Source: SAR116 cluster bacterium MED-G04 (GTDB lineage Bacteria; Pseudomonadota; Alphaproteobacteria; Puniceispirillales; UBA1172). Taken from it: DNA of 64,000 bases. Both the position numbers and the translations under genes were made by a program. The stretch is from contig NTKX01000001.1 of assembly GCA_002457135.1 (NCBI GenBank), positions 1 through 64,000 of the forward strand, in the 5' to 3' direction. Below the pieces are notes generated by a model. It was given only the letters and a program-made list of their open reading frames with translations, had not been told where the DNA came from and did no database searches. Of the stretch, positions 1 to 64,000 are shown in pieces; positions within the stretch are counted from its first letter, which is position 1; each line of letters starts with the position of its first letter.

Positions 1-491
1 GGATTACCCGTATCAGAATTACCGGTATCAGGATTTGCGGTCATGCCGCTGCCCGCCTGATCCGGGTCCCTGTCGGCGGTGGTGCCGGATTTGAAAATCT
101 GGAACCCGTTGCTTTCTTCCACCGGGCTGGTCTCCATCATCCCCGCTTCATCAGCAATCGCTTCTTCGGGTGTTACTTCGGGGGGGCTGGCCTCTTCAAG
201 GCTGGCCTCTTCAGCAATCGCCTCTTCAGGTGTTACTTCGGGGGGGCTGGACTCTTCGGGATTGGCCTCTTCCTGAATGGCAGGTGCTTCGGGAGCATCA
301 GCCTCGGTCTCATCAGTCTTGACGGCTTCATTCAGGACCGCCACCAGGGCCTCTTCATCGGATGCAGCGGTTGCTTTTTTCTTTTTGGTTTTGGCGGCTG
401 TTTTGGTTTTTTTCGCACGGCTCAGGCGTTTCTTGAAGGAACCGCCCTGGTCATCTTGACTGCTCATCGTCTTGACCCTGTCGGATAACAT
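1..491 (-). CDS. Low-complexity Lys-rich/acidic protein, C-terminus outside the window
   Basis: The reading frame is open from an ATG at 491 to the window edge, so only the first ~163 residues are seen. A GAGG motif seven bases upstream supports this start over the in-frame ATG at 467. Residues ~20-45 are Lys/Ala rich (KKTKTAAKTKKKK). After that the chain turns acidic and Pro/Ala rich, with a 20-residue block (SPPEVTPEEAIA core) present twice and a DTGN repeat at the edge. No membrane segment, signal peptide or known domain is visible. It lies downstream of, and on the same strand as, a prepilin-like gene, so a surface or pilus-related role is possible but unsupported. Function not recognised. 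Confidence 0.6.
   Translation of the reverse strand, partial: MLSDRVKTMSSQDDQGGSFKKRLSRAKKTKTAAKTKKKKATAASDEEALVAVLNEAVKTDETEADAPEAPAIQEEANPEESSPPEVTPEEAIAEEASLEEASPPEVTPEEAIADEAGMMETSPVEESNGFQIFKSGTTADRDPDQAGSGMTANPDTGNSDTGN
3..35. repeat. 15-bp tandem repeat in coding sequence
   Basis: Two near-identical 15-bp units (attaccsgtatcagr) at 3-17 and 18-32 plus a partial third unit. In the minus-strand protein they encode an in-frame five-residue repeat with a DTGN core. More copies may lie outside the window. Confidence 0.7.
151..270. repeat. 60-bp tandem repeat, two copies, in frame
   Basis: Copies at 151-210 and 211-270 differ at only a few positions. They encode a duplicated 20-residue Glu/Pro/Ala block in the acidic minus-strand protein. 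The unit length is a multiple of three, so the frame is kept. Confidence 0.85.
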
Positions 492-575
492 AAACAAACC
501 TCAATACGGCGAATGCATCTGATGATGATAGCGTAAAACATTACCAGCGCAAGAAATACCCAGATCAGCATTGTA

Positions 576-1414
576 TTAATTGCAGTTTTTCAGGAATGAA
601 AAGGTATCAATGACAACCCTTTTGGTCAGCACCCTCTGGGCATCATCGGTCATGCCGCCATACTCGATCAGGTAACCATCAGCCTGATCATAGCTGGTGT
701 CATCGTTCCATGTTCCTTCAAGGTAGGTTTGCAGGTAATCCTGGGTCGGCAACCCGCCAGACGATACCCAGTCATTGGGCTGATTACCGGCCCAGTTCGT
801 GAAACTTTCAGGTATGGTTTCACCCCCCGGATCAGGCGGGTCGAAAACCGTGAAATTGCCCGCCGTCCCGTTGCCGATATAAAGCCCCCGGCCAGCCCCG
901 CCATCATGATCCGCGTAGCCGGCCTCGGATGAATTCCATTCCCCTTCAGGCCCGGTTACCCAGTACCAGAACCCCTCCGCCGATGCGTCTTTTGAATTGT
1001 ACTTGCCATAGGGGCCAGCCGCCGTATCGGTGTTGCTGGCGGCATCACCGCAACTGTTGCCGCGCTCACAACCCCGGTCGTATGCCCCGATCCAGCCCCA
1101 TGACCCGGCGATCCGGCTATCGGAACAGGTATGTTCTGCGGCCGTCGTAATGGTGGCGAGGTAGCCTTGCAGGCCAAACAGCTCCCTTGCCGGGGTTTCG
1201 GCCTCATCCTGGGTATCCTCCCAGTCGGCGAGGCACTGGCCTGCCGCACCGTGTTGGCCTTGCCAGCCTCGATCAGGTAGCCCGTCTGCACGCTGTTGAA
1301 AAAGAAAAACCCGCCGGTCACCACCAGGCTGAGCAGTGACAGCGCCACCAGCAGTTCAATTAGGCTGAAGCCGGCCCTGGCGGGAGGGAGCATGAAAAAA
1401 TGATCGGTCATCAT
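576..1414 (-). pseudogene. Frameshifted type IV prepilin fused to a C-type-lectin-like domain
   Basis: The N-terminus begins at 1414 or 1411, just after an AGGGG motif, and holds a short basic leader and a class III prepilin signal: ARAG then FSLIELLVALS, followed by the hydrophobic pilin helix. This frame loses sense after about 1270. One base out of phase, a second frame without an ATG of its own runs to a TAA at 576. It encodes a C-type-lectin-like domain: GYLATITTAAEH, WGWIGAYD, FWYWVTGPEGEW, FTNWAGNQPND, GTWND and DGYLIEYGG are the usual landmarks. The two halves read naturally as one prepilin-lectin protein of about 275 residues broken by one indel near 1240-1290. The break may be a real mutation, phase variation or an assembly error. 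A role as a pseudopilin or adhesin is inferred from the domains. Confidence 0.72.
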
Positions 1415-1496
1415 CCCCTGATGATGCCTGGTTTCCGGCGGGCGTGAACCTGGCATTGAGGTTGAAGGGGCATGATCGTTCAGATAATGTATCGCT

Positions 1497-2768
1497 ATGC
1501 TTTCTCGCGCTTCCATGATCAGGACCCTGGCCGATCGCCCCCACATCCTCTTGATGCTGACGGCGGCTGCAATGCCGATCAGTTTCATCACATGGTCAAC
1601 CCTGATCAACAATTTCACCTTTGAGCATGCCAGTTTCACCGGGCGTGAAATCGGGATTTTGCAATCCCTGAGGGAGGTTCCGGGCTTTCTGTCGTTTCTG
1701 GTGGTGTACCTGCTGATTGTCTTCAACGAACAGAGGCTGGCCCTGTTGACGCTTGGCCTGCTTGGGCTGGGGACGGCACTGACCGGGTATTTCCCGACGG
1801 CGTTCGGGCTTTACATCACCACCGTCATCGCCTCAATCGGGTTCCATTATTATGAGACCTGCAATCAGTCGCTGGCGATGCAATGGCTCGACAAGAAGAC
1901 GGCGCCTGAAATGCTCGGGCGGATTTACGGGGTTGCCTCAGCCGCCCAGGTGGCGACGCTCGGGCTGATTTTTGTGGCGGTGTTTGCCTTCACCCCCGGG
2001 CTGGACCCGCTGGCGTTTATCAGCGGCGAAAGCTTCATTGGTGATGGCGCGATCTATACCGGGATTTTTCTGGTGGGCGGGGTCATCACCATGATGATGG
2101 CGGTTGCGGGCTACCTTGCCTTTCCGCTCTTTAAGGCGACCAGCCCCCAGCATAAGACGATTATTCTGCGGCCCCGATACTGGCTCTATTACGCGCTGAT
2201 TTTCATGTCAGGGGCGCGGCGCCAGATTTTTATCGTCTTTGCCGGTTTCCTCATGGTGGAAAAATTCGGCTACAGCATTGGCCAGATTGCGATGTTGTTC
2301 CTGATCAACGCGGTCATCAATATCTGGCTTGCCCCCCTTATCGGCAAGATGATCGGCCGTATTGGTGAACGCGCTGCCCTGGTGCTGGAATACATCGGGC
2401 TGATCATCGTTTTCACATCCTACGCCTTTGTGGAAAGCGCGGTGCTGGCCGCCGGTCTCTATATCATCGACCATATTTTCTTTGCCATGGCGATTGCCAT
2501 CAAAACCTATTTTCAGAAAATTGCCGATCCGTCTGATTTTGCCGGAACCGCCAGTGTTTCCTTTACCATCAATCATATTGTGGCGGTGTTTCTGCCCGCA
2601 GGTTTCGGCCTGCTCTGGCTGATTTCACCGGCGGCGGTGTTTCTTTCAGGCGCGGCGATGGCCTTCATTTCGCTGCTGCTGGCAATGAACGTGCCCCGGC
2701 ATCCCAAAGAGGGGAATGAAGTTGTTTTGGGCCATCGTGGGGCGCCGATCATGGGGGTAGCAGAATGA
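1497..2768 (+). CDS. MFS transporter
   Basis: A 423-residue integral membrane protein with about 12 hydrophobic segments in two halves, the normal length and layout of a major facilitator superfamily permease. A polar loop between the halves carries FKATSPQHK near residue 218. No family-specific substrate motif was recognised. There is no clear ribosome binding site before 1497; an in-frame ATG at 1515 is an equal candidate. The stop codon overlaps the start of the next gene by four bases (ATGA), so the two are very likely translationally coupled. The substrate could therefore be a hydroxyacid or its precursor, but this is inference. Confidence 0.85.
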   Translation: MLSRASMIRTLADRPHILLMLTAAAMPISFITWSTLINNFTFEHASFTGREIGILQSLREVPGFLSFLVVYLLIVFNEQRLALLTLGLLGLGTALTGYFPTAFGLYITTVIASIGFHYYETCNQSLAMQWLDKKTAPEMLGRIYGVASAAQVATLGLIFVAVFAFTPGLDPLAFISGESFIGDGAIYTGIFLVGGVITMMMAVAGYLAFPLFKATSPQHKTIILRPRYWLYYALIFMSGARRQIFIVFAGFLMVEKFGYSIGQIAMLFLINAVINIWLAPLIGKMIGRIGERAALVLEYIGLIIVFTSYAFVESAVLAAGLYIIDHIFFAMAIAIKTYFQKIADPSDFAGTASVSFTINHIVAVFLPAGFGLLWLISPAAVFLSGAAMAFISLLLAMNVPRHPKEGNEVVLGHRGAPIMGVAE

Positions 2769-3901
2769 GCGCGGATGCATCCATTGATCTGCTGGTTATC
2801 GGTGCCGGTGCGGTGGGGCTGGCGATCACGCGGCAGGCGGCGATGCAAGGCCTGTCGGTCATTCTGGTTGAGGATAACCCGTCCTTCGGGATGGAAACAT
2901 CGTCCCGCAATTCCGAGGTGATCCATGCCGGGATCTATTACCCGCAGGATTCTCTAAAGGCACGGCTCTGCGTTGAGGGTGCGCATGCCATGTATGCGTA
3001 TTGCGCCGAACGCGGGGTGACGGCCAACCGCATTGGCAAGCTGATTGTCGCCACCAATGATGATCAGGTTGAGGGCCTCAGCGCCATCATGGCCAAGGGT
3101 CAGGCCAATGGTGTTCCCGATCTGGCCATGATCGGTCAGGCCAGGCTGGCTGAAATGGAACCTCACCTCAACGCCGTGGCAGCGATCCATTCGCCCTTTA
3201 CCGGGGTGGTGGACAGCCATAACTACATGGCCGCGCTTGAGGCTGATGCCGAAAATGCAGGCGCGATCATCGCCTATCTCAGCCGGTTTGAAGGGGCTGA
3301 ACGTTACCAGGCTGGATACGGGGCCAAACGCTGGCATTGCCGCATCACCAGCCAGGGTGAGGCGATGGTGATTGACGCAGGCCGCATCATCAACGCAGCC
3401 GGGCATGGATCGCACACCGTTTCAAAGGCGATTGAGGGGCTGGAGCCATCCAGCATCCCGCCGCATTACATGGCCAAGGGGCAGTATTTCACCACCACCC
3501 GCAAGCCGCCGTTCAGCCGTCTGATCTACCCGATGCCATCAGGGGGCGGGCTGGGCATTCACCTGACGCTCGATGCCGCAAACGGGGCGCGCTTCGGGCC
3601 TGATATCCAGTGGGTGGAGGGTGAGGATTACAGCGTTGACCCCGGCGATGCGGCCAAATTTCACCGGTCAATCTCAACCTACTGGCCTGACCTCAGGGAA
3701 GATGAGCTGGTACCCGCCTGGGCCGGGTTGAGGCCGAAAATCTATAATGATGGCTCCCGGTTTCAGGATTTCACCATCATGACCGGGGCTGATCATGGTG
3801 CCGACGGGGTCACCGCGCTCTACGCTATTGATTCGCCCGGGCTGACCTCATCCCTCGCGCTGGCCGGGCATGTCATGGAAGTGTCCGGGATCGCGGCGTG
3901 A
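2765..3901 (+). CDS. FAD-dependent oxidoreductase, L-2-hydroxyglutarate oxidase-like (DAO family)
   Basis: A 378-residue flavoprotein. The N-terminus has the Rossmann FAD motif VIGAGAVGLAI at residues ~10-20. It is followed by the segment SSRNSEVIHAGIYY, typical of LhgO/L2HGDH enzymes that oxidise L-2-hydroxyglutarate to 2-oxoglutarate with electrons passed to quinone. GLRPKI near the C-terminus is also usual in this family. It is coupled to the MFS gene by an ATGA overlap and converges on a thiolase gene. The exact substrate is inferred from family resemblance; another 2-hydroxyacid is possible. Confidence 0.82.
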   Translation: MSADASIDLLVIGAGAVGLAITRQAAMQGLSVILVEDNPSFGMETSSRNSEVIHAGIYYPQDSLKARLCVEGAHAMYAYCAERGVTANRIGKLIVATNDDQVEGLSAIMAKGQANGVPDLAMIGQARLAEMEPHLNAVAAIHSPFTGVVDSHNYMAALEADAENAGAIIAYLSRFEGAERYQAGYGAKRWHCRITSQGEAMVIDAGRIINAAGHGSHTVSKAIEGLEPSSIPPHYMAKGQYFTTTRKPPFSRLIYPMPSGGGLGIHLTLDAANGARFGPDIQWVEGEDYSVDPGDAAKFHRSISTYWPDLREDELVPAWAGLRPKIYNDGSRFQDFTIMTGADHGADGVTALYAIDSPGLTSSLALAGHVMEVSGIAA

Positions 3902-3902
3902 C

Positions 3903-3920
3903 CGGCTGATCAATCAGCCG
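3903..3920. terminator. Compact palindrome between convergent genes
   Basis: A perfect inverted repeat with 8-bp arms (CGGCTGAT/ATCAGCCG) and a 2-bp centre overlaps the thiolase stop codon and lies two bases after the oxidoreductase stop. There is no T-run, so intrinsic termination is doubtful; it may act as an mRNA 3'-end structure for both genes. Confidence 0.35.
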
Positions 3921-5098
3921 ACCTGCGTGTCAACAACAACGCTGATCCCCTGACCGCCGCCAATGCACATTGTAGCCATGCCGTAACGGGCCGAGCGGCG
4001 GTGCAGCTCATGCACCAGCTTGGTCATGATGATCGCGCCGGTGGCCCCGATCGGGTGGCCAAGGGCAATCGCCCCGCCGTTCGGGTTGACGATATCGCTG
4101 TTGAGGCCGAGCTCTTTCGTGACAGCGCAGGCCTGGGCGGCAAACGCCTCATTGCTTTCCACCACCTCAAGATCGCTGATACCGATACCCGCCTTTTCCA
4201 GCGCCATGGTCGATGCCGGGACAGGACCCATGCCCATGATCCGGGGCGCAACGCCGCCGAAACCATAGCCGATGATCCGCGCCAGTGGCGTGCTGCCATG
4301 GCTTTCCACAGCCTTGCCAGAGGCCAGCACCAGCGCCGCCGCGCCGTCATTGATGCCGGATGCATTACCGGCGGTGACAGTGCCATCTTTCTGGAACACA
4401 GTGCGGAGACCTTCGAGCTGATCCATGCTGGCATCACCGCGAATATATTCATCACGGTCAAAGACAGCGGGCTTGCGCTTGACCATGATCTCAACAGGGG
4501 TGATCTGGTCGTCAAAATAACCGGCATCCTGCGCCGCCTTGGCCCGCTGCTGGCTGGCAAGGGCAAAAGCATCCTGGTCTTCACGGCTGATGCCATAGTC
4601 AGCGGCAACATTTTCCGCCGTGATCCCCATATGGCCGATCCCGAACGGGTCGTGGAGCGCGCCCAGCATCATGTCATGGATATCGGCATTGCCCATGCGT
4701 TCACCCCAGCGCAGCGATGGCACGATATGGCCCGACCGGCTCATCACCTCAACCCCGCCGGCGAGCGCCAGCTCGGCATCGCCCAGCATGATCAGCTGGC
4801 TGGCGCTGGCAATAGCCTGCAACCCGCTGCCGCAAAGCCGGTTGACGGTCAGGGCAGGGGCGCCCTCACGCATCCCGGCACCGATTGAAATACAGCGCGA
4901 CACATACATATCACGCGGCTCGGTATGGATGACATTGCCGATGACGGCGTGATCAATGGCATCAGCCGCAACACCGCTTCTTTCAATGGCGGATTTGGCA
5001 ATATGGGTGCCAAGATCAATGGGGCTTGTATCCTTGAGGCTGCCGCCAAATGAACCGACCGCTGTTCGTGTCGCTGACAGAATGTAAACTGGGTTCAT
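3914..5098 (-). CDS. Acetyl-CoA C-acyltransferase (thiolase)
   Basis: A 394-residue thiolase that interconverts two acyl-CoAs and a 3-oxoacyl-CoA. The nucleophile is Cys89 in NRLCGSGLQAI. The second active-site block is ALGHPIGATGA (His), and the third is CIGGGQG near the C-terminus (Cys). NEAFAAQ is also present. Start chosen at ATG 5098, nine bases after a GGAGG; a TTG at 5116 lies inside that ribosome binding site and was rejected. The gene stands alone, divergent from the indolepyruvate oxidoreductase gene. Sequence alone does not separate biosynthetic (acetoacetyl-CoA) from degradative (beta-oxidation) use. Confidence 0.93.
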   Translation of the reverse strand: MNPVYILSATRTAVGSFGGSLKDTSPIDLGTHIAKSAIERSGVAADAIDHAVIGNVIHTEPRDMYVSRCISIGAGMREGAPALTVNRLCGSGLQAIASASQLIMLGDAELALAGGVEVMSRSGHIVPSLRWGERMGNADIHDMMLGALHDPFGIGHMGITAENVAADYGISREDQDAFALASQQRAKAAQDAGYFDDQITPVEIMVKRKPAVFDRDEYIRGDASMDQLEGLRTVFQKDGTVTAGNASGINDGAAALVLASGKAVESHGSTPLARIIGYGFGGVAPRIMGMGPVPASTMALEKAGIGISDLEVVESNEAFAAQACAVTKELGLNSDIVNPNGGAIALGHPIGATGAIIMTKLVHELHRRSARYGMATMCIGGGQGISVVVDTQVG

Positions 5099-5224
5099 GG
5101 AACCGGTCCTCCGCAAAAAATCCTGATGATGATCCTAACCTGTAGCCATGGGTTAATTTTGTCAAAATCAATTTTGCTCTTTTTCGGTTTCGCGCTAGGA
5201 TTTTCCTTGAAATTTACGGGTGTG

Positions 5225-8200
5225 ATGTATGGGGTGCATCTAATGCAGGGTTTGGGAATAGATGGCATCAGTCTTAGCGATTGTTATTCATCACGTCAGG
5301 GTACAGCACTGATCAGCGGTACCCAGGCGCTGGTCAGGCTTTTGCTCGAACAGGCGCGTCTTGATCAGGAACGTGGCTTGAACACCCGGGGGCTGGTCAG
5401 CGGCTATCCCGGCTCGCCACTGGGCGGCCTTGATCTTGAGCTGGGGCGGTCAAAACGTTTTTTGGATGAACATGGCATCGTCTTTCAGCCCGGCGTCAAT
5501 GAGGAACTGGCGGCAACCGCGCTCTGGGGCAGTCAGCATATCGGGCTTTATGATGACCCGTCGATTGATGGGGTGTTTGCGCTCTGGTACGGCAAGGGGC
5601 CGGGGCTGGACCGGTCCATGGATGCGCTGCGTCACGCCAATCAGGGCGGGGTCGCACCAAAGGGCGGTATGGTCATCGCTGTCGGGGATGACCCCACCGG
5701 CAAATCATCGACCCTGGCCTATCAGTCCGATCATAATTTTGTTGCCCTCGGCATCCCCTATTTCTTCCCCCGGCGTGTCAGCGACATCATCCCCATGGGG
5801 CTTGAGGCCTTTGCCCTGTCGCGCCATGCCGGATGCTGTGTCGGGCTGAAAATCGTGGTGGACACAGCCGATGCCAGCACGGTGCTGGACCTGGGTTCAA
5901 TCCGCCCCATGCTGGCGCCGCCTGAGCATCAGCCGGGGCCGGTTCATGTCGGCAAGCATGACCCCGCCGGTTTGCGGGAACAACGCCTGCATGAATTGAG
6001 GCTGCCAGCGGTCCGGGCATGGCAGGGCAATAATCCCGCCAATGCAGTCACCCTGCCATCCGGGCCAGACCTGGCTGATCCCGGATCAGTGAAGCCGCGC
6101 CTTGCCATTATGGCTGTCGGCAAGGCGGCGGTTGAGACAAGGGAGGCCCTGTCGCTGCTCGGCATGGATCAGCCCGCCGATCATGGCATTGTCATGATTG
6201 AAGTCGGCATGCCCTGGCCACTGGCCGCAGGGGTGATTGCCCCGGCCCTGGACGGTGTTGAGGAAATTCTGGTGGTGGAGGAAAAACGCCCCCTCGTTGA
6301 GGATCAGGTGGCTCGTCTGCTGGTGGACAGGGCCTTGCCGATCCGGCTATCCGGCAAGCGTGACCATGATGGCCAGACCCTGTTGCCCGCGCATGGTGAA
6401 ATCTCGGTTGAGGGTATTGCCCGTGCTGTCGCCCACAGGGCTGAGGCCACCGGCATAACCGTCACCACCCCGCCAGCCCTAGCTGATCTTGGCAACCTGC
6501 CGCAGGTTGCGATGCGGACCCCCTATTATTGTGCCGGATGCCCGCATAATTCATCGACCAAGCTGCCGGAGGGGGAGATCACCGGCATGGGGATCGGTTG
6601 CCATTCGATTTCAGGTTTCATCGATGCCGACAACATCACCAATTTCACCCAGATGGGGGGTGAGGGCGCATTCTGGATTGGTCGTGCGCCGTTTTCATCG
6701 CATGACCATTCCTTTCAGAACATGGGTGATGGCACGTTCGCGCATTCCGGCTACCTCGGGGTCAGGGCTGCGATCGCCGCCGGGGTCAACACCACGTTCA
6801 AGCTGCTCTACAACAGTGCCGTTGCCATGACCGGCGGGCAAAACGCCATGGGGGCAGGCAGTGCCGATGCCATCGCCCGCCAGTTCGATGCTGAAGGCGC
6901 AACCGGTATCGCCGTTGTCAGTGATGATCCGGAAGGCCAGCGCCGAACCGGCCGCTGGCCTGAGGGGACAGGCTTTCACCACCGCCGGGATATCGTTGCG
7001 GTGCAGGAAGACCTGGCGCGTATCAGCGGGGTCACCGCGCTGATTTTCGTTCAAACCTGCGCGGCTGAATTGCGGCGGGGTCGCAAGCGCGGCAAAATCC
7101 CTGATCGTGCTGAGCGGCTCTTCATCAATGAGGAAATCTGCGAAGGCTGCGGGGATTGCGCCGTCAAATCGAACTGCGTTGCCGTCAAGCCGGTGACCCG
7201 TCCCGAAGGGGTCAAGCGGCAGATCGACCAGACCGTCTGCAACAAGGATTATTCCTGCCTTGAGGGGTTCTGCCCCAGCTTTGTTTCAGTGACAACGGCC
7301 GAGGCGGAAAGCGAGGTGATGCGCCCCGAACAGCCGGATGCCGCACTCCTCCCCGATCCTCAGCCGTGGCGTGAGGGGATCACCAATATTTTCATGGCCG
7401 GGATTGGCGGCACGGGGGTATCGACCCTGTCTGCGGTGCTGGTGATGGCGGCGAGGATTGAGGGGATATCCGCCCAGGCCGTCAATCAGACCGGGCTTTC
7501 CCAGAAAAACGGTGGCGTGACCAGCCAGGTCAGGATGGTGCGGGAGGGCAGTCTCGATGCCCGCATGGTCCGGTTGCCGCCCCGTTCGGCTGATCTGCTG
7601 CTGGGGTGTGATGCGGTGGTGGCCGCCAATGATCTGGCCCTCAAGTGCCTCGATGCGTCCCGCACCACGGCGATCATCAATGCCCGTATGGACCCGGTTG
7701 GTGTCGCCGGGGTTGGTTCTGGTCATGTCGTTGATGACAGCCTTGTTTTCAGGCGGCTTGAGGCTGTCATGAACCCTGAGCAGATCATGCCGGTGGATAC
7801 ATCGCTGCTGTCCGAACAGCTGCTTGGCAGCGCGACCTTTGCGAACGTCATGCTGCTTGGGGTTGCCTTGCAGAAAGGGCTGATCCCGCTCAGCACTGAT
7901 GCCTTGATGCATGCCCTGCGGCTCAACGGGGTGGCGGTGGCTGACAACCATCGGGCGCTCGAATGGGGACGCTGGCTTGCGGTTGATGCGGACCGGGTCA
8001 GGGCCGCCGCCGGGCTGGCCCCCTCTATTGACAAGGCCATGATTGATGATCGCCCGGCTGATGAGGCTATCCGCTATTTTGCAGGGCGGCTGAATGCCTA
8101 TGACAGCGGCACCCTCGCCGGAAGGTATGAGGCCATTATGGACGGTATCATGGCGGCTGCCGCCAAGCCGGATGATGACCGCGTGGCCCGCAAGACGGCG

Positions 8201-8695
8201 CGGGCGCTCTATCGCGTGATGGCGATCAAGGATGAATATGAGGTCGCCAGGCTGATGACCGACCCCGGCTTCGGCACCCGGCTCAAGGATGCGTTTGGAT
8301 CACCCCGGCCGGTCGCCTATCATCTGGCCCCGCCGTTGCTGGGCTGGCTCAAAAACCGTGATGGAAAGCCGCGTAAAATCCGTTTCGGCGGTTGGATGCG
8401 GCATGTCTTCGGGGGCCTGAAAAAGCTCCGGTTCCTGCGCGAAACCCCGTTTGACGTGTTCGGCTATAATGCTGAAAGACGGCGTGAATGGGCCTTCCGT
8501 GATCGTGTCATAACGCTGTTTTCCGATCCCCTGTTGATTGCTGACCACGACCGGCTCGATGCTGTCTGTGAGGCAGTGCTTGCGGTGCGCGGTTACGGCT
8601 ATGTCAAGGAAGCGTCCATGGATGCGGCGGAACAATCGCTGGATGACCTGATGAAGAATAAAGCCCCCCGGCCACACTTTGACCAGGCTATGTGA
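5225..8695 (+). CDS. Indolepyruvate ferredoxin oxidoreductase family protein (fused alpha and beta parts)
   Basis: A ~1156-residue single-chain 2-oxoacid:ferredoxin oxidoreductase of the type that oxidatively decarboxylates aryl or branched 2-oxoacids to acyl-CoA using ThDP, CoA and iron-sulfur clusters. The N-terminal part resembles the pyrimidine-binding domain (SGYPGSPLGGLD). The middle part is the ThDP domain (YYCAGCPHNSS, then NMGDGTF). A ferredoxin-like cluster CEGCGDCAVKSNC lies near residue 639 with a further CNKDYSCLEGFC. The gamma domain begins at MAGIGGTGVS, and a long C-terminal tail follows. The frame continues upstream to 5126, but the added N-terminus is hydrophobic and unlike the family. 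ATG 5225 or 5243 is likelier; the latter has GGGG upstream. The partner ferredoxin is not evident nearby. Confidence 0.9.
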   Translation: MYGVHLMQGLGIDGISLSDCYSSRQGTALISGTQALVRLLLEQARLDQERGLNTRGLVSGYPGSPLGGLDLELGRSKRFLDEHGIVFQPGVNEELAATALWGSQHIGLYDDPSIDGVFALWYGKGPGLDRSMDALRHANQGGVAPKGGMVIAVGDDPTGKSSTLAYQSDHNFVALGIPYFFPRRVSDIIPMGLEAFALSRHAGCCVGLKIVVDTADASTVLDLGSIRPMLAPPEHQPGPVHVGKHDPAGLREQRLHELRLPAVRAWQGNNPANAVTLPSGPDLADPGSVKPRLAIMAVGKAAVETREALSLLGMDQPADHGIVMIEVGMPWPLAAGVIAPALDGVEEILVVEEKRPLVEDQVARLLVDRALPIRLSGKRDHDGQTLLPAHGEISVEGIARAVAHRAEATGITVTTPPALADLGNLPQVAMRTPYYCAGCPHNSSTKLPEGEITGMGIGCHSISGFIDADNITNFTQMGGEGAFWIGRAPFSSHDHSFQNMGDGTFAHSGYLGVRAAIAAGVNTTFKLLYNSAVAMTGGQNAMGAGSADAIARQFDAEGATGIAVVSDDPEGQRRTGRWPEGTGFHHRRDIVAVQEDLARISGVTALIFVQTCAAELRRGRKRGKIPDRAERLFINEEICEGCGDCAVKSNCVAVKPVTRPEGVKRQIDQTVCNKDYSCLEGFCPSFVSVTTAEAESEVMRPEQPDAALLPDPQPWREGITNIFMAGIGGTGVSTLSAVLVMAARIEGISAQAVNQTGLSQKNGGVTSQVRMVREGSLDARMVRLPPRSADLLLGCDAVVAANDLALKCLDASRTTAIINARMDPVGVAGVGSGHVVDDSLVFRRLEAVMNPEQIMPVDTSLLSEQLLGSATFANVMLLGVALQKGLIPLSTDALMHALRLNGVAVADNHRALEWGRWLAVDADRVRAAAGLAPSIDKAMIDDRPADEAIRYFAGRLNAYDSGTLAGRYEAIMDGIMAAAAKPDDDRVARKTARALYRVMAIKDEYEVARLMTDPGFGTRLKDAFGSPRPVAYHLAPPLLGWLKNRDGKPRKIRFGGWMRHVFGGLKKLRFLRETPFDVFGYNAERRREWAFRDRVITLFSDPLLIADHDRLDAVCEAVLAVRGYGYVKEASMDAAEQSLDDLMKNKAPRPHFDQAM

Positions 8696-8764
8696 AATTA
8701 CCGGGCTATGTGAAATTACCGGGCTATGTGAAATTAGGGCCACCTAAAATTAGGGCCATCTAAA
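8685..8764. repeat. 18-bp tandem repeat (x3) across a stop codon, then 16-bp repeat (x2)
   Basis: GGGCTATGTGAAATTACC or close variants occur at 8685-8702, 8703-8720 and 8721-8738. Each copy includes the final codons and TGA stop of the preceding gene in the same frame. It is followed by two copies of a 16-bp unit containing TTAGGGCCAYCTAAAA. Confidence 0.85.
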
Positions 8765-8842
8765 ATAACCTGCTGAAGAATAAAATTGCACAAACCTCGT
8801 GATGCTATACAACAGAATTAGAACCCACCGGATGGACCAGCC

Positions 8843-9610
8843 ATGATCAGATTTACACTTCCTGTCCTGTTTCTTGCCGGATTATTCGCGCTCACCTCTT
8901 TTTCCACGATGGAACACGCCATGGCTGATGAACTGACAATCGAAATTCTTGAACAGGGTGAGGGCGAGGTTGCTGCCGACGGCATGCGGGTCACCGTGCA
9001 TTATGAGGGCAGGCTGGTCGATGGCACTGTCTTTGACACTTCCTATTCACGCAATCAGCCGTTTGATTTCATCCTTGGCGGCGGTCAGGTTATCCGCGGC
9101 TGGGAAGAGGGCGTGAGCGGCATGAAAATCGGCGAAAAGCGTCGGCTGACCATCCCGCCCGAACTGGGCTATGGGTCGAACGGTGCCGGTGATGTCATCC
9201 CGCCTGATGCAACCCTGGTGTTTGAGGTTGAATTGCTCGGCGTGACTGAGGTGGCAAGCCTGGCTGAGGCAGGACCCGATGAGCTGAAAAAGGCGCTGGA
9301 AGACGGCACGATTATCGTTGATATCCGGCGTGAGGATGAATGGCGCGAAACCGGTATCATCGAGGGCGCGCATACCGTCACCGCCTTCACAGCCGATGGG
9401 CGGCTGCACCCTGAATTTCAGGAGAAGTTTTTCAGCCTGATGAGCGGGCCTGAAGCCCGGGTCTTGCTGTATTGCCAGGTCGGCGGCCGCAGCAACAATC
9501 TGGGCAACGCGCTGATCAATCAGCTCGGCTTCAACAATATCAGCCATCTTTCCGAAGGCATTGCAGGCTGGCTGGATAATGACAACCCCGTGGTTCCATT
9601 CACGGAATAA
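8843..9610 (+). CDS. Exported FKBP-type peptidyl-prolyl isomerase fused to a rhodanese domain
   Basis: 255 residues. An N-terminal signal peptide (hydrophobic core [12 protein letters not shown], with a likely cleavage near MADE) suggests a periplasmic location. Residues ~35-135 form an FKBP domain: [56 protein letters not shown]. Residues ~150-250 form a rhodanese-like domain: [20 protein letters not shown] with an active-site-like Cys, and GIAGW. The first domain would accelerate prolyl isomerisation; the second usually carries sulfane sulfur or binds a ligand. The pairing on one secreted chain is uncommon and suggests a periplasmic folding or thiol function, which is inference. It is monocistronic by position. 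Confidence 0.88.
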
Positions 9611-9659
9611 GCCCTAAAGGCTGCATTCCTCACTCATCACCCGTGTCGAGAGGTTGGTG

Positions 9660-10262
9660 CTATTTCAACCCGCGCTCTGTCAGCACGCCATCGACGAATG
9701 TTGCGGCTGAGGCGTAATTGGTGTGGCAGTGGCGGATGTTTGATACCCGGCTGCTGATACTGATCTCGGGGAAGCCTGCGGTACCCATTGCCTCCCCCAG
9801 TGAGGTGGCAACATCAGCAAAATCAATATCACTGTAACGCGCGTCATCACGAATGCGGAGGATGGCGATGCAATCGGCAATGCTCTCATTCATCAGATGT
9901 TCGGGGCTGTTCCTTGGCGGGTGAGGCCGGTCAATATCGCCAGTCTGATGATGGGCGCATTCATGGAGGTCAATAAAGGCCTGAAGCGGTGCCGGGGCCT
10001 GATCAAAATTGAAGCGATTGACAACAGGGTTTCCGTCCCCGTCCCGCCTGGCCATGCCTGCCGCGAATTTCGCGTTATCGGAATTGCGTTCCTTGAAGAG
10101 GACAGACTCGCCCAGGTTGTTTGAACAGCTTGGCGGGGCAATAACCGCATGATCCGGGGATTCTGTTTCAGCCCATCCCGGCGAGGCAATCAATATAGGT
10201 GAGGCAATCAGTATAGGTGAGGCAATCAGTATAAAGGCAATGGTGGTGAGGATCAGGCGCAT
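9660..10262 (-). CDS. Exported HExxH-type putative metallopeptidase or hydrolase, unknown family
   Basis: About 200 residues. It begins with a signal peptide whose hydrophobic core is a triplicated six-residue repeat (ASPILI), ending near GWAE. The mature part contains DLHECAHHQTG at residues ~100-110, a HExxH-like zinc motif, with NESIADC about 25 residues later supplying a possible third ligand Glu. Four or more Cys residues suggest disulfides. Start at ATG 10262 gives MRLILTT; a GTG at 10274 is possible. The zinc-peptidase reading comes from the motif only, and no family was recognised. It converges on the FKBP-rhodanese gene, but no shared function is implied. Confidence 0.6.
   Translation of the reverse strand: MRLILTTIAFILIASPILIASPILIASPGWAETESPDHAVIAPPSCSNNLGESVLFKERNSDNAKFAAGMARRDGDGNPVVNRFNFDQAPAPLQAFIDLHECAHHQTGDIDRPHPPRNSPEHLMNESIADCIAILRIRDDARYSDIDFADVATSLGEAMGTAGFPEISISSRVSNIRHCHTNYASAATFVDGVLTERGLK
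10183..10236. repeat. 18-bp tandem repeat in a signal-peptide coding region
   Basis: About three copies of an 18-bp unit, GGTGAGGCAATCAGTATA or variants, encode a repeated six-residue hydrophobic block in the minus-strand protein. The unit keeps the reading frame and lengthens the signal-peptide core. Confidence 0.8.
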
Positions 10263-10334
10263 CAGTTTTTCCACTTACAGTAATGATAAAAATTATATGG
10301 CTTCGAAATTTAGTGAACTATCCCTTATGAGGGA

Positions 10335-10411
10335 TGGTGATCCCGGAGGGACTCGAACCCCCTACCTACAGATTAGGAATCTGTCGCTCTATCCTGATGA
10401 GCTACGGGACC
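10335..10411 (-). tRNA. tRNA-Arg (anticodon CCT)
   Basis: Read on the minus strand from 10411: acceptor GGTCCCG pairs with CGGGATC at the 3' end, allowing one G-T pair. The D-arm contains AGCTCATCAGGATAGAGC. The anticodon arm ACAGA-TTCCTAA-TCTGT gives anticodon CCT, and the T-arm has GGGTTCGAGTCCC. Discriminator A and CCA are encoded. 77 nt with CCA. Confidence 0.96.
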
Positions 10412-10470
10412 ACGCCATCTTTATCGGCTGAAAGCCGCTGTTTGTCAAACCGGGCAAGGTTGATTAAACG

Positions 10471-10520
10471 CCTGATCTCACCCCCGGGCCTAGCCCCTGA
10501 TCTCACCCCCGGGCCTAGCC
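10471..10520. repeat. 25-bp direct tandem duplication at a gene 3' end
   Basis: Two exact copies of a 25-bp unit (10471-10495 and 10496-10520), each holding CACCCCCGGGCCTAGCC. The second copy overlaps the stop codon of the minus-strand dehydrogenase gene, so the stop and its flank are duplicated. Confidence 0.9.
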
Positions 10521-11471
10521 CCTGACCGGGACGACTTCATAGCCCTTTTCTTCGGGTTCATCATCGAGGATTTCAGCCGGGAAACCTGGCGCCCTGATAT
10601 CCAGCCCGGTCTTGTCTTCGAGGAGGCGGATGATGTTGGGCGAAAATTCGCGGGGGCCGTATTGTTCAATGGCGTGCCGGAAGGTTTCGACCATGAGCGG
10701 CGAGATTTCGAGCGGAATGTTGTGGTTTTCGGCAATGCTCTGGAACAGGCCGATATCCTTCAGCACCAGGTCCATGGTGAAATTGATGTTGCGGCTGCCG
10801 TTGAGGATGATCTGGCTTTCGGTTTCATGGACAAAGGAATTGCCCGATGAAATCCTGATCGCCTCAAACGTGGTGTTGAGGTCCATGCCCGCGGCCTTCA
10901 TCGTCACCAGCGCTTCGGCGCAGGTCATCAGGTTCGCGGTGGCCAGATAGTTGGTCATGACCTTGAGGATGGATGCCGAACCCAGTGGCCCCGTGTGCAG
11001 GACCCGCCGACCCAGCGTCGTCAGCACTGGCAGCATGCGGTCAAAAACAGCACGCTCGCATCCGGCAAAGATGGAGATATTGCCGGTGGCGGCACGGTGG
11101 CACCCCCCAGAAACCGGGCAATCGACAGCATCAGCACCCTTTTCCGCCACCATTGCGCCCAACCGTTTGACCTCGCCTTCATCGGTTGTGCTCATCTCCG
11201 CCCAAATCTTGCCGGGGCCGATGCCATCGAGTATACCGTCCTCACCTTCCATGACGGCGGCGCAGGCTGCCGGTGATGGCAGGCAGGTGATGATCAGCTC
11301 GCATGCCTCGGCCATGGCCCCGGGGCTGTCGCCCCATTCCGCGCCGTCCTGAATGAAAGGCTCGGCTATAGCGCGATCAAGGTCACGCACCATCACTGAA
11401 AATCCGTTGCGAACCAGGCTGCCCGCCAGCTTGCCGCCGACATTGCCCAGACCGATAAACCCGACACGCAT
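10515..11471 (-). CDS. NAD(P)-dependent beta-hydroxyacid dehydrogenase (3-hydroxyisobutyrate dehydrogenase family)
   Basis: 318 residues. N-terminal Rossmann motif GFIGLGNVGGKLA at residues ~4-16. The substrate block DCPVSGG lies near residue 120, and the catalytic Lys lies in ILKVMTNYL around residue 170. The family oxidises 3-hydroxyisobutyrate, tartronate semialdehyde or similar beta-hydroxyacids. Start at ATG 11471 has GGAGGG just upstream; a longer frame extends to 11786 but adds sequence unlike the family. The C-terminus is acidic (DDEPEEKGYE) and longer than in typical HIBADH. The substrate cannot be set from sequence. Confidence 0.87.
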   Translation of the reverse strand: MRVGFIGLGNVGGKLAGSLVRNGFSVMVRDLDRAIAEPFIQDGAEWGDSPGAMAEACELIITCLPSPAACAAVMEGEDGILDGIGPGKIWAEMSTTDEGEVKRLGAMVAEKGADAVDCPVSGGCHRAATGNISIFAGCERAVFDRMLPVLTTLGRRVLHTGPLGSASILKVMTNYLATANLMTCAEALVTMKAAGMDLNTTFEAIRISSGNSFVHETESQIILNGSRNINFTMDLVLKDIGLFQSIAENHNIPLEISPLMVETFRHAIEQYGPREFSPNIIRLLEDKTGLDIRAPGFPAEILDDEPEEKGYEVVPVRG

Positions 11472-11641
11472 GATACCCTCCCCCATGGTTTCCTGTGGTA
11501 TGAATTTCTGTCCTATTGTTGATGAGAGTGGAGTCATTTTGACCATGGGCGCAAGCAAATAATGCCGCCGCCCGGGTCCCTGGAGGCATTTCATTTCCGG
11601 CTGGATATTGCCGGGGAGGGGGTAGAGTTCCATATAGTAGA

Positions 11642-13480
11642 ATGAACCCGAAAGAAATGGATCAATCGATGCCTGATACACTGCCGTCATGGTCGCTTGC
11701 TGACCTCTATTCCAGTGCCAGTGATGACAACATGACCCGCGACATGGCGGATTGCCGTGACCGTGCCTCAGCGCTGGCCAGCACATGGAAATCCCGCCTC
11801 CATGAAGCGGATGCCGCGAGCCTTGCCGGGGTGATTGAGGATTATCAGGCTATCAGTGAGACCTTGGGCCGGTTGAGCAGTTTTGCCGACCTCGCCTTTG
11901 CCGCTGATATGAGCGAGGCCGAAACCGGCCGCATGGCCCAGTCGATGCGTGAGCTGGAAAGCGAGATCAGCGCGCAACTGGTTTTTGTCGAACTCGAAAT
12001 CGCCCGCATTGATGATGACCATATGGATGCCCTGATGCAATCCGATGCGCTGGCCAGCTGGTCACCCTGGCTCAGGATCGTGCGGGCCTGGCGAAAGCAC
12101 CAGCTTTCCGATGAACTGGAAACCATGCTGATTGAACGGTCCCCCTCGGGGCGGGCGGCCTGGGTCCGGCTGTTTGATGAAACCGCCGCCAGCCTGCGGT
12201 TCCCGATTGACGGGCAGGATGTTGCCGAATCCGAGATCATGGACATGATGACGGACCCTGACCCGGAGGTGCGCCGCAAGGCCGGGTTGAGCCGGTCCGA
12301 AGTGCTGGATAAAAACAGTCGCCTGATGGCCCTGATCCTCAACACCATTGCCAAGGATAAAAGCGTTGATGATCGCTGGCGTGGCTTTTCCCGCCCGGTA
12401 TCGGCCCGCAACCTTGCCAATGATGTCGAGGATGAAGTGGTCGATGCCCTCGCCCATTCCGTCACCAGCAGGATGCCTGACCTGACGCATCGCTATTATG
12501 CGCTGAAGGCCTCATGGATGGGGGTTGATAAGCTTAACTGGTGGGATCGCAATGCCCCTCTGCCGGGGGAAGACCCACGCCAGTTCAGCTGGGATGAAGC
12601 CCGCAAGATGGTGCTGACTGCCTTTGATGAATTTGACCCCGGCATGGCCGAGGTTGCAGGCTGGTTTTTTGACCGCAACTGGATTGACGCCCCGCATCGC
12701 CCCGGCAAGGCCTCTGGCGCGTTCAGCCACCCCACCGTGCCATCGGCGCATCCCTATATCCTGATGAACTATTCGGGCAAGGTGAACGATGTCATGACCC
12801 TGGCGCATGAGCTGGGCCACGGTGTCCATCAGGTGCTGGCTGGCCCGAAAGGCCATCTGATGAGTTCGACCCCATTGACGCTGGCTGAAACGGCCTCTGT
12901 CTTTGGGGAAATGCTGGTGTTCCGCCGTCTGCTTGACAGCACAACCGATCCTGTTCAGCGGCGCGCCCTGCTGGCCGGCAAGATCGAGGATATGCTCAAT
13001 ACCGTGGTGCGCCAGATCGGCTTCCATAATTTTGAGGAACGCTTCCATGACGCTCGCCAGAAGGGTGAGCAGACCCCTGATGCTATCGCTGATATCTGGA
13101 TGGAAACCCAGGCTGATGCCCTAGGCCCGGCGATCCGGATTGATGAGACGTATCGGCCGATCTGGGGGTTCATCCCGCATTTTGTCCATGTCCCGTTCTA
13201 CGTTTATGCCTATGCCTTTGGTGATTGCCTCGTGAATGCATTGTGGCAGGTCTACAGCACCGCAGAAGGCGATGCCCGGAAAGATTTTGTGCTGAATTAC
13301 CTTGATCTGTTGAGGGCAGGCGGCACCCGCCGCCATGATGAGGCACTGGCCCCGTTCGGGCTGGATGCCCGTGATGCATCTTTCTGGTCGCTGGGGCTGG
13401 ATATGCTATCGGGCATGATTGATGAGCTTGAGGCCGAACTGGTCCAGGCCGGATTGGTGGAGACAGCGCATGGCGAATGA
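11642..13480 (+). CDS. pepF: M3 family oligoendopeptidase F
   Basis: 612 residues, the usual size of PepF/M3 zinc peptidases, which are cytosolic enzymes that cut short oligopeptides. The zinc site is HELGHGVHQ near residues 388-396, with the downstream Glu block TLAETASVFGEM ~25 residues later. The C-terminal catalytic region contains FPHFVHVPFYVYAYAFG-like sequence, typical of the family. The start is taken as ATG 11642; in-frame ATGs at 11657 and 11669 are possible because the upstream site is weak. It overlaps the next gene by 11 bp, so the pair is probably co-translated. Confidence 0.92.
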   Translation: MNPKEMDQSMPDTLPSWSLADLYSSASDDNMTRDMADCRDRASALASTWKSRLHEADAASLAGVIEDYQAISETLGRLSSFADLAFAADMSEAETGRMAQSMRELESEISAQLVFVELEIARIDDDHMDALMQSDALASWSPWLRIVRAWRKHQLSDELETMLIERSPSGRAAWVRLFDETAASLRFPIDGQDVAESEIMDMMTDPDPEVRRKAGLSRSEVLDKNSRLMALILNTIAKDKSVDDRWRGFSRPVSARNLANDVEDEVVDALAHSVTSRMPDLTHRYYALKASWMGVDKLNWWDRNAPLPGEDPRQFSWDEARKMVLTAFDEFDPGMAEVAGWFFDRNWIDAPHRPGKASGAFSHPTVPSAHPYILMNYSGKVNDVMTLAHELGHGVHQVLAGPKGHLMSSTPLTLAETASVFGEMLVFRRLLDSTTDPVQRRALLAGKIEDMLNTVVRQIGFHNFEERFHDARQKGEQTPDAIADIWMETQADALGPAIRIDETYRPIWGFIPHFVHVPFYVYAYAFGDCLVNALWQVYSTAEGDARKDFVLNYLDLLRAGGTRRHDEALAPFGLDARDASFWSLGLDMLSGMIDELEAELVQAGLVETAHGE

Positions 13481-14858
13481 ACAGTCGGGCATGGGCGGAC
13501 GTTTCCGCCGCTACGCCAAGGTCACGGGAACCATGGGGAACCTGGCCATGAAGATGGCGGGTGAACGCTATCTCGGCATCAAGGTTGACCGTGATAATCA
13601 CGCCGTCCAATTGCGTGATGCGCTGGGGAACCTGAAAGGCCCGCTGATGAAAGTGGCCCAGATCCTCGCCACCATCCCTGAGGCCTTGCCCCGAGAATAC
13701 GCCGAAGAACTGGCCAATCTGCAAACCGACGCGCCGCCGATGGGCTGGCTCTTCGTCAAGCGCAGGATGGCGGCCGAACTGGGGGCAGACTGGCAATCCA
13801 AATTCGCCGAGTTTGAAAAACAGGCCGCTGCCGCTGCCTCACTCGGTCAGGTGCATCGGGCCACGGGGCATGATGGCGGGAAATATGCCTGCAAGCTCCA
13901 GTACCCTGATATGCGGGCGGCGGTTGAGGCTGACCTGCGCCAGCTGAAATTGATTTTCTCGCTCTATGAACGCTATGATAACGCGATCTCCACCAGCGAT
14001 ATTCACACCGAGCTGTCCCAGCGGCTTGAGGAAGAATTGGATTATCGGCGGGAGGCGGCGAACATGCGGCTCTATCGGACGATGCTGGCTGATGAGCCGG
14101 GGGCCAATGTGCCTGAACCGTTTGAAGAACTCTCCACCGACCGGCTCCTGACCATGAGCTGGATTGATGGAACCAAGCTGAAATCCTATATTGCCGAAGC
14201 TAACAGCAGTGAGGAACGCAACGAGGTTGCCATCAACATGTTCCGGACATGGTATGTGCCGTTCTATTATTATGGCGTGATCCATGGTGACCCACATCCG
14301 GGGAATTACACGATTGCCGCTGACCGCTCGGTCAACCTGCTGGATTACGGATGCATCAGGCTGTTCAGGCCTGCCTTTGTCAGCGGGGTGATTGATCTCT
14401 ACCGCGCCCTGCGTGACGATGATGAGGCCCTCGCCGTTGATGCTTACAGAAAATGGGGCTTTGATAATCTTGATCGTGAGGCGATTGATATTCTCAACAT
14501 CTGGGCGCGGTTCATCTACACACCGCTGCTGGAGGATAAGGCGAGGCCCATTCAGGAAATGCGAAGCGGCAATCAGGGCCGTGAAGTCGCCATGAAAGTC
14601 TATGCCGAGCTAAAACGCATTGGCGGGGTTCGCCCCCCGCGTGAGTTTGTGCTGATGGATCGCGCTGCTATCGGCCTTGGTTCGGTGTTCATGCATCTGC
14701 AGGCTGAGGTCAACTGGCACCGCCAGTTTGAAGGCATGATTGATGGCTTTGATGCTGATGCGCTGGCCCGCCGTCAGCGTGAGGCCGCTATTGACTGCGG
14801 CATCCCCCAATCCATCTATGACCATGAAGATTCCACCGGGGAAGATTCCACCGAATAA
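13470..14858 (+). CDS. ABC1/UbiB-family atypical kinase
   Basis: 462 residues of the ABC1/COQ8/UbiB protein kinase-like family, which supports ubiquinone synthesis. Visible hallmarks are the Ala-rich nucleotide loop AAAAASLGQVHRA, the Lys in ACKLQYPDM, HGDPHPGNYTI (catalytic Asp and Asn) and LLDYGCI (a DFG-like metal site in which Tyr replaces Phe). Start at ATG 13470 (MANEQ) is preceded by GGTGGAG and lies inside the end of pepF. The last codons contain an in-frame 15-bp duplication giving EDSTGEDSTE. No typical UbiB C-terminal membrane helices are obvious, so it may be nearer the AarF/ABC1 cytosolic branch. Confidence 0.88.
   Translation: MANEQSGMGGRFRRYAKVTGTMGNLAMKMAGERYLGIKVDRDNHAVQLRDALGNLKGPLMKVAQILATIPEALPREYAEELANLQTDAPPMGWLFVKRRMAAELGADWQSKFAEFEKQAAAAASLGQVHRATGHDGGKYACKLQYPDMRAAVEADLRQLKLIFSLYERYDNAISTSDIHTELSQRLEEELDYRREAANMRLYRTMLADEPGANVPEPFEELSTDRLLTMSWIDGTKLKSYIAEANSSEERNEVAINMFRTWYVPFYYYGVIHGDPHPGNYTIAADRSVNLLDYGCIRLFRPAFVSGVIDLYRALRDDDEALAVDAYRKWGFDNLDREAIDILNIWARFIYTPLLEDKARPIQEMRSGNQGREVAMKVYAELKRIGGVRPPREFVLMDRAAIGLGSVFMHLQAEVNWHRQFEGMIDGFDADALARRQREAAIDCGIPQSIYDHEDSTGEDSTE
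14829..14858. repeat. 15-bp tandem duplication at the 3' end of the UbiB-like gene
   Basis: GAAGATTCCACCGGG is repeated directly as GAAGATTCCACCGAA, immediately before the TAA. It adds the in-frame residues EDSTG. Confidence 0.8.
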
Positions 14859-14949
14859 AACAGTATAAAATGAGGCTGAGGTAATTTGTCTCTTTTGACG
14901 GCGATGGTGTCGTGATAGGGTTCATCCTCTTTTGCAGAGGGCAGAGCCT

Positions 14950-14979
14950 TTGCACGACCTTGGGGGTCCGGCGTATAAC
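14950..14979 (+). promoter_or_regulatory. Candidate sigma-70 promoter upstream of pntA
   Basis: TTGCAC at 14950-14955 and TATAAC at 14974-14979 are 18 bp apart, about 70 bp before the pntA start. The rest of the 189-bp gap shows no gene. A weaker TTGACG lies at about 14896. Confidence 0.4.
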
Positions 14980-15047
14980 CGAGCAAAAACTGTGCGCCGG
15001 GAGGAAAACGTGCATAGATCAGTCCGACTATAACGGGAGCAAATAAC

Positions 15048-16616
15048 ATGAAAATCGGTGCCCCTAGGGAAACAATGGCGGGGGAAAACCGCGTGTCGAT
15101 GACACCCGATTCCGCCCTCCAACTCCAGAAACTGGGCTATGAATGTTTCGTTGAGGCAGGAGCCGGTGAACCGGCCCGCTTCGCTGATGACGATTACCGC
15201 GCCGCCGGCGTGACCGTGGTGAAATCCGCCAATGAGCTGATCAGCGCGGTGGATATTGTCACCAAGGTTCGCGGACCTTCCAAGGCCGAGCTGAAAAAGC
15301 TCAAGAAAGGGCAGACCCTGATCGGTTTCTTCAACCCTGCGGGTGAACCCGATGCGCTCGAGCAGGCGAAATCGCAAGGCGTCAATGTCATTGCCATGGA
15401 AATGGTGCCGCGGATTTCCCGGGCGCAGAAAATGGATGCTTTGTCATCCATGGCCAATATTGCCGGTTATCGTTCGGTGATCGAGGCCAGCAACAATTTT
15501 GGCCGTTTCTTCACGGGTCAGGTTACCGCCGCCGGTAAAGTCCCGCCCGCCAAGGTGCTGGTGATCGGGGCCGGTGTTGCCGGTCTTGCCGCCATCGGCA
15601 CGGCGCAGTCGCTGGGTGCGATTGTCCGCGCTTTCGATGTGCGCCCCGAAGTCGCCGAGCAGATCGAGTCCATGGGTGCCGAATTCCTGTTCCTAGATTT
15701 CGATGATAATCAGGATGGTGCGGAAACCGGCGGCTATGCCGCGCCGTCCAGCCCTGAATTCCGCGCCAAGCAGCTTGAGCTGTTTGAGCAGCAGGCACCG
15801 GAAATTGATATTGTCATCACCACAGCCCTGATCCCCAATCGTGAGGCCCCCGAGCTGTGGACCGAAGGCATGGTCAAGGCCATGAAGCCTGGGTCGGTGA
15901 TCGTTGATCTGGCCGCTGAAAAGGGCGGTAACTGCAAGCTCACCGTTGCTGATGAGAAAATCGTCACCGACAACGGCGTGACCATCATCGGCTACACCGA
16001 TTTCCCGTCACGGATGGCAAGCCAGGCATCAACGCTCTATTCAACGAACATTCGCCACATGATGACTGACCTGACCCCTGAAAAGGATGGCCAGATCAAT
16101 CACAACATGGAAGATGACGTGATCAGGGGCGCAACCGTCACCTTTGACGGTGAGATTACCTACCCGCCGCCACCCCCCAAGGTGCAGGCAATTGCCTCCA
16201 AGAAACCGGAAAAGACCCCGCAGAAAACGCCCGAAGAAATCGCCGCTGATGAAGCCGCTGCCATGGCCAGGGCTGGCCGTCAGCAGACCGGGCTTCTGAT
16301 CGCGGGTGCCGCGCTGATGGCGGTGATCGGGGCCTATGCCCCGGCCAGTTTCATGCAGCATTTCATTGTTTTCGTGCTGGCTGTCTTTGTCGGCTTCCAG
16401 GTGATATGGGGGGTTGCGCATTCGCTCCACACCCCGCTGATGGCTGTGACCAACGCAATCTCGGGCATCATCATTGTCGGGGCCTTGCTCCAGCTTGATA
16501 CCGGCAATTCGATCGTCACTGTACTGGCGGGCATTTCGGTGCTGATCGCCACCATCAACATTGTCGGCGGGTTCATGGTGACGCGCCGCATGTTGCAGAT
16601 GTTCAAGAAATCTTAG
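15048..16616 (+). CDS. pntA: NAD(P) transhydrogenase subunit alpha
   Basis: 522 residues. Domain I (NAD(H) binding) covers residues ~1-375, with [17 protein letters not shown] at the N-terminus and the dinucleotide fold [18 protein letters not shown] Pro/Lys-rich linker (PPPPPKVQ, then [10 protein letters not shown]) follows. The C-terminal ~120 residues carry about four membrane helices. Together with PntB it forms the proton-pumping enzyme that reduces NADP+ with NADH across the inner membrane. Here the alpha chain is full length, not split into PntAA and PntAB as in many alphaproteobacteria. The operon partner pntB starts 14 bp downstream. Confidence 0.97.
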
Positions 16617-16630
16617 GCGGAGGATTGATT

Positions 16631-18004
16631 ATGACGATAGGACTTCAAACCGCCGCTTATATATCGGCAACTGTTCTCTTCATTCTGTCCCTTGGCGGGC
16701 TATCCAATCAGGAAAGCGCCAAGCGGGCTGTCTGGTATGGCATTATCGGGATGGCCATCGCGGTGCTGGCCACCGTGGCGGAACCAGCGGTCAGCCTCAG
16801 CACCGTGCTGATGGGCTCGATCGTGGCCGGGGCCGTGATCGGTGTTCTGGTGGCACTGCGGGTTGAGATGACCGGCATGCCGCAACTGGTGGCTGCCCTG
16901 CATTCCTTTGTTGGTCTTGCGGCGGTGTTCATCGGCCTTAATTCCGATTTGACGGTGCATGATTTTGCCTCAAAGGCAGAACAGGTCATCCATGAGGTTG
17001 AGATTTTCCTCGGTGTCTTTATCGGTGCTGTGACCTTCACCGGCTCGATCATTGCCTACGGCAAACTGGCGGGCAAGATTGACGGCAAGGCGCTGATCAT
17101 CCCGGGCCGGAATATGTGGAATATCGCCATTGTCGTGGCCTCGCTGGTGCTGCTGGTGATGTACATGAACCATGCCGGGCCGTGGACGCTCTATGTCATG
17201 ACCGTGCTGGCCTGCCTGCTGGGTATCCATCTGGTGATGGCTATTGGCGGGGCTGACATGCCGGTGGTTGTTTCCATGCTCAACTCCTATTCAGGCTGGG
17301 CGGCGGCGGCAACCGGCTTCCTGCTTGGCAATGACCTGCTGATCGTGACCGGTGCGCTGGTTGGCTCATCAGGGGCGATCCTTTCCTACATCATGTGTAA
17401 GGCGATGAACCGTCATTTCGTTTCGGTTATCCTTGGCGGCTGGGGCGATGCCACCGGTCCCGCCATGGAAATTGAGGGCGAGCAGGTGGCGATTGACGTT
17501 GATGGTGTTGCTTCTTCGCTCAACGATGCTGACAGCATCATCATCGTGCCGGGTTACGGCATGGCGGTGGCGCAGGCGCAGCAATCCATCTCTGAGCTGA
17601 CACGGCGGCTGAGGGCGCAGGGTAAATCGGTTCGCTTTGCCATTCACCCGGTGGCAGGCCGCTTGCCGGGGCATATGAACGTGCTGCTGGCTGAGGCCAA
17701 GGTGCCTTATGACATTGTCCTTGAGATGGATGAGATCAACGACGATTTCCCGAACACCGATGTGGTGATCGTGGTGGGGTCGAACGATATCGTCAACCCG
17801 GCCGCGCAGGAAGACCCGAACTCGCCCATTGCCGGGATGCCAGTTCTCGAAGTCTGGAAGGCCAAGCAGGTGTTTGTTTCCAAGCGTGGTCAGGGTACGG
17901 GTTATTCAGGCATTGAAAACCCGCTCTTCTTCAAGGAGAACACCCGCATGTTCTATGGCGATGCCAAGGCCAGCGTCGATGCCCTGCTGGGTCAGATCAC
18001 CTGA
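16631..18004 (+). CDS. pntB: NAD(P) transhydrogenase subunit beta
   Basis: 457 residues. About nine hydrophobic helices fill residues ~1-260. The NADP(H)-binding domain III follows from ~280, with [14 protein letters not shown] and [20 protein letters not shown], both standard PntB blocks. Start at ATG 16631 has GGAGGA upstream; a TTG two codons earlier is not needed. It is followed by a strong intrinsic terminator, so pntAB is a two-gene operon. Confidence 0.97.
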
Positions 18005-18031
18005 TCGCTCAGGCATGGCATAATGATAAGG

Positions 18032-18060
18032 AAGGCGGGGTTCATTCCCGCCTTTTTTAT
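18032..18060 (+). terminator. Rho-independent terminator of pntAB
   Basis: An 8-bp perfect stem AAGGCGGG/CCCGCCTT with a 7-nt loop, followed by a run of T. It starts 27 bp after the pntB stop. Confidence 0.92.
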
Positions 18061-18088
18061 GGGGCTTTTTTGGGGGTCATGCTGAAAG

Positions 18089-18514
18089 CTAATTGAGCAG
18101 CATTCCCATGGAAATTCGGTTTTCAACCTCAAACCCCAGGCTTTCGTAATAGGCTTTCAGGCTGTTGTTACCGCCCCTGATCTGCAAATTGACCTTGACC
18201 GCCCCCATGGATTTCAGCCGTGCGGATGCTGCCTCAATCATGGCGGCCCCATAGCCATGGCCGCGATGGTTCGGGTCAACCGCCAGCGCATTGATCCAGC
18301 CGCGATGACCATCATAACCGGCCAGCACAGCGGCGATCACCGCGCCGTTGGCCACCCCTATCAGAACACCCTCTGGCTGGAAATCCAGTTTCGCCGCCAG
18401 CATTGTTGCGGGTTCGTTCCATGGCGGGTCATCAGGAAAAACGGTTTTCCATAACCCGGTGACGGCCTCATGATCAGCAGGGTTGTACCCCCTGATATCG
18501 ATTGTCCTGTTCAT
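18089..18514 (-). CDS. GNAT family N-acetyltransferase (YpeA-like)
   Basis: 141 residues, one GNAT domain. The acetyl-CoA pyrophosphate loop is VDPNHRGHGYGAAMI at residues ~80-94. NLQIRGGNNSLKAYYESLGF near the C-terminus is the usual motif B region and closely resembles YpeA/RimI-type enzymes. The substrate is unknown. It sits downstream of rpsU on the same strand, but a terminator lies between them, so expression may be separate or by read-through. Confidence 0.88.
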   Translation of the reverse strand: MNRTIDIRGYNPADHEAVTGLWKTVFPDDPPWNEPATMLAAKLDFQPEGVLIGVANGAVIAAVLAGYDGHRGWINALAVDPNHRGHGYGAAMIEAASARLKSMGAVKVNLQIRGGNNSLKAYYESLGFEVENRISMGMLLN

Positions 18515-18528
18515 TTTTTCCTCCCCCG

Positions 18529-18557
18529 GAAAAAGAAAAAGCCACCCGAAGGTGGCT
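18529..18557 (-). terminator. Rho-independent terminator of rpsU
   Basis: On the minus strand, AGCCACC-TTCG-GGTGGCT forms a 7-bp stem closed by a TTCG tetraloop, followed by TTTTTCTTTTT. It lies about 30 bp after the rpsU stop. Confidence 0.92.
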
Positions 18558-18589
18558 CTTTTAATGTGGCGTTTCTGAATGAACAGAAA

Positions 18590-18793
18590 CTAGAAACCTT
18601 CGCGTTCCATGCGTTTGCGCATAAGTTTGCGCACACGACGGGTGGATTCAGCTGATTCGCGTGCCCGACGTTCAGATGGCTTTTCATAGGAACGGCGGTT
18701 TTTCATTTCACGGAAAAGACCTTCGCGCTGCATCTTCTTTTTCAGCACACGCAGGGCCTGATCAACATTGTTATCCCGTACGGTAACGAACAC
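18590..18793 (-). CDS. rpsU: 30S ribosomal protein S21
   Basis: 67 residues. [20 protein letters not shown] followed by [17 protein letters not shown] is diagnostic for bacterial S21, a small-subunit protein involved in mRNA binding at initiation. The start is GTG at 18793, which puts the RDNNVDQ motif at its normal distance from the N-terminus. A terminator follows. The gene is divergent from the COQ9 gene, and the ~175 bp between them should hold both promoters. Confidence 0.96.
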
Positions 18794-18969
18794 TGGCTCT
18801 CACATCCTCTCTAGATGATTAGGTGTTATTGTTAAAGGATCGCCTTTATACCACAGAGGGCAGGCATGGCAAAGCGTTTATCCCTGATAGCGTGCTGCCC
18901 TGCCGGTAAGGGGTTTTAATACCGCGATCAAACCCCTATATATGAATTAGAGTTGATAGAGAAAAAGCC

Positions 18970-19614
18970 ATGTCCAAGCCAACCATTGATGATCTGATCC
19001 GGGCTATCCTGCTCCATGTCCCTTTTGACGGGTGGAGCGCGACAGCCATTGCCAACGGTGCCGCCGATATCGGGATTGAACCCGCCGAGGCTGCGTTGAT
19101 GTTTCCCAACGGGGCGATTGACGCGGTTGAAGCGTTCACCGATCTGGCGGATCGTGAAATGGCGGCCGGGCTTGACCGGATGGAACAACGCCCTGAGCGC
19201 ATCAGCGTCATCATCCGGGAGGCGATCCTGTGCCGCCTGGACTGGGCGACCCCCCATCGGGAAGCGGTGAACGCGGCGCTCAAGATGCTGGCCAACCCCC
19301 AGAACGCGCCGGTGGCGGCCAAGACGCTGTATCGCACCGTTGACCGTATCTGGCGGCTCACCGGTGATCGTGCGGTTGATTTTTCGTTCTACACCAAGCG
19401 TGCCAGCCTGGCGGGTGTCTATTCGGCGGTGCTGCTGTACTGGATTGCAAACCCTTCGGCGGACCGCGCGAAAATTGAGAAGTTTCTGGATCAGCGTCTG
19501 CGTGACGTGGCCATGATCCCGAAAGTGACGGCACCGGCCCGAAAGGCGGCTGAAATGGGGATGAAGATGGCGGGCCGTATCCTTGGCCGAATGCCGATGC
19601 GGCGTTCCGGCTGA
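18970..19614 (+). CDS. COQ9 family protein (ubiquinone biosynthesis)
   Basis: 214 residues. The N-terminal half looks like a TetR-type helical fold and the C-terminal half is the COQ9 domain: REAVNAALKMLANPQNAP, KTLYRTVDRIWRLTGD and DFSFYTKRASLAGVYSAVL are family signatures. COQ9 binds isoprenoid lipids and supports COQ7-type hydroxylation in ubiquinone synthesis. The class is typical of alphaproteobacteria and mitochondria. Monocistronic or linked to metA 46 bp downstream. Confidence 0.93.
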   Translation: MSKPTIDDLIRAILLHVPFDGWSATAIANGAADIGIEPAEAALMFPNGAIDAVEAFTDLADREMAAGLDRMEQRPERISVIIREAILCRLDWATPHREAVNAALKMLANPQNAPVAAKTLYRTVDRIWRLTGDRAVDFSFYTKRASLAGVYSAVLLYWIANPSADRAKIEKFLDQRLRDVAMIPKVTAPARKAAEMGMKMAGRILGRMPMRRSG

Positions 19615-19660
19615 CGCGCCATCCTGATGCCTCCCCGCATTCCCAATCTGGAAAAATCCA

Positions 19661-20581
19661 ATGCCCATCAAGATTCAGCATGATCTTCCTGCCCGTACTG
19701 TTCTGGAAGAAGAAAACGTCGATCTGATCATCAGTGATCAGGCCGTGCGCCAGGATATCCGGCCGTTGCGGATACTTCTGCTCAACCTCATGCCCAAGAA
19801 AAAAGAAACCGAAATCCAGTTCGCGCGGTTGCTCGGCAACTCACCCATGCAGATCGAACTGACGCTGATGATGACGGCCAGCTATACCCCCCGCAATACC
19901 GAAGCAGGGTATCTGAGGCGTTATTATCGCAGTCTTGATGATGTCCGCGAAGACTATTTTGATGCTATCCTGATCACCGGTGCGCCGGTGGAAACCATGC
20001 CGTTTGAGGATGTCGATTACTGGGATGAACTGGCTGAGATCATGGACTGGTCGAAAACCCACTGTTTCCGCCGGCTTGGGATTTGCTGGGGGGCGCAGGC
20101 GCTGCTCTATCATTTTCACGGCATTGCCAAGCACCGCATGAATGACAAGAAATTCGGCATCTTCAATCACCGGGTGGAGGAAAACACCTCCCGCCTGATG
20201 AAAGGTTTCACCGACAATTTCCCCATGCCGGTATCGCGCTACACCGAAAACCTGCGCAAGGAAATTGAGGCATCAGGGTCGATCATGGTTCTGGCCGACA
20301 GTGCGGAGGCTGGCCCCGGCATGGTGCGTGACAGCATCAATGGTGATCTTTTCATCCTCAACCACCTCGAATACGATGCGGATACCCTGGCGGCTGAATA
20401 CAACCGCGATGCTGAGGCCGGATTGGCCACGGCCATCCCGGCCAATTACTATCCCGATAATGACCCGGGCAATACGCCGGTGAATTACTGGCGGCCCTTT
20501 GCCTTCCTCCTGATCACCAACTGGATACACGATCTCTATCAGGATACACCGTTTGACCTGACAGCACTGGGCCGGTCCTGA
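19661..20581 (+). CDS. metAA: Homoserine O-acetyltransferase (MetA/MetAA type)
   Basis: 306 residues, full length for MetA, the first step of methionine synthesis from homoserine. The nucleophile is Cys142 in GICWGAQALLYHFHG. Residue 111 is Glu, in TGAPVETMPFEDV. In characterised enzymes Glu at this position favours acetyl-CoA (Bacillus cereus) whereas Gly favours succinyl-CoA (Escherichia coli), so acetyl-CoA use is predicted despite the metA family name. The stop codon lies inside a perfect 18-bp palindrome shared with the convergent purK end. Confidence 0.93.
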   Translation: MPIKIQHDLPARTVLEEENVDLIISDQAVRQDIRPLRILLLNLMPKKKETEIQFARLLGNSPMQIELTLMMTASYTPRNTEAGYLRRYYRSLDDVREDYFDAILITGAPVETMPFEDVDYWDELAEIMDWSKTHCFRRLGICWGAQALLYHFHGIAKHRMNDKKFGIFNHRVEENTSRLMKGFTDNFPMPVSRYTENLRKEIEASGSIMVLADSAEAGPGMVRDSINGDLFILNHLEYDADTLAAEYNRDAEAGLATAIPANYYPDNDPGNTPVNYWRPFAFLLITNWIHDLYQDTPFDLTALGRS

Positions 20582-20587
20582 CCGGCC
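20570..20587. terminator. Compact palindrome at the metA/purK convergent junction
   Basis: GGCCGGTC-CT-GACCGGCC, 8-bp arms with a 2-bp centre, contains the metA stop. There is no T-run. It is similar in layout to the palindrome at 3903-3920. Confidence 0.35.
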
Positions 20588-20593
20588 GTGGGC

Positions 20594-21688
20594 CTAGTCG
20601 CTGATCTGGCGGGTGATATGCGCCATCTTGCGGCCTGGGCGTGCCGCGGCTTTGCCGTAACGATGGATAAAGGCCCCGGCCTCACCCATGGCGGCATCCA
20701 GCCTGTCCATATCCTCACCGAGGATATTATCCATCTGCCAACGCCCCATCGCCCCGGTTGAACCGAGCGGCAGGCCGGTGATCGCCCGCACCAGCTGGGC
20801 AAACTGGCTCGTCTCCGCGCCTTCGATGGTCCAGTGGAACGAATTATGCGGGCGGGGTGCGATTTCATTGAACACCAGCCCAGACCCGGTAATGAAGCTC
20901 TCCATCGCCAGAACGCCGACAAGCTCAAGATGGCGGGCCAGCGCCTCTACCGCATCCTGCCCGGCGCGGAGCAGCGGGGGAGGCAGGGTTTCAGCATCAG
21001 CCGGTGCCACGGAGGTGGAAAGGATACCGCCCTTATGGGCATTGATCGTGGCCGGGAAATGCGCAATCCGGCCATCGGCACTGCGGGCAATCAGGAAACT
21101 GGCCTCAGCCTGAAAATCAATCCGCTCCTCCAGAATACAGTCATCGCTCTTCAGCCCGTCAAAGGCGGCTTCGGCCTCGGCGGCTGTGCTGATGCTGGCC
21201 TGGCCCTTGCCATCATAGCCGAGGCGGCAGGTTTTCAGGATCGCGCCATGCGCCATCCCGTTGAGCGGGGCTGTGATATCACTGGCCCTGTTGACAGGGG
21301 CGAAATCAGGGGTGGCAATCCCCAGCGACCGGGCCAGGGTTTTTTCGGCAATCCGGTGCTGGGCCGTGCGCAAGGCCGCTGCACCCGGGCTGACAGGGGC
21401 GTTAAGGGCAATCGCCTCCATGGCCTCGGCGGGGACGTTCTCAAACTCGCTGGTGACGGTATCCACCGCTGCGGCAAAACCGGCCAGTGCCGCCCCGTCA
21501 TCATAATCGGCACGGGTTGAAAAGGCCGCCACATCACAGGCCGGGGCATCACCCTCAGGCGCATAGACATGGCACCGATAGCCAAGTTCAGCCGCGGCAA
21601 TGGCGGTCATCCGGCCAAGCTGGCCACCGCCGAGGATACCGATAATAGATCCTTCAGGCAGAGGCGAGGAGAGTGAGGCTTCAGGCAT
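20594..21688 (-). CDS. purK: 5-(carboxyamino)imidazole ribonucleotide synthase
   Basis: 364 residues, an ATP-grasp enzyme. The N-terminal motif is [26 protein letters not shown] is the ATP-grasp loop, and [19 protein letters not shown] is the metal/substrate block. It carboxylates AIR with bicarbonate and ATP in purine synthesis. ATG 21688 overlaps the purE stop by 8 bp; ATG 21700 is an alternative, and neither has a strong ribosome site, consistent with coupling to purE. Confidence 0.95.
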
Positions 21689-22175
21689 CCGTTGGCTCAT
21701 CAGCGATGCTGGCGGTCTGGGCGTTTCGCCAGTTGGCAAGCGCGGCGGCCAGATCATCATCATTGAGGCTGAGGATACTCACCGCCATGAGGGCTGAGTT
21801 AATGGCCCCGGCCTTGCCGATGGCAAACGTGCCGACCGGCACGCCGCCAGGCATCTGGACAATCGACAGCAACGAATCCATGCCCTTGAGCGCGGCGCTT
21901 TCAATCGGCACGCCAAGGACCGGGATCGTGGTATGGGCGGCCAGCATTCCCGGCAGATGCGCGGCACCGCCAGCCCCGGCAATGATGATGCTTATCCCCC
22001 GGTCACGGGCATGATCAGCGTATTCGGCCATGCGTTTCGGGGTGCGGTGGGCAGAGGTGATTTTCTTCTCAAAAGGGATGCCGAAATGATCCAGCAGATC
22101 GGCGGCGTGTTTCATTGTCGGCCAGTCCGATTGACTGCCCATGCAAATGCCAACTGTCGCTTTAATCGCACTCAT
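21681..22175 (-). CDS. purE: N5-carboxyaminoimidazole ribonucleotide mutase
   Basis: 164 residues. [13 protein letters not shown] binds the substrate phosphate, SAHRTPKRM carries the catalytic His, and [12 protein letters not shown] and [18 protein letters not shown] complete the class I PurE signature. It moves the carboxyl group made by PurK to carbon in purine synthesis. First gene of the purEK operon. Start at ATG 22175 with TGAGA upstream. Confidence 0.96.
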
Positions 22176-22210
22176 GATGCTATCTCAAATTGGTAAAAGA
22201 CGATCCTAGA

Positions 22211-22438
22211 TCAGGCGATGATATCTGGCAACAGCCGCTGGTGGATCGAACGGATTTCATCCTTGATGGCCAGCTTGCGTTTCTTGAGGCGTTGCAGACG
22301 GATCATGTCAGTGAGCGGGTTTGTCACCATCTCTTCGATGATGGCATTGAGGTCACTATGCTCAATCGTCAGCTGTTCCAGTTGCTGGCGAAGCATGGCT
22401 TGCTGATGAGAAATGTTATTGTTTTCAGTCACTGGCAA
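22211..22438 (-). CDS. YdcH/DUF465 family protein
   Basis: 75 residues, all helical and likely coiled coil. LEQLTIEHSDLNAIIEEM and LTDMIRLQRLKKRKLAIKDE are the two heptad-rich halves of DUF465 (YdcH) proteins, whose function is unknown. The frame has no ATG at its beginning: the start is TTG 22438 or GTG 22432, followed by an internal ATG. It lies 35 bp upstream of purE on the same strand and is divergent from prpE. Confidence 0.75.
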   Translation of the reverse strand: MPVTENNNISHQQAMLRQQLEQLTIEHSDLNAIIEEMVTNPLTDMIRLQRLKKRKLAIKDEIRSIHQRLLPDIIA

Positions 22439-22544
22439 TCTGATCTTGTTGTTGTGATTATCTCAATATAGGGTTGCACCCCTATGATCAAACCGTCATC
22501 ATACATCCGCTGAGAATACCATACCATAAGGCATAGGTTGACCC

Positions 22545-24446
22545 ATGAATAATAGTTTTGATGCCATCAATGAAGCGGCCAATAGCGATCTTGTATCGTT
22601 CTGGGGTGAATTGGCGAAAGATATCGCCTGGGATGAACCCCCTCAACGCATCCTGAACGATGACAACCCCCCTTTCTATCGCTGGTTTGAGGGCGGCAAG
22701 ATCAACACCTGCTACAACGCGCTCGATTGCCATATCCGTGATGGCAGGGGTGAGCAGGCGGCGCTGATTTATGACAGCCCGATCACCAATTCAACCCGGA
22801 CCTATACCTATAATGAGCTGACCCATGAGGTCGCCACTTTTGCCGGTGCGCTGAAGGCAAGGGGGCTGGAAAAGGGTGACCGCGTTGTCATCTACATGCC
22901 GATGATCCCTGAGGCTATTGTGGCCATGCTGGCGGTGGTGCGGCTCGGTGCGATCCATTCGGTGGTGTTTGGCGGGTTTGCCGCCAGTGAGCTGGCCAAG
23001 CGGATTGATGACTGCTCCCCCAAAATGATTGTCACGGCATCCTGCGGGATTGAACCCACCCGGATCGTTGAATACAAACCGCTGCTCGATGGGGCCATTG
23101 AGCTGAGCGAACACAAACCCGAAACCTGCATTCTCTATCAACGGCCCCAGGTGACGGCCTCGATGATCGAGGGCCGTGATATTGACTGGCATGATGCGAT
23201 TGACGGGGTTGAACCCGCTGACTGTGTGCCGGTTGATGGGGCTGATCCGTGTTATATCCTCTATACATCCGGGACCACCGGTATCCCGAAAGGGGTCGTG
23301 CGGTCGACAGCGGCGCATATCGTTGCGCTCAAATGGTCGATGAAGGCGATTTATGACATGGACCCCGGCGATGTCTTCTGGACAGCATCGGATATCGGCT
23401 GGGTTGTCGGGCATTCCTATATCGTCTACGCCCCGCTTTTTGCCGGCTGCACCACGGTGATGTATGAGGGCAAACCCGTGGGCACACCCGATGCCGGGGC
23501 ATTCTGGCGGGTTATTGCCGAACACAAGGTTGCCGCCATGTTCACCGCCCCGACCGCGATCAGGGCGATCAAGAAAGAAGACCCCGATGCAAAATTGCTG
23601 GAGCAGTATGACCTGAGCCATTTCAGGGCCCAGTTCCTGGCCGGTGAACGCTGTGATCCCGATACCCTGGAATGGACGGGCCAGCATCTTGGTGTGCCGG
23701 TGATTGATCACTGGTGGCAGACTGAAACAGGCTGGTCGATTGCGGCCACCTGCCTCGGCATTGATGATACCCCTATCCGGGTCGGCAGCCCGGGCCGGGC
23801 TGTGCCGGGCTGGACGGTTGAGGTTGTTGATGCTGCCGGGGGGCCGGTGCCAGCCGGTGAGATTGGCTCCATCGTGGTGAAATTGCCGATGCCGCCGGGT
23901 TGCCTGCCGACCCTGTGGAACAATGATGATCGCTATGTTGAAAGCTACATGGCCGAATTCCCGGGCTATTATAAAACCGGTGATGCCGGGTATATTGATG
24001 ACGATGGCTATATCTTTGTGATGGCGCGCACTGATGACATTATCAACGTGGCGGGCCACAGGCTTTCCACCGGCGGTATGGAAGAGGTCCTGTCCGGTCA
24101 TCCTGATGTGGCCGAATGCGCCGTGGTCGGGGTTGCCGACGCGCTCAAGGGTCAGGTGCCGCTTGGCTTCCTTGTGCTGAAAAGCGGTGTTGACCGTGCC
24201 GGTGACACGATCGTGGCTGAGGTGGTGCAGTCCGTGCGGAATACAATCGGCCCGGTGGCGGCGTTTCGTCAGGCCGTCATCATTCAGCGTCTGCCAAAGA
24301 CGCGATCAGGCAAAATCCTGCGTGGCACGATGAAGAAAATTGCCGATGGGGAGGAATACCCGTTCCCGGCGACAATCGATGATCCGGCCATTCTCGATGA
24401 AATCACGATTGCGTTGCAATCCATCGGCTATCCAAAAAGTGAATAG
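22545..24446 (+). CDS. prpE: Propionate--CoA ligase (ACS family)
   Basis: 633 residues, full length for PrpE/ACSS3-type acyl-CoA synthetases. The AMP-forming motif is YILYTSGTTGIPKGVVR near residue 240. ASCGIEPTRIVEYKPLLD is typical of the propionyl rather than the acetyl branch. WWQTETGW is the acyl pocket region, and the regulatory/catalytic Lys is in LPKTRSGKILRG near the C-terminus. It activates propionate (or acetate) to the CoA ester. Monocistronic, ending in a strong terminator. Confidence 0.9.
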   Translation: MNNSFDAINEAANSDLVSFWGELAKDIAWDEPPQRILNDDNPPFYRWFEGGKINTCYNALDCHIRDGRGEQAALIYDSPITNSTRTYTYNELTHEVATFAGALKARGLEKGDRVVIYMPMIPEAIVAMLAVVRLGAIHSVVFGGFAASELAKRIDDCSPKMIVTASCGIEPTRIVEYKPLLDGAIELSEHKPETCILYQRPQVTASMIEGRDIDWHDAIDGVEPADCVPVDGADPCYILYTSGTTGIPKGVVRSTAAHIVALKWSMKAIYDMDPGDVFWTASDIGWVVGHSYIVYAPLFAGCTTVMYEGKPVGTPDAGAFWRVIAEHKVAAMFTAPTAIRAIKKEDPDAKLLEQYDLSHFRAQFLAGERCDPDTLEWTGQHLGVPVIDHWWQTETGWSIAATCLGIDDTPIRVGSPGRAVPGWTVEVVDAAGGPVPAGEIGSIVVKLPMPPGCLPTLWNNDDRYVESYMAEFPGYYKTGDAGYIDDDGYIFVMARTDDIINVAGHRLSTGGMEEVLSGHPDVAECAVVGVADALKGQVPLGFLVLKSGVDRAGDTIVAEVVQSVRNTIGPVAAFRQAVIIQRLPKTRSGKILRGTMKKIADGEEYPFPATIDDPAILDEITIALQSIGYPKSE

Positions 24447-24492
24447 GGCCTAAAGCTGAATAGGCCTGAAAGAACCGGTTTAAGGTAAAATT

Positions 24493-24520
24493 AAAGGGGG
24501 CTTCTGACCCCCTTTTTTAA
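24493..24520 (+). terminator. Rho-independent terminator of prpE
   Basis: AAAGGGGG/CCCCCTTT, 8-bp stem with a 7-nt loop, then a T-run. It begins 47 bp after the prpE stop. Confidence 0.9.
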
Positions 24521-24528
24521 TGCCTGAT

Positions 24529-24570
24529 GCAAGTGTTCAGGTTCAAGTATTCAGGTTCAAGGGTTCAGGT
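24529..24570. repeat. 14-bp tandem repeat, three copies, just after the trcR stop
   Basis: CAAGTGTTCAGGTT, CAAGTATTCAGGTT and CAAGGGTTCAGGTT follow one another and abut the minus-strand stop codon. Confidence 0.85.
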
Positions 24571-25136
24571 TACGGCATCTCATTGATGCTGCTGACCTGA
24601 TCCACCGTTGTGGCGGCCTGGCCACCTGATTTTTCAATCGCTGTGTTGAGATCAGCCTGGCTGCACAGCCCCAGCATGACGGGATGCTTGGCGGTGATGT
24701 TGGTGATGTTCCAGTGCGAACGGTCCCTGATCTTGCCAATCGTTTCCTTGGTGGTGCCGATCAGTTTTGAAATCTGGCTATCCTTCATGTCAGGATGATG
24801 CTTGACGATCCAGGCGATGGCATCGGGTTTATCGGAACGGCGGTTGACCGGAACGTAGCGCGGCCCCTTGGTGCGGCGTGTCGGTTCAGGCAGATCGGTG
24901 GTCGAGCGGACAAGACGCGCCGATGGGTCTTCCTCACAACGCTTGATTTCTTCATCGCTGAGCTGGCTGTTAAGCACAGGATTATAGCCCTGAATGCCAG
25001 CGCCGACATCGCCATCGGCAATGGCCTGGACTTCCAGTTCATGCAATGAGCAAAAATCCGCAATCTGCTCAAACGTCAGTGCGGTATTGTCAATCAACCA
25101 AACAGCGGTTGCCTTGGGCATAAGCAGGTCAGCCAT
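24570..25136 (-). CDS. trcR: TrcR-like transcription factor (DUF1013)
   Basis: 188 residues. MPKATAVWLIDNTALTFEQIA at the N-terminus is the DUF1013 signature (shown here as a short landmark). DAIAWIVKHHPDMKDSQISK followed by LIGTTKETIGKIRDR looks like a helix-turn-helix. The family is confined to alphaproteobacteria; in Caulobacter the DUF1013 protein TrcR accompanies RNA polymerase and affects the cell cycle. Start at ATG 25136 has AGGAGA upstream; an adjacent ATG at 25139 is too close to it. The gene symbol is by family. Confidence 0.88.
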   Translation of the reverse strand: MADLLMPKATAVWLIDNTALTFEQIADFCSLHELEVQAIADGDVGAGIQGYNPVLNSQLSDEEIKRCEEDPSARLVRSTTDLPEPTRRTKGPRYVPVNRRSDKPDAIAWIVKHHPDMKDSQISKLIGTTKETIGKIRDRSHWNITNITAKHPVMLGLCSQADLNTAIEKSGGQAATTVDQVSSINEMP

Positions 25137-25298
25137 CATTTCTCCTGAGGTGTTTCCGATCCGCGACCGGCGGCCCCTGGGCCGTTATCAAATCAATACA
25201 ATGATCTATATAATGATTGCGTCAGGATTTTGCAAACATTGCGGATTGCAAAGCGATACCGGCTTCGTATGATAAAAAAGACGATGAAGGAGGAGATG

Positions 25299-25478
25299 AT
25301 GGAAGACGAGATTGAAAAGCTCAAGCCATCCGGCCGTCCTGCGGATATGGAACGCTGGAATGTTGAGGACCTCAACGCCTACCGCGACCGGCTGAAAGCG
25401 GAAATAGACCGCATTGATGCCGTGCTGTCGGGGAAACAGTCGGTCCGCGCTGCGGCGGATGATCTCTTTAAAAAATAA
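25299..25478 (+). CDS. DUF1192 family small coiled-coil protein
   Basis: 59 residues. KLKPSGRPADMERWNVEDL and YRDRLKAEIDRIDAVL are typical of DUF1192, a short alphaproteobacterial family of unknown function. The C-terminal half is a predicted coiled coil. An AGGAGG motif immediately before two consecutive ATGs fixes the start at 25299 or 25296; the longer frame to 25230 has no ribosome site. Confidence 0.85.
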   Translation: MEDEIEKLKPSGRPADMERWNVEDLNAYRDRLKAEIDRIDAVLSGKQSVRAAADDLFKK

Positions 25479-25514
25479 CCCGAAAATCCAGCCAATAACG
25501 AAAGTTGAAACACC

Positions 25515-26297
25515 ATGGACAGCCTCACCCTTTTTATCACCGGTGCCACCAGCGGTATCGGTTTCGGTATCGCCAGCCGCATGGCCGCGGCCGGGCATAG
25601 CATCGCCTTTAACGGGCTGGCTGATGCGGCCCGGGTTGATGAGGTCAAGGCCGCGCTGACCGATGCCGGGGCGCCCGAATGCCGGTATTATGATGCCGAT
25701 ATGCGCAAGCCGCAGGATATCCGCGCCATGATGCAATCGGCCGAAGCTGATTTCGGGCGCATTGACGGGCTGGTCAATAATGCCGGGATACAGTTTGTTG
25801 CCCCTGTTGAGGAATTCCCCACCGAAAAATGGGATGATGTGATCGCCATTAATCTGAGCGCGAGTTTTCATACCATTGCCGCGGTCATCCCGGGCATGCG
25901 GGAGCGCGGCTTTGGCCGGATCGTCAATATCGCATCAACCCACGGGCTGATCGCCTCGGCAGGGAAAAGCGCCTATTCAGCGGCCAAGCACGGGCTGGTC
26001 GGGTTGACCCGCAGCATCGCGCTGGAGGCCGCAACCGATGGCATCACCTGCAACGCCATCTGCCCGGGCTGGGTCCGCACACCGCTGGTGGAGGCCCAGA
26101 TCGAAGCCAGAATGGAAGCAAAAGGGACATCCCGTCAGGAGGAGGCCCGGGCGCTGGTCATCGAACGCCAGCCATCGGGGGAATTTGTTTCCATTGAACA
26201 GATCGCCGAATTTGCCGATTTCCTGATCACATCCAGCGCGGGCGCGAGCTTTAATGGCGCGGCGCTCCCCATTGACGGGGCCTGGACGGCTCAATAA
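25515..26297 (+). CDS. bdhA: 3-hydroxybutyrate dehydrogenase (SDR family)
   Basis: 260 residues, a classical short-chain dehydrogenase. Cofactor motif TGATSGIGFGIA at residues ~9-20, LVNNAGIQ, catalytic Ser in IASTHGLIAS and YSAAKHG (Tyr and Lys). NAICPGWVRTPLVEAQI and ERQPSGEFVS match D-beta-hydroxybutyrate dehydrogenases. It converts 3-hydroxybutyrate to acetoacetate with NAD+, as in polyhydroxybutyrate or ketone use. It follows the DUF1192 gene by 36 bp. Confidence 0.9.
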   Translation: MDSLTLFITGATSGIGFGIASRMAAAGHSIAFNGLADAARVDEVKAALTDAGAPECRYYDADMRKPQDIRAMMQSAEADFGRIDGLVNNAGIQFVAPVEEFPTEKWDDVIAINLSASFHTIAAVIPGMRERGFGRIVNIASTHGLIASAGKSAYSAAKHGLVGLTRSIALEAATDGITCNAICPGWVRTPLVEAQIEARMEAKGTSRQEEARALVIERQPSGEFVSIEQIAEFADFLITSSAGASFNGAALPIDGAWTAQ

Positions 26298-26327
26298 AAA
26301 ATCACTTAATTCAGGGCGATAGCAGGC

Positions 26328-27155
26328 CTAGTCTTTTCCGCCGGGGAGGGGCAGCAAGCGTTCCGGCAGGAACGGCTCCAGCCTCGTGTCATCAGCCATC
26401 AGGCTTGCGTCATCATCATGCAGGTATTCCAGCCGGATACTGGCAAGCCCGAGCATGCCGTCACCATCCGGCAGCGCGGCGAAAACGGTTCCGGCATCAC
26501 GCCCATCGACCTTGATCGTCGCAGGCGCGGTGATCGCCCCATCAATGCGCACCGGCGCGTAACTGCGTTTGACCAGCCCGCGATAGCGTGTTCTGGCCGT
26601 GACTTCCTGGCCGATATAACAGCCCTTCTCAAAACTGATACCGTCATCGAGATCAAGCCTGCATTCAAGCGGCAGGGCCTTTTCAGGGGGCAGTTCGGCC
26701 TCACCCTCGGCGATGCCGTGATGCCAGCGCAGCCTCCTCCACTGATCGGTATCCGCCGTGGGTTCAGCCGGGGCATCACCGTAGAGACGGCCAACCGGGA
26801 TGGGAAATCGCGGGTCGGTGAGGATACCGTCACACCCCCCCTCAACAGCGTGAACAGCCCGGTCATCAAGGGTAATGTCAATGGCGCGGCGAAGCCGGTA
26901 GAGCTTCAGTTTACGGGCCAGGCCATCGCGCTGGCTGCGGTCGCATTCAAGGGTAAACCCGGTTTCATCATGGCTGATCAGCAGGTCAACAAGGATACGG
27001 CCCTGCGGGGTCAGCAACGCCGCCTGACGCACCGAACCCGGGGCCAGATCAGTGACGCTGGCGGTGATCAGGTCTTGCAGAAAATCAGCGGTCTCATCGC
27101 CATCAAGCCTGATCAGCGCGCGCCCGGTCAGGGCATGGAAAACAGCTTCACTCAA
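26328..27155 (-). CDS. ygfZ: Folate-dependent YgfZ-like protein
   Basis: 275 residues of the YgfZ/GcvT-fold family, which supports iron-sulfur enzyme maturation through folate binding. The family hallmark EKGCYIGQEVTAR (conserved Cys) lies near residue 175, and DLITASVTDL near the N-terminus is also typical. The start is taken as TTG 27155, nine bases after GGGGGAGG and overlapping the stop of the upstream exported protein. The open frame continues further but would overlap that gene heavily. Confidence 0.88.
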   Translation of the reverse strand: MSEAVFHALTGRALIRLDGDETADFLQDLITASVTDLAPGSVRQAALLTPQGRILVDLLISHDETGFTLECDRSQRDGLARKLKLYRLRRAIDITLDDRAVHAVEGGCDGILTDPRFPIPVGRLYGDAPAEPTADTDQWRRLRWHHGIAEGEAELPPEKALPLECRLDLDDGISFEKGCYIGQEVTARTRYRGLVKRSYAPVRIDGAITAPATIKVDGRDAGTVFAALPDGDGMLGLASIRLEYLHDDDASLMADDTRLEPFLPERLLPLPGGKD

Positions 27156-27648
27156 TGGTCTTGACCTCCCCCAGGTAACGCCGCAGGTAAAAGTGTTTTT
27201 CACCCGCCCAATAGCATCTTTTATCATCGGGGCGCGCTTCAACAAATGTCGCCCCATCGGTATTCCTATCGGAATTTATATCGGTTTTATGGAAAATCTG
27301 GGTGCATCCCAGAAACCGGATGCCAAGGGTTGTATCGGTGAACTCGGCCTTGCCCTTGCGATCAACGCTGATGGAGATGGACGGGGCATCTGCCCGGAAA
27401 CACTGGCCTGCCCGCTGTTTCTTGCAGGCATCGGTTTCAACACTGTCCCTCACCTTGACATGGGTGACCTGACCCGCGCTGAAGATAAACCCGTCATCAT
27501 CCAGCATGGCGCAACCATCAGCCGGTGGTGCCGTGCGGCCGGCAAATTCGCATTCGAACCACAGCCCCTCCCAGAACGTGCTGGCATGGGCATAGCCGGT
27601 ATAACCGGCCATAATCAGCAGCATCAGGATCAGAGAGGGCAATCGCAT
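27148..27648 (-). CDS. Exported protein of unknown function
   Basis: 166 residues. Clear signal peptide (LPSLILMLLIMAGYTGYAHA) and a mature part with about six Cys residues (FECEF, DGCAML, DACKK, GQCF, LGCTQ, KRCYW), suggesting disulfides in the periplasm. No family recognised. Its end overlaps the YgfZ start, so the two are co-transcribed. Confidence 0.72.
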   Translation of the reverse strand: MRLPSLILMLLIMAGYTGYAHASTFWEGLWFECEFAGRTAPPADGCAMLDDDGFIFSAGQVTHVKVRDSVETDACKKQRAGQCFRADAPSISISVDRKGKAEFTDTTLGIRFLGCTQIFHKTDINSDRNTDGATFVEARPDDKRCYWAGEKHFYLRRYLGEVKTIE

Positions 27649-27685
27649 GGTGTTGTCTCTTTCTAGGCGGGGGGCCAGAGGCGGC

Positions 27686-28906
27686 CTAGTTGCGGGCCTG
27701 AATGGCGATGAACCCCATTATTCCAGATATAAGAGGGATGGAGCCAAGAACAACCAGCAGCGCGGTCAGGCCTGCGCCCGCGTCAATCATATAGCCCAGC
27801 AATGCAGGCGACAGGGCCGAGGCAAAAACCATCAGAGCCTGGGCAATCGCCTTGATGCCGCCGAGATGCCTGGTGCCGTAAATTTCGGCAAAAAGCGGTG
27901 CTGATGATGTGTAGACCATGCCCTGGGTCAGGCCAAAGACGATGAAAAAGGCAAACACCATGACCCCGGGGGCGGCGAAAAACAGCATCAGCGGCACAGC
28001 GGCAAGATTGGCCACCACCAGTGGCGCAATCCTGGAGGCAGAGAACCGGTCTATCAACGCCCCGCCGATGAAAGAGCCGATGATGTTCATGACAGCGTAA
28101 AAGACGTATCCGCTGATCCATTGCGGCAGCGGGATGGATTTGATTTCAGCAAAATGGATCTGGTGGAACAGCATTCCGGTGGCGGTGAAGGCAGGGGCAA
28201 TGACAATGCCGCAGAGCATCCAGAACCGCCAGTGCATCAGCATTTCCCGCCGGGTCCAGTGCAACCCGTCACGGCCAGCGGTATTGGTGCCTTCCAGCCC
28301 TTCACCATCCTGACCCCTGATGCGGCGGGTAAAGATAATCGCGGCCGGGATCATGATGGCCCAGGCTATCAGCCCGGTGATCATCCAGACCTGTTGCCAT
28401 TCCATCATTGCCAGCATCAGCAGCGCGAAGACCGGCATGGAAAATTCGGAAACCGGATGCCCCAGCACCGCCACCGCCAGCGCCCGGCCACGTTCGGCAA
28501 CATAACGGCGGGTCATGGCGGTTGAATAGAGATGCGTCATCATCCCCTGGCCGGTAAAGCGCAGCAGGAACACCCCGACTGCCAGCGTCATCACCGAGGT
28601 TATGGTTGAAAAGAATAACGCCGCCGCCCCCAGCCCGATGATGATCAGCAGCGCAATATGCCTGAGCCGCATGACATCCACCAGCCGCCCCGCCGGGATC
28701 AGGCAGACCGCGCTGACAAGGGTACCGGCAGCGTAGATATTGCCAAACTCCCCATGGCTGAGGCCCAGCTCATCACGGATATGGCCGGAGAAAAGAGAGA
28801 TGAAAAACGTCTGCCCGGGGGAGGAGAAAAACGCCAGAAGGAACCCGAAAAGCAGGAAGGTCCATTGCGTCTTCAGGAACGAAAGAGGCGGGAAAATTGA
28901 TGTCAT
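27686..28906 (-). CDS. MFS transporter
   Basis: 406 residues, about 12 membrane helices. The loop after helix 2 reads AGRLVDVMRLRH, the usual MFS A-motif position in a diverged form. A polar central loop (TRRIRGQDGEG) splits the halves. It resembles the monocarboxylate/oxalate-type MFS group only in general layout, so no substrate is assigned. It lies between glutamate dehydrogenase and the small exported protein, all on the minus strand. Confidence 0.85.
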   Translation of the reverse strand: MTSIFPPLSFLKTQWTFLLFGFLLAFFSSPGQTFFISLFSGHIRDELGLSHGEFGNIYAAGTLVSAVCLIPAGRLVDVMRLRHIALLIIIGLGAAALFFSTITSVMTLAVGVFLLRFTGQGMMTHLYSTAMTRRYVAERGRALAVAVLGHPVSEFSMPVFALLMLAMMEWQQVWMITGLIAWAIMIPAAIIFTRRIRGQDGEGLEGTNTAGRDGLHWTRREMLMHWRFWMLCGIVIAPAFTATGMLFHQIHFAEIKSIPLPQWISGYVFYAVMNIIGSFIGGALIDRFSASRIAPLVVANLAAVPLMLFFAAPGVMVFAFFIVFGLTQGMVYTSSAPLFAEIYGTRHLGGIKAIAQALMVFASALSPALLGYMIDAGAGLTALLVVLGSIPLISGIMGFIAIQARN

Positions 28907-28918
28907 CGGGTCCTGCTC

Positions 28919-28951
28919 AGGGTAGCGACTGTATCAGTCAGTCGTCACCCT
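28919..28951 (-). terminator. Stem-loop between gdhA and the MFS gene
   Basis: Imperfect inverted repeat AGGGTAGCGACTG / CAGTCGTCACCCT with two mismatches and a 7-nt loop, downstream of the glutamate dehydrogenase stop. No T-run; possibly an mRNA 3' end. Confidence 0.35.
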
Positions 28952-28979
28952 ACGCTGTTGGCCCCGGGGTTTCAACAAC

Positions 28980-30413
28980 TCACAACCCTTTGGTCAGGTA
29001 ACTGCGGGTGATGCGTTCAATGGCAATCATGAAACCGGCTGTCCGCAGGCTGTCAACATCATCGCGGCTATGCCAGACCTCCCGCATCGCCTGATACGCT
29101 GTGCGCATCGTGTCATCCAGCCCTGAACGCACCAGTTCCAGTTCACCCGCACCGCGCAGATAGGCATCGGTGAAATCGGGGGAAAGCTCCCAGCCCAGCT
29201 TTGTATCAGCGGATAACCGTTTCAATTCGGTGATCAGCATTTCATGCCGCTTTTCTTCCTGACGGCGTTCCATGCGGCCGAAACGGATATGCGACAGGTT
29301 CTTGACCCATTCGAAATACGATACCGTCACCCCGCCCGCATTGGCGTAGAGATCGGGGATAATGATCGTCCCCTTGCGGTTGAGGATTTCATCAGCCTTG
29401 AAGGTGATGGGGCCGTTGGCCGCCTCAATAATCAGCCTGGCCTTGATGCGGTCAGCATTGCCGACATTGATAACGCCTTCCAGCGCCGCCGGGATCAGGA
29501 TATCGCATTCAGCCTCAAGCAGGCTGGCCCCATCTTTGGTGTGCTGGGCATCGGGGTAGCCGCTGGTACAGCCGGTTTCATCCATGAACTGACGCACCGC
29601 CTCAACATCCAGACCATCAGGGTTGAAAATGCCGCCCCGTCTTTCGATGATACCGGTGATGAGCGCGCCGTCTTCCTTGGCCAGCAGGCTGGCCGCGTGA
29701 TAGCCGACATTGCCCAGCCCTTGCACGACGATGCGCTTGCCCGCCAGGCTGCCATCCAGTCCGGCCAGCTTTACATCATCCTTGTGGCGAAAGAATTCAC
29801 GCAAGGCAAATTGCACCCCGCGCCCTGTAGCCTCGGTCCGGCCATTGATCCCGCCAGCGTGAACAGGCTTGCCGGTGACACAGGCACGGGCGTTGATATC
29901 GGTGGTGTTGATGCGGGCGTATTGATCGGCAATCCAGGCCATTTCACGCTCGCTTGTCCCCATATCGGGGGCAGGGACGTTCTGGCTGGGGTTGATCAGG
30001 TCACGCTTGATCAGCTCATAGGCGAACCGCCGGGTGATGAGTTCCATTTCCTCATCATTGTAATCACGCGGGTTGATCACCAGCCCGCCCTTGGACCCGC
30101 CAAACGGAGCCTCCACCAGGGCGCATTTGTAGCTCATCAGCGCGGCGAGGGCTTCAACCTCATCCTGATTGACGGCATTGGCAAAACGAATCCCGCCCTT
30201 GACGGGTTCCATATGCTCGGAATGAACGGCGCGATAACCGACAAAGGTTTTGATCTCGCCATGCAGGCGAACCCCGAAACGCACGGTGTAGACCGAATTG
30301 CAGACCCGGATCTTGTCCGCCAGTCCGGGGGGCAGATCCATCAGCGCCGCGGCCTTGTTGAAATAGAGATCAACGGTTTCCTGAAAGCTCAGCTCGTTTG
30401 TTTGCTGTTCCAT
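28980..30413 (-). CDS. gdhA: Glutamate dehydrogenase (Glu/Leu/Phe/Val family)
   Basis: 477 residues. KGGIRFANAVNQDEVEALAA and PFGGSKGGLVINPRDY (catalytic Lys) form the substrate domain. PAPDMGTSEREMAWI is followed by the Rossmann motif VQGLGNVG. It interconverts glutamate and 2-oxoglutarate plus ammonia; the fold and length fit the NAD-type hexameric group. ATG 30413 (MEQQTN) is used; ATG 30425 is in frame but has no spacing from AAGG. Monocistronic. Confidence 0.93.
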   Translation of the reverse strand: MEQQTNELSFQETVDLYFNKAAALMDLPPGLADKIRVCNSVYTVRFGVRLHGEIKTFVGYRAVHSEHMEPVKGGIRFANAVNQDEVEALAALMSYKCALVEAPFGGSKGGLVINPRDYNDEEMELITRRFAYELIKRDLINPSQNVPAPDMGTSEREMAWIADQYARINTTDINARACVTGKPVHAGGINGRTEATGRGVQFALREFFRHKDDVKLAGLDGSLAGKRIVVQGLGNVGYHAASLLAKEDGALITGIIERRGGIFNPDGLDVEAVRQFMDETGCTSGYPDAQHTKDGASLLEAECDILIPAALEGVINVGNADRIKARLIIEAANGPITFKADEILNRKGTIIIPDLYANAGGVTVSYFEWVKNLSHIRFGRMERRQEEKRHEMLITELKRLSADTKLGWELSPDFTDAYLRGAGELELVRSGLDDTMRTAYQAMREVWHSRDDVDSLRTAGFMIAIERITRSYLTKGL

Positions 30414-30559
30414 CTGACATCGCATCCTTTCGCGCTTTTGTTCAATTTCTCCGCCCTTTACCGCAGGCAACAAGAAATACGGGCATCACCGTTTTGGCCG
30501 GACCAGCAGGGTCAGGCCCGATAAGGCGGGGTGATAGAATGGGGGGATATCGCGGGAAA

Positions 30560-30635
<76 letters not shown>

Positions 30636-30708
30636 ATTGATGGCCCTTTTATCAGCACCTGTGCATGGATGCAAGCCTGTATGGCTGCCCGCCATTTCGC
30701 GTCTCCCC

Positions 30709-32124
30709 CTAGAATGGAAGTTTCAGCATGAACCGCACCAGTCTGCGGGTTCTCTCTGAAAAAAGGGTCGGGGTGAAATACGACCCGGCCGCTCTTTTTG
30801 AGGCCTCACCCATGGTCGGGTAAGGCGCAATCATGGAGGCCATGGCCCCTATTTTCATGCCGTTGTTGATCGCCAGAATCCAGGGCTGGATCAGCTCACC
30901 TGCCCCGGCACCGAGAATGCTGGCCCCGATGATGCGGCCACGCTTATCGGTCAGCGCAACGACGCGTCCTTCGGTCCGGCCTTCGGCCCTTGCCCGGTCA
31001 TTATCGGCCAGATCAGCCTCAACCCGCCGGGTGGTGATGCCCTGCTTTTCGGCCTCACCCTCGGTCAGGCCGACATGCGCCAGCTCAGGGTCGGTGTAGG
31101 TGACCCATGGAACAGCGCGATCATCGATCCTGGCGGGCAGGCGGAACAGCGTGTTGCGGATGACAATCCCGGCATGATACCCCGCAACATGGGTAAACTG
31201 CTGCCGTCCTGCGGCATCACCGATGGCAAAAACACGGCGATTGCTGCTCCGCAAACGTCGATCCGTGGTGATCCCGCCCCGGCCAGTTTCAATCCCTGCC
31301 GCTTCGAGGTTGAGCTTGTCCAGATTGGGTTTGCGGCCAACAGCGACCAGCAGATGGCTGCCCTCAATCGTGCCGCGCCCTTCGACCTCAACCTTGACCG
31401 CACCATTGGTCCCCGACACCGCGGTGACACCAGCGCCCTCAATCAGGGTGATGCCATCGGCCTTGAGCCGGTCACGCAATAGCGCAACCAGGGCTGCATC
31501 ATCGCGGATCATGATGGAAGGCGCAGCCTCAATCAGCGTGACTCTGGCCCCGAGCCGGCAATGCGCCTGTGCCATTTCAACCCCGATAGGCCCGCCACCG
31601 ATGACGATCAGGTGCTGGGGCAGGGTGCGATCATTGAAAATTGACTCGTTGGTGTGAAAGGGTGTTTCCGCCAGCCCCGGGATAGGCGGGATAAAGGCTG
31701 AAGAACCGGTGGCCACCACCGTATACCTGGCCTCAACCGTGATGCCGCCGCCCTCAACCCGGCGAGGGCCGGTAAAGCGGGCGTAATCCTCAATCACGTC
31801 AACCCCGAGCCCACGGAACCGTTCAGGCGAGTCATGTGGGGCGATGGATGCAATGACCGAGGCAACGTGATCCTTGGCCTTGGCGAAATCAACCGATGCC
31901 GTGCCGGTCACGCCCATTTCGGGGTGACCGTTGGCGTGATGCGCGGCCTTGGCGGCGGCCAGCAGGGCTTTCGATGGAACACAGCCGTAATTGAGGCAGT
32001 CCCCGCCCATCTCCCCACCTTCGAAGAGGACAACATTGGCACCCATCTGGGCGGCACCGGCGGCAACACTGAGCCCGCCTGAACCGCCACCGATAATGCA
32101 GAGATCAGCCTTACGATGCGCCAT
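30709..32124 (-). CDS. FAD-dependent pyridine nucleotide-disulfide oxidoreductase (mercuric reductase/lipoamide dehydrogenase-like)
   Basis: 471 residues. FAD motif IIGGGSGGLSVA, redox disulfide GGDCLNYGCVPSKAL, NAD(P) motif VIGGGPIGVEMA and VFAIGDAAG. The C-terminal dimer domain ends YPTMGEASKRA instead of the HAHPT block of true lipoamide dehydrogenase, so it belongs to the MerA-like class of unknown substrate. ATG 32124 is preceded by AAGGAGA and overlaps the end of the TVP38 gene. The same pairing with a TVP38/DedA-like membrane protein is frequent in proteobacteria. Confidence 0.88.
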   Translation of the reverse strand: MAHRKADLCIIGGGSGGLSVAAGAAQMGANVVLFEGGEMGGDCLNYGCVPSKALLAAAKAAHHANGHPEMGVTGTASVDFAKAKDHVASVIASIAPHDSPERFRGLGVDVIEDYARFTGPRRVEGGGITVEARYTVVATGSSAFIPPIPGLAETPFHTNESIFNDRTLPQHLIVIGGGPIGVEMAQAHCRLGARVTLIEAAPSIMIRDDAALVALLRDRLKADGITLIEGAGVTAVSGTNGAVKVEVEGRGTIEGSHLLVAVGRKPNLDKLNLEAAGIETGRGGITTDRRLRSSNRRVFAIGDAAGRQQFTHVAGYHAGIVIRNTLFRLPARIDDRAVPWVTYTDPELAHVGLTEGEAEKQGITTRRVEADLADNDRARAEGRTEGRVVALTDKRGRIIGASILGAGAGELIQPWILAINNGMKIGAMASMIAPYPTMGEASKRAAGSYFTPTLFSERTRRLVRFMLKLPF

Positions 32125-32839
32125 GGTTACGTCTCCTTGACCGCAGATGTTCAACCCCTACCGGCACCAGCGCCAGAACGCCAAGGGCAAAAAACGGCGC
32201 AATGATGGATGGTTCGGTCAGCACACTCAGATCAGGGGTTTCCCCCCGGGCCAGAATGCTGTCAAAGCCGCGCCCGATCCAGATATAGACAAAACTGCCC
32301 GGCGCAATCCCGATGGCAGTGGCCAGAATGTAGTCACGGGTTTTCATGCCGAGCAGGGCAGGCGCGATGTTCACAGCCCAGAACGGGAAGGCCGGGATCA
32401 GCCTGAGCGCAAGCAGCCAGTAAAACGGGGATTTATTGAACCCGGCGTTGATCCTGCTCATGAAAGGGCCAGCCTTGCGGGACAGGCTTTCCGCCAACGC
32501 GCCGCGAGCCGCGATAAAGAGGATATAGGCCCCCAGTGTCGCCGAGGTGACCACCGCCCCAAAGCCAAGCCAGCCGAAAATGGCGCCGCCAATGAGGGTC
32601 AGTGGTGAGGCGATCGGCAGTGAAAACGCCACCGCCACCGTGTAGAGAATAAAAAACGCAGACAGCGCCAGCACCAGGTTTTCAGTCGCCATGGACTTGA
32701 TCTCGGAATAATGCGACGCCAGCCACGCGAAGCTGAGATACTCATCAAGGCCAAGGATAAAGAAAAGCGCCAGTCCAGCCGCCAGAATGACCAGAGGAAG
32801 GAATTTCCTGATCCTGCTTCGGGATTGCTGTTCAGGCAT
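32111..32839 (-). CDS. TVP38/TMEM64 family membrane protein
   Basis: 242 residues with about six hydrophobic segments. The VTT/SNARE-associated core includes LTLIGGAIFGWLGFGAV, the re-entrant glycine-rich loop, and LRLIPAFPFWAVNIAPALLG. Start ATG 32839 has GAGGAG upstream. Members are thought to move lipids or small solutes across the inner membrane; the exact role is unknown. First gene of a two-gene operon with the disulfide reductase. Confidence 0.88.
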   Translation of the reverse strand: MPEQQSRSRIRKFLPLVILAAGLALFFILGLDEYLSFAWLASHYSEIKSMATENLVLALSAFFILYTVAVAFSLPIASPLTLIGGAIFGWLGFGAVVTSATLGAYILFIAARGALAESLSRKAGPFMSRINAGFNKSPFYWLLALRLIPAFPFWAVNIAPALLGMKTRDYILATAIGIAPGSFVYIWIGRGFDSILARGETPDLSVLTEPSIIAPFFALGVLALVPVGVEHLRSRRRNHGAS

Positions 32840-32883
32840 GCTCGACTCCTCAAGATGCAACTGGCATCAGACGCTTACGGCAT

Positions 32884-32895
32884 CTTTGGCCAAAG
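32884..32895. promoter_or_regulatory. Perfect 12-bp palindrome upstream of the TVP38 operon
   Basis: CTTTGGCCAAAG, 45 bp before the TVP38 start. It could be an operator; no regulator is assigned. Confidence 0.3.
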
Positions 32896-32987
32896 AATAT
32901 TAGGTTGATCAAATTTAATGGTCAGTCTAGTGAGCCATGATCAGGGCGACAAATCACAATATCGTCATTATGGCTGTCATCAAGGCT

Positions 32988-33026
32988 GTCATTATAGTTG
33001 GCATTATAGCTGGCATTATAGTTGGC
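32988..33026. repeat. 12-bp tandem repeat, three copies
   Basis: CATTATAGTTGG, CATTATAGCTGG and CATTATAGTTGG in direct succession, with degenerate related units upstream from about 32965. Confidence 0.75.
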
Positions 33027-33221
33027 AGAAACGCAGCCACCCCCCCTTATATAGCCCTTTTTAACTGGGGGGGCAGGCACAGCCTGATCAGCCATCATGG
33101 AGGCCATATTTCTGACATGGGATCGCGCTATGAATGGCTTTCGCGTTAACGGTCTGGTCAGGGGGGCTGGCTCTGTTGTATGATCTGGCGGCATAGTACC
33201 ATGCAGGTGAACGATAAAATC

Positions 33222-33386
33222 ATGCCGAAAGCCACCATGCAAAACCCCCAGAACAAGACGGAAAAACAGCGCCGGGAAGATCGGCTGGCCCAGGCCTTGC
33301 GGTCCAACCTGCATCGCCGGAAGGCCCAGGCTCGTGGCCGTGACCAGGACGCGACAGAGAAACCGTCAACAAAGGACAAGACCTGA
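33222..33386 (+). CDS. Small basic protein upstream of murA
   Basis: 54 residues, strongly basic and helical (KTEKQRREDRLAQALRSN, HRRKAQARGRDQD). Its TGA overlaps the murA ATG (TGATG), which supports it as a real, coupled gene. Short proteins of this kind precede murA in related alphaproteobacteria as far as I recall, without known function. Start ATG 33222; ATG 33201 is also in frame. Confidence 0.65.
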   Translation: MPKATMQNPQNKTEKQRREDRLAQALRSNLHRRKAQARGRDQDATEKPSTKDKT

Positions 33387-34648
33387 TGGACAAATTGCGT
33401 GTAGAGGGTGGCAAGAGGCTTGAGGGCAGCATCACCATTTCAGGGGCAAAGAACGCAGCCCTCCCCCTGATGGCGGCAAGCCTGATGGCTGAAACCGAAA
33501 TGGTGCTGGAAAACCTACCGGAACTGGCTGATACCGCATCGATGCTGGCCCTATTGAACCATCTGGGGGTGGCCAGCGAACGCCAGGATGAGGTTGTGCG
33601 GTTCAGCCCGGCCAGCGGGAAGCGCACCACCGCGCCCTATGATATTGTCCGCCGGATGCGGGCATCGGTGCTGGTGCTTGGCCCGCTCCTTGGCCGTTAT
33701 GGCAAGGCAAAGGTTTCCCTGCCCGGGGGATGCGCCATCGGAACCCGCCCCGTGGACCTGCATATCATGGCCATGGAGGCGATGGGCGCGACCATTGATA
33801 TCATTGAAGGCTATATTGAGGCATCGGCCCCTGACGGGCTGAAAGGCGCGGATATCACGTTTCCCATGGTCAGTGTCGGGGCGACTGAAAACGCCCTCAT
33901 GGCCGCCGCGCTTGCCAGGGGTGAAACCCGGATCATCAATGCAGCCTGTGAGCCTGAAATCACCGATCTTGCCGAATGCCTGATCGCCATGGGGGCCAGC
34001 ATCACGGGCCAGGGGAGCGAGGTGATTACTGTTACTGGTGTCTCCGGCCTCAACGGATGCCGCCATGCCGTGATCGCCGACCGTATCGAAACCGGCACTT
34101 TTGCGATAGCGTCAGCCATGACGGGCGGTCATGTGACGCTCAACAACTGCCGGCCTGATCACCTGCCCGCGCTATGGGACATGATGAGGGCGGCGGGGGT
34201 TGGTATTGAAGAAACCGCCACCAGCGTTCTCATCTCCGCCAAGGGCAGCCCGCATCCGGTGGATGTCACCACCTCCCCGCATCCGGGCTTCCCGACTGAT
34301 CTGCAAGCCCAGTTCATGGCCATGATGTGCCTGGCCGAGGGCGATAGCGTGATCTCGGAGACGATATTTGAGAACCGTTTCATGCATGTGCCTGAGCTGA
34401 TGCGGATGGGGGCCAGAATTGATGTCAATGGCGGCAATGCCACTGTTCATGGCCCGGCGAAACTGCATGGCGCCCAGGTCATGGCAACGGACCTGCGGGC
34501 ATCGGTTTCACTGGTGCTGGCGGGGCTGGTTGCCGATGGTGTCACCACAATCAACCGGGTTTATCATCTCGACCGGGGGTATTACAGGCTCGAAGAAAAA
34601 CTGTCGGCCTGCGGCGCGTTGATCAGCCGGGTTAATGAAAAGGAATAA
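33386..34648 (+). CDS. murA: UDP-N-acetylglucosamine 1-carboxyvinyltransferase
   Basis: 420 residues, standard MurA length. SGAKNAALPLMAA holds the Lys-Asn pair that binds substrate, and LPGGCAIGTRPVDLH holds the catalytic Cys at residue 116, the target of fosfomycin. It adds enolpyruvate to UDP-GlcNAc in the first committed step of peptidoglycan synthesis. It leads a tightly packed block running to yacG. Confidence 0.97.
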   Translation: MDKLRVEGGKRLEGSITISGAKNAALPLMAASLMAETEMVLENLPELADTASMLALLNHLGVASERQDEVVRFSPASGKRTTAPYDIVRRMRASVLVLGPLLGRYGKAKVSLPGGCAIGTRPVDLHIMAMEAMGATIDIIEGYIEASAPDGLKGADITFPMVSVGATENALMAAALARGETRIINAACEPEITDLAECLIAMGASITGQGSEVITVTGVSGLNGCRHAVIADRIETGTFAIASAMTGGHVTLNNCRPDHLPALWDMMRAAGVGIEETATSVLISAKGSPHPVDVTTSPHPGFPTDLQAQFMAMMCLAEGDSVISETIFENRFMHVPELMRMGARIDVNGGNATVHGPAKLHGAQVMATDLRASVSLVLAGLVADGVTTINRVYHLDRGYYRLEEKLSACGALISRVNEKE

Positions 34649-34650
34649 CA

Positions 34651-35076
34651 ATGCTGTCCACTGATGGCATCAAGCTGAAGGCCTGTGACCGTGATGACCT
34701 GATGATGCTGTCCGGGCTCCTGCAGGATGCAACCGTGCTGATCGGTGACATGGCGCATGATCCCGAAAGCGGGCAATTCCTGCTGGTGGTGGCGCGGTAT
34801 CAGAAAACCGATGATGGCGCCCGCCGCAGGCTGACCGGCATCAATATCGATGGCGTGACCCGGGTATCACGAAAGGGTTTTTCCCCGCATGATCATGATG
34901 AAGTGCTGAACCTGCTCGCCATGATCCCGAAAGATGACGGAATTGAGCTGGTATTCTCTGGCGAATCCATGATCAGGCTTGAATGTCCGGTAATAAAGGT
35001 TTATGCCGCAGACTTGGGTGAAGGCTGGCAAACCGTGTTCAGCCCCCAGCATGATGATAATACCCATCGGGATTGA
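34651..35076 (+). CDS. DUF2948 family protein
   Basis: 141 residues. LKACDRDDLMMLSGLLQDA at the start, then FLLVVARYQKTDDGARRR and ESMIRLECPVIKVYAADLG, are typical of DUF2948, an alphaproteobacterial family found between murA and the his genes. Function unknown. It starts two bases after the murA stop. Confidence 0.87.
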   Translation: MLSTDGIKLKACDRDDLMMLSGLLQDATVLIGDMAHDPESGQFLLVVARYQKTDDGARRRLTGINIDGVTRVSRKGFSPHDHDEVLNLLAMIPKDDGIELVFSGESMIRLECPVIKVYAADLGEGWQTVFSPQHDDNTHRD

Positions 35077-35105
35077 GCATCCCGGCCTGAAATGGAGATA
35101 GCAGC

Positions 35106-35819
35106 ATGACGAAGCCGGAAACAGCATCAGGATTGTCGGGTGACCTGCCCGGTGCAGCACCAGAAACGCTGGTGCTTGCCCTGCCGAAGGGCCGTATCCT
35201 GAAGGCTATCCGGCCGATCCTCGCGCATGCCGGTATTGAACCCGAACCTGATTTCTTTGATGAAAGTGACCGCAGGCTGCGGTTCAGGACCGAGGCTGAA
35301 GGCGTTGATGTGATCAGGGTGCGCAGTTTCGATGTCGCCACTTTCCTTGCCTTCGGGGCTGCCCATATGGGGGTCGCCGGGTCCGATGTGCTGATGGAAT
35401 TCGATCACCCTGAAATTTACGCCCCGGTTGATCTGGGGGTAGGGCGCTGCCGGATGGTGGTCGCCAGCCAGCAGGAAACCCTCGATCAGGAAGACCCGCG
35501 CAGCTGGTCGCATGTTCGTGTTGCCACCAAATACCCGGGCGTGACGCGCCGTCATTTTGCCTCACGCGGGGTTCAGGCTGAATGCATCAAGCTCAACGGG
35601 GCGATGGAACTGGCCCCGGGGCTGGGGTTGTGCCGCCGTATTGTTGATCTGGTGGAAACCGGCTCAACCCTGGTCGCCAATGGCCTGGTTGAGGTGGAAG
35701 AGATCGCCCAGATTTCCAGTCGCTTTGCCGTCAATCGTGCTGCCTGGAAAACCCGTCCCGATGATATCAATCACTGGGTCACCCGGATCAGGGAGGCGGT
35801 CAATGCCCTCCAGGCTTGA
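35106..35819 (+). CDS. hisG: ATP phosphoribosyltransferase, short form
   Basis: 237 residues. [18 protein letters not shown] at the N-terminus and [20 protein letters not shown] near residue 165, including the PRPP loop. It starts histidine synthesis by joining ATP and PRPP. The C-terminal regulatory domain of long HisG is absent, so this is a HisG-S type that needs a HisZ partner; no hisZ lies in this window. GGAGAT precedes the ATG. hisD starts inside its last codons. Confidence 0.95.
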
Positions 35820-37098
35820 TAGCAGATGCCCTGATTTTGAGGGGGATTTTGGCCGTCTTCTGACCTCAAAGCGTGAAGACGGTGCCGATGTCTCGGAAAC
35901 CGTTTCAGGGATTATCCGTTCCATCCGGGGTGACGGCGATGCCGCCCTGCTTGAGCTGACCCGCCGATTTGATCAGGTTGATGTTGAAACCGTGGCCGAC
36001 CTGGCGGTTGATGCTGATACCATGGATGCCGCGCTTGGCCGCATTGATGCCGAGGTCCGGGATGCACTCGAAGCCGCCGCCAGCCGTATTCGCGGCTTTC
36101 ATGAAAAGCAGTTTCCCGATGATCTGGCCTATACCGATGCGGCCGGGGTTCAGCTGGGGCTGCGTCACACTCCGGTGGATGCGGCGGGGCTTTATGTGCC
36201 GGGGGGCAAGGCGGCGTATCCGTCATCGGTGCTGATGAACGCGATCCCGGCCGAGGTTGCCGGGGTGGGTCGCCGTGTCATGGTGGTGCCAACCCCGCAG
36301 AATGCCATTTCCGATACGGTTCTGGCGGCGGCACGGATTGCCGGGATCACCGAAATCTGGCGGATTGGCGGCGCTCAGGCGATTGCCGCTCTGGCTTACG
36401 GCACGGAAACGATTGCCCCGGTGGATAAGATTGTCGGGCCGGGCAATGCCTATGTCGCCACCGCCAAGCGGCAGGTGTTCGGTCAGGTCGGGATTGATTC
36501 GATTGCCGGGCCTTCGGAAATCCTCGTTCTGGCCGATGCCGGCAACAACCCGGACTGGATCGCCATGGACCTGCTCAGTCAGGCTGAACATGATGAGGCT
36601 GCCCAGGCTATCCTGATCACCGATGATGCCGGGTTTGCCGATGCCGTGGGGGATGCTGTCGATGCCATCCTGCCGCAACTGGAACGGGCCGAGATTGCCG
36701 GTGCGTCATGGCGTGATCACGGTGCCATTATCACGGTGCATGACTGGAACGAAGGCGCGGCTCTGGCCAATCGCCTCGCCGCCGAGCATCTGGAAATCGC
36801 CACCGATAACGCCGAGGAGCTATCGGGGATGATCCGTCATGCCGGGGCGATTTTCCTTGGCCGCTGGACCCCAGAAGCCGTGGGGGATTATGTCGGCGGG
36901 CCGAACCATGTGCTGCCCACCGCACGAACGTCGCGGTTTTCATCAGGCCTTGGGGTGCTTGATTTCATGAAACGCACCACCACCCTGGGCTGTGATGCTG
37001 ATAGCCTGGCGGAAATCGGCCGCTATGCGGTGACGCTGGCCAAGGCCGAGGGGCTGGAAGCCCACGGCCTGTCGATTTCCAAAAGGCTCAACAGGTGA
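35803..37098 (+). CDS. hisD: Histidinol dehydrogenase
   Basis: 431 residues. [46 protein letters not shown] and [11 protein letters not shown] are diagnostic. [11 protein letters not shown] supplies zinc-site residues and [13 protein letters not shown] the His/Glu pair. It oxidises histidinol to histidine in two NAD+ steps. Start ATG 35803 has GGGAGG upstream and overlaps hisG by 17 bp; the frame is open further upstream within hisG but that part is not coding. Confidence 0.97.
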
Positions 37099-37102
37099 AA
37101 CC

Positions 37103-37591
37103 ATGACCGGCAGCGAGCATCAGGGCGACGAAAACAGGATTGTCCATATTCAACTGGATCAGGAAGGACAACCCCTGCTTTCGCCCGAGGCTGAACACGA
37201 ACGCTCCATCGCCATTTACGACCTGATCGAAGAAAACTATTTCACCCTGCCGGAATACGCTGGCCCGTATCACCTGATCATCCGGTCCGACAGCCGTCAT
37301 ATCCATTTCGATATTCGTTCCGCTGCGGGTCATCCGCTGGCCGGGTTTTTCCTCGCGATGGGGCCGCTGAGGCGCATTATCCGTGATTACCGGACAGTGT
37401 GCGAAAGCTATTATGATGCGATCCGCACCAAAACACCGTCCCAGATCCAGGCCATTGATATGGGCCGCCGCTCACTCCATAACGAAGGCTCGGTGGTGCT
37501 GAAAGAACGGCTCGATGGCAAGGTGGACATTGACCACGCCACGGCGCGGCGATTGTTCAGCCTGATCTGTGTGCTGAAAGCCAGGGGGTGA
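37103..37591 (+). CDS. UPF0262 family protein
   Basis: 162 residues. ERSIAIYDLIEENYFTLP, GPYHLIIRSDSRHIHFDIR and LRRIIRDYRTVCESYYDAIR match UPF0262, an alphaproteobacterial family of unknown function lying after hisD. It follows hisD by four bases and ends one base before the phosphatase gene. Confidence 0.9.
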   Translation: MTGSEHQGDENRIVHIQLDQEGQPLLSPEAEHERSIAIYDLIEENYFTLPEYAGPYHLIIRSDSRHIHFDIRSAAGHPLAGFFLAMGPLRRIIRDYRTVCESYYDAIRTKTPSQIQAIDMGRRSLHNEGSVVLKERLDGKVDIDHATARRLFSLICVLKARG

Positions 37592-37592
37592 G

Positions 37593-38054
37593 ATGGCAAC
37601 GATCAAAAAAATGGAACCGATGAAAACCTTGCCGGGCAGCCTGCTGTTCGCCTGCACCCATAACATGGTCCGCTCCCCGATGGCGGAGGCGATGATGAAG
37701 GCGCGGTTCGCGAAACGGATTTTCATTGATAGCTGCGGCATCCATCCCGGAACCATGGACGGGTTCACCGTCAAGGTCATGGAGGAGGTCGGGCTTGATA
37801 TCAGCAGCCATGCACCCAAGAATTTCGATGACCTGCAGGATGACTATTTCGATATGGTGGTCTGCTTTTCGGAGGAATCCTTTGCCATCGCCAGGGAATT
37901 CGCCCGGGGCAAATCCACCGATGTTGAATACTGGCCTGTTTATGACGTTGCGCTGACCAGCGAAAACCAGCAACTCAGGCTCAACGCCTACCGTTATGTC
38001 AGGGATGTTATTACCCGTTATCTCAACGATCGGTTTCCCGATGTTGAGAATTAA
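37593..38054 (+). CDS. Low-molecular-weight phosphotyrosine phosphatase/arsenate reductase-like protein
   Basis: 153 residues. The P-loop FACTHNMVRSPMAEAM holds the CX5R motif (Cys-Thr-His-Asn-Met-Val-Arg) near residue 21. VEYWPVYDVA near the C-terminus carries the general-acid Asp. The fold serves protein-tyrosine dephosphorylation or arsenate reduction; sequence does not decide which. Coupled to UPF0262 in the conserved block. Confidence 0.88.
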   Translation: MATIKKMEPMKTLPGSLLFACTHNMVRSPMAEAMMKARFAKRIFIDSCGIHPGTMDGFTVKVMEEVGLDISSHAPKNFDDLQDDYFDMVVCFSEESFAIAREFARGKSTDVEYWPVYDVALTSENQQLRLNAYRYVRDVITRYLNDRFPDVEN

Positions 38055-38139
38055 ACAGGGTTTTTGCAGAAATTCCTTGACCCTCACTGCTCCATTGGAC
38101 AAAAACAGAAGTCAAATCAACCAGCAAAGCAGGCTTTGA

Positions 38140-38358
38140 ATGGGTAAAGAAGATGTCATTGAGTTTTCCGGCACCGTAACGGAATTGCTCCCTAACGCGA
38201 TGTTCCGTGTCAAGCTGGACAATGACCATGAAGTGCTGGCGCACACCAGTGGCAAGATGCGCAAGAACAGAATTCGCGTGCTGGCCGGGGATAGAGTCAA
38301 TGTCGAGATGACACCCTATGACCTGACCAAGGGCCGGATTACCTTCCGCTTCAAATAA
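38140..38358 (+). CDS. infA: Translation initiation factor IF-1
   Basis: 72 residues, a single OB-fold. [40 protein letters not shown] and RITFRFK are essentially invariant IF-1 blocks. It occupies the ribosomal A-site at initiation. An 85-bp gap upstream may hold its own promoter. Confidence 0.98.
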
Positions 38359-38445
38359 GGTATCCTTTCGCCCGGGCGTGATGCACCATGACCGGTCTGC
38401 TCAGGTCGAGGGGCAACAGCCCGGATAACCTCTTTTGGGGGAGCC
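38359..38445 (+). other. GC-rich structured leader between infA and maf
   Basis: Several short inverted repeats (CGCCCGGGCG at about 38371; AGGT...GGGGC...GCCC...ACCT at 38405-38432) could fold into RNA hairpins ahead of the maf ribosome site GGGGGAG. No riboswitch family was recognised. Confidence 0.3.
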
Positions 38446-39075
38446 ATGGCCAATACCAATCCCCAGTTTGTGCTGGCTTCGGCCTCACCGCGTCGGCTTG
38501 ACCTTCTGGCCAGCATTGGCATTACCCCTGATTGCGTTGACCCTGCCGATATTGACGAAACCCCATCAAGGGCAGAACTGCCCGCACGTTATGCCGAACG
38601 CATGGCACTGGAAAAATGCCGGGCCGTGACGGCGCGGCATCCCGATGCGCTGGTTCTGGCGGCTGATACCGTTGTCGCCGCAGGTCGCAGGATCCTTGGC
38701 AAGCCTGGCAATGACGATGAGGCAAGGGCGTTCCTCGCCCTCCTGTCGGGTCGCCGCCACCGCGTCATGACCGCCATTGCGCTTGCGATCCCCGGGCGTG
38801 ATCATCCCTCAACAAGGCTGGTTACCAGCTCGGTCAGGCTGATGCGGTTGAGCCATCATGACATCGATGCCTATATCGCAACCCATGAATGGCAGGGCAA
38901 GGCCGGGGGCTACGCCATTCAGGGGCAGGCCGCGCGGTTTGTGGCCTGGATGGATGGGTCCTACACCGCGATTGTCGGCCTGCCGGTGCATGAGGTCGCC
39001 ATGCTGCTCAAGGGTGCCGGGTATAAGGGTTCCGGGTATAAGGGTGCCGGGTACCAATTCGGTTCAGGTGAATAA
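38446..39075 (+). CDS. maf: Maf-family nucleoside triphosphate pyrophosphatase
   Basis: 209 residues. VLASASPRRLDLLASIG at the N-terminus, EKCRAV, LVLAADTVVA and GKAGGYAIQGQAARFV match the YhdE-type (dTTP/UTP) branch of Maf, which clears non-canonical or excess nucleotides. The C-terminus ends in KGAGYKGSGYKGAGY, an in-frame 15-bp triplication absent from the family. Its TAA overlaps the next ATG (TAATG). Confidence 0.93.
   Translation: MANTNPQFVLASASPRRLDLLASIGITPDCVDPADIDETPSRAELPARYAERMALEKCRAVTARHPDALVLAADTVVAAGRRILGKPGNDDEARAFLALLSGRRHRVMTAIALAIPGRDHPSTRLVTSSVRLMRLSHHDIDAYIATHEWQGKAGGYAIQGQAARFVAWMDGSYTAIVGLPVHEVAMLLKGAGYKGSGYKGAGYQFGSGE
39009..39053. repeat. 15-bp tandem repeat, three copies, at the maf 3' end
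   Basis: AAGGGTGCCGGGTAT, AAGGGTTCCGGGTAT and AAGGGTGCCGGGTAC, each coding for KG(A/S)GY. Confidence 0.9.
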
Positions 39076-40316
39076 TGGCAGGGCGCGTTATCCTCACCGA
39101 TGAGTGGGCCTATGACCGCCGCGCCGCCGTGCTGGACCAGGGCAGGCTGATAGCCTTTTTCAACGACAATGCCTTTGATGATACGCCTCGCCCCGGGGCC
39201 GTGGTGGCGGTGCGTGTTGCCCGCGTTTTTCCTGATCGTGACCGGATCAGTGCTGATCTGGACGGGATACCCGCCAGCCTCAGGCTGGGGCGGCGGCAGG
39301 CCCCGTCACCGGGGCAGGTGATCCTGGCCACGGTGACAGCCGAACCGAGGGAGGGTAAACCCCTGCAATTGCGGCAGGGCTACTTTATTGAACATCGCTG
39401 GTTTCTGGCGGATAGCACGGCTGGCGGGTTGCGCTTGTCGCAACGCCTTAGGCAAGGCGGGTTCACGCCCCCGGAAGGCCTTGAGCCATCGTCATGCCAG
39501 ATCACGTTGCGGCTGGGGGCAGCGTCAGCACCACCAGATACGTTGATGGAGGAAATCCGCATTGCCGAAGACAGGATCAGGGCGATCAAGGCGATGCCCG
39601 CCCTCAAACCCGGGGTGATTGATAACGGCCCCGATGCCATCACCACCGCCCGTCAGGCCTTTCCTGATGCTGAACCTGTCCCGGGTGATGACAGCACCGC
39701 ATGGCTTCAGGCCGGGGTCGATGAGCAGCTTGAGGCGGCATTGCGCCCCCGGGTTGATCTTGGTGGTGGCGGTATCCTCCATGTCAGCACCCCGCCCGGT
39801 GCCGCTGTCTTTGATGGTGATAGCGGCGATGGTGACATGACGCTGAGGGCGCTGGCCGCAGCGATGGTTCCCGCGATTGCCCGGGCCCTGGTGTTGCGCC
39901 GGATCAGCGGGCCGGTGGTTGCCGATTTCCCGAGGCTCAATCCCGCTGATCGCAGGGCAATCGGTGCCAACATGGTTGAGGCGGTAGAGCATGACCCGCT
40001 GCGCCCCCAATGCCACGGGTTTGAGCCGGGCGGGCTTTACACCATGACCCGGCCATGGCGCTGGCGGCCGCTGGCTGACCTTATGGCGGGTGATGACCGG
40101 CGGCTTGGCCTTGATGCGTTGAGGCTGGCGCGCGCTGCTGCTGGCGGTCATGACATGGCCCCTGCCATCAGGGTTCCGGCAAGCGTTCTAGCCTGGCTTG
40201 AGGGGGAGGGGGCAGCGGCGCGTCTTGCCGCACTCAAATCACTTGCCATCAGCCCGCGTTTCCTTTCTGATGAGGGAATCAGCCGTCCTGTAAGGGATGA
40301 AACCGCCCTTTCTTAG
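39075..40316 (+). CDS. Ribonuclease E/G-like protein, short form
   Basis: 413 residues. An S1-like N-terminal part ([20 protein letters not shown]) is followed by the catalytic part. The two acidic positions expected in RNase E/G are recognisable in [12 protein letters not shown] and [10 protein letters not shown]. Homology is weaker than usual: the CPxC zinc-link motif of RNase E/G is missing, and only one Cys (RPQCHG) is seen nearby. It sits in the conserved spot between maf and yacG, where alphaproteobacteria carry an RNase G-like gene. Activity on RNA is likely but not shown; dimer linkage by zinc seems lost. Confidence 0.8.
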
Positions 40317-40327
40317 AGGAGCCAGCG

Positions 40328-40555
40328 ATGACTGCATCATGCCCGACTTGTGGTGCGGCCCCGACAGGGGACCATAAACCGTTCTGTTCACGCCGCTGTG
40401 CGCAGGCTGATCTCGGCCGCTGGCTTTCAGGGCAATACGCGGTGCCAGCAGAAGAAGAACCCGACAGTGCCGATCTGGAGGCCCTCGAAGCCGCCATCAC
40501 CGAAGCCGTTGAAGATGGCCGCGTTGTTCCGGGTGATTTCGTGCGCCGTAAATAG
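40328..40555 (+). CDS. yacG: YacG-type zinc protein, DNA gyrase inhibitor family
   Basis: 75 residues. The Cys4 zinc site is CPTCG...FCSRRC at residues ~5-25, followed by [14 protein letters not shown], the family signature. E. coli YacG binds GyrB and blocks gyrase. It closes the murA-yacG block and lies 126 bp before tRNA-Phe. Confidence 0.94.
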
Positions 40556-40680
40556 CCCCCTCATCAAGCCAGCATCACCCACTGAAAATTTGGCTTTTTG
40601 CGCATCCGATGCTGGACAGGCGGCGGGAAATTGGCTATTCCGATATCTCACGCGGCGTTGAAATTGCTCAATGCCCCGAT

Positions 40681-40756
40681 GCCCAGGTAGCTCAGTTGGT
40701 AGAGCAGCGGATTGAAAATCCGCGTGTCGGTGGTTCGAATCCGCCCCTGGGCACCA
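40681..40756 (+). tRNA. tRNA-Phe (anticodon GAA)
   Basis: Acceptor GCCCAGG pairs with CCTGGGC. D-arm AGCTCAGTTGGTAGAGC, anticodon arm CGGAT-TGAAA-ATCCG region with GAA, T-arm GGTTCGAATCC, discriminator A and CCA encoded. Its last 16 bases are repeated exactly at 47526-47541. Confidence 0.97.
40741..40756 (+). repeat. Putative attachment site, left copy (3' end of tRNA-Phe)
   Basis: CCGCCCCTGGGCACCA, the T-stem/acceptor/CCA end of tRNA-Phe. An identical 16-mer at 47526-47541 closes the far side of the transporter operon; both are followed by similar TTCC...AAAG sequence. Confidence 0.65.
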
Positions 40757-40923
40757 TTTTCCAAAGTTTCAAGCTTCTCGGGCTGTGGTTCAAGTGACTG
40801 TTTCCAAACGATGAACGTTCGGAATGGAGGGTGATGTTCTAGGGCGCGATCTTATAGCGTCCCGGGGTCACTTTCGTTTATTCTCATAACATTGGATGGA
40901 GGGAGCCAGATCAGGATCCCTGT

Positions 40924-41913
40924 TTATGCGGGCAGTGTTGCCCAGTGATGGCAGGCTACGCTATGGCCGGCTTCATCCTGTTGCATCATTGGCGGTGTTG
41001 ATATGCAGAGCGCGGTTGCGTGCGGGCAACGGGTATGGATACGGCATCCTTCTGGAGGCGCGGCGACGGATGGTATTTCCCCTTCGATCAGGTTGGGTTC
41101 CAGCTTTTGATCAAGATCAAGGCTTGGGACAGATGCCAGCAAAGCCTTGGTATAGGGGTGGCGCGGCATCGCAAACAGCGATTTTTTGGGTGCTATCTCA
41201 ACAATCTGTCCCAGATACATCACCGCAACAACATCACAGACATGGGCAACCACGCTCAGATCATGGGAGATAAAAAAGAAAGTCAGCCCTTTCGAGGATT
41301 GAATGGATTTAAGCAGGTTGAGAATATCCGCTTGCGTCGAGACATCAAGGGCGGCGACGCTTTCATCAGCGATAATCAGCTCAGGTTCGGAAACAAGGGC
41401 GCGAGCAATAGCTATGCGTTGTCGCTGACCGCCGGAAAATGCATGGGGAAATCGGCGCAGGTGTTCGAGGTTCAGGCGGCATTGCCTGGCGATCTCACGG
41501 ACTTTCTGATCAGTTTCCTCCCGCGATTGCGCCAGACCCATAACCTCGAGAGGTTCTGCGATGATATCACGGATCGTCATTCGCGGATTGAGGGATGAAT
41601 AAGGGTCCTGAAAAATCATTTGTGCAGATTTGCGGTAATCTTTCAGGGCCTGACCCTTCAGGCTTGCAACCTCCAGAGGGGTGTCCGTGATATGTGATGT
41701 GATCCGGCCACCGCTGATGGGGGCGGCTTGCAACAGCGCTTTGCCCAAAGTAGATTTGCCCGAGCCAGATTCACCAACCAGCCCAAAGAATTGCCCTTTT
41801 TTAATCTGCAGGGAAATATCGGACAGCACCTCAATCTTCTGGCGCGCACCAAAAAGACTGCTGCCAATCTGATAGCTTACGCTGAGATTATCAATGTCGA
41901 TTAACGCGCTCAT
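40924..41913 (-). CDS. Peptide-type ABC transporter ATP-binding protein (DppF/OppF-like)
   Basis: 329 residues. Walker [13 protein letters not shown], signature FSGGQRQRIAIARAL, Walker B ELIIADESVAALD, and the C-terminal oligopeptide/dipeptide extension GCRIHTRCPHATALC. It powers import of peptides or similar solutes with the neighbouring ATPase, two permeases and binding protein. Its ATG overlaps the stop of the other ATPase (ATGA). Last gene of the operon, 167 bp from tRNA-Phe. Confidence 0.95.
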   Translation of the reverse strand: MSALIDIDNLSVSYQIGSSLFGARQKIEVLSDISLQIKKGQFFGLVGESGSGKSTLGKALLQAAPISGGRITSHITDTPLEVASLKGQALKDYRKSAQMIFQDPYSSLNPRMTIRDIIAEPLEVMGLAQSREETDQKVREIARQCRLNLEHLRRFPHAFSGGQRQRIAIARALVSEPELIIADESVAALDVSTQADILNLLKSIQSSKGLTFFFISHDLSVVAHVCDVVAVMYLGQIVEIAPKKSLFAMPRHPYTKALLASVPSLDLDQKLEPNLIEGEIPSVAAPPEGCRIHTRCPHATALCISTPPMMQQDEAGHSVACHHWATLPA

Positions 41914-42941
41914 GATACCAATACCTGTTCTGATGCTGAGGGCGATAATAAATGGCAGCTTGTGTTATGGGCATCTTCGTCTGTGGGGTCCTGACCGGCC
42001 ACGCCAATCACCGGTGGTTTTTGCGTATCGCAGAGGCCCTTGATGGCATGAGCGCATCTGGTATGGAAAACACAGCCCTGCGGCCGCTCAAGGGGCGAGG
42101 GCAGATCGCCCGATAGTGGCGTTAACGGGTCTTCGAAATGATCAAGGGACGGCCGAGAATTTATCAGGCCCTGAGTATAGGGATGCTGGGGTGATGTGAT
42201 GACATCCCGAGTGGTACCCTGTTCGACAATACGGCCCAGATACATCACCGCTACCCGATCGGCGGTTTGCGCAATCACGCCCAGATCATGAGTGATCAAA
42301 ATGACCGACATATCAAATTCGGCAACCAGATCTTTGATCAGTGCCAGCACCTGAGCCTGGATGGTGACATCGAGGGCTGTGGTCGGCTCGTCCGCAATAA
42401 GCAATTTGGGCCGCGTTGACAGGGCCATGGCGATCATGGCGCGTTGGCGCATGCCCCCCGATAATTCAAAGGAAAACTGATTAAATCGCAACTCAGGATC
42501 GGGTATCCCGACCCGGGATAGAATTTCAATAGACCGGGCCTTGGCGGTGGTTTTATCCAGATCAGTGTGGATCAGCAATTGTTCCACCATCTGTTTGCCA
42601 ATTTTAACCGCTGGCGCAAAGCTGGCCATAGGTTCCTGAAAGATCATGGAAATCGAATGCCCGCGCACAAGACGCAAATCCTTAACATGGGACAGGGAGG
42701 CAATATCCACCGGGCCATCATCTGTTTCCAGGATGAGCCGGCTTTCAGGGCTGATCTGACTATTACGGCCGTTCAGCATCATCAGTGACTTGGTTGATAC
42801 CGATTTGCCAGATCCGGATTCGCCGACAATACCCAAAATTTCACCACGTCGAACGTCAAAACTGACATCCTCAACGGCGGTGATCTGCCCTTCATCGGTA
42901 TTAAAATATATCGTTAAATCTTTCACAGAGAGCAGAGGCAT
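41910..42941 (-). CDS. Peptide-type ABC transporter ATP-binding protein (DppD/OppD-like)
   Basis: 343 residues. Walker [14 protein letters not shown], signature [16 protein letters not shown], Walker [15 protein letters not shown] and the C-terminal extension [16 protein letters not shown]. Works as a pair with the downstream ATPase. The ATG touches the upstream permease stop (TAATG), so the operon is translationally coupled. Confidence 0.95.
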
Positions 42942-44134
42942 TATTTTGTCTCCGAATAGGGGTCAGCGGCATCAGCAAGGCCATCACCGACGTAAACAAA
43001 GCTCAAAACCAAGGCAATGAAGAACACAACCGGAATAAAATACCATTGGTAGTTCAGCAGCACGTCAGCATTCGTAACGCTCTGGAGCATGACCCCTAGT
43101 GAATTCACCGGATCACGCAAGCCAAGCCCGATGAAACTCAGTCCGGTTTCGAGCAACACCATATAAGGGAAGGTGATGATCAAATCGACAATGATATAAC
43201 CGGTGAAACTGGGCAGAAGATGCCGGGTTACGATGTGGAAAGAGGAGGCGCCGCATAACTGGGCCGCCAGGACATAATCCTGTGTACGTTCGGTCAAGAG
43301 ATGGGTGCGCACGCGCCGCGCCAAAGTTGGCCAGCTAACAAATCCCAAAATCGTGGCAATGACGAAAAACCGTGTCTCGGAACTCCATTCGTCAGGAATA
43401 AACGCCGCGATCGCCATGAATAGAGGGATCGCCGGAACTGTCCTGATCGCGTCGGTTATCATCTGGGTGATGGAGTCAAACAGCCCACCATAGAAGCCGG
43501 AAAACCCGCCGATCAAAAGCGCCAGGAAAAAGGAAATAAAGACACCGATTGCCCCTACGGACAGCGAGGTGTAAATCGCGTGCAACGTTCGTGAGAAAAT
43601 ATCCTTGCCTGTCGCGTCAGTCCCAAAAATATGCACCATACCGTCTTTGGCACCAAAAAGATGGCGGTCCAGAACAACGCCCGGCAGTGCGATATCAAAG
43701 CTGTCCCCGGGTAGATTGATCTCAAGATCAAAAACAGTGTATTGCCAGCTTTCAGGGAAAAAAGTCACATAGATGCGCTTGTCCGGGTTCACTTCGGTGA
43801 CCCAGCGGAAGTTGGTTTTGATTGATCGTGTCCGCTCGACGGCGTGGATAAATGGCCGGGCAGAACAGCCGTTATGATCACAAAACATCGGCACTTGAGG
43901 GGCGCCGTTCAGGTAATCTTTATTGCGCCCTGCAATTGTCGGATCATAGGGCGACAGGAAAGGCGAAAACAAACCGATCAGAATAAAGAACAGCAGAAAA
44001 TACAGCGAGGCCATGGCCGACCGTTTGCGCTTGAAGCGGGACCAGACCAGCTGCATTTGAGAGGCCGAGTAATAGCGTTCAATATCGTCTGCTATGGGGA
44101 CATGGGGTTTGGTATCAGGTGCGGGTGTCAACAT
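42941..44134 (-). CDS. Peptide-type ABC transporter permease (DppC/YejE-like)
   Basis: 397 residues, longer than the usual ~300. After the first helix (SLYFLLFFILIGLFSPFLS) comes a ~110-residue extracytoplasmic insert with two Cys (MFCDHNGCSAR), then the membrane core. HIFGTDATGKDIFSR precedes the transport helices, and the cytoplasmic EAA-type loop DYVLAAQLCGASSFHIVTRH contacts the ATPase. The long insert recalls YejE-like permeases. Ribosome site GAGG near ATG 44134. Confidence 0.93.
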   Translation of the reverse strand: MLTPAPDTKPHVPIADDIERYYSASQMQLVWSRFKRKRSAMASLYFLLFFILIGLFSPFLSPYDPTIAGRNKDYLNGAPQVPMFCDHNGCSARPFIHAVERTRSIKTNFRWVTEVNPDKRIYVTFFPESWQYTVFDLEINLPGDSFDIALPGVVLDRHLFGAKDGMVHIFGTDATGKDIFSRTLHAIYTSLSVGAIGVFISFFLALLIGGFSGFYGGLFDSITQMITDAIRTVPAIPLFMAIAAFIPDEWSSETRFFVIATILGFVSWPTLARRVRTHLLTERTQDYVLAAQLCGASSFHIVTRHLLPSFTGYIIVDLIITFPYMVLLETGLSFIGLGLRDPVNSLGVMLQSVTNADVLLNYQWYFIPVVFFIALVLSFVYVGDGLADAADPYSETK

Positions 44135-44143
44135 AAGCCTCGC

Positions 44144-45148
44144 TTAAATCATAATGCCTTTGCGGATGCGCGGGTCGAGCGCAGCAAGCAAAATATCAGA
44201 TAGTAAATTGACCGCCACGATGGAGGCCGTCAGCAGAAAGATGATCGCACCGGCCAATTGCTGGTCATTTGACCGTGCCAAGGCTTCTATCAACAGCGCT
44301 CCGGCATCGGTCAGGGTCAGGATCAGGGCAATGATGGGCAATTCATTGAAGATGCGGTTGAGGTCAAACCCCAGAGAATTAAAAATAGGGTTGAGCGAAT
44401 GCCGCGCCGGATAACGGATCAGCAAGGCCCAGCCCGTAACACCCCGAGCCTTGGCCGCGGTGACGTAAAGTTTGCCCAGTTCGTCCGAAACCAGCGCACG
44501 AACAGTCTGAAGCGCAAACGCCGTAGCCGACCAGCCAAGAATGAAAATGGGCAGCCAGACATGGCCGAGGAAATCCATGAAGCGCGCCATCGACCAGGGC
44601 GCATCACGATAATCTTCCGAAAACAGCCCTGTCATCGAATTGCCAAAATAGACGGTTGAAAACAGCATGATGCACAGTGCCAACAGAAAATTGGGCATGG
44701 CCAGGCCAAAGTAGCTCACAAAACTGAGGGTGTTTCTCAAAAATCTGTTTTCTGATGCGGCTGCCATGATGCCAACGGGCAAAGCAATCACATAAGCAAA
44801 TACCAGTGATGCCAGACAGATAGCAAGACTGAGTAAAAATTTCTCACCCAGAAGCTGGCTGATCTCAACGCGCAAAATACAACTGCGGCCAAATTCCAAC
44901 TGAAACGCATTAACAAGCCATTTCCCCCAGCGTTCAACAAAGGGGCGGTCAAGTCCGAGACGCACTCGTTCGGCTTCAATATCTTCAACGGAAATCCCGC
45001 TGCCTTGGGTGTTTTTAAACGCCAGATAGCGTTCGGCGCAATCGCCGGGCACCAGTTCCATCAATGAAAAAACGATAAAAGAAACGATCACCAGAGTGGT
45101 GAATGCCAAGAAAAGGCGCGTTGCGATGAAACTTCCAAATTGCTTCAT
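44144..45148 (-). CDS. Peptide-type ABC transporter permease (DppB-like)
   Basis: 334 residues, six helices. The N-terminal helix FLAFTTLVIVSFIVFSLMEL is followed by the family loop ELVPGDCAERY; the EAA-type loop is LYVTAAKARGVTGWALLIRY. It pairs with the next permease. A 78-bp gap separates it from the binding-protein gene upstream. Confidence 0.93.
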   Translation of the reverse strand: MKQFGSFIATRLFLAFTTLVIVSFIVFSLMELVPGDCAERYLAFKNTQGSGISVEDIEAERVRLGLDRPFVERWGKWLVNAFQLEFGRSCILRVEISQLLGEKFLLSLAICLASLVFAYVIALPVGIMAAASENRFLRNTLSFVSYFGLAMPNFLLALCIMLFSTVYFGNSMTGLFSEDYRDAPWSMARFMDFLGHVWLPIFILGWSATAFALQTVRALVSDELGKLYVTAAKARGVTGWALLIRYPARHSLNPIFNSLGFDLNRIFNELPIIALILTLTDAGALLIEALARSNDQQLAGAIIFLLTASIVAVNLLSDILLAALDPRIRKGIMI

Positions 45149-45226
45149 ATTGTTATGTTGTTTGCCCTGTTATTGGAATACGGACAAGCATGGATTATGC
45201 TTGTCCGTATTTGATTAATGGGTTCT

Positions 45227-47266
45227 TCAGTTTTCCAGCGACCACTGTGTTGGACGATATGGGTATGTCCGGTAATACTCGTAAGACGCTGTCTTGAAGT
45301 CAGCAAAATTCTTCAGAGCATTGCGGTGGTAGATTGGTGCAGATGCCTTGACCGTACCGATGAACAGCAGGTTGGATGCCATCTTTTCAACCATCTTCGC
45401 CCCGATTTCAGCAGCCTCGGGAGAACCCGGTGTGGCTGACTGAAACGCGTTGATGTCCTTGATCAAGTCCATGGCATAGGCTGGAGGTTCTACACCTTTG
45501 GCACCGTTCGAATCGATGTATTCAGCCCAAAGCATCGCAACACGGTGGCCAAAGTAGTTTTCATAAGGAGGCACCCACAACTCGTTATTGCCAAGCACGA
45601 TTGCAATCGGCTGTCCCTTTTCCCACATGCCAACATCCAGCTTGTTGGATGACTGCGCAGAGCGGTATTCATCAGGGGTAACTTCCTTGACGGTGGTTTT
45701 GATACCAACTTCAGCCCAGCTCTGTGCAACCAGTTCAACAACCTGACCAGCGATGCCCTGTGTGGAGAACTGCATGTTCAGAACAAACTGGTCGCCGTTT
45801 GGAAGCTCACGGAAACCATCACCATCCGTATCCTTCATGCCAACGCTATCAAGCAGGGCCCTGGATTCTGACGGGTTGTATTCGGTCGCATATTTCAGCC
45901 ATTTCGGGTCGGCAAAACTTGGTGCCGGTGAAAACCCGATATACTGGGTGATTTCACCCTGGCCAAAGAAAGCGACTTCGTTGATCTCATTCCGGTTGAT
46001 GGCATGCGACATCGCTTTGCGGAAGTTCAGATCACCAAAGACTTTACGCTTTTCCGTATCTTCTGATGTCAGGTTGAATGAAAACGCAGGCGCTGAAATC
46101 TGGGGGCGCAGGTCAACGGTGAAATCACCCTTTTCCTGATTTTCCAGCAGCAACGGAGCATCCGCCAACTGCAATGACTGGGCTTTATAATCCACTTCAG
46201 CATTAACCAGTTTCAAAAGGCGAACCTGATTGTCGTTGATGAAGAGTTCATTTTGCTCAGCGATGTAAGGCAACTGGTTGCCTTGTGTGTCCACCTGGAA
46301 AAAGTAAGGGTTGGCCACATAGTGACGGCCTTCGGTTGATTCCTTCACCACGATATGTGACTCCAGCGTTGGCACGGTATGCGCAGGAAGCTGGGCCAGT
46401 TTGTCCGGGTTGTTCAGCATCGGGGTGCTGGTATCGGTCCAGTCAGAGCTGCCGTAATAGGCTTTGATAACTTCATAACCGGTTTCAAAACCAGCGGCTT
46501 TCGCCAAAGCATCGGCGTTTGAATTGATGGCCGGGTGAAACTGGCCAAGGAAATGCTTAGGCTGGAAGCCTTGCGCATATGATGTCGCGAAATGCGCAAG
46601 AAGACCCGGCTTTGGTGACGGCAGGTTGAAAACAACGGTTGTCTCATCCGGGGTTTCAACGGTCATAACTTCGCCCGCAACCAGGACATAATCCTTTGGC
46701 TTTTCGAATACGTTCTTATCCATTGACAGATGATCGTACCAGAATTTCACGTCCGCCGAAGTAAAAGGGGCGCCATCTGACCACTTGTGGCCTTTGCGCA
46801 GGAAGAACGTCAATTGTGTGTAATCATCATTCCATTTCCAACCCTTGGCAACGTTGGGAACAATGGTCTGCAGGTCATCAGCGTAACGAACCAGATTGAC
46901 GTGGCGTGTTGAAAGGAAGTCTGATGTGCCGGCTTCGTTGGCATTGGACAAGGCGCGCATTGTGCCGCCATGGGCGCCAATCTTTTGGTAAGGGGCAACA
47001 ACCAGAGGTTCAGCCGGCAGACGTTCCGCCAAAGAGGGCAGATCACCATTGCCCATGATCTGGCCGTTCAGGGCAGCCATTTCGGAATTGGCTGACATGG
47101 TCAGAGAGCAGTTTGCCAGTGTTTCGAATTCTGCAAGTTCGTATTGCTGAGGGTATTGACCTGCGCCAACGCCCTTTGAGTCAGCAACAGTAACGGCTGG
47201 GCAATTTGCCATTGCCGTGGAGCTCAAAAGCGCCATCGACACAGCCATAAGTGCAATCTTTTTCAT
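45227..47266 (-). CDS. Periplasmic solute-binding protein of a peptide-type ABC transporter (family 5)
   Basis: 679 residues, larger than the usual 500-550. Signal peptide MKKIALMAVSMALLSSTAMA. A ~55-residue N-terminal extension with two Cys precedes the SBP_bac_5 fold: KWNDDYTQLTFFLRKGHKWS, GAPFTSADVKFWYD and RKAMSHAINRNEIN are family marks. Start ATG 47266 has AGAGGA upstream. First gene of the five-gene operon. Substrate unknown; peptides, modified sugars or other solutes are all possible for this class. Confidence 0.93.
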   Translation of the reverse strand: MKKIALMAVSMALLSSTAMANCPAVTVADSKGVGAGQYPQQYELAEFETLANCSLTMSANSEMAALNGQIMGNGDLPSLAERLPAEPLVVAPYQKIGAHGGTMRALSNANEAGTSDFLSTRHVNLVRYADDLQTIVPNVAKGWKWNDDYTQLTFFLRKGHKWSDGAPFTSADVKFWYDHLSMDKNVFEKPKDYVLVAGEVMTVETPDETTVVFNLPSPKPGLLAHFATSYAQGFQPKHFLGQFHPAINSNADALAKAAGFETGYEVIKAYYGSSDWTDTSTPMLNNPDKLAQLPAHTVPTLESHIVVKESTEGRHYVANPYFFQVDTQGNQLPYIAEQNELFINDNQVRLLKLVNAEVDYKAQSLQLADAPLLLENQEKGDFTVDLRPQISAPAFSFNLTSEDTEKRKVFGDLNFRKAMSHAINRNEINEVAFFGQGEITQYIGFSPAPSFADPKWLKYATEYNPSESRALLDSVGMKDTDGDGFRELPNGDQFVLNMQFSTQGIAGQVVELVAQSWAEVGIKTTVKEVTPDEYRSAQSSNKLDVGMWEKGQPIAIVLGNNELWVPPYENYFGHRVAMLWAEYIDSNGAKGVEPPAYAMDLIKDINAFQSATPGSPEAAEIGAKMVEKMASNLLFIGTVKASAPIYHRNALKNFADFKTASYEYYRTYPYRPTQWSLEN

Positions 47267-47578
47267 GGGATTCCTCTTTATGAGATGGTTAATAATTCCT
47301 TAACGTAACCCTCAAAAGTGAAGGAAAGTTTTCAAAATCATTTCAAAATCATTTCATTTTTATGTATTCAGCGAAACCTTATCGGTCTGATTATTCTTAT
47401 TCACTAATGAGTATGGATATGGGTTTGGGTATGGGTATGGAGTGAGACCAAGTTGCCAGAAGTTGCCTTTGCTGACCCATCAAAGGACCTGGAGCCAAGC
47501 CACAAGACCCGAGGCCATCTCTCCCCCGCCCCTGGGCACCACTTCCCCCAAAGCGCTGATCATGTTGAAGGTCCGGTT
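47267..47578. other. 312-bp intergenic region with operon promoter and islet boundary
   Basis: No gene seen. Next to the binding-protein gene it is AT-rich, with an 11-bp tandem repeat TTTCAAAATCA at 47330-47340 and 47341-47351. A GGTATG-type hexamer repeat lies near 47409-47441. The GC-rich part ends in the 16-nt copy of the tRNA-Phe 3' end. Confidence 0.6.
47526..47541 (+). repeat. Putative attachment site, right copy of the tRNA-Phe 3' end
   Basis: Exact copy of the last 16 bases of tRNA-Phe, including the encoded CCA, in the same orientation but without the rest of a tRNA. With 40741-40756 it brackets the five-gene transporter operon (about 6.8 kb apart). Confidence 0.65.
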
Positions 47579-48697
47579 CTAGAAAGGAACGCCTGAAACT
47601 GTGCCTTCACGCGCCTGCCCGTCAGGGGTATGCACGATCAGGGGTGTGTCATGATCCCAATGCGATTTGAGGATCATTGAAAGCCCGATATTGCATTCAA
47701 GCCTTGGGGAATAAATCCCGGATGTGATCTGCCCCAGTGTTTCGCCATGAGGGGAGGTCACGGGGAACGGCTTTACGCAAGCCGGGGTTACGTCGCCGCC
47801 AAAGCGGACCCCGCTCAGCCGCTGCATCGGCCCCCCGCTGGAGGCAATTTCCATGAGGGCTTTTTTGCCGATATAGTCGAGGTCATCACCCAGATAGCAT
47901 AGGGGGCCGAAGCCGCATTCGAGCGGGTTGTTGGCGCGGGTAAATTCATTACCATAGGACATCAGGCCGCCCTCAATCCGTTCGATCAGGTTCGGGCATC
48001 CTGGCCTGATTTCAAGCGACTGCCCGGCTCCCCAGATCAGATCCCAGAGGTCTTCACCCAGATGCCCGCCCTCCAGATAGATTTCATAGCCGCCCTGCTT
48101 GCTGTAGCCGGAACGGGCAATAACCTGGCGTGTCCCCAGAACATCAAACAGCGCAAAGCCGAAATAGGGCAGATCACGAATGCCGCCGCCAAAGAGGCTG
48201 GCCATCAGCTCGGTTGCCTTTGGCCCCTGCACGGCCAGCGGGAAGACATCAGGTTCATCAACCTCGACATCCAGCGCCATGCCAATAGCAAGCCCCTTGG
48301 CCCAGAGCAGAACATCACTGTCAGCGATCGATAACCAGAACCGGTCTTCCGAAAGCTTGAGCAACACCGGGTCATTGATCATGCCCGCCCGGTCATCAAT
48401 GAGGGGGATGTAAAGCCCCTGCCCGACACGGGCCTGGCGCAGATCACGCGGGGTCATCAGCTGGACCAGCCTTGCCGCATCGGGGCCCTTTATTTCAACC
48501 TGACGCTGACACGAAACATCCCAGAGCTGAACATGCTCCCGCAAGTGCCAGTAGTCATCCTCCACCGTCGGCTCAAACGCCTTGGGCAGCAGCATGTGAT
48601 TAACCACGCTGAAGCCGCGCACACCATGATGGATCACCTTGTCGGTGTAGGGGGTGCGCCTGATGCGGCGGGACATATTCAAACCTGATGTGGACAT
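47579..48697 (-). CDS. dmdA: DmdA homologue (dimethylsulfoniopropionate demethylase/GcvT-fold)
   Basis: 372 residues, a folate-dependent GcvT-fold methyltransferase. Blocks shared with SAR11 DmdA as I remember it: SRRIRRTPYTDKV, NHMLLPKAF, EHVQLWDVSCQRQVEIKG, LVQLMTPRDL, SIADSDVLLWAKGLA, ARSGYSKQGGYEIY and GCPNLIERIEGGLMSYGN. DmdA moves one methyl group from DMSP to tetrahydrofolate, giving methylmercaptopropionate. No dmdB, dmdC or dmdD is seen here; the gene is last in an operon with a hydroxyacid oxidase, a ThDP enzyme and a transthyretin-like protein. A related sulfonium or ammonium substrate is therefore possible. Start ATG 48697; ATG 48676 has a better AGG spacing. Confidence 0.7.
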   Translation of the reverse strand: MSTSGLNMSRRIRRTPYTDKVIHHGVRGFSVVNHMLLPKAFEPTVEDDYWHLREHVQLWDVSCQRQVEIKGPDAARLVQLMTPRDLRQARVGQGLYIPLIDDRAGMINDPVLLKLSEDRFWLSIADSDVLLWAKGLAIGMALDVEVDEPDVFPLAVQGPKATELMASLFGGGIRDLPYFGFALFDVLGTRQVIARSGYSKQGGYEIYLEGGHLGEDLWDLIWGAGQSLEIRPGCPNLIERIEGGLMSYGNEFTRANNPLECGFGPLCYLGDDLDYIGKKALMEIASSGGPMQRLSGVRFGGDVTPACVKPFPVTSPHGETLGQITSGIYSPRLECNIGLSMILKSHWDHDTPLIVHTPDGQAREGTVSGVPF

Positions 48698-48736
48698 ATT
48701 ATTTTCTCAACTACTAATACAATAAATACCAATGGA

Positions 48737-49084
48737 TCAGTTTCCCCACCAGCAGGAATAATTGTGCGGGGCCATGATCACCGGGATGTGATAGCGGCCT
48801 GCCGGGTCAGGCATCCTGAAGCGGATCACGATTTCGGTCAGGAATTGCACGCCGGCTTCGGGGAGGTCAAAATCATTGAAATAATCGCCGCTGGCAATCA
48901 CCATTTCATAGCTGCCAGCCCCATCCACCTCAACCTCGGCCGACAGCCTGCCGCCAGCATCGGTTCGGGTATCCAGAACAGGGCGGCGTGTTCCATCATC
49001 ATCAATCTGTTCCAGCGTGATGCCGACATGACCGGCATGGCTGCCGTCAACGCCATTGAGCAAATGTGATGTCAGAACCGCCAT
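48737..49084 (-). CDS. Transthyretin-like protein (5-hydroxyisourate hydrolase family)
   Basis: 115 residues with the transthyretin-like fold: LTSHLLNGVDGSHAGHVGI at the N-terminus, a TDAGGRL turn, SGDYFNDF, and YHIPVIMAPHNYS at the C-terminus. True hydroxyisourate hydrolases end in the catalytic tetrapeptide YRGS; here the end reads CWWGN, so that activity is doubtful. Strong ribosome site GGGAGG. Third gene of the operon; no other urate or allantoin gene is nearby, so a purine role is not supported. Confidence 0.8.
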   Translation of the reverse strand: MAVLTSHLLNGVDGSHAGHVGITLEQIDDDGTRRPVLDTRTDAGGRLSAEVEVDGAGSYEMVIASGDYFNDFDLPEAGVQFLTEIVIRFRMPDPAGRYHIPVIMAPHNYSCWWGN

Positions 49085-49105
49085 GGTGAACCTCCCGCCC
49101 CTCTA

Positions 49106-49157
49106 TTAAATTGATGCCCTTTATTCAATTGATGCCCTCTATTCAATTGATGCCTTG
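49106..49157. repeat. 18-bp tandem repeat, three copies, across the ThDP-gene stop
   Basis: Units resembling CTCTATTCAATTGATGCC repeat three times. On the minus strand each encodes an ASIE-stop or ASI-stop ending in the same frame, so the terminal codons and stop are duplicated. Confidence 0.88.
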
Positions 49158-50881
49158 TCCCGCTTTGATGTGGTGGCCAGCACGATCGGGCTGATCACCC
49201 CCTTGACCTTGACGTTGACACAGGCTGTCTTGCCACTGGCCATGGCCCGTTTCACCGCCGGGATAATATCCTCACGCCGGGTGACGACTTCACCGTATCC
49301 GCCCAGCCCCTCAAACATGCTGTGGAAAGGGATATCCCTGAAATCGGTGGCGTAGTGCTTGCCGCTTTCAAACAGGCGTTCCTGCTGCTGGGAAATGCAA
49401 TCCAGCCCGCCATTATTGTCAATGATAACGGTGACGGGCCTGTTTTCCTGGAAAGCCGCCTCAATCGACAGCCCGCCTGACAGGAAGGCCCCGTCACCAC
49501 TGATCAGCACGATATTCCGGTCAGGGTGAACATTTTTTGCCGAGATCGCAAACGAGACCCCGACACCGAGCATGCTGAATGTCCCCGGATGCAGGATGCC
49601 GCCCAGTTTTCTGCCTTTGTGGCCAGCGATATTGACCGCGATTTCAGACCAGAAATGCGTGTTGCCGCCATCGATTACCAGCCAGTCATCGTCACTCATG
49701 GCCTCCTGAACATCGAGGGCAAGCTGCAACGGATGGATGCGCCCGCCGAAAGCCGGGTCGCTGGCCTCCTGATCGAGATCCTTCAGCATTTTTTCCACCC
49801 ATTCAGCCCGCCGCTGGCGGTTGAGATCATACCAGTCGCGGCCAAGCGTGAAATCAGGGCTGTGCTGATGCGCGATCAGGGCCTCAAGAAAGGCCCCGGG
49901 GTCACTCAGGAGGGTGAAATCAGCCGCCCGGTTGAAATCAATTTCCTCGTGCGATCCGTTGATGCAGACAAGCTCGGCTGTTTCAGGGAACAGCGGCGGG
50001 TTGCCAAAATTCATCTGGTTATCCAGGCGCGCACCCAGCATCAGCACCAGATCAGCCTCATGGAAAGCATCGGCCGAGGGGTGATACTGATGCACATCGG
50101 CAAGCCCCATATAGGCCTCGCATTCTTCGCCGAGCAGTTTCTGGTGATAGGGAATGTTGAAAATCGGGATGGCCAGCTTGCGCCCTGCCTCCTCCAGCAT
50201 CGCCTCGGCACCGGACCACCAGACACCATGCCCGCCAATCAGCACAGGCCGCCGGGCGGCGCTGACTTTATCCAGAACCTGCTGCAAGCGTGCGGGTTCG
50301 GGCCAGGCCCGGGCGGCTTTCTGCGGTGCCAGATCAAATGGCCGTTCCTGCCTGCCTGCATCCTCGGCAAAGGATGAAAACATGATATCAACAGGCAGGC
50401 TCAGGTGAACCGCACCAGGGTAGCCGTTGGTGGCCATCTTGTAGGCCCTGTCAACAAATTCATTGATGCGCTCACCATCGGTGATGGTCGCGCTGTATTT
50501 GGTCAGGGGTTCGGCAATGGCGACATCATCGATTTCCTTGAACCCGCCGGCACCCTGACGTTTCAGCGTGCTTGAACCGGTGACGAAAATAACCGGTGAA
50601 CGTTCGCCCCATGCCTCCATCATCGCCGGAACCGCGTTGGCGAAACCTTCAGGGCCGACAAGGCAGACACTGGGTTTGCGGGTGATCCGAGTGTGTCCAT
50701 CGGCGAAATGCCCTGCAATCTGTTCGTGAGGGCAGTTGATCACCTTCATCTGGCATTCCATGAACCCTTCGAGGGCAGGGTTGCAGAAACCGCCCGACAG
50801 GGTGAAAACATGCTCGATGCCCTTTTCCTGAAGCGCCCGTGCCAGCAAGGCACCCCCACGGATTTTTCGAGGACTGTTCAT
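49139..50881 (-). CDS. ThDP-dependent enzyme (acetolactate synthase/2-hydroxyacyl-CoA lyase-like)
   Basis: 580 residues in the three-domain ThDP decarboxylase/synthase layout. The N-terminal domain has the activating Glu in CPHEQIAGHFADGHTR near residue 54, with TKYSATI downstream as in hydroxyacyl-CoA lyases. The central domain contains PVLIGGHGVWWSGA. The C-terminal cofactor motif runs from GDGAFLSGG to IDNNGG. Its ATG overlaps the stop of the FMN oxidase (ATGA). Following an enzyme that makes 2-oxoacids, decarboxylation of a 2-oxoacid to an aldehyde, or carboligation, is the natural guess. It is not a close match to glyoxylate carboligase or oxalyl-CoA decarboxylase. Confidence 0.82.
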   Translation of the reverse strand: MNSPRKIRGGALLARALQEKGIEHVFTLSGGFCNPALEGFMECQMKVINCPHEQIAGHFADGHTRITRKPSVCLVGPEGFANAVPAMMEAWGERSPVIFVTGSSTLKRQGAGGFKEIDDVAIAEPLTKYSATITDGERINEFVDRAYKMATNGYPGAVHLSLPVDIMFSSFAEDAGRQERPFDLAPQKAARAWPEPARLQQVLDKVSAARRPVLIGGHGVWWSGAEAMLEEAGRKLAIPIFNIPYHQKLLGEECEAYMGLADVHQYHPSADAFHEADLVLMLGARLDNQMNFGNPPLFPETAELVCINGSHEEIDFNRAADFTLLSDPGAFLEALIAHQHSPDFTLGRDWYDLNRQRRAEWVEKMLKDLDQEASDPAFGGRIHPLQLALDVQEAMSDDDWLVIDGGNTHFWSEIAVNIAGHKGRKLGGILHPGTFSMLGVGVSFAISAKNVHPDRNIVLISGDGAFLSGGLSIEAAFQENRPVTVIIDNNGGLDCISQQQERLFESGKHYATDFRDIPFHSMFEGLGGYGEVVTRREDIIPAVKRAMASGKTACVNVKVKGVISPIVLATTSKRDKASIE

Positions 50882-52062
50882 TCTGCAATACTCCGGTTCA
50901 CTGTCCTGAGGGAAAGGTGTTCATGTGATGATGCAAGGCTGTTGCGATCAATGCTCTCAATATCGGTATGGCCGAGTAATCCCATGATTGCGCTCGCCTC
51001 ATTTCCAGTCAGATCGAGGATATCCGACAAACCCGTTGCCCCGCCAGCACCAAGGCCATACATGACACTCCGGCCCAGCATGACAAAATCAGCCCCTGAG
51101 GCAAGGGCCTTGATGACGTGTTCACCACTGCGGATACCGCTGTCGAAAATCAGCGGCATGGTATCGCCCACCGCCGCCCTGATCTTCCCCAGCGCATCAA
51201 TCGCCGGCGGGGCTGCATTGAGCTGCCGGCCACCATGGTTGGAGACATAAATGCCGTCAACGCCCATGGATTTGATGCGCACCGCATCCTCCGGGCATAG
51301 CACGCCCTTGACGACGAGCTTGCCCTTCCAGCGATCCCTCAGCCGATCAAGAAAGGCCCAGTCGGCGAGGCCCCGGCTGGCATTGCGGACAAAACGGGTG
51401 GCATGGTTGGAGGCCGCGTAATTCATCGGCCGGGGGATGCCATGGGAAAGACTGTGCATCATCATGGCAAGCGACCATCCGGGATGGGTTGCCAGATCCC
51501 AGATCTGGCGCGGCCCCCATGTCATCGGCACCTTGAAACCGTTGCGCAGGTCACGCGCCCGCACCGAAGGGATCGGCACATCCACGGTCAGGATCAGCAC
51601 CTCATAATCGGCGGCCATCGCCTTATCAACCAGCTCATCCACAAACTCAATCGACTGATCGGCATAGAGCTGGAACCAGGCATGGCCCTCGGCGCGTTCG
51701 ATGATTGTCTCAAGCGGGGATGAGGAGGCGGTTGAAACACAGAGCGGTATTCGCCTCCGCGCCGCCTCCCTTGCCATGATCATGTCCGCACCGGGCCAGG
51801 CCAGTGAACACATGCCCATGGGGGCCATCCCAAAGGGCAATCCTGCGGTTGTCCCAAGCACGGAGGTTGAGGTATCGCGTTCCGATACATCGAGCAGAAT
51901 CCGGGGCATCAGGCGGATATTATCCATCGCCTCGGTATTGAAATCACGCAGGGTTTCGTCCCCCGAAGCCCCGTCAATGAAATCAAAAATCATTCGTGGC
52001 AGACGCTTTCTGGCGCGCTTGCGGGCTTCTTCAACTGAAAACAGCGGTCGAGACAAATTCAT
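50878..52062 (-). CDS. FMN-dependent alpha-hydroxyacid oxidase/dehydrogenase
   Basis: 394 residues of the lactate/mandelate dehydrogenase and glycolate oxidase family. MIFDFIDGASGDE, LPFGMAPMGM and WFQLYADQS are FMN-domain blocks. The catalytic His lies in YVSNHGGRQLNAAPPAIDAL, and FDSGIRSGEHVIKALASGAD binds phosphate. It oxidises an (S)-2-hydroxyacid to a 2-oxoacid. The length and central segment are near MdlB/LldD. First gene of the operon controlled from the LysR intergenic region. Start ATG 52062 with GGAAAG upstream; a TTG at 52080 is less likely. Confidence 0.9.
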   Translation of the reverse strand: MNLSRPLFSVEEARKRARKRLPRMIFDFIDGASGDETLRDFNTEAMDNIRLMPRILLDVSERDTSTSVLGTTAGLPFGMAPMGMCSLAWPGADMIMAREAARRRIPLCVSTASSSPLETIIERAEGHAWFQLYADQSIEFVDELVDKAMAADYEVLILTVDVPIPSVRARDLRNGFKVPMTWGPRQIWDLATHPGWSLAMMMHSLSHGIPRPMNYAASNHATRFVRNASRGLADWAFLDRLRDRWKGKLVVKGVLCPEDAVRIKSMGVDGIYVSNHGGRQLNAAPPAIDALGKIRAAVGDTMPLIFDSGIRSGEHVIKALASGADFVMLGRSVMYGLGAGGATGLSDILDLTGNEASAIMGLLGHTDIESIDRNSLASSHEHLSLRTVNRSIAE

Positions 52063-52120
52063 ACACTTTCCATTATTCAAACCCCATTAACAAAAATTTG
52101 GATTTATAAAACAAATAAAA

Positions 52121-52139
52121 TTATTGAATAAATCAATAA
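52121..52139. promoter_or_regulatory. Candidate LysR operator 1
   Basis: TTATTGA-ATAAA-TCAATAA, a perfect 7-bp inverted repeat that fits the T-N11-A rule of LysR-type regulators. It lies between the divergent lysR and hydroxyacid-oxidase genes. Confidence 0.65.
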
Positions 52140-52150
52140 CTAAAAGTTAT
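52136..52150. promoter_or_regulatory. Candidate LysR operator 2
   Basis: ATAACT-AAA-AGTTAT, a perfect inverted repeat, also T-N11-A, centred 13 bp from the first dyad and overlapping it by a few bases. A recall/activation site pair is possible. Confidence 0.55.
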
Positions 52151-52179
52151 GATTTGTCTCACGGGGGTGATTGAAAACC

Positions 52180-53097
52180 ATGAACTTCAGGCAACTCAAG
52201 GCATTCAACAGCGTGATGAGGCATGGCACCATCACGGCGGCTGCCCATAACATGCACGTTTCCCAGCCGAGTGTCACCCGGCTGATCAATGAGCTGGAAA
52301 ATTCCCTCGGCTTTTCGCTTTTCGTTCGCCAGGGTCGCGGTATTGTCCCCACTGTTGAGGCGCGGCGGTTCCATCAGGCGGTTGAGAGCGCTTTTATCAA
52401 TATTGAACGACTTGATGAAATGGCCGCCGCTATCCGGCAAACCTCAACCGGCAAGGTTTCAATTGGTGTGATCCCGATTATCTCGATCACGCTTCTGCCG
52501 CAGATTCTGGGGCAGTTGAGGCAGACAGAAGATCAGACCCATACGGTTATCTATATGCACAACACCCCGTCGATTGTTGATGCTATCCGGTTGCAGCAAT
52601 TTGATCTGGGGATCGTGTCGCGCTCACCGCCCTATGAAGGTGTTCACACGCTGTATCAGCGAAGCCTGAATTACGTTGCGCTGATCCCGGCTGATCATCC
52701 CCTGGCTGAAAGTGACGGTCAGCTCGATCTGGCCGAAGTCGCCGGGAAGCATGAGTTCGTGACCTTTGGCAATGTCTACCCGCTGGAAATGCAGGGCATT
52801 AATCCTGCCCTTGCCGAACAGTTGCAGCAGAATGCCCGCTACAGTGTGGCCAATATGCTGCCCGCCACGGCGCTGGTGCGGGAAACGGGTGTTCCAGCCC
52901 TTGTTGATCCCTTTTCAGCGCGCATGTCGGTTGAGGCAGGCGGTGTCATGGTTCGGCCTCTGGTGCAGAAACTGCAATACCAGATCGCCATTATCACCCG
53001 GGGTGTGGACACGATGACCCGTGAAACCCGGATGCTGGCCGATGCGCTCATCAAAGCCCTCGATGATGACACAATCATCAGGTCCCTTGCCCCTTGA
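52180..53097 (+). CDS. LysR family transcriptional regulator
   Basis: 305 residues. The N-terminal winged helix reads FRQLKAFNSVMRHGTITAAA, HVSQPSVTRLINELE and LGFSLFVRQGRG. A substrate-binding domain of the periplasmic-binding fold follows from ~residue 90. ATG 52180 has GGGGGTG upstream; an earlier TTG is inside that spacing. It is divergent from the oxidase-ThDP-TTR-DmdA operon with two dyad symmetries between, so it most likely controls that operon and itself. The inducer is unknown. Confidence 0.93.
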   Translation: MNFRQLKAFNSVMRHGTITAAAHNMHVSQPSVTRLINELENSLGFSLFVRQGRGIVPTVEARRFHQAVESAFINIERLDEMAAAIRQTSTGKVSIGVIPIISITLLPQILGQLRQTEDQTHTVIYMHNTPSIVDAIRLQQFDLGIVSRSPPYEGVHTLYQRSLNYVALIPADHPLAESDGQLDLAEVAGKHEFVTFGNVYPLEMQGINPALAEQLQQNARYSVANMLPATALVRETGVPALVDPFSARMSVEAGGVMVRPLVQKLQYQIAIITRGVDTMTRETRMLADALIKALDDDTIIRSLAP

Positions 53098-53105
53098 TGA
53101 GCAGC

Positions 53106-53891
53106 CTAACGGGATGAGGTGAGCCTGAACCCGGGTTGCAGGGGTTCGGTTTTAAGCCCGGTATTGTCAACCCCTGTAATCTCAACCTCGGTATTGTCAG
53201 CATGAACCAGAAAGGCATCGCCGCCATCATCGCGGGCATGTTCAACACTGGCGACAACACCATCAATGATGTGCACCGCCACGCCATCATCAATGGCAAT
53301 CCCCGGGGCCAGCTGGCCGGTCAGGACATGATGGTCAAAGGACTGTTTGCGAGGCAGCTCGTTGCGATAGTGGGGGCAGGCACTGCCCTTGAGAAGCCCC
53401 ATCCCGGGCCATAGTGCATAGCCGTCCTCGGCTGTTCCCAGCAGCAAGTCTTCAAACCAGCAGATCGCCCCGGCACTGACCCCGGACAGGATCAGCCCGT
53501 TCCGGGCAGCACAGGCGATCGCATGGTCAAGGCCCTTTTCCTGCCAGAGGGTGAGCATGGCTGATGTGGTGCCGCCGCCGACATAGACGATATCCAGCTC
53601 AGACAAAAACGCCGCCGCCATTTCTGCATCGGCTGTCATTGGCAGGTGGGTGGCCGATGCGCAATCCCGAAACCGCTCATGAAAAGCGGTGATACGGTCC
53701 GGATGATCATTGCTGGCATGGCCTATATAGCCAATCCTGACCGATGGTGCAGGACCGGCGAGGGCAAGCAATCTGTCCTCCAGCACGGCATCTTCAGGCC
53801 AGCCATCCCCGGGGTGGGTGAAACCGCCACCGCCTATGGCAAAAACCTGAACGGATGGTGACGGACTGGTGGTCAAATTCCCGCTCCTCAT
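53106..53891 (-). CDS. Peptidase family S51 (dipeptidase E-like)
   Basis: 261 residues. The nucleophile elbow GVSAGAICWFEDLL and the glycine-rich IVYVGGGTTSAML are S51 marks; the N-terminal VFAIGGGGF strand also fits. Relatives cut Asp-X or Glu-X dipeptides or cyanophycin-derived dipeptides. Position next to a peptide ABC transporter suggests use of imported peptides. Weak ribosome site at ATG 53891. It converges on lysR with an 8-bp gap. Confidence 0.85.
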   Translation of the reverse strand: MRSGNLTTSPSPSVQVFAIGGGGFTHPGDGWPEDAVLEDRLLALAGPAPSVRIGYIGHASNDHPDRITAFHERFRDCASATHLPMTADAEMAAAFLSELDIVYVGGGTTSAMLTLWQEKGLDHAIACAARNGLILSGVSAGAICWFEDLLLGTAEDGYALWPGMGLLKGSACPHYRNELPRKQSFDHHVLTGQLAPGIAIDDGVAVHIIDGVVASVEHARDDGGDAFLVHADNTEVEITGVDNTGLKTEPLQPGFRLTSSR

Positions 53892-53970
53892 GTTGCTTAT
53901 TCTGATAAGAAAGCCCTAAATAAGCAATCCGGATTAAAAAAAGTAATTCATACGATTTCCGTATACTTAT

Positions 53971-53980
53971 ATTTGCAAAT
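53971..53980. promoter_or_regulatory. 10-bp palindrome upstream of the second transporter operon
   Basis: ATTTGCAAAT within an AT-rich stretch, about 155 bp before the binding-protein start and ~80 bp before the S51 gene. A possible operator in the divergent promoter region. Confidence 0.3.
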
Positions 53981-54136
53981 TATATTTGTTATCAGTTTTC
54001 AGGAATCTCATACTTGTCAAAACTCGCATGGCCGGAGGTCAATTTTTTGCTTCGGATCATGCAGATCAATCAATAACGAGCATTCACGACAGTCAACGAC
54101 GGATGGCCTTGAATGTGAGTATGGGAGGAAGTTTCA

Positions 54137-55618
54137 ATGATAAAATTGTTTATTGCGGCAGCCATGACGATCGTGCTTTCCGGGACAACGGCAATCGCCG
54201 CCCCGAATGGTACGTTCAGGCAAGCTCACGAGTACGGTTATGGCGATAAGTCGAGCCTTGATCCGGCATCGCGTGGCCGTGTCATGCAGATCACCGAAAA
54301 ATTGATGAGCCGTCTGATCCGGCCTGACATGAAAGGGTCACCAAGCCCTGATCTGGCAACATCGTGGAGTTCCAACGATGAGGCAACGGTATGGACACTC
54401 AATCTCCGTGAAGGCGTCAAATTCCATGACGGCAGCGGTTTCGATTCAGGTGATGTGATCTACACGTTCAGCCGTGTGCTGGACCCTGAAAACAAGTCAC
54501 CGGCACGGTCAGCGATCAAGATGATCGAAAAAATGGAAGCACCGGATGACATGACCGTGAAATTCACGCTGTCGACCCCGTTTGCTGATATGCCTCTTCA
54601 GCTGATGGATTACCGGCTCCGGATCATTCCTGAAAATTCGGGGGACAGCATCGCCACCAGCGGCATTGGTACCGGCCCGTTCAAGCTGGTTTCCTATGAT
54701 GCGGCTGGCGTGACCAAGCTCGAAGCCAACATGGATTACTGGGAGGGTGCGCCCGGTGTGGCCAAGATGGAAGTCATCGGGATCGGTGATGGCCAGGCCC
54801 GCATGCAGGCCCTGCTGGGTGGCCAGATTGATTTCGAAAACACCGTCACCAATCAGCAGAAGCCGATGTTCGCCAGCAGCAACAAGTTCAAGATGATGGA
54901 AGTGCCAACCGGCAACTGGCGTGGTCTTGTGTTCCGCACGGACGTTGCCCCCTTCACCGATGTTCGCGTGCGTCAGGCCGTGCGGATGGCGGCTGACCGG
55001 GAAGAGCTGGTCAAGCTGATCATGGGCGGTGCCGCCACGGTTGCCTGTGACACGCCGGTCAAGCCTGATGATCAGTATCGCGCTGACATCAAATGCCCGC
55101 AAGATGTTGCCGGTGCGAAAAAGCTGCTCGCCGAGGCAGGTTTCCCCGATGGTATCGATGTTGAAGTCTACGTTGCCACCCTTGAGCCAACATGGCCTAT
55201 CCTGGCTGAAGCCTATCAGCAGCAGGCCGCCAAGGCTGGCATCAGGGTGACCATCAAGCAGGTTCCATCAGACGGTTACTGGAGCGATACATGGATGCAG
55301 AAGACGGTATCCGCAACGCGCTGGAACGAACGTCCGGCGGATTCAGCCCTTCATGAGATTTACCTCTCAACCGCGAAGTGGAACGAATCCTACTACAATG
55401 ATCCGGCGTTTGATTCACTCCTTGGCGAAGCCCGGCGTGAGCTGGATTTCAACAAGCGCAAGGCACTCTATGTCAAGGCGCAGGAGCATCTGCATGACAC
55501 CGCCGGCACGCTTATCCCTTATCATGTGTCCAAGCTCTATGTGATGAATGCCCGGGTGGATGGTATCGACCCTGTCGAAAACCACACCATTCGCTGGCAT
55601 AAGGTCACCGTGAACTAG
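54137..55618 (+). CDS. Periplasmic dipeptide-type solute-binding protein (family 5)
   Basis: 493 residues. Signal peptide ending near GTTAIAAPNG. Family 5 marks: WTLNLREGVKFHDGSGFDSG, VIYTFSRVLDPEN, GTGPFKLVSYD and VRQAVRMAADREELV. Ribosome site GGGAGGAA before ATG 54137. First gene of a four-gene operon (binding protein, two permeases, fused ATPase). A stable stem-loop follows the gene, a layout that often protects a binding-protein mRNA so it is made in excess. Substrate likely short peptides. Confidence 0.94.
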   Translation: MIKLFIAAAMTIVLSGTTAIAAPNGTFRQAHEYGYGDKSSLDPASRGRVMQITEKLMSRLIRPDMKGSPSPDLATSWSSNDEATVWTLNLREGVKFHDGSGFDSGDVIYTFSRVLDPENKSPARSAIKMIEKMEAPDDMTVKFTLSTPFADMPLQLMDYRLRIIPENSGDSIATSGIGTGPFKLVSYDAAGVTKLEANMDYWEGAPGVAKMEVIGIGDGQARMQALLGGQIDFENTVTNQQKPMFASSNKFKMMEVPTGNWRGLVFRTDVAPFTDVRVRQAVRMAADREELVKLIMGGAATVACDTPVKPDDQYRADIKCPQDVAGAKKLLAEAGFPDGIDVEVYVATLEPTWPILAEAYQQQAAKAGIRVTIKQVPSDGYWSDTWMQKTVSATRWNERPADSALHEIYLSTAKWNESYYNDPAFDSLLGEARRELDFNKRKALYVKAQEHLHDTAGTLIPYHVSKLYVMNARVDGIDPVENHTIRWHKVTVN

Positions 55619-55640
55619 GCCGCGATAAGGCTCTATCTAT

Positions 55641-55691
55641 TGATGGGCCAGTGACGAACCCGGAACAACCCGGGTTTGCGCTGGCCCATCA
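55641..55691 (+). terminator. Long stem-loop between binding protein and permease genes
   Basis: Outer arms TGATGGGCCAG (55641-55651) and CTGGCCCATCA (55681-55691) are perfect; inner arms AACCCGG and CCGGGTT continue the stem. No T-run follows, so partial termination or mRNA stabilisation is likelier than full termination. Confidence 0.75.
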
Positions 55692-55730
55692 GCACTGTCT
55701 GAATATTTCCATCCTTCAGGAAGACAACCC

Positions 55731-56690
55731 ATGTTGATGATGCTGATCAGAAGAATAATGCTGGGCATTGTGACGGTCAGTCTTGTATCCCTGATCATCT
55801 TCGCCGGTGTTGAAATTCTCCCCGGTGATGCCTGCACCCAGTATCTTGGCGAATACCAGGCTGATGATGAATTGCTGGCCCAGTGCCGCAAGGACCTTGA
55901 TCTCAACAGGCCCGCACTGGAACGGTTCCAGGAATGGGCGGGGGGTGCTGTCACCGGCGACCTAGGCACGGCTGTTGATGGCAAGACCAAGATCAGCACC
56001 ATTGTCGGTGACCGGCTCAAAAACTCGCTCCTGCTGGCTTTCTGCGCCATGATTGTCGGCGTGCCGCTGGCCCTGTTGCTTGGCGTTATCACCGGATTAT
56101 GGCGTGACCGCAAACCTGATCTCATCGCATCAACCCTGGCCATTTTCGCCATGACCATTCCTGAATTTGTCTCGGCAACCCTGCTGATCCTGATCTTCAG
56201 CATATGGCTCGGCTGGCTGCCCGGCATTGTGTTGACTTCAGCGAGCGCGCCTGCGTCTGAATTTTTCCCTGAAATCCTGTTGCCGGTGATCGTGCTTTCG
56301 CTGGTGATGTGCGCGCATATCATGCGCATGGTGCGATCATCGGTCATCGAGGTCATGGAAAGCGACTATGTGCAGATGGCAACCCTGAAGGGCGTGCCGT
56401 ACTGGCGCATGGTGTTCAGCCATGCCCTGCCCAATGCTCTCTTGCCAGCGATCAATGTTGTTGCCCTCACCATCGCCTGGCTGCTTGGCGGTGTTGTCGT
56501 TATTGAGGTGGTGTTCAATTACCCCGGGCTGGGCCGGTTGATGATCGACTCGATCTCTGACAGGGACCTGCCGGTGGTGCAGTCGATCGCCCTCATCGTT
56601 GCCAGTATCTATGTCTGTGTCAATCTGGCGGCTGACCTGTTGACCATGCTGGCCAACCCGAAACTGCGCACCATTTACACGAGGAAATGA
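55731..56690 (+). CDS. Dipeptide-type ABC transporter permease (DppB-like)
   Basis: 319 residues, six helices. VEILPGDACTQYLGEY after helix 1 and the EAA loop DYVQMATLKGVPYWRMVFSH are typical, followed by NYPGLGRLMIDSISDRDLP. Ribosome site AGGAAG; ATG 55731, with in-frame ATGs at 55737 and 55740. Its stop overlaps the next ATG (ATGATGG). Confidence 0.94.
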   Translation: MLMMLIRRIMLGIVTVSLVSLIIFAGVEILPGDACTQYLGEYQADDELLAQCRKDLDLNRPALERFQEWAGGAVTGDLGTAVDGKTKISTIVGDRLKNSLLLAFCAMIVGVPLALLLGVITGLWRDRKPDLIASTLAIFAMTIPEFVSATLLILIFSIWLGWLPGIVLTSASAPASEFFPEILLPVIVLSLVMCAHIMRMVRSSVIEVMESDYVQMATLKGVPYWRMVFSHALPNALLPAINVVALTIAWLLGGVVVIEVVFNYPGLGRLMIDSISDRDLPVVQSIALIVASIYVCVNLAADLLTMLANPKLRTIYTRK

Positions 56691-57574
56691 TGGCAGCAAC
56701 CACCGCAACGTCAATGGTATCCGGCAACCGGGTCGTGACTGTCCTAAAGGATCTGGCATCGCGGCCATCGGGGGCTATCGGCCTGACGCTGGTGATATTC
56801 CATGTCGCCCTCGCCCTGGTCAGCCCCTATATCGTGCCTTTTGACTACAAGTTGCAGAACTCCAGCCTGATGCTGACCGGCCCTGATGCTGTTCACTGGC
56901 TGGGCGCGGATCACCTCGGCCGTGATGTCTTTTCCCGAACCCTGATGGGCGGGCGTGAGGCCCTGCTGGTGACAGGGGTGGCCACGCCACTGGCTGTTAT
57001 TTGGGGCGGGTTTATCGGGATACTTTTCGGGCTGGTGGGCGGCCGCCTTGATGAAGTGCTGATGCGGGTTGTTGATGCCTTTCTGTCCCTGCCATGGATT
57101 CTCAAGATGCTGGTGCTGATCGTGACCTTTGGCACCGGGGTTGAGGTGCTGATCCCGACGCTTGCCTTTTTCTATGGCATTCCGGTGATCCGTATTGCCC
57201 GGGCGGCAACCCATGATGTTATTGCCCGTGATTTTGTCTGGGCCGCCAAGGCACGGGGGCATAGCCGGATCAGCATCATCTGGCGCGAATTGCTGCCCAA
57301 TGTCCTCGATACACTGATGGTTGAGGGGGCCATGCGCTGGTCGTGGATGCTGCTTGCGTTTTCGTCCCTGTCCTTCCTCGGGTTTGGTGTATCACCGCCA
57401 ACGCCTGACTGGGGGCTGATGATTTCCGATGCCCGCGGTTTCATGTCTTTCGCTCCATGGGGTGTGATCGGGCCTGTGATTGCCCTGTCATCGCTGATCA
57501 TCGGGATCAATCTGACCGCTGATGCCCTCGCCAAAGCACTGGGCATTGACCGCGCACAGAAAGCCCCGATGTAG
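56687..57574 (+). CDS. Dipeptide-type ABC transporter permease (DppC-like)
   Basis: 295 residues. HWLGADHLGRDVFSRTLMGG is the conserved DppC block; EAA loop DFVWAAKARGHSRISIIWRE; PPTPDWGLMISDARGF near the C-terminus. It lacks the large periplasmic insert seen in the homologue at 42941-44134. Coupled to the upstream permease. Confidence 0.95.
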   Translation: MMAATTATSMVSGNRVVTVLKDLASRPSGAIGLTLVIFHVALALVSPYIVPFDYKLQNSSLMLTGPDAVHWLGADHLGRDVFSRTLMGGREALLVTGVATPLAVIWGGFIGILFGLVGGRLDEVLMRVVDAFLSLPWILKMLVLIVTFGTGVEVLIPTLAFFYGIPVIRIARAATHDVIARDFVWAAKARGHSRISIIWRELLPNVLDTLMVEGAMRWSWMLLAFSSLSFLGFGVSPPTPDWGLMISDARGFMSFAPWGVIGPVIALSSLIIGINLTADALAKALGIDRAQKAPM

Positions 57575-57575
57575 C

Positions 57576-59591
57576 ATGACCACTCCGTCCTTTATTGATG
57601 TCCGGAACCTGTCAATCGGCTATACCAGCCGTGCCGGAGAGACCGTGAAGGTCCTGCGTGATGTCAGCCTGACCATCAATCGGGGGGAGAGTGTCGGCCT
57701 GGTTGGGGAGAGCGGGTCGGGCAAGAGTACCCTGGCCCTCGCCGCCCTTGGCTACTTCAAGCGGGGGCTGAGGGTGCTTGATGGCCAGATCCATTTTGAC
57801 GGCATCGATATGCTTGATCTCGGCCGTGATGATATCCAGAAAATCCGTGGCGGCAGGCTGGCGCTGATCCCCCAGAATTCGGGCCAGTCCCTGACACCGA
57901 CGTTAAGGATCGGCCAGCAGGTGGCTGAGGCCTTGCGCCTGCATAGCGAGCTTGAGGCCGATGAATTTGATCACCGTGTGGTGGAACTGCTGACCCAGGT
58001 TCGCCTGCCGGACCCGGCCGCGCTGATCAGCCGCTATCCGCATGAATTATCAGGTGGCCAGCAGCAACGTGTCGCCATTGCTATGGCCCTGGCGGGCCAG
58101 CCTGATGCGCTGCTGCTTGATGAGCCGACCACCGGCCTCGATGTCACCACCCAGGCGCATATTCTGGAATTGCTCCGTGATCTGGCCAGTGACCGCAATA
58201 TGGCGATGCTTTACGTCAGTCATGATCTCGGCGCGATTGCCCGTGTCTGTGATCGGGTTGTTGTCATGTATGCCGGTGAAATCGTATTGCAGGGCAGTGC
58301 CAGGCAGGTCCTGAAATCCCCCCGGCATCCCTACGCGCATGGGCTGCTGGCCTCCATCCCCCGGCTCAGCCAGCAGAGCCTGCCGGTGGCGCTTGATGGC
58401 CGTCCCCCCATGCCGGGGGAGATGATCAACGGCTGTGCCTTTGCTGATCGATGCGGGATTGCCGACAGCACATGCACGGCATCACCGCCGCCGCTGGTTC
58501 CCATCGATACAGGGGAGCATGTCCGGTGTTTCCATCCCGGCAAGATCAGCCAGCTCCCCAGGGCCAGCAAAACAGCCGCGCGGAAAAAACCCTCCGCATC
58601 TGGGAAGCCTGATGCTGCCCTGGTCATGGATGACCTCTCCATCACTTACGCCAAGCCTGATTTTCTGGCGTCACTGCTGACCAGCCGGAAAGACCCGCCC
58701 GCAACGGTTGAGGGGATCAACATCACCATCGTCAAGGGGGAGACGCTCGGCCTTGTGGGGGAGAGCGGGTCAGGCAAATCGACGATCCTCAAATCCATTG
58801 CCGGGCTGATTTCACCCAAGACAGGCAGCATCGCGCTGGAGGGACAGTCCCCCCTGACCGCCAAGGTGGAAGACAGGCCAGCCGTCAACCTGCGGCAGAT
58901 CCAGCTGATTTTCCAGAACCCTGATGACAGCCTCAACCCGCGTCACACCGTGGCGCAGATTCTGGCCCAGCCGTTGCGGCTTTATTTCAGGCTTTCCGGT
59001 GATGATCTGCGGCAACGCAGCATTGAGCTGCTGGAAAAAGTCAGGCTGGGTTCGCACTATCTCGAACGCCTGCCGAGCCAGCTTTCCGGTGGGGAGAAAC
59101 AGCGTATCGCCGTGGCCCGTGCCTTTGCCGCCGAACCTGAAATCGTCCTCTGTGATGAAGTGACATCGGCGCTGGATGTATCGGTCCAGGCGGCGGTACT
59201 CAACCTGCTCAATGAGCTGAAAACACAGCAGCAGACAACGTATATTTTCGTTTCGCATGATCTGGCGGTGGTGAAGGCGATTTCGGATCGTATCGCTGTT
59301 CTCTATCAGGGCCGGCTCTGTGAAATTGGCCCGGTTGACGCTGTCTATAAGCCGCCGTTCCATCCCTATACCGATGTTCTGCTGGGTGCTGTGCTGGAAC
59401 CTGACCCTGAAAAGGCCCCCAAGCTGAGCGCGGATGACGTGGTTGAACTGTCACCACCGGCGCAAGGTTGCCCGTTCCAGCGGCGATGCCCCAAAAAGAT
59501 CGGCACAATCTGTGAAACCGATACACCCCCCGCCCAGCAAATGGGGGGAGGCCATGTGATCAACTGCCATATCCCGGCCGATGATCTGTAG
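57576..59591 (+). CDS. Fused dipeptide ABC transporter ATPase (DppD-DppF in one chain)
   Basis: 671 residues with two complete ATPase units. First: Walker [16 protein letters not shown] near residue 43, signature LSGGQQQRVAIAMAL, Walker B ALLLDEPTTGLDV. Its Cys-rich tail (GCAFADRCGIADSTC) ends the DppD-like half. A linker near 330-350 follows. Second: Walker [15 protein letters not shown], signature LSGGEKQRIAVARAF, Walker B EIVLCDEVTSALDV, tail GCPFQRRCPKKIGTIC. ATG 57576 lies one base after the permease stop. The fusion fixes the two ATPases in a 1:1 ratio. Confidence 0.95.
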   Translation: MTTPSFIDVRNLSIGYTSRAGETVKVLRDVSLTINRGESVGLVGESGSGKSTLALAALGYFKRGLRVLDGQIHFDGIDMLDLGRDDIQKIRGGRLALIPQNSGQSLTPTLRIGQQVAEALRLHSELEADEFDHRVVELLTQVRLPDPAALISRYPHELSGGQQQRVAIAMALAGQPDALLLDEPTTGLDVTTQAHILELLRDLASDRNMAMLYVSHDLGAIARVCDRVVVMYAGEIVLQGSARQVLKSPRHPYAHGLLASIPRLSQQSLPVALDGRPPMPGEMINGCAFADRCGIADSTCTASPPPLVPIDTGEHVRCFHPGKISQLPRASKTAARKKPSASGKPDAALVMDDLSITYAKPDFLASLLTSRKDPPATVEGINITIVKGETLGLVGESGSGKSTILKSIAGLISPKTGSIALEGQSPLTAKVEDRPAVNLRQIQLIFQNPDDSLNPRHTVAQILAQPLRLYFRLSGDDLRQRSIELLEKVRLGSHYLERLPSQLSGGEKQRIAVARAFAAEPEIVLCDEVTSALDVSVQAAVLNLLNELKTQQQTTYIFVSHDLAVVKAISDRIAVLYQGRLCEIGPVDAVYKPPFHPYTDVLLGAVLEPDPEKAPKLSADDVVELSPPAQGCPFQRRCPKKIGTICETDTPPAQQMGGGHVINCHIPADDL

Positions 59592-59634
59592 GTCATGGGG
59601 ATCTCCAGGTGATTTCAGGGCTTTCGGATGCTGA

Positions 59635-60471
59635 TCAGAGAAAATTGTAAAACAGCGAAATGAACCCCAATGCGATTGAGGCCGAGCCAAAGAGTTTGGC
59701 ATGCTGGCCGATGGCAGGGGTGTTGTTTTCCATGAACATCACCATGGTCAGCGCGAGCATGGCAACAATGTTCATCAGGCCGAGGGCAAACATGCCCAGC
59801 ATCAAGGGGCAGCAGCCCCGGACACAGGCCAGGCCATACTGTTTTCCATAATGCAGTTTATCGGCGTTGCTGGTGGATGGACCCGCGGCCAGATCGAGCA
59901 GTCTTTTCCGGCTGACGCAGGCGCTCATCTTGAAGCGTGAGAACTGATAGACCCCGATGATGAAGAAAATGATTGATGAAAACCACGGCTGGCTGATGAC
60001 CATCTGGTTGTTGAGCAGCCCTGCCGAATACAGCATCCATTGCAGCGAAACCCCCACCATGCAGCACAAGGACCAGACAATGATGTAGCCGAGGAAAAAC
60101 CAGAAAACGAAGGTTGAGTTAAACCGCTTTGACCGGATTGAAGGCAGCAGGCTGGGTACCATCATCGCCAGCACCATGCTGAACCACATGACAAACGACC
60201 CAAGCCAGGTTTCAATGGTCCAGGTTCCGTCCGGGGTGCTGCAAAAGGACAGGTTGGCGAGGTAGCTGTAGGGGTTATCGACAAAATAGAAATTCGCCAG
60301 ATCGAGGATTTCCATTCCTGGCCCGAACTGGCCAAAGCCGCCCCCATCCTTGAGGTTCAGCAGCTGGAGCAGGCTGTAGAGCCAGCCGAGCGTGACAATA
60401 AAGAGGATCGTCAGGAACGCTTCCATCCCTGTTGGGGGGTATTTAAATATCTTTTCCGAGGTCAGCTTCAT
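59635..60471 (-). CDS. DUF2182 family metal-binding membrane protein
   Basis: 278 residues with about seven hydrophobic segments. Family marks: WFSMVLAMMVPSLLPSI, VFWFFLGYIIVWS, GVYQFSRFKMSACVSRKR, and GLACVRGCCPLMLGMFALG followed by MNIVAML. The Cys/His/Met-rich loops are thought to bind metal. ATG 60471 overlaps the ferredoxin stop (ATGA), so it is coupled to the methanethiol-oxidase operon. A role in supplying metal to that enzyme is inference. Confidence 0.85.
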   Translation of the reverse strand: MKLTSEKIFKYPPTGMEAFLTILFIVTLGWLYSLLQLLNLKDGGGFGQFGPGMEILDLANFYFVDNPYSYLANLSFCSTPDGTWTIETWLGSFVMWFSMVLAMMVPSLLPSIRSKRFNSTFVFWFFLGYIIVWSLCCMVGVSLQWMLYSAGLLNNQMVISQPWFSSIIFFIIGVYQFSRFKMSACVSRKRLLDLAAGPSTSNADKLHYGKQYGLACVRGCCPLMLGMFALGLMNIVAMLALTMVMFMENNTPAIGQHAKLFGSASIALGFISLFYNFL

Positions 60472-60833
60472 CGTGACTTCGCCTTTGCCATCAGCGCGAC
60501 AGCCCTGGTCTGGGCAAACGGATTCTGATACAGCGTGTCGTGACTTTCCACACCGACGTCGAGAACGCAATCTTCCCTGGGCTGGGCAACGCACAGCAGG
60601 ATGTAGCCGTCTTGAGACTGCCGCTTGTTAAGGGCCGTGGCGTTGGGCTGACGGACCTTTCCCGATATCAGCTTGGCGGCACAGGTAATACAGCCGCCAT
60701 ACCGGCAGGCAATTGGCAGATCGTGTCCTGCGGCCTCAAAAACATCGATAATCTTGTCCTGATCACCGACCTTGAGCGTGGTGTTATCCCGGTTCCGCAA
60801 GGTGACGTTGAACGTGGTTTTTGAACTGGTCAT
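60468..60833 (-). CDS. [2Fe-2S] plant-type ferredoxin
   Basis: 121 residues. Cluster ligands CRYGGCITC (C-X4-C-X2-C) near residue 43 and the fourth Cys in YILLCVAQP about 33 residues on. The fold is the beta-grasp type of plant ferredoxins and oxygenase reductase domains. Start ATG 60833; a TTG precedes it. Between mtoX and DUF2182, it is a probable electron carrier of the same pathway. Confidence 0.92.
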   Translation of the reverse strand: MTSSKTTFNVTLRNRDNTTLKVGDQDKIIDVFEAAGHDLPIACRYGGCITCAAKLISGKVRQPNATALNKRQSQDGYILLCVAQPREDCVLDVGVESHDTLYQNPFAQTRAVALMAKAKSR

Positions 60834-60841
60834 CAACTGAG

Positions 60842-60870
60842 TAAAAGGGGCCTGTCCGAAAACAGGCCCC
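60842..60870 (-). terminator. Terminator-like hairpin between mtoX and ferredoxin
   Basis: On the minus strand GGGGCCTGT and ACAGGCCCC form a 9-bp stem with a 6-nt loop, followed by only TTTTA. It probably reduces transcription of the downstream genes instead of stopping it. Confidence 0.65.
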
Positions 60871-60881
60871 CTTGAATTTCC

Positions 60882-62249
60882 CTAAACCCAGATATCCGAC
60901 GAACAATCCCCGCCGGGGTATCGTGTCTCATGGGCCCGTGCGGGACCGTTTGGCTCATTGCCGAAATCGATCATGAAGTCTTCACGGATGGTCATGCCAC
61001 CGTTTTCAACATCACAATCAACGATCAGCATGATGCCGCCCGACTCCTTCATTTCAGGATAGAACTGGTTGTCCCATGTCGAGAACAGCGACGTGGTGAC
61101 AAACAGGCGCTTGCCATCAAGGGACAGCTGGATCATCTGGGGCGCGCCATTGACAGCACGGCCGTTGACCTCAGGTGCCTTGCCGAGGAGACCGCCAATC
61201 CATACCTGGCCCGTCAGTTTCGGGTTCGAAGGATCAGAAATATCATACTGCCTCAGGTCACCGTGCAACCAGTTGGAGAAGTACAGATACTTGTCATCCA
61301 TCGAGATCAGGATATCGGTGATCAGCCCGGGCATGGGGACAGGAAAATCCTCAACGTCGATATGCTCGACATCAATGACTTTCTCGATCTGCAACTCACC
61401 TTCATCATCCTTGTACCAGTGGAAGATGTTGGAGCTCAGCGTCGCCCCGACAAAACCGTGGGTGCTGTCCGGGTTATGATGGAAACGGGTTTCCAGCGGG
61501 ATCAGGCCTTCGGCACCAAGGTCAATGGATTTCTCGATTGTGCGATTTTTGAAATCCCAGAAATGGATGTGCTGGCCGTATTTGCCATTGGCAACATCCT
61601 CAAGATCAAAGCCAGGCATGAATGTATTCGGGGCCGCCCATTCGGTTGACACCATCATGTTATGGCGTGGCTGGTACCAGAAATCATAGCTGAAGTTCAT
61701 GCCTGTCGTGTTGGTTTCCCAACGCCCGACAATATTGAAATCCTTGTCGAGGTGGAGGTAGCCGCCAGGGGCGTTGCCATCGGCATCACCCAGCATCGAT
61801 ACGATGATATCGGAGCCGAGGCAATGAACCGTATGCGGTGCGGACAGATTTGTTTTCTTTTTGATTTCTTCACCGTCAATGGTTTTGAAAACGGTTGGCT
61901 TCCTTGGGTCTGTTGCGGTGTCGACAATGTAGAAATTTGAAGTCCGGACACCGGGGATGATCAGGTATTTTCTTTCCATGCTGTCATCATCATTGCATGA
62001 AGAACAGGCGTTCCAGCCCATGTGGTGCAATTCATCCCCGACCACACCAACCTCGGTGCGGTGGATGATCTGGTTGTAGGTAGGGCTGGTCTCATCAACA
62101 TCGATGGTGGCCAGATAATCCGGCTTTTCAATCCCTGTTCCGGTGTAGATACAAATCGTGTAGACGACTTTTTCCCGTGGTGCCTTGATGGCATCCTGCG
62201 GTGAAGCATAACCAGGGCCTGCGCAACAACTTCCATTGTTCTGTGACAT
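60882..62249 (-). CDS. mtoX: Methanethiol oxidase / selenium-binding protein 1 (SBP56) family
   Basis: 455 residues. CCAGPGYASPQDAIKAPREK at the N-terminus, VGDELHHMGWNACSSC, SAPHTVHCLGSDIIVSMLGD and GPARAHETRYPGGDCSSD near the end match SBP56/SELENBP1. Bacterial members (Hyphomicrobium MtoX) are copper enzymes that oxidise methanethiol to formaldehyde, hydrogen peroxide and sulfide; the His-rich blocks are the expected metal ligands. No signal peptide is seen, unlike the exported Hyphomicrobium enzyme. AGGAG precedes ATG 62249. Followed by ferredoxin and DUF2182, and divergent from sulfide:quinone reductase, which would remove the sulfide product. Confidence 0.9.
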   Translation of the reverse strand: MSQNNGSCCAGPGYASPQDAIKAPREKVVYTICIYTGTGIEKPDYLATIDVDETSPTYNQIIHRTEVGVVGDELHHMGWNACSSCNDDDSMERKYLIIPGVRTSNFYIVDTATDPRKPTVFKTIDGEEIKKKTNLSAPHTVHCLGSDIIVSMLGDADGNAPGGYLHLDKDFNIVGRWETNTTGMNFSYDFWYQPRHNMMVSTEWAAPNTFMPGFDLEDVANGKYGQHIHFWDFKNRTIEKSIDLGAEGLIPLETRFHHNPDSTHGFVGATLSSNIFHWYKDDEGELQIEKVIDVEHIDVEDFPVPMPGLITDILISMDDKYLYFSNWLHGDLRQYDISDPSNPKLTGQVWIGGLLGKAPEVNGRAVNGAPQMIQLSLDGKRLFVTTSLFSTWDNQFYPEMKESGGIMLIVDCDVENGGMTIREDFMIDFGNEPNGPARAHETRYPGGDCSSDIWV

Positions 62250-62528
62250 TTGTTTCTCCTATACATGACGAAAAGAAACTATTCACCCTGCTATCCCCAA
62301 GCCTTTAAGCAGCAAAGACCCACCGTTGAATGGAACTTTGACGGTCTGAAAATCAAAAAGGTTAAAATAGCCCCCCTAATTCGTTTTTTTGTTGTTATCA
62401 TCGAAAATAAAATCGACACTAATATTTAAATTCGAAAATCGTGGATAGGTAAAGTCATATCTTAATTTTTTGTATATCCGCTATCCAGTACATAAGGCTC
62501 ACGGTGAGCAGAACTCGAGGGGGAAAAA

Positions 62529-63749
62529 ATGACAAGGTCTTATCAAATTCTAATTGTTGGTGGCGGGGCTGCGGGTCTGGCCACAGCCGCCAGCCTGCAT
62601 AACAGGGACAGGTCGCTTGAAATCGCGATCGTTGAACCGGCGGACAAGCATTATTATCAGCCTGGATGGACAATGGTCGGCGCGGGGATTTTCCAGAAGG
62701 AAGAAACCTGCAGGGACATGGATTCCGTCTGGCCTGCTGGCGTTGAACGCATCCGCAACGCGGTCAAATCGTTCGACCCGAAAAACAACACGGTGACGCT
62801 GAACGACAAGACCAAGATCGGTTATGAGATCCTGATCGTGGCATCAGGGCTGAAACTGGACTGGGATGCCATCGAAGGCCTGACGGATTCGCTCGGTCAC
62901 AACGGTGTCACGTCAAACTACAATTATGACCTCGCGCCCTACACCTGGCAGCTGGTTCAGGAATTCCAGGGCAAGGATGCGATTTTCACCATGCCCGGCA
63001 TGCCGATCAAATGCGCAGGCGCGCCGCAAAAGGCGATGTACCTGTCCTGTGATCACTGGCAGAAAACAGGTCGGCTCAGCGGCATGAATGTGTCGTTCTG
63101 CAACGCTGGACCGGTTCTGTTCGGTTGCGCAACCTATGTGCCGCCACTGATGAAATATGTCGACAAATACGGCATCAACCTCGATTTCGGTCATAACCTG
63201 ACCAAGATTGACGGCGCATCCAAAACCGCTTGGTTCAAGGTCACCAAAGAAGGTGAAGAGCCGCAAATGATCGAACGCAAGTTTGACATGATCCATGTAT
63301 GCCCGCCGCAATGCGCGCCTGATTTCATCAGCAAAAGCCCGCTTGCCAACGCTGGCGGCTGGGTCGACGTTGATCAGGAAACATTGCAGCACACCGGTTT
63401 CCCCAATGTCTTCTCACTCGGGGATGTGGCATCAACACCAAACGCCAAGACAGCCGCGGCTGCCCGGAAACAGGCCCCGATTGTGGCGCAGAACGTCAAG
63501 GCCTTTATGGCCGGGCGTGAGCTGAAACCGCTTTATGACGGCTATGGTTCATGCCCGCTGACCGTCGAAAAGGGAAAGATCATCCTCGCCGAGTTCGGTT
63601 ATGGCGGCAAGGTAATGCCTTCATTCCCATGGGATTCCACCAAGGCGAGACGGTCTGCATGGATGCTGAAGAAAACGGTTCTGCCGAAAGTCTACTGGGG
63701 CGCCATGCTCAAGGGACGTGAATGGCTGACCAGGACAACAAAGGCCTGA
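62529..63749 (+). CDS. sqr: Sulfide:quinone oxidoreductase, type II
   Basis: 406 residues. FAD motif ILIVGGGAAGLATAASL; HYYQPGWTMVGAG; redox Cys in TMPGMPIKCAGAPQKAMYL; PQCAPDFI holding a further Cys; VFSLGDVASTPNAKTAAA near the C-terminus and YGSCPLTV. The pattern is that of mitochondrial-type SQR (SQOR). It oxidises H2S to sulfane sulfur and reduces ubiquinone at the inner membrane. A GAGGGGG-like site lies before ATG 62529. The C-terminal WGAMLKGREWL amphipathic segment fits membrane attachment. Confidence 0.93.
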   Translation: MTRSYQILIVGGGAAGLATAASLHNRDRSLEIAIVEPADKHYYQPGWTMVGAGIFQKEETCRDMDSVWPAGVERIRNAVKSFDPKNNTVTLNDKTKIGYEILIVASGLKLDWDAIEGLTDSLGHNGVTSNYNYDLAPYTWQLVQEFQGKDAIFTMPGMPIKCAGAPQKAMYLSCDHWQKTGRLSGMNVSFCNAGPVLFGCATYVPPLMKYVDKYGINLDFGHNLTKIDGASKTAWFKVTKEGEEPQMIERKFDMIHVCPPQCAPDFISKSPLANAGGWVDVDQETLQHTGFPNVFSLGDVASTPNAKTAAAARKQAPIVAQNVKAFMAGRELKPLYDGYGSCPLTVEKGKIILAEFGYGGKVMPSFPWDSTKARRSAWMLKKTVLPKVYWGAMLKGREWLTRTTKA

Positions 63750-63766
63750 GCGCAGCATTCCGGAAA

Positions 63767-63887
63767 AATCAATCCCGGGATAATCAATCCCGGGATAATC
63801 AATAAAGGGGGTTTGATGAGCTGCCGGGATTATTGAGGCCAGCTTCAGTTTTCCCGGCCTGAGTTTTCCCGGCCTGAGTTTTCCCGG
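63767..63887. repeat. Two 15-bp tandem repeat arrays after sqr
   Basis: AATCAATCCCGGGAT is present twice plus a partial copy at 63767-63802. TSAGTTTTCCCGGCC is present twice plus a 13-bp partial at 63845-63887. The ~190-bp gap shows no gene otherwise. Confidence 0.85.
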
Positions 63888-63941
63888 TGCTGTCAAACCC
63901 CTTTCGAATGCATTTCTTGTTCAAGCCCAGGGCTTTATCCA

Positions 63942-64000
63942 ATGGCAACAATTCCCATCAACGGTTATGAGCTGTCCTACACTTTCAACGGTGTTTCCAG
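63942..64000 (+). CDS. Possible alpha/beta hydrolase, N-terminus only
   Basis: An ATG at 63942 opens a frame to the window edge reading MATIPINGYELSYTFNGVS. The pattern resembles the first beta strands of alpha/beta-fold hydrolases (the usual start is a short strand, NG, then a Y/E-rich strand). Too short for certainty. Confidence 0.45.
   Translation, partial: MATIPINGYELSYTFNGVS

Follow-up and report, generated by a model that had tools for sequence, protein, structure and literature searches.

Which compound is handled where a homologue of the demethylase DmdA stands in one row with an FMN-dependent 2-hydroxyacid dehydrogenase, a ThDP-dependent enzyme and a transthyretin-like protein is the question raised by this locus of a SAR116 bacterium, whose lineage, together with SAR11, turns over much of the dissolved organic carbon of the ocean. 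The first-pass annotation of the window (the whole stretch of 64,000 nucleotides analysed here) had placed an uncharacterised operon of these four genes under a LysR regulator at 47579–53097. All five genes are indeed present and intact, and their families have been confirmed with Pfam and NCBIfam, while the extent had been drawn too narrowly, as the conserved neighbourhood also takes in an S51 hydrolase (53106–53891) and an ABC transporter (54137–59591). The features are the following:

47579–48697, minus strand: DmdAL, DmdA-family (GcvT-fold) predicted tetrahydrofolate-dependent demethylase paralogue (NCBIfam NF009133, 560 bits)
48737–49084, minus strand: transthyretin (TTR) / 5-hydroxyisourate-hydrolase (HIUase)-fold hydrolase (Pfam PF00576, 60.8 bits)
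49139–50881, minus strand: ThDP-dependent enzyme of the oxalyl-CoA decarboxylase / 2-hydroxyacyl-CoA lyase / acetolactate synthase family (Pfam TPP_enzyme N, M, C)
50878–52080, minus strand: FMN-dependent 2-hydroxyacid dehydrogenase (FMN_dh) of the mandelate/lactate-dehydrogenase type (Pfam PF01070, 405.6 bits)
52111–52154, no strand: conserved LysR–operon spacer block, probable operator/promoter (alignment of nine divergent spacers)
about 52180–53097, plus strand: LysR-family regulator, divergent from the operon (Pfam HTH_1, LysR_substrate)
53106–53891, minus strand: S51 (peptidase E / cyanophycinase-like) hydrolase, Ser motif GVSAGA (Pfam PF03575, 105 bits)
54137–55618, plus strand: family-5 (peptide/opine/nickel type) substrate-binding protein (Pfam SBP_bac_5, 277.7 bits)
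55731–57574, plus strand: two ABC permeases, order kept beside the operon
57522–59591, plus strand: ABC transporter ATPase of 689 aa, kept beside the operon

The genes for FMN_dh and the ThDP enzyme overlap by four bases (ATGA), and spacers of 54 and 39 bases follow between ThDP and TTR and between TTR and DmdAL, respectively; FMN_dh may start at the TTG of its reading frame or, likelier, at an ATG at 52062. At 49103–49152, at the stop codon of the ThDP gene and just past it, an 18-base unit that repeats the 3′ end of this gene stands three times in tandem. Regarding conservation, an alignment of the ThDP enzyme has been used to scan the GTDB species genomes, which has yielded 505 relatives, and neighbourhoods have been taken for the best 80. 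Among these best 80 of 505, DmdAL has been detected in 79, TTR in 78 and FMN_dh in 78, and the order FMN_dh–ThDP–TTR–DmdAL is kept in nearly all of them across several orders and families; near-identical SAR11 single cells make up many of these loci, so that far fewer than 80 of the cases are independent. The hosts comprise SAR116, SAR11, an AG-891-type alphaproteobacterial group, pond and lake Hyphomicrobiales, a Methylocystis MAG, Pelagibius and a gammaproteobacterial MAG; the same gene order occurs in Rhodobacteraceae genomes, and the operon is also present in MAGs from freshwater and lakes. Median intergenic gaps across the conserved loci are 1–3 bases, which argues against separate promoters for each gene, and since both order and tight spacing are conserved, the arrangement cannot be attributed to chance. 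Judged from these features, FMN_dh, ThDP, TTR and DmdAL form a real operon, and the co-occurrence of the gene set in other genomes has turned out to be widespread.

Within the order of the window, 14 further genomes have full-length DmdAL matches of 60–79% identity, to which two split matches are added; operon-type DmdAL is present in at least 15 of the 61 genomes searched (the window's own included), and a type with 46–54% identity in about eight. These loci keep the order FMN_dh–ThDP–TTR–DmdAL; some of them have a divergent LysR gene, and in most of them S51 adjoins with the family-5 ABC transporter beyond. In evenly drawn samples the ThDP orthologue is rare, occurring in 2 of 399 genomes of the phylum (the window's own included) and in 3 of 246 genomes of the order of G728, and a search for plasmid copies of the operon has returned none. 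The most persistent pair is ThDP–TTR, which is found with neither FMN_dh nor DmdAL nearby in G423, its genus, and G919; the core can therefore split, and not every step is obligatory.

Orthologues of LysR stand beside the operon in SAR116 (66–72% identity), Pelagibius (52%) and Rhodobacteraceae (49%), and an alignment of nine SAR116 spacers between LysR and the operon has revealed a common block, ACAAATAWAATTATTG..., at 52111–52154. From the two dyad operators suggested previously, the one at 52121–52139 (TTATTGA-N5-TCAATAA, TTATTGAATAAATCAATAA) lies inside this block and has been retained, whereas the one at 52136–52150 shows no conservation among the nine spacers and has been dropped. Equally good dyads arise in 74 of 500 shuffles of the AT-rich spacer; the aligned block probably represents the operator or promoter.

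The identity of the demethylase is central to the question. Operon proteins score 523–580 bits against the NCBIfam DmdA model NF009133 (cut-off 410), and candidate true DmdA proteins of the same order reach 500–508 bits, so that annotation cannot separate the two; the gcvT model is missed by the window protein (118.9 bits, cut-off 235.85). DmdAL resembles the proven SAR11 DmdA (PDB 3TFH) in its fold (TM 0.92) and is 45–46% identical to it, with Glu204 and Tyr206 kept. The Roseobacter DmdA rows for the tree have been picked by a following AcuI-like gene, an arrangement of dmdA and then acuI having been described for R. pomeroyi (PMC3338564). Without these rows the operon proteins form one clade (99/97), and with them a clade (99/94) within a DmdA superclade (100/100), beside or within true DmdA (91/66 for sister versus nested branching). 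Their nearest relatives are 3TFH and the Roseobacter proteins, and more distant GcvT-type rows fall outside the superclade; the protein first called a DmdA homologue is hence placed with DmdA and not with GcvT or sarcosine enzymes. The GcvT-type O-demethylases LigM and DesA and the TMAO demethylase are likewise THF-dependent demethylases of the same fold, whereas DmdAL belongs to the DmdA superclade and is about 16% identical to LigM.

Within that superclade, the operon proteins miss the residue pattern common to both DmdA lineages. Tyr, Tyr and Glu of Roseobacter as well as SAR11-type DmdA have been switched to Phe, Val and Gln (Y29F, Y32V and E63Q; 29, 32 and 64 in window numbering) in 29–31 of 31 operon proteins, and by alignment these positions belong to the counterparts of the T-protein motifs FAGWEMP and DVSHMG, which presumably line the active site. 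A Trp called key for DMSP (W171 in the alignment of PMC7487153) has been matched to Trp197 by its spacing to the Glu and Tyr named alongside. The change W197Y has been rejected as a sign of lost DMSP binding, because 25 Roseobacter DmdA-type proteins, most of them followed by an AcuI-like gene, have Tyr as well; with Tyr197 in both groups, Trp197 is no diagnostic marker. By tree and residues, DmdAL is assigned to a separate branch of the DMSP-demethylase family. That it is simply another DMSP demethylase inside an operon of unrelated function is very unlikely: the NCBIfam score and the shared Tyr197, by which the DMSP box is not visibly lost, would agree with this, but the constant co-inheritance with the same three enzymes, the three switched positions and the placement among FMN_dh, ThDP and TTR genes rather than beside acuI or DmdB/C/D genes argue against it. 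Moreover, a dmdA-like gene at 51–52% identity is present in addition to the operon copy in G728, G1051 and G1031, so that the two are not simply interchangeable. SAR116 has at least two further DmdA-like clades (L157–L174, about 40–44% identical) outside the DmdA superclade.

The three partner enzymes are likewise offset from their described relatives. FMN_dh, with (S)-mandelate dehydrogenase as a close PDB relative, keeps the catalytic Tyr139, Arg174, Lys258, His282 and Arg285 and has a long loop like that of the membrane-bound type; in contrast to (S)-mandelate and L-lactate dehydrogenase, Phe takes the place of the Tyr for the substrate carboxylate (equivalent to Tyr24 of glycolate oxidase) in every in-operon copy covered except one, and the scores stay below the NCBIfam cut-offs. 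The ThDP enzyme is 72–88% identical across relatives with an invariant catalytic Glu53, and shares its fold and its best PDB match (HACL/Oxc, 203 bits) with 2-hydroxyacyl-CoA lyase and oxalyl-CoA decarboxylase, yet it lies under the cut-offs of all families shown (best NCBIfam match 267 bits, cut-off 587), and its operon holds no CoA ligase or transferase; neither an aldehyde dehydrogenase nor a CoA ligase for its product has been found in the window operon. For TTR, a structure model matches the HIUase fold, and His7, Arg46 and His99 are present in 73 of 73 proteins, but the C-terminal YRGS of 5-hydroxyisourate hydrolase is replaced by W-W/Y-S/G (x-W-W-S/G, or W-Y in G423 and L208), the score against TIGR02962 is 64.3 bits (cut-off 87.45), and no urate pathway genes adjoin. 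This W-type TTR occurs in about 6 of 385 genomes of an even class sample.

Beyond the four genes, the module is larger than first described, as S51 and the peptide/opine-type ABC transporter co-occur with the operon. S51 and orthologous transporter genes are linked to it in SAR116, SAR11, Hyphomicrobiales and Rhodobacteraceae, S51 lies directly upstream of FMN_dh in many loci, and the family-5 substrate-binding protein, with AgaA (6hlx) as the nearest PDB chain, has orthologues beside the operon that are 54–90% identical. Downstream of DmdAL, the same strand carries another peptide-type ABC transporter (40924–47266), which is not conserved beside the operon in relatives and has been left outside the module. 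In Pelagibius, G1028 and G022 a TRAP transporter is linked to the operon (L117:12080–14992, L209:5986–7251, L219:40–1305), with DctM proteins 73–76% identical, and may possibly serve as an alternative importer. Often a second methyltransferase, belonging to the MttB, GcvT or homocysteine type, adjoins as well, or else an NAD-linked 2-hydroxyacid dehydrogenase, which is Ldh_2 in SAR116, Hyphomicrobiales and Rhodobacteraceae loci; an ApbA-like reductase lies near the operon in L117. A fused indolepyruvate/2-oxoacid:ferredoxin oxidoreductase of the PRK13030 type stands at opposite cluster ends in G001 and G011 (L021:4956–8396, L213:2801–6223).

Taking these parts together, we favour, at a probability of roughly 0.55, a catabolic operon under LysR control whose target is a methylated compound, either itself a 2-hydroxyacid or a source of one. 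The recurrence of 2-hydroxy/2-oxoacid enzymes (Ldh_2, ApbA-like) and methyl-transfer enzymes beside the operon, and the conserved catalytic residues of TTR and FMN_dh, have been counted for this reading; a role in biosynthesis or detoxification is possible as well. In the best reading of the sequences, the substrate would be a methylated, amide- or ring-containing 2-hydroxyacid whose methyl goes to tetrahydrofolate. Following enzyme families and synteny, the ABC importer would bring in a small molecule resembling a peptide or an opine, S51 would hydrolyse an amide bond, and DmdAL would pass a methyl group to tetrahydrofolate, giving 5-methyl-THF. FMN_dh would then oxidise the 2-hydroxyacid to the 2-oxoacid with electrons passing to quinone, the ThDP enzyme would decarboxylate or cleave the 2-oxoacid, and the HIUase-like protein may hydrolyse a lactone or cyclic amide that arises either ahead of the ThDP step or following it. 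In some lineages the second methyltransferase (MttB, GcvT-type or homocysteine-type) probably takes another methyl group.

The nature of the methylated group is where several routes have to be weighed. A trimethylammonio (betaine-like) 2-hydroxyacid or amide, from which MttB, the variable second GcvT-type neighbour (GcvT2) or a homocysteine methyltransferase takes one methyl and DmdAL another, is a tentative proposal of low probability. MttB adjoins the cluster in SAR116, Pelagibius and L053, with annotated trimethylamine and glycine betaine methyltransferases as nearest solved relatives, the homocysteine methyltransferase stands beside the operon in the L095 type, and the freshwater hosts agree with such a substrate; MttB is, however, absent from the window locus and from the cluster in many relatives (its homologues in G000 lie elsewhere), no corrinoid protein has been seen in the cluster, and we know of no precedent for DmdA-type demethylation of a quaternary amine. 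The same MttB-type neighbours suggest onium substrates and so count against an N- or O-methylated ring (ureide, hydantoin or mycosporine-like) that the HIUase-like protein opens, S51 splits at an amide, DmdAL demethylates and the ThDP enzyme cleaves as a dicarbonyl. Such a ring, which we consider improbable, would account for the kept His-Arg-His with its new C-terminus and for ThDP–TTR, the tightest pair, which persists without the rest and stands by a type II asparaginase in two genomes, while LigM and other O-demethylases share the GcvT fold and the loss of Glu63 may suit a less charged substrate; the core lacks an enzyme for ring formation or oxidation, such as a urate oxidase or an oxygenase, and no such cluster has appeared in the literature searched. 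Asparaginase itself is limited to one genus and has been discarded as a general partner.

A sulfonium compound was the speculative suggestion of the first-pass annotation, namely a DMSHB-like dimethylsulfonio-2-hydroxyacid which DmdAL would S-demethylate to MTHB, FMN_dh would oxidise further to 4-methylthio-2-oxobutyrate and the ThDP enzyme would decarboxylate to methional, with methanethiol as the end product. Three enzymes matching three consecutive steps, the recurring 2-hydroxy/2-oxoacid enzymes and the proximity of DmdAL to proven SAR11 and Roseobacter DmdA speak for it. Directly past the window transporter (59635–63749) lie a PpoB2 copper chaperone and a gene of the SBP56/methanethiol-oxidase family on the minus strand, followed by a type III sulfide:quinone reductase-like gene on the plus strand. 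The distance between SBP56 and the operon is 3 kb in L209 and about 20 kb in G011, but in six relatives (G001, G016, G022, G029, G039, G045) the two are unlinked, and the linkage has been counted as weak support for sulfur chemistry at most. FMN_dh enzymes are usually L-specific, whereas algal MTHB and DMSHB have the D form. Furthermore, the TTR hydrolase, S51 and the peptide/opine-type importer are left without a role, and the ABC importer described for DMSP relies on another binding protein, DmpX (PMC10030565). Given the two hydrolases, the importer, the switch of the DmdA-invariant Tyr29, Tyr32 and Glu63, and the freshwater and lake hosts, DMSHB is just one possible substrate, and the sulfonium route appears doubtful.

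Returning to the catabolic operon for a methylated 2-hydroxyacid, a published description of the gene set has not been found in the open literature, which leaves out most subscription journals, nor does a matching cluster appear in the open literature on mycosporine, homarine, DMSHB and MttB pathways. A riboflavin/lumichrome pathway with a ThDP heterocycle decarboxylase (PMC12746152) has been dismissed as an analogue, as beyond ThDP chemistry it has no gene set in common. The SAR11 aminomethyltransferases SAR11_1265 and SAR11_1303 had been noted earlier without assigned function (PMC3160333). We see about even odds that the operon encodes a so far undescribed catabolic pathway for an abundant non-DMSP methylated marine metabolite in SAR11, SAR116 and others, in which a DmdA paralogue supplies one-carbon metabolism and annotation-based surveys register it as DMSP demethylase. 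As DmdAL passes the curated DmdA model, part of the annotated dmdA may not represent DMSP demethylation, which may be relevant to the disagreement between reports on dmdA in SAR116 (PMC8547437 versus PMC12262181), and the conserved operon points to a directly testable substrate class. As a minor observation, G919 holds a thiolase–TTR–ThDP cluster with ECH and OsmC genes, near which 105 residues (L206:14977–15291) are 55% identical to SAR11 GcvT2, perhaps as a remnant.
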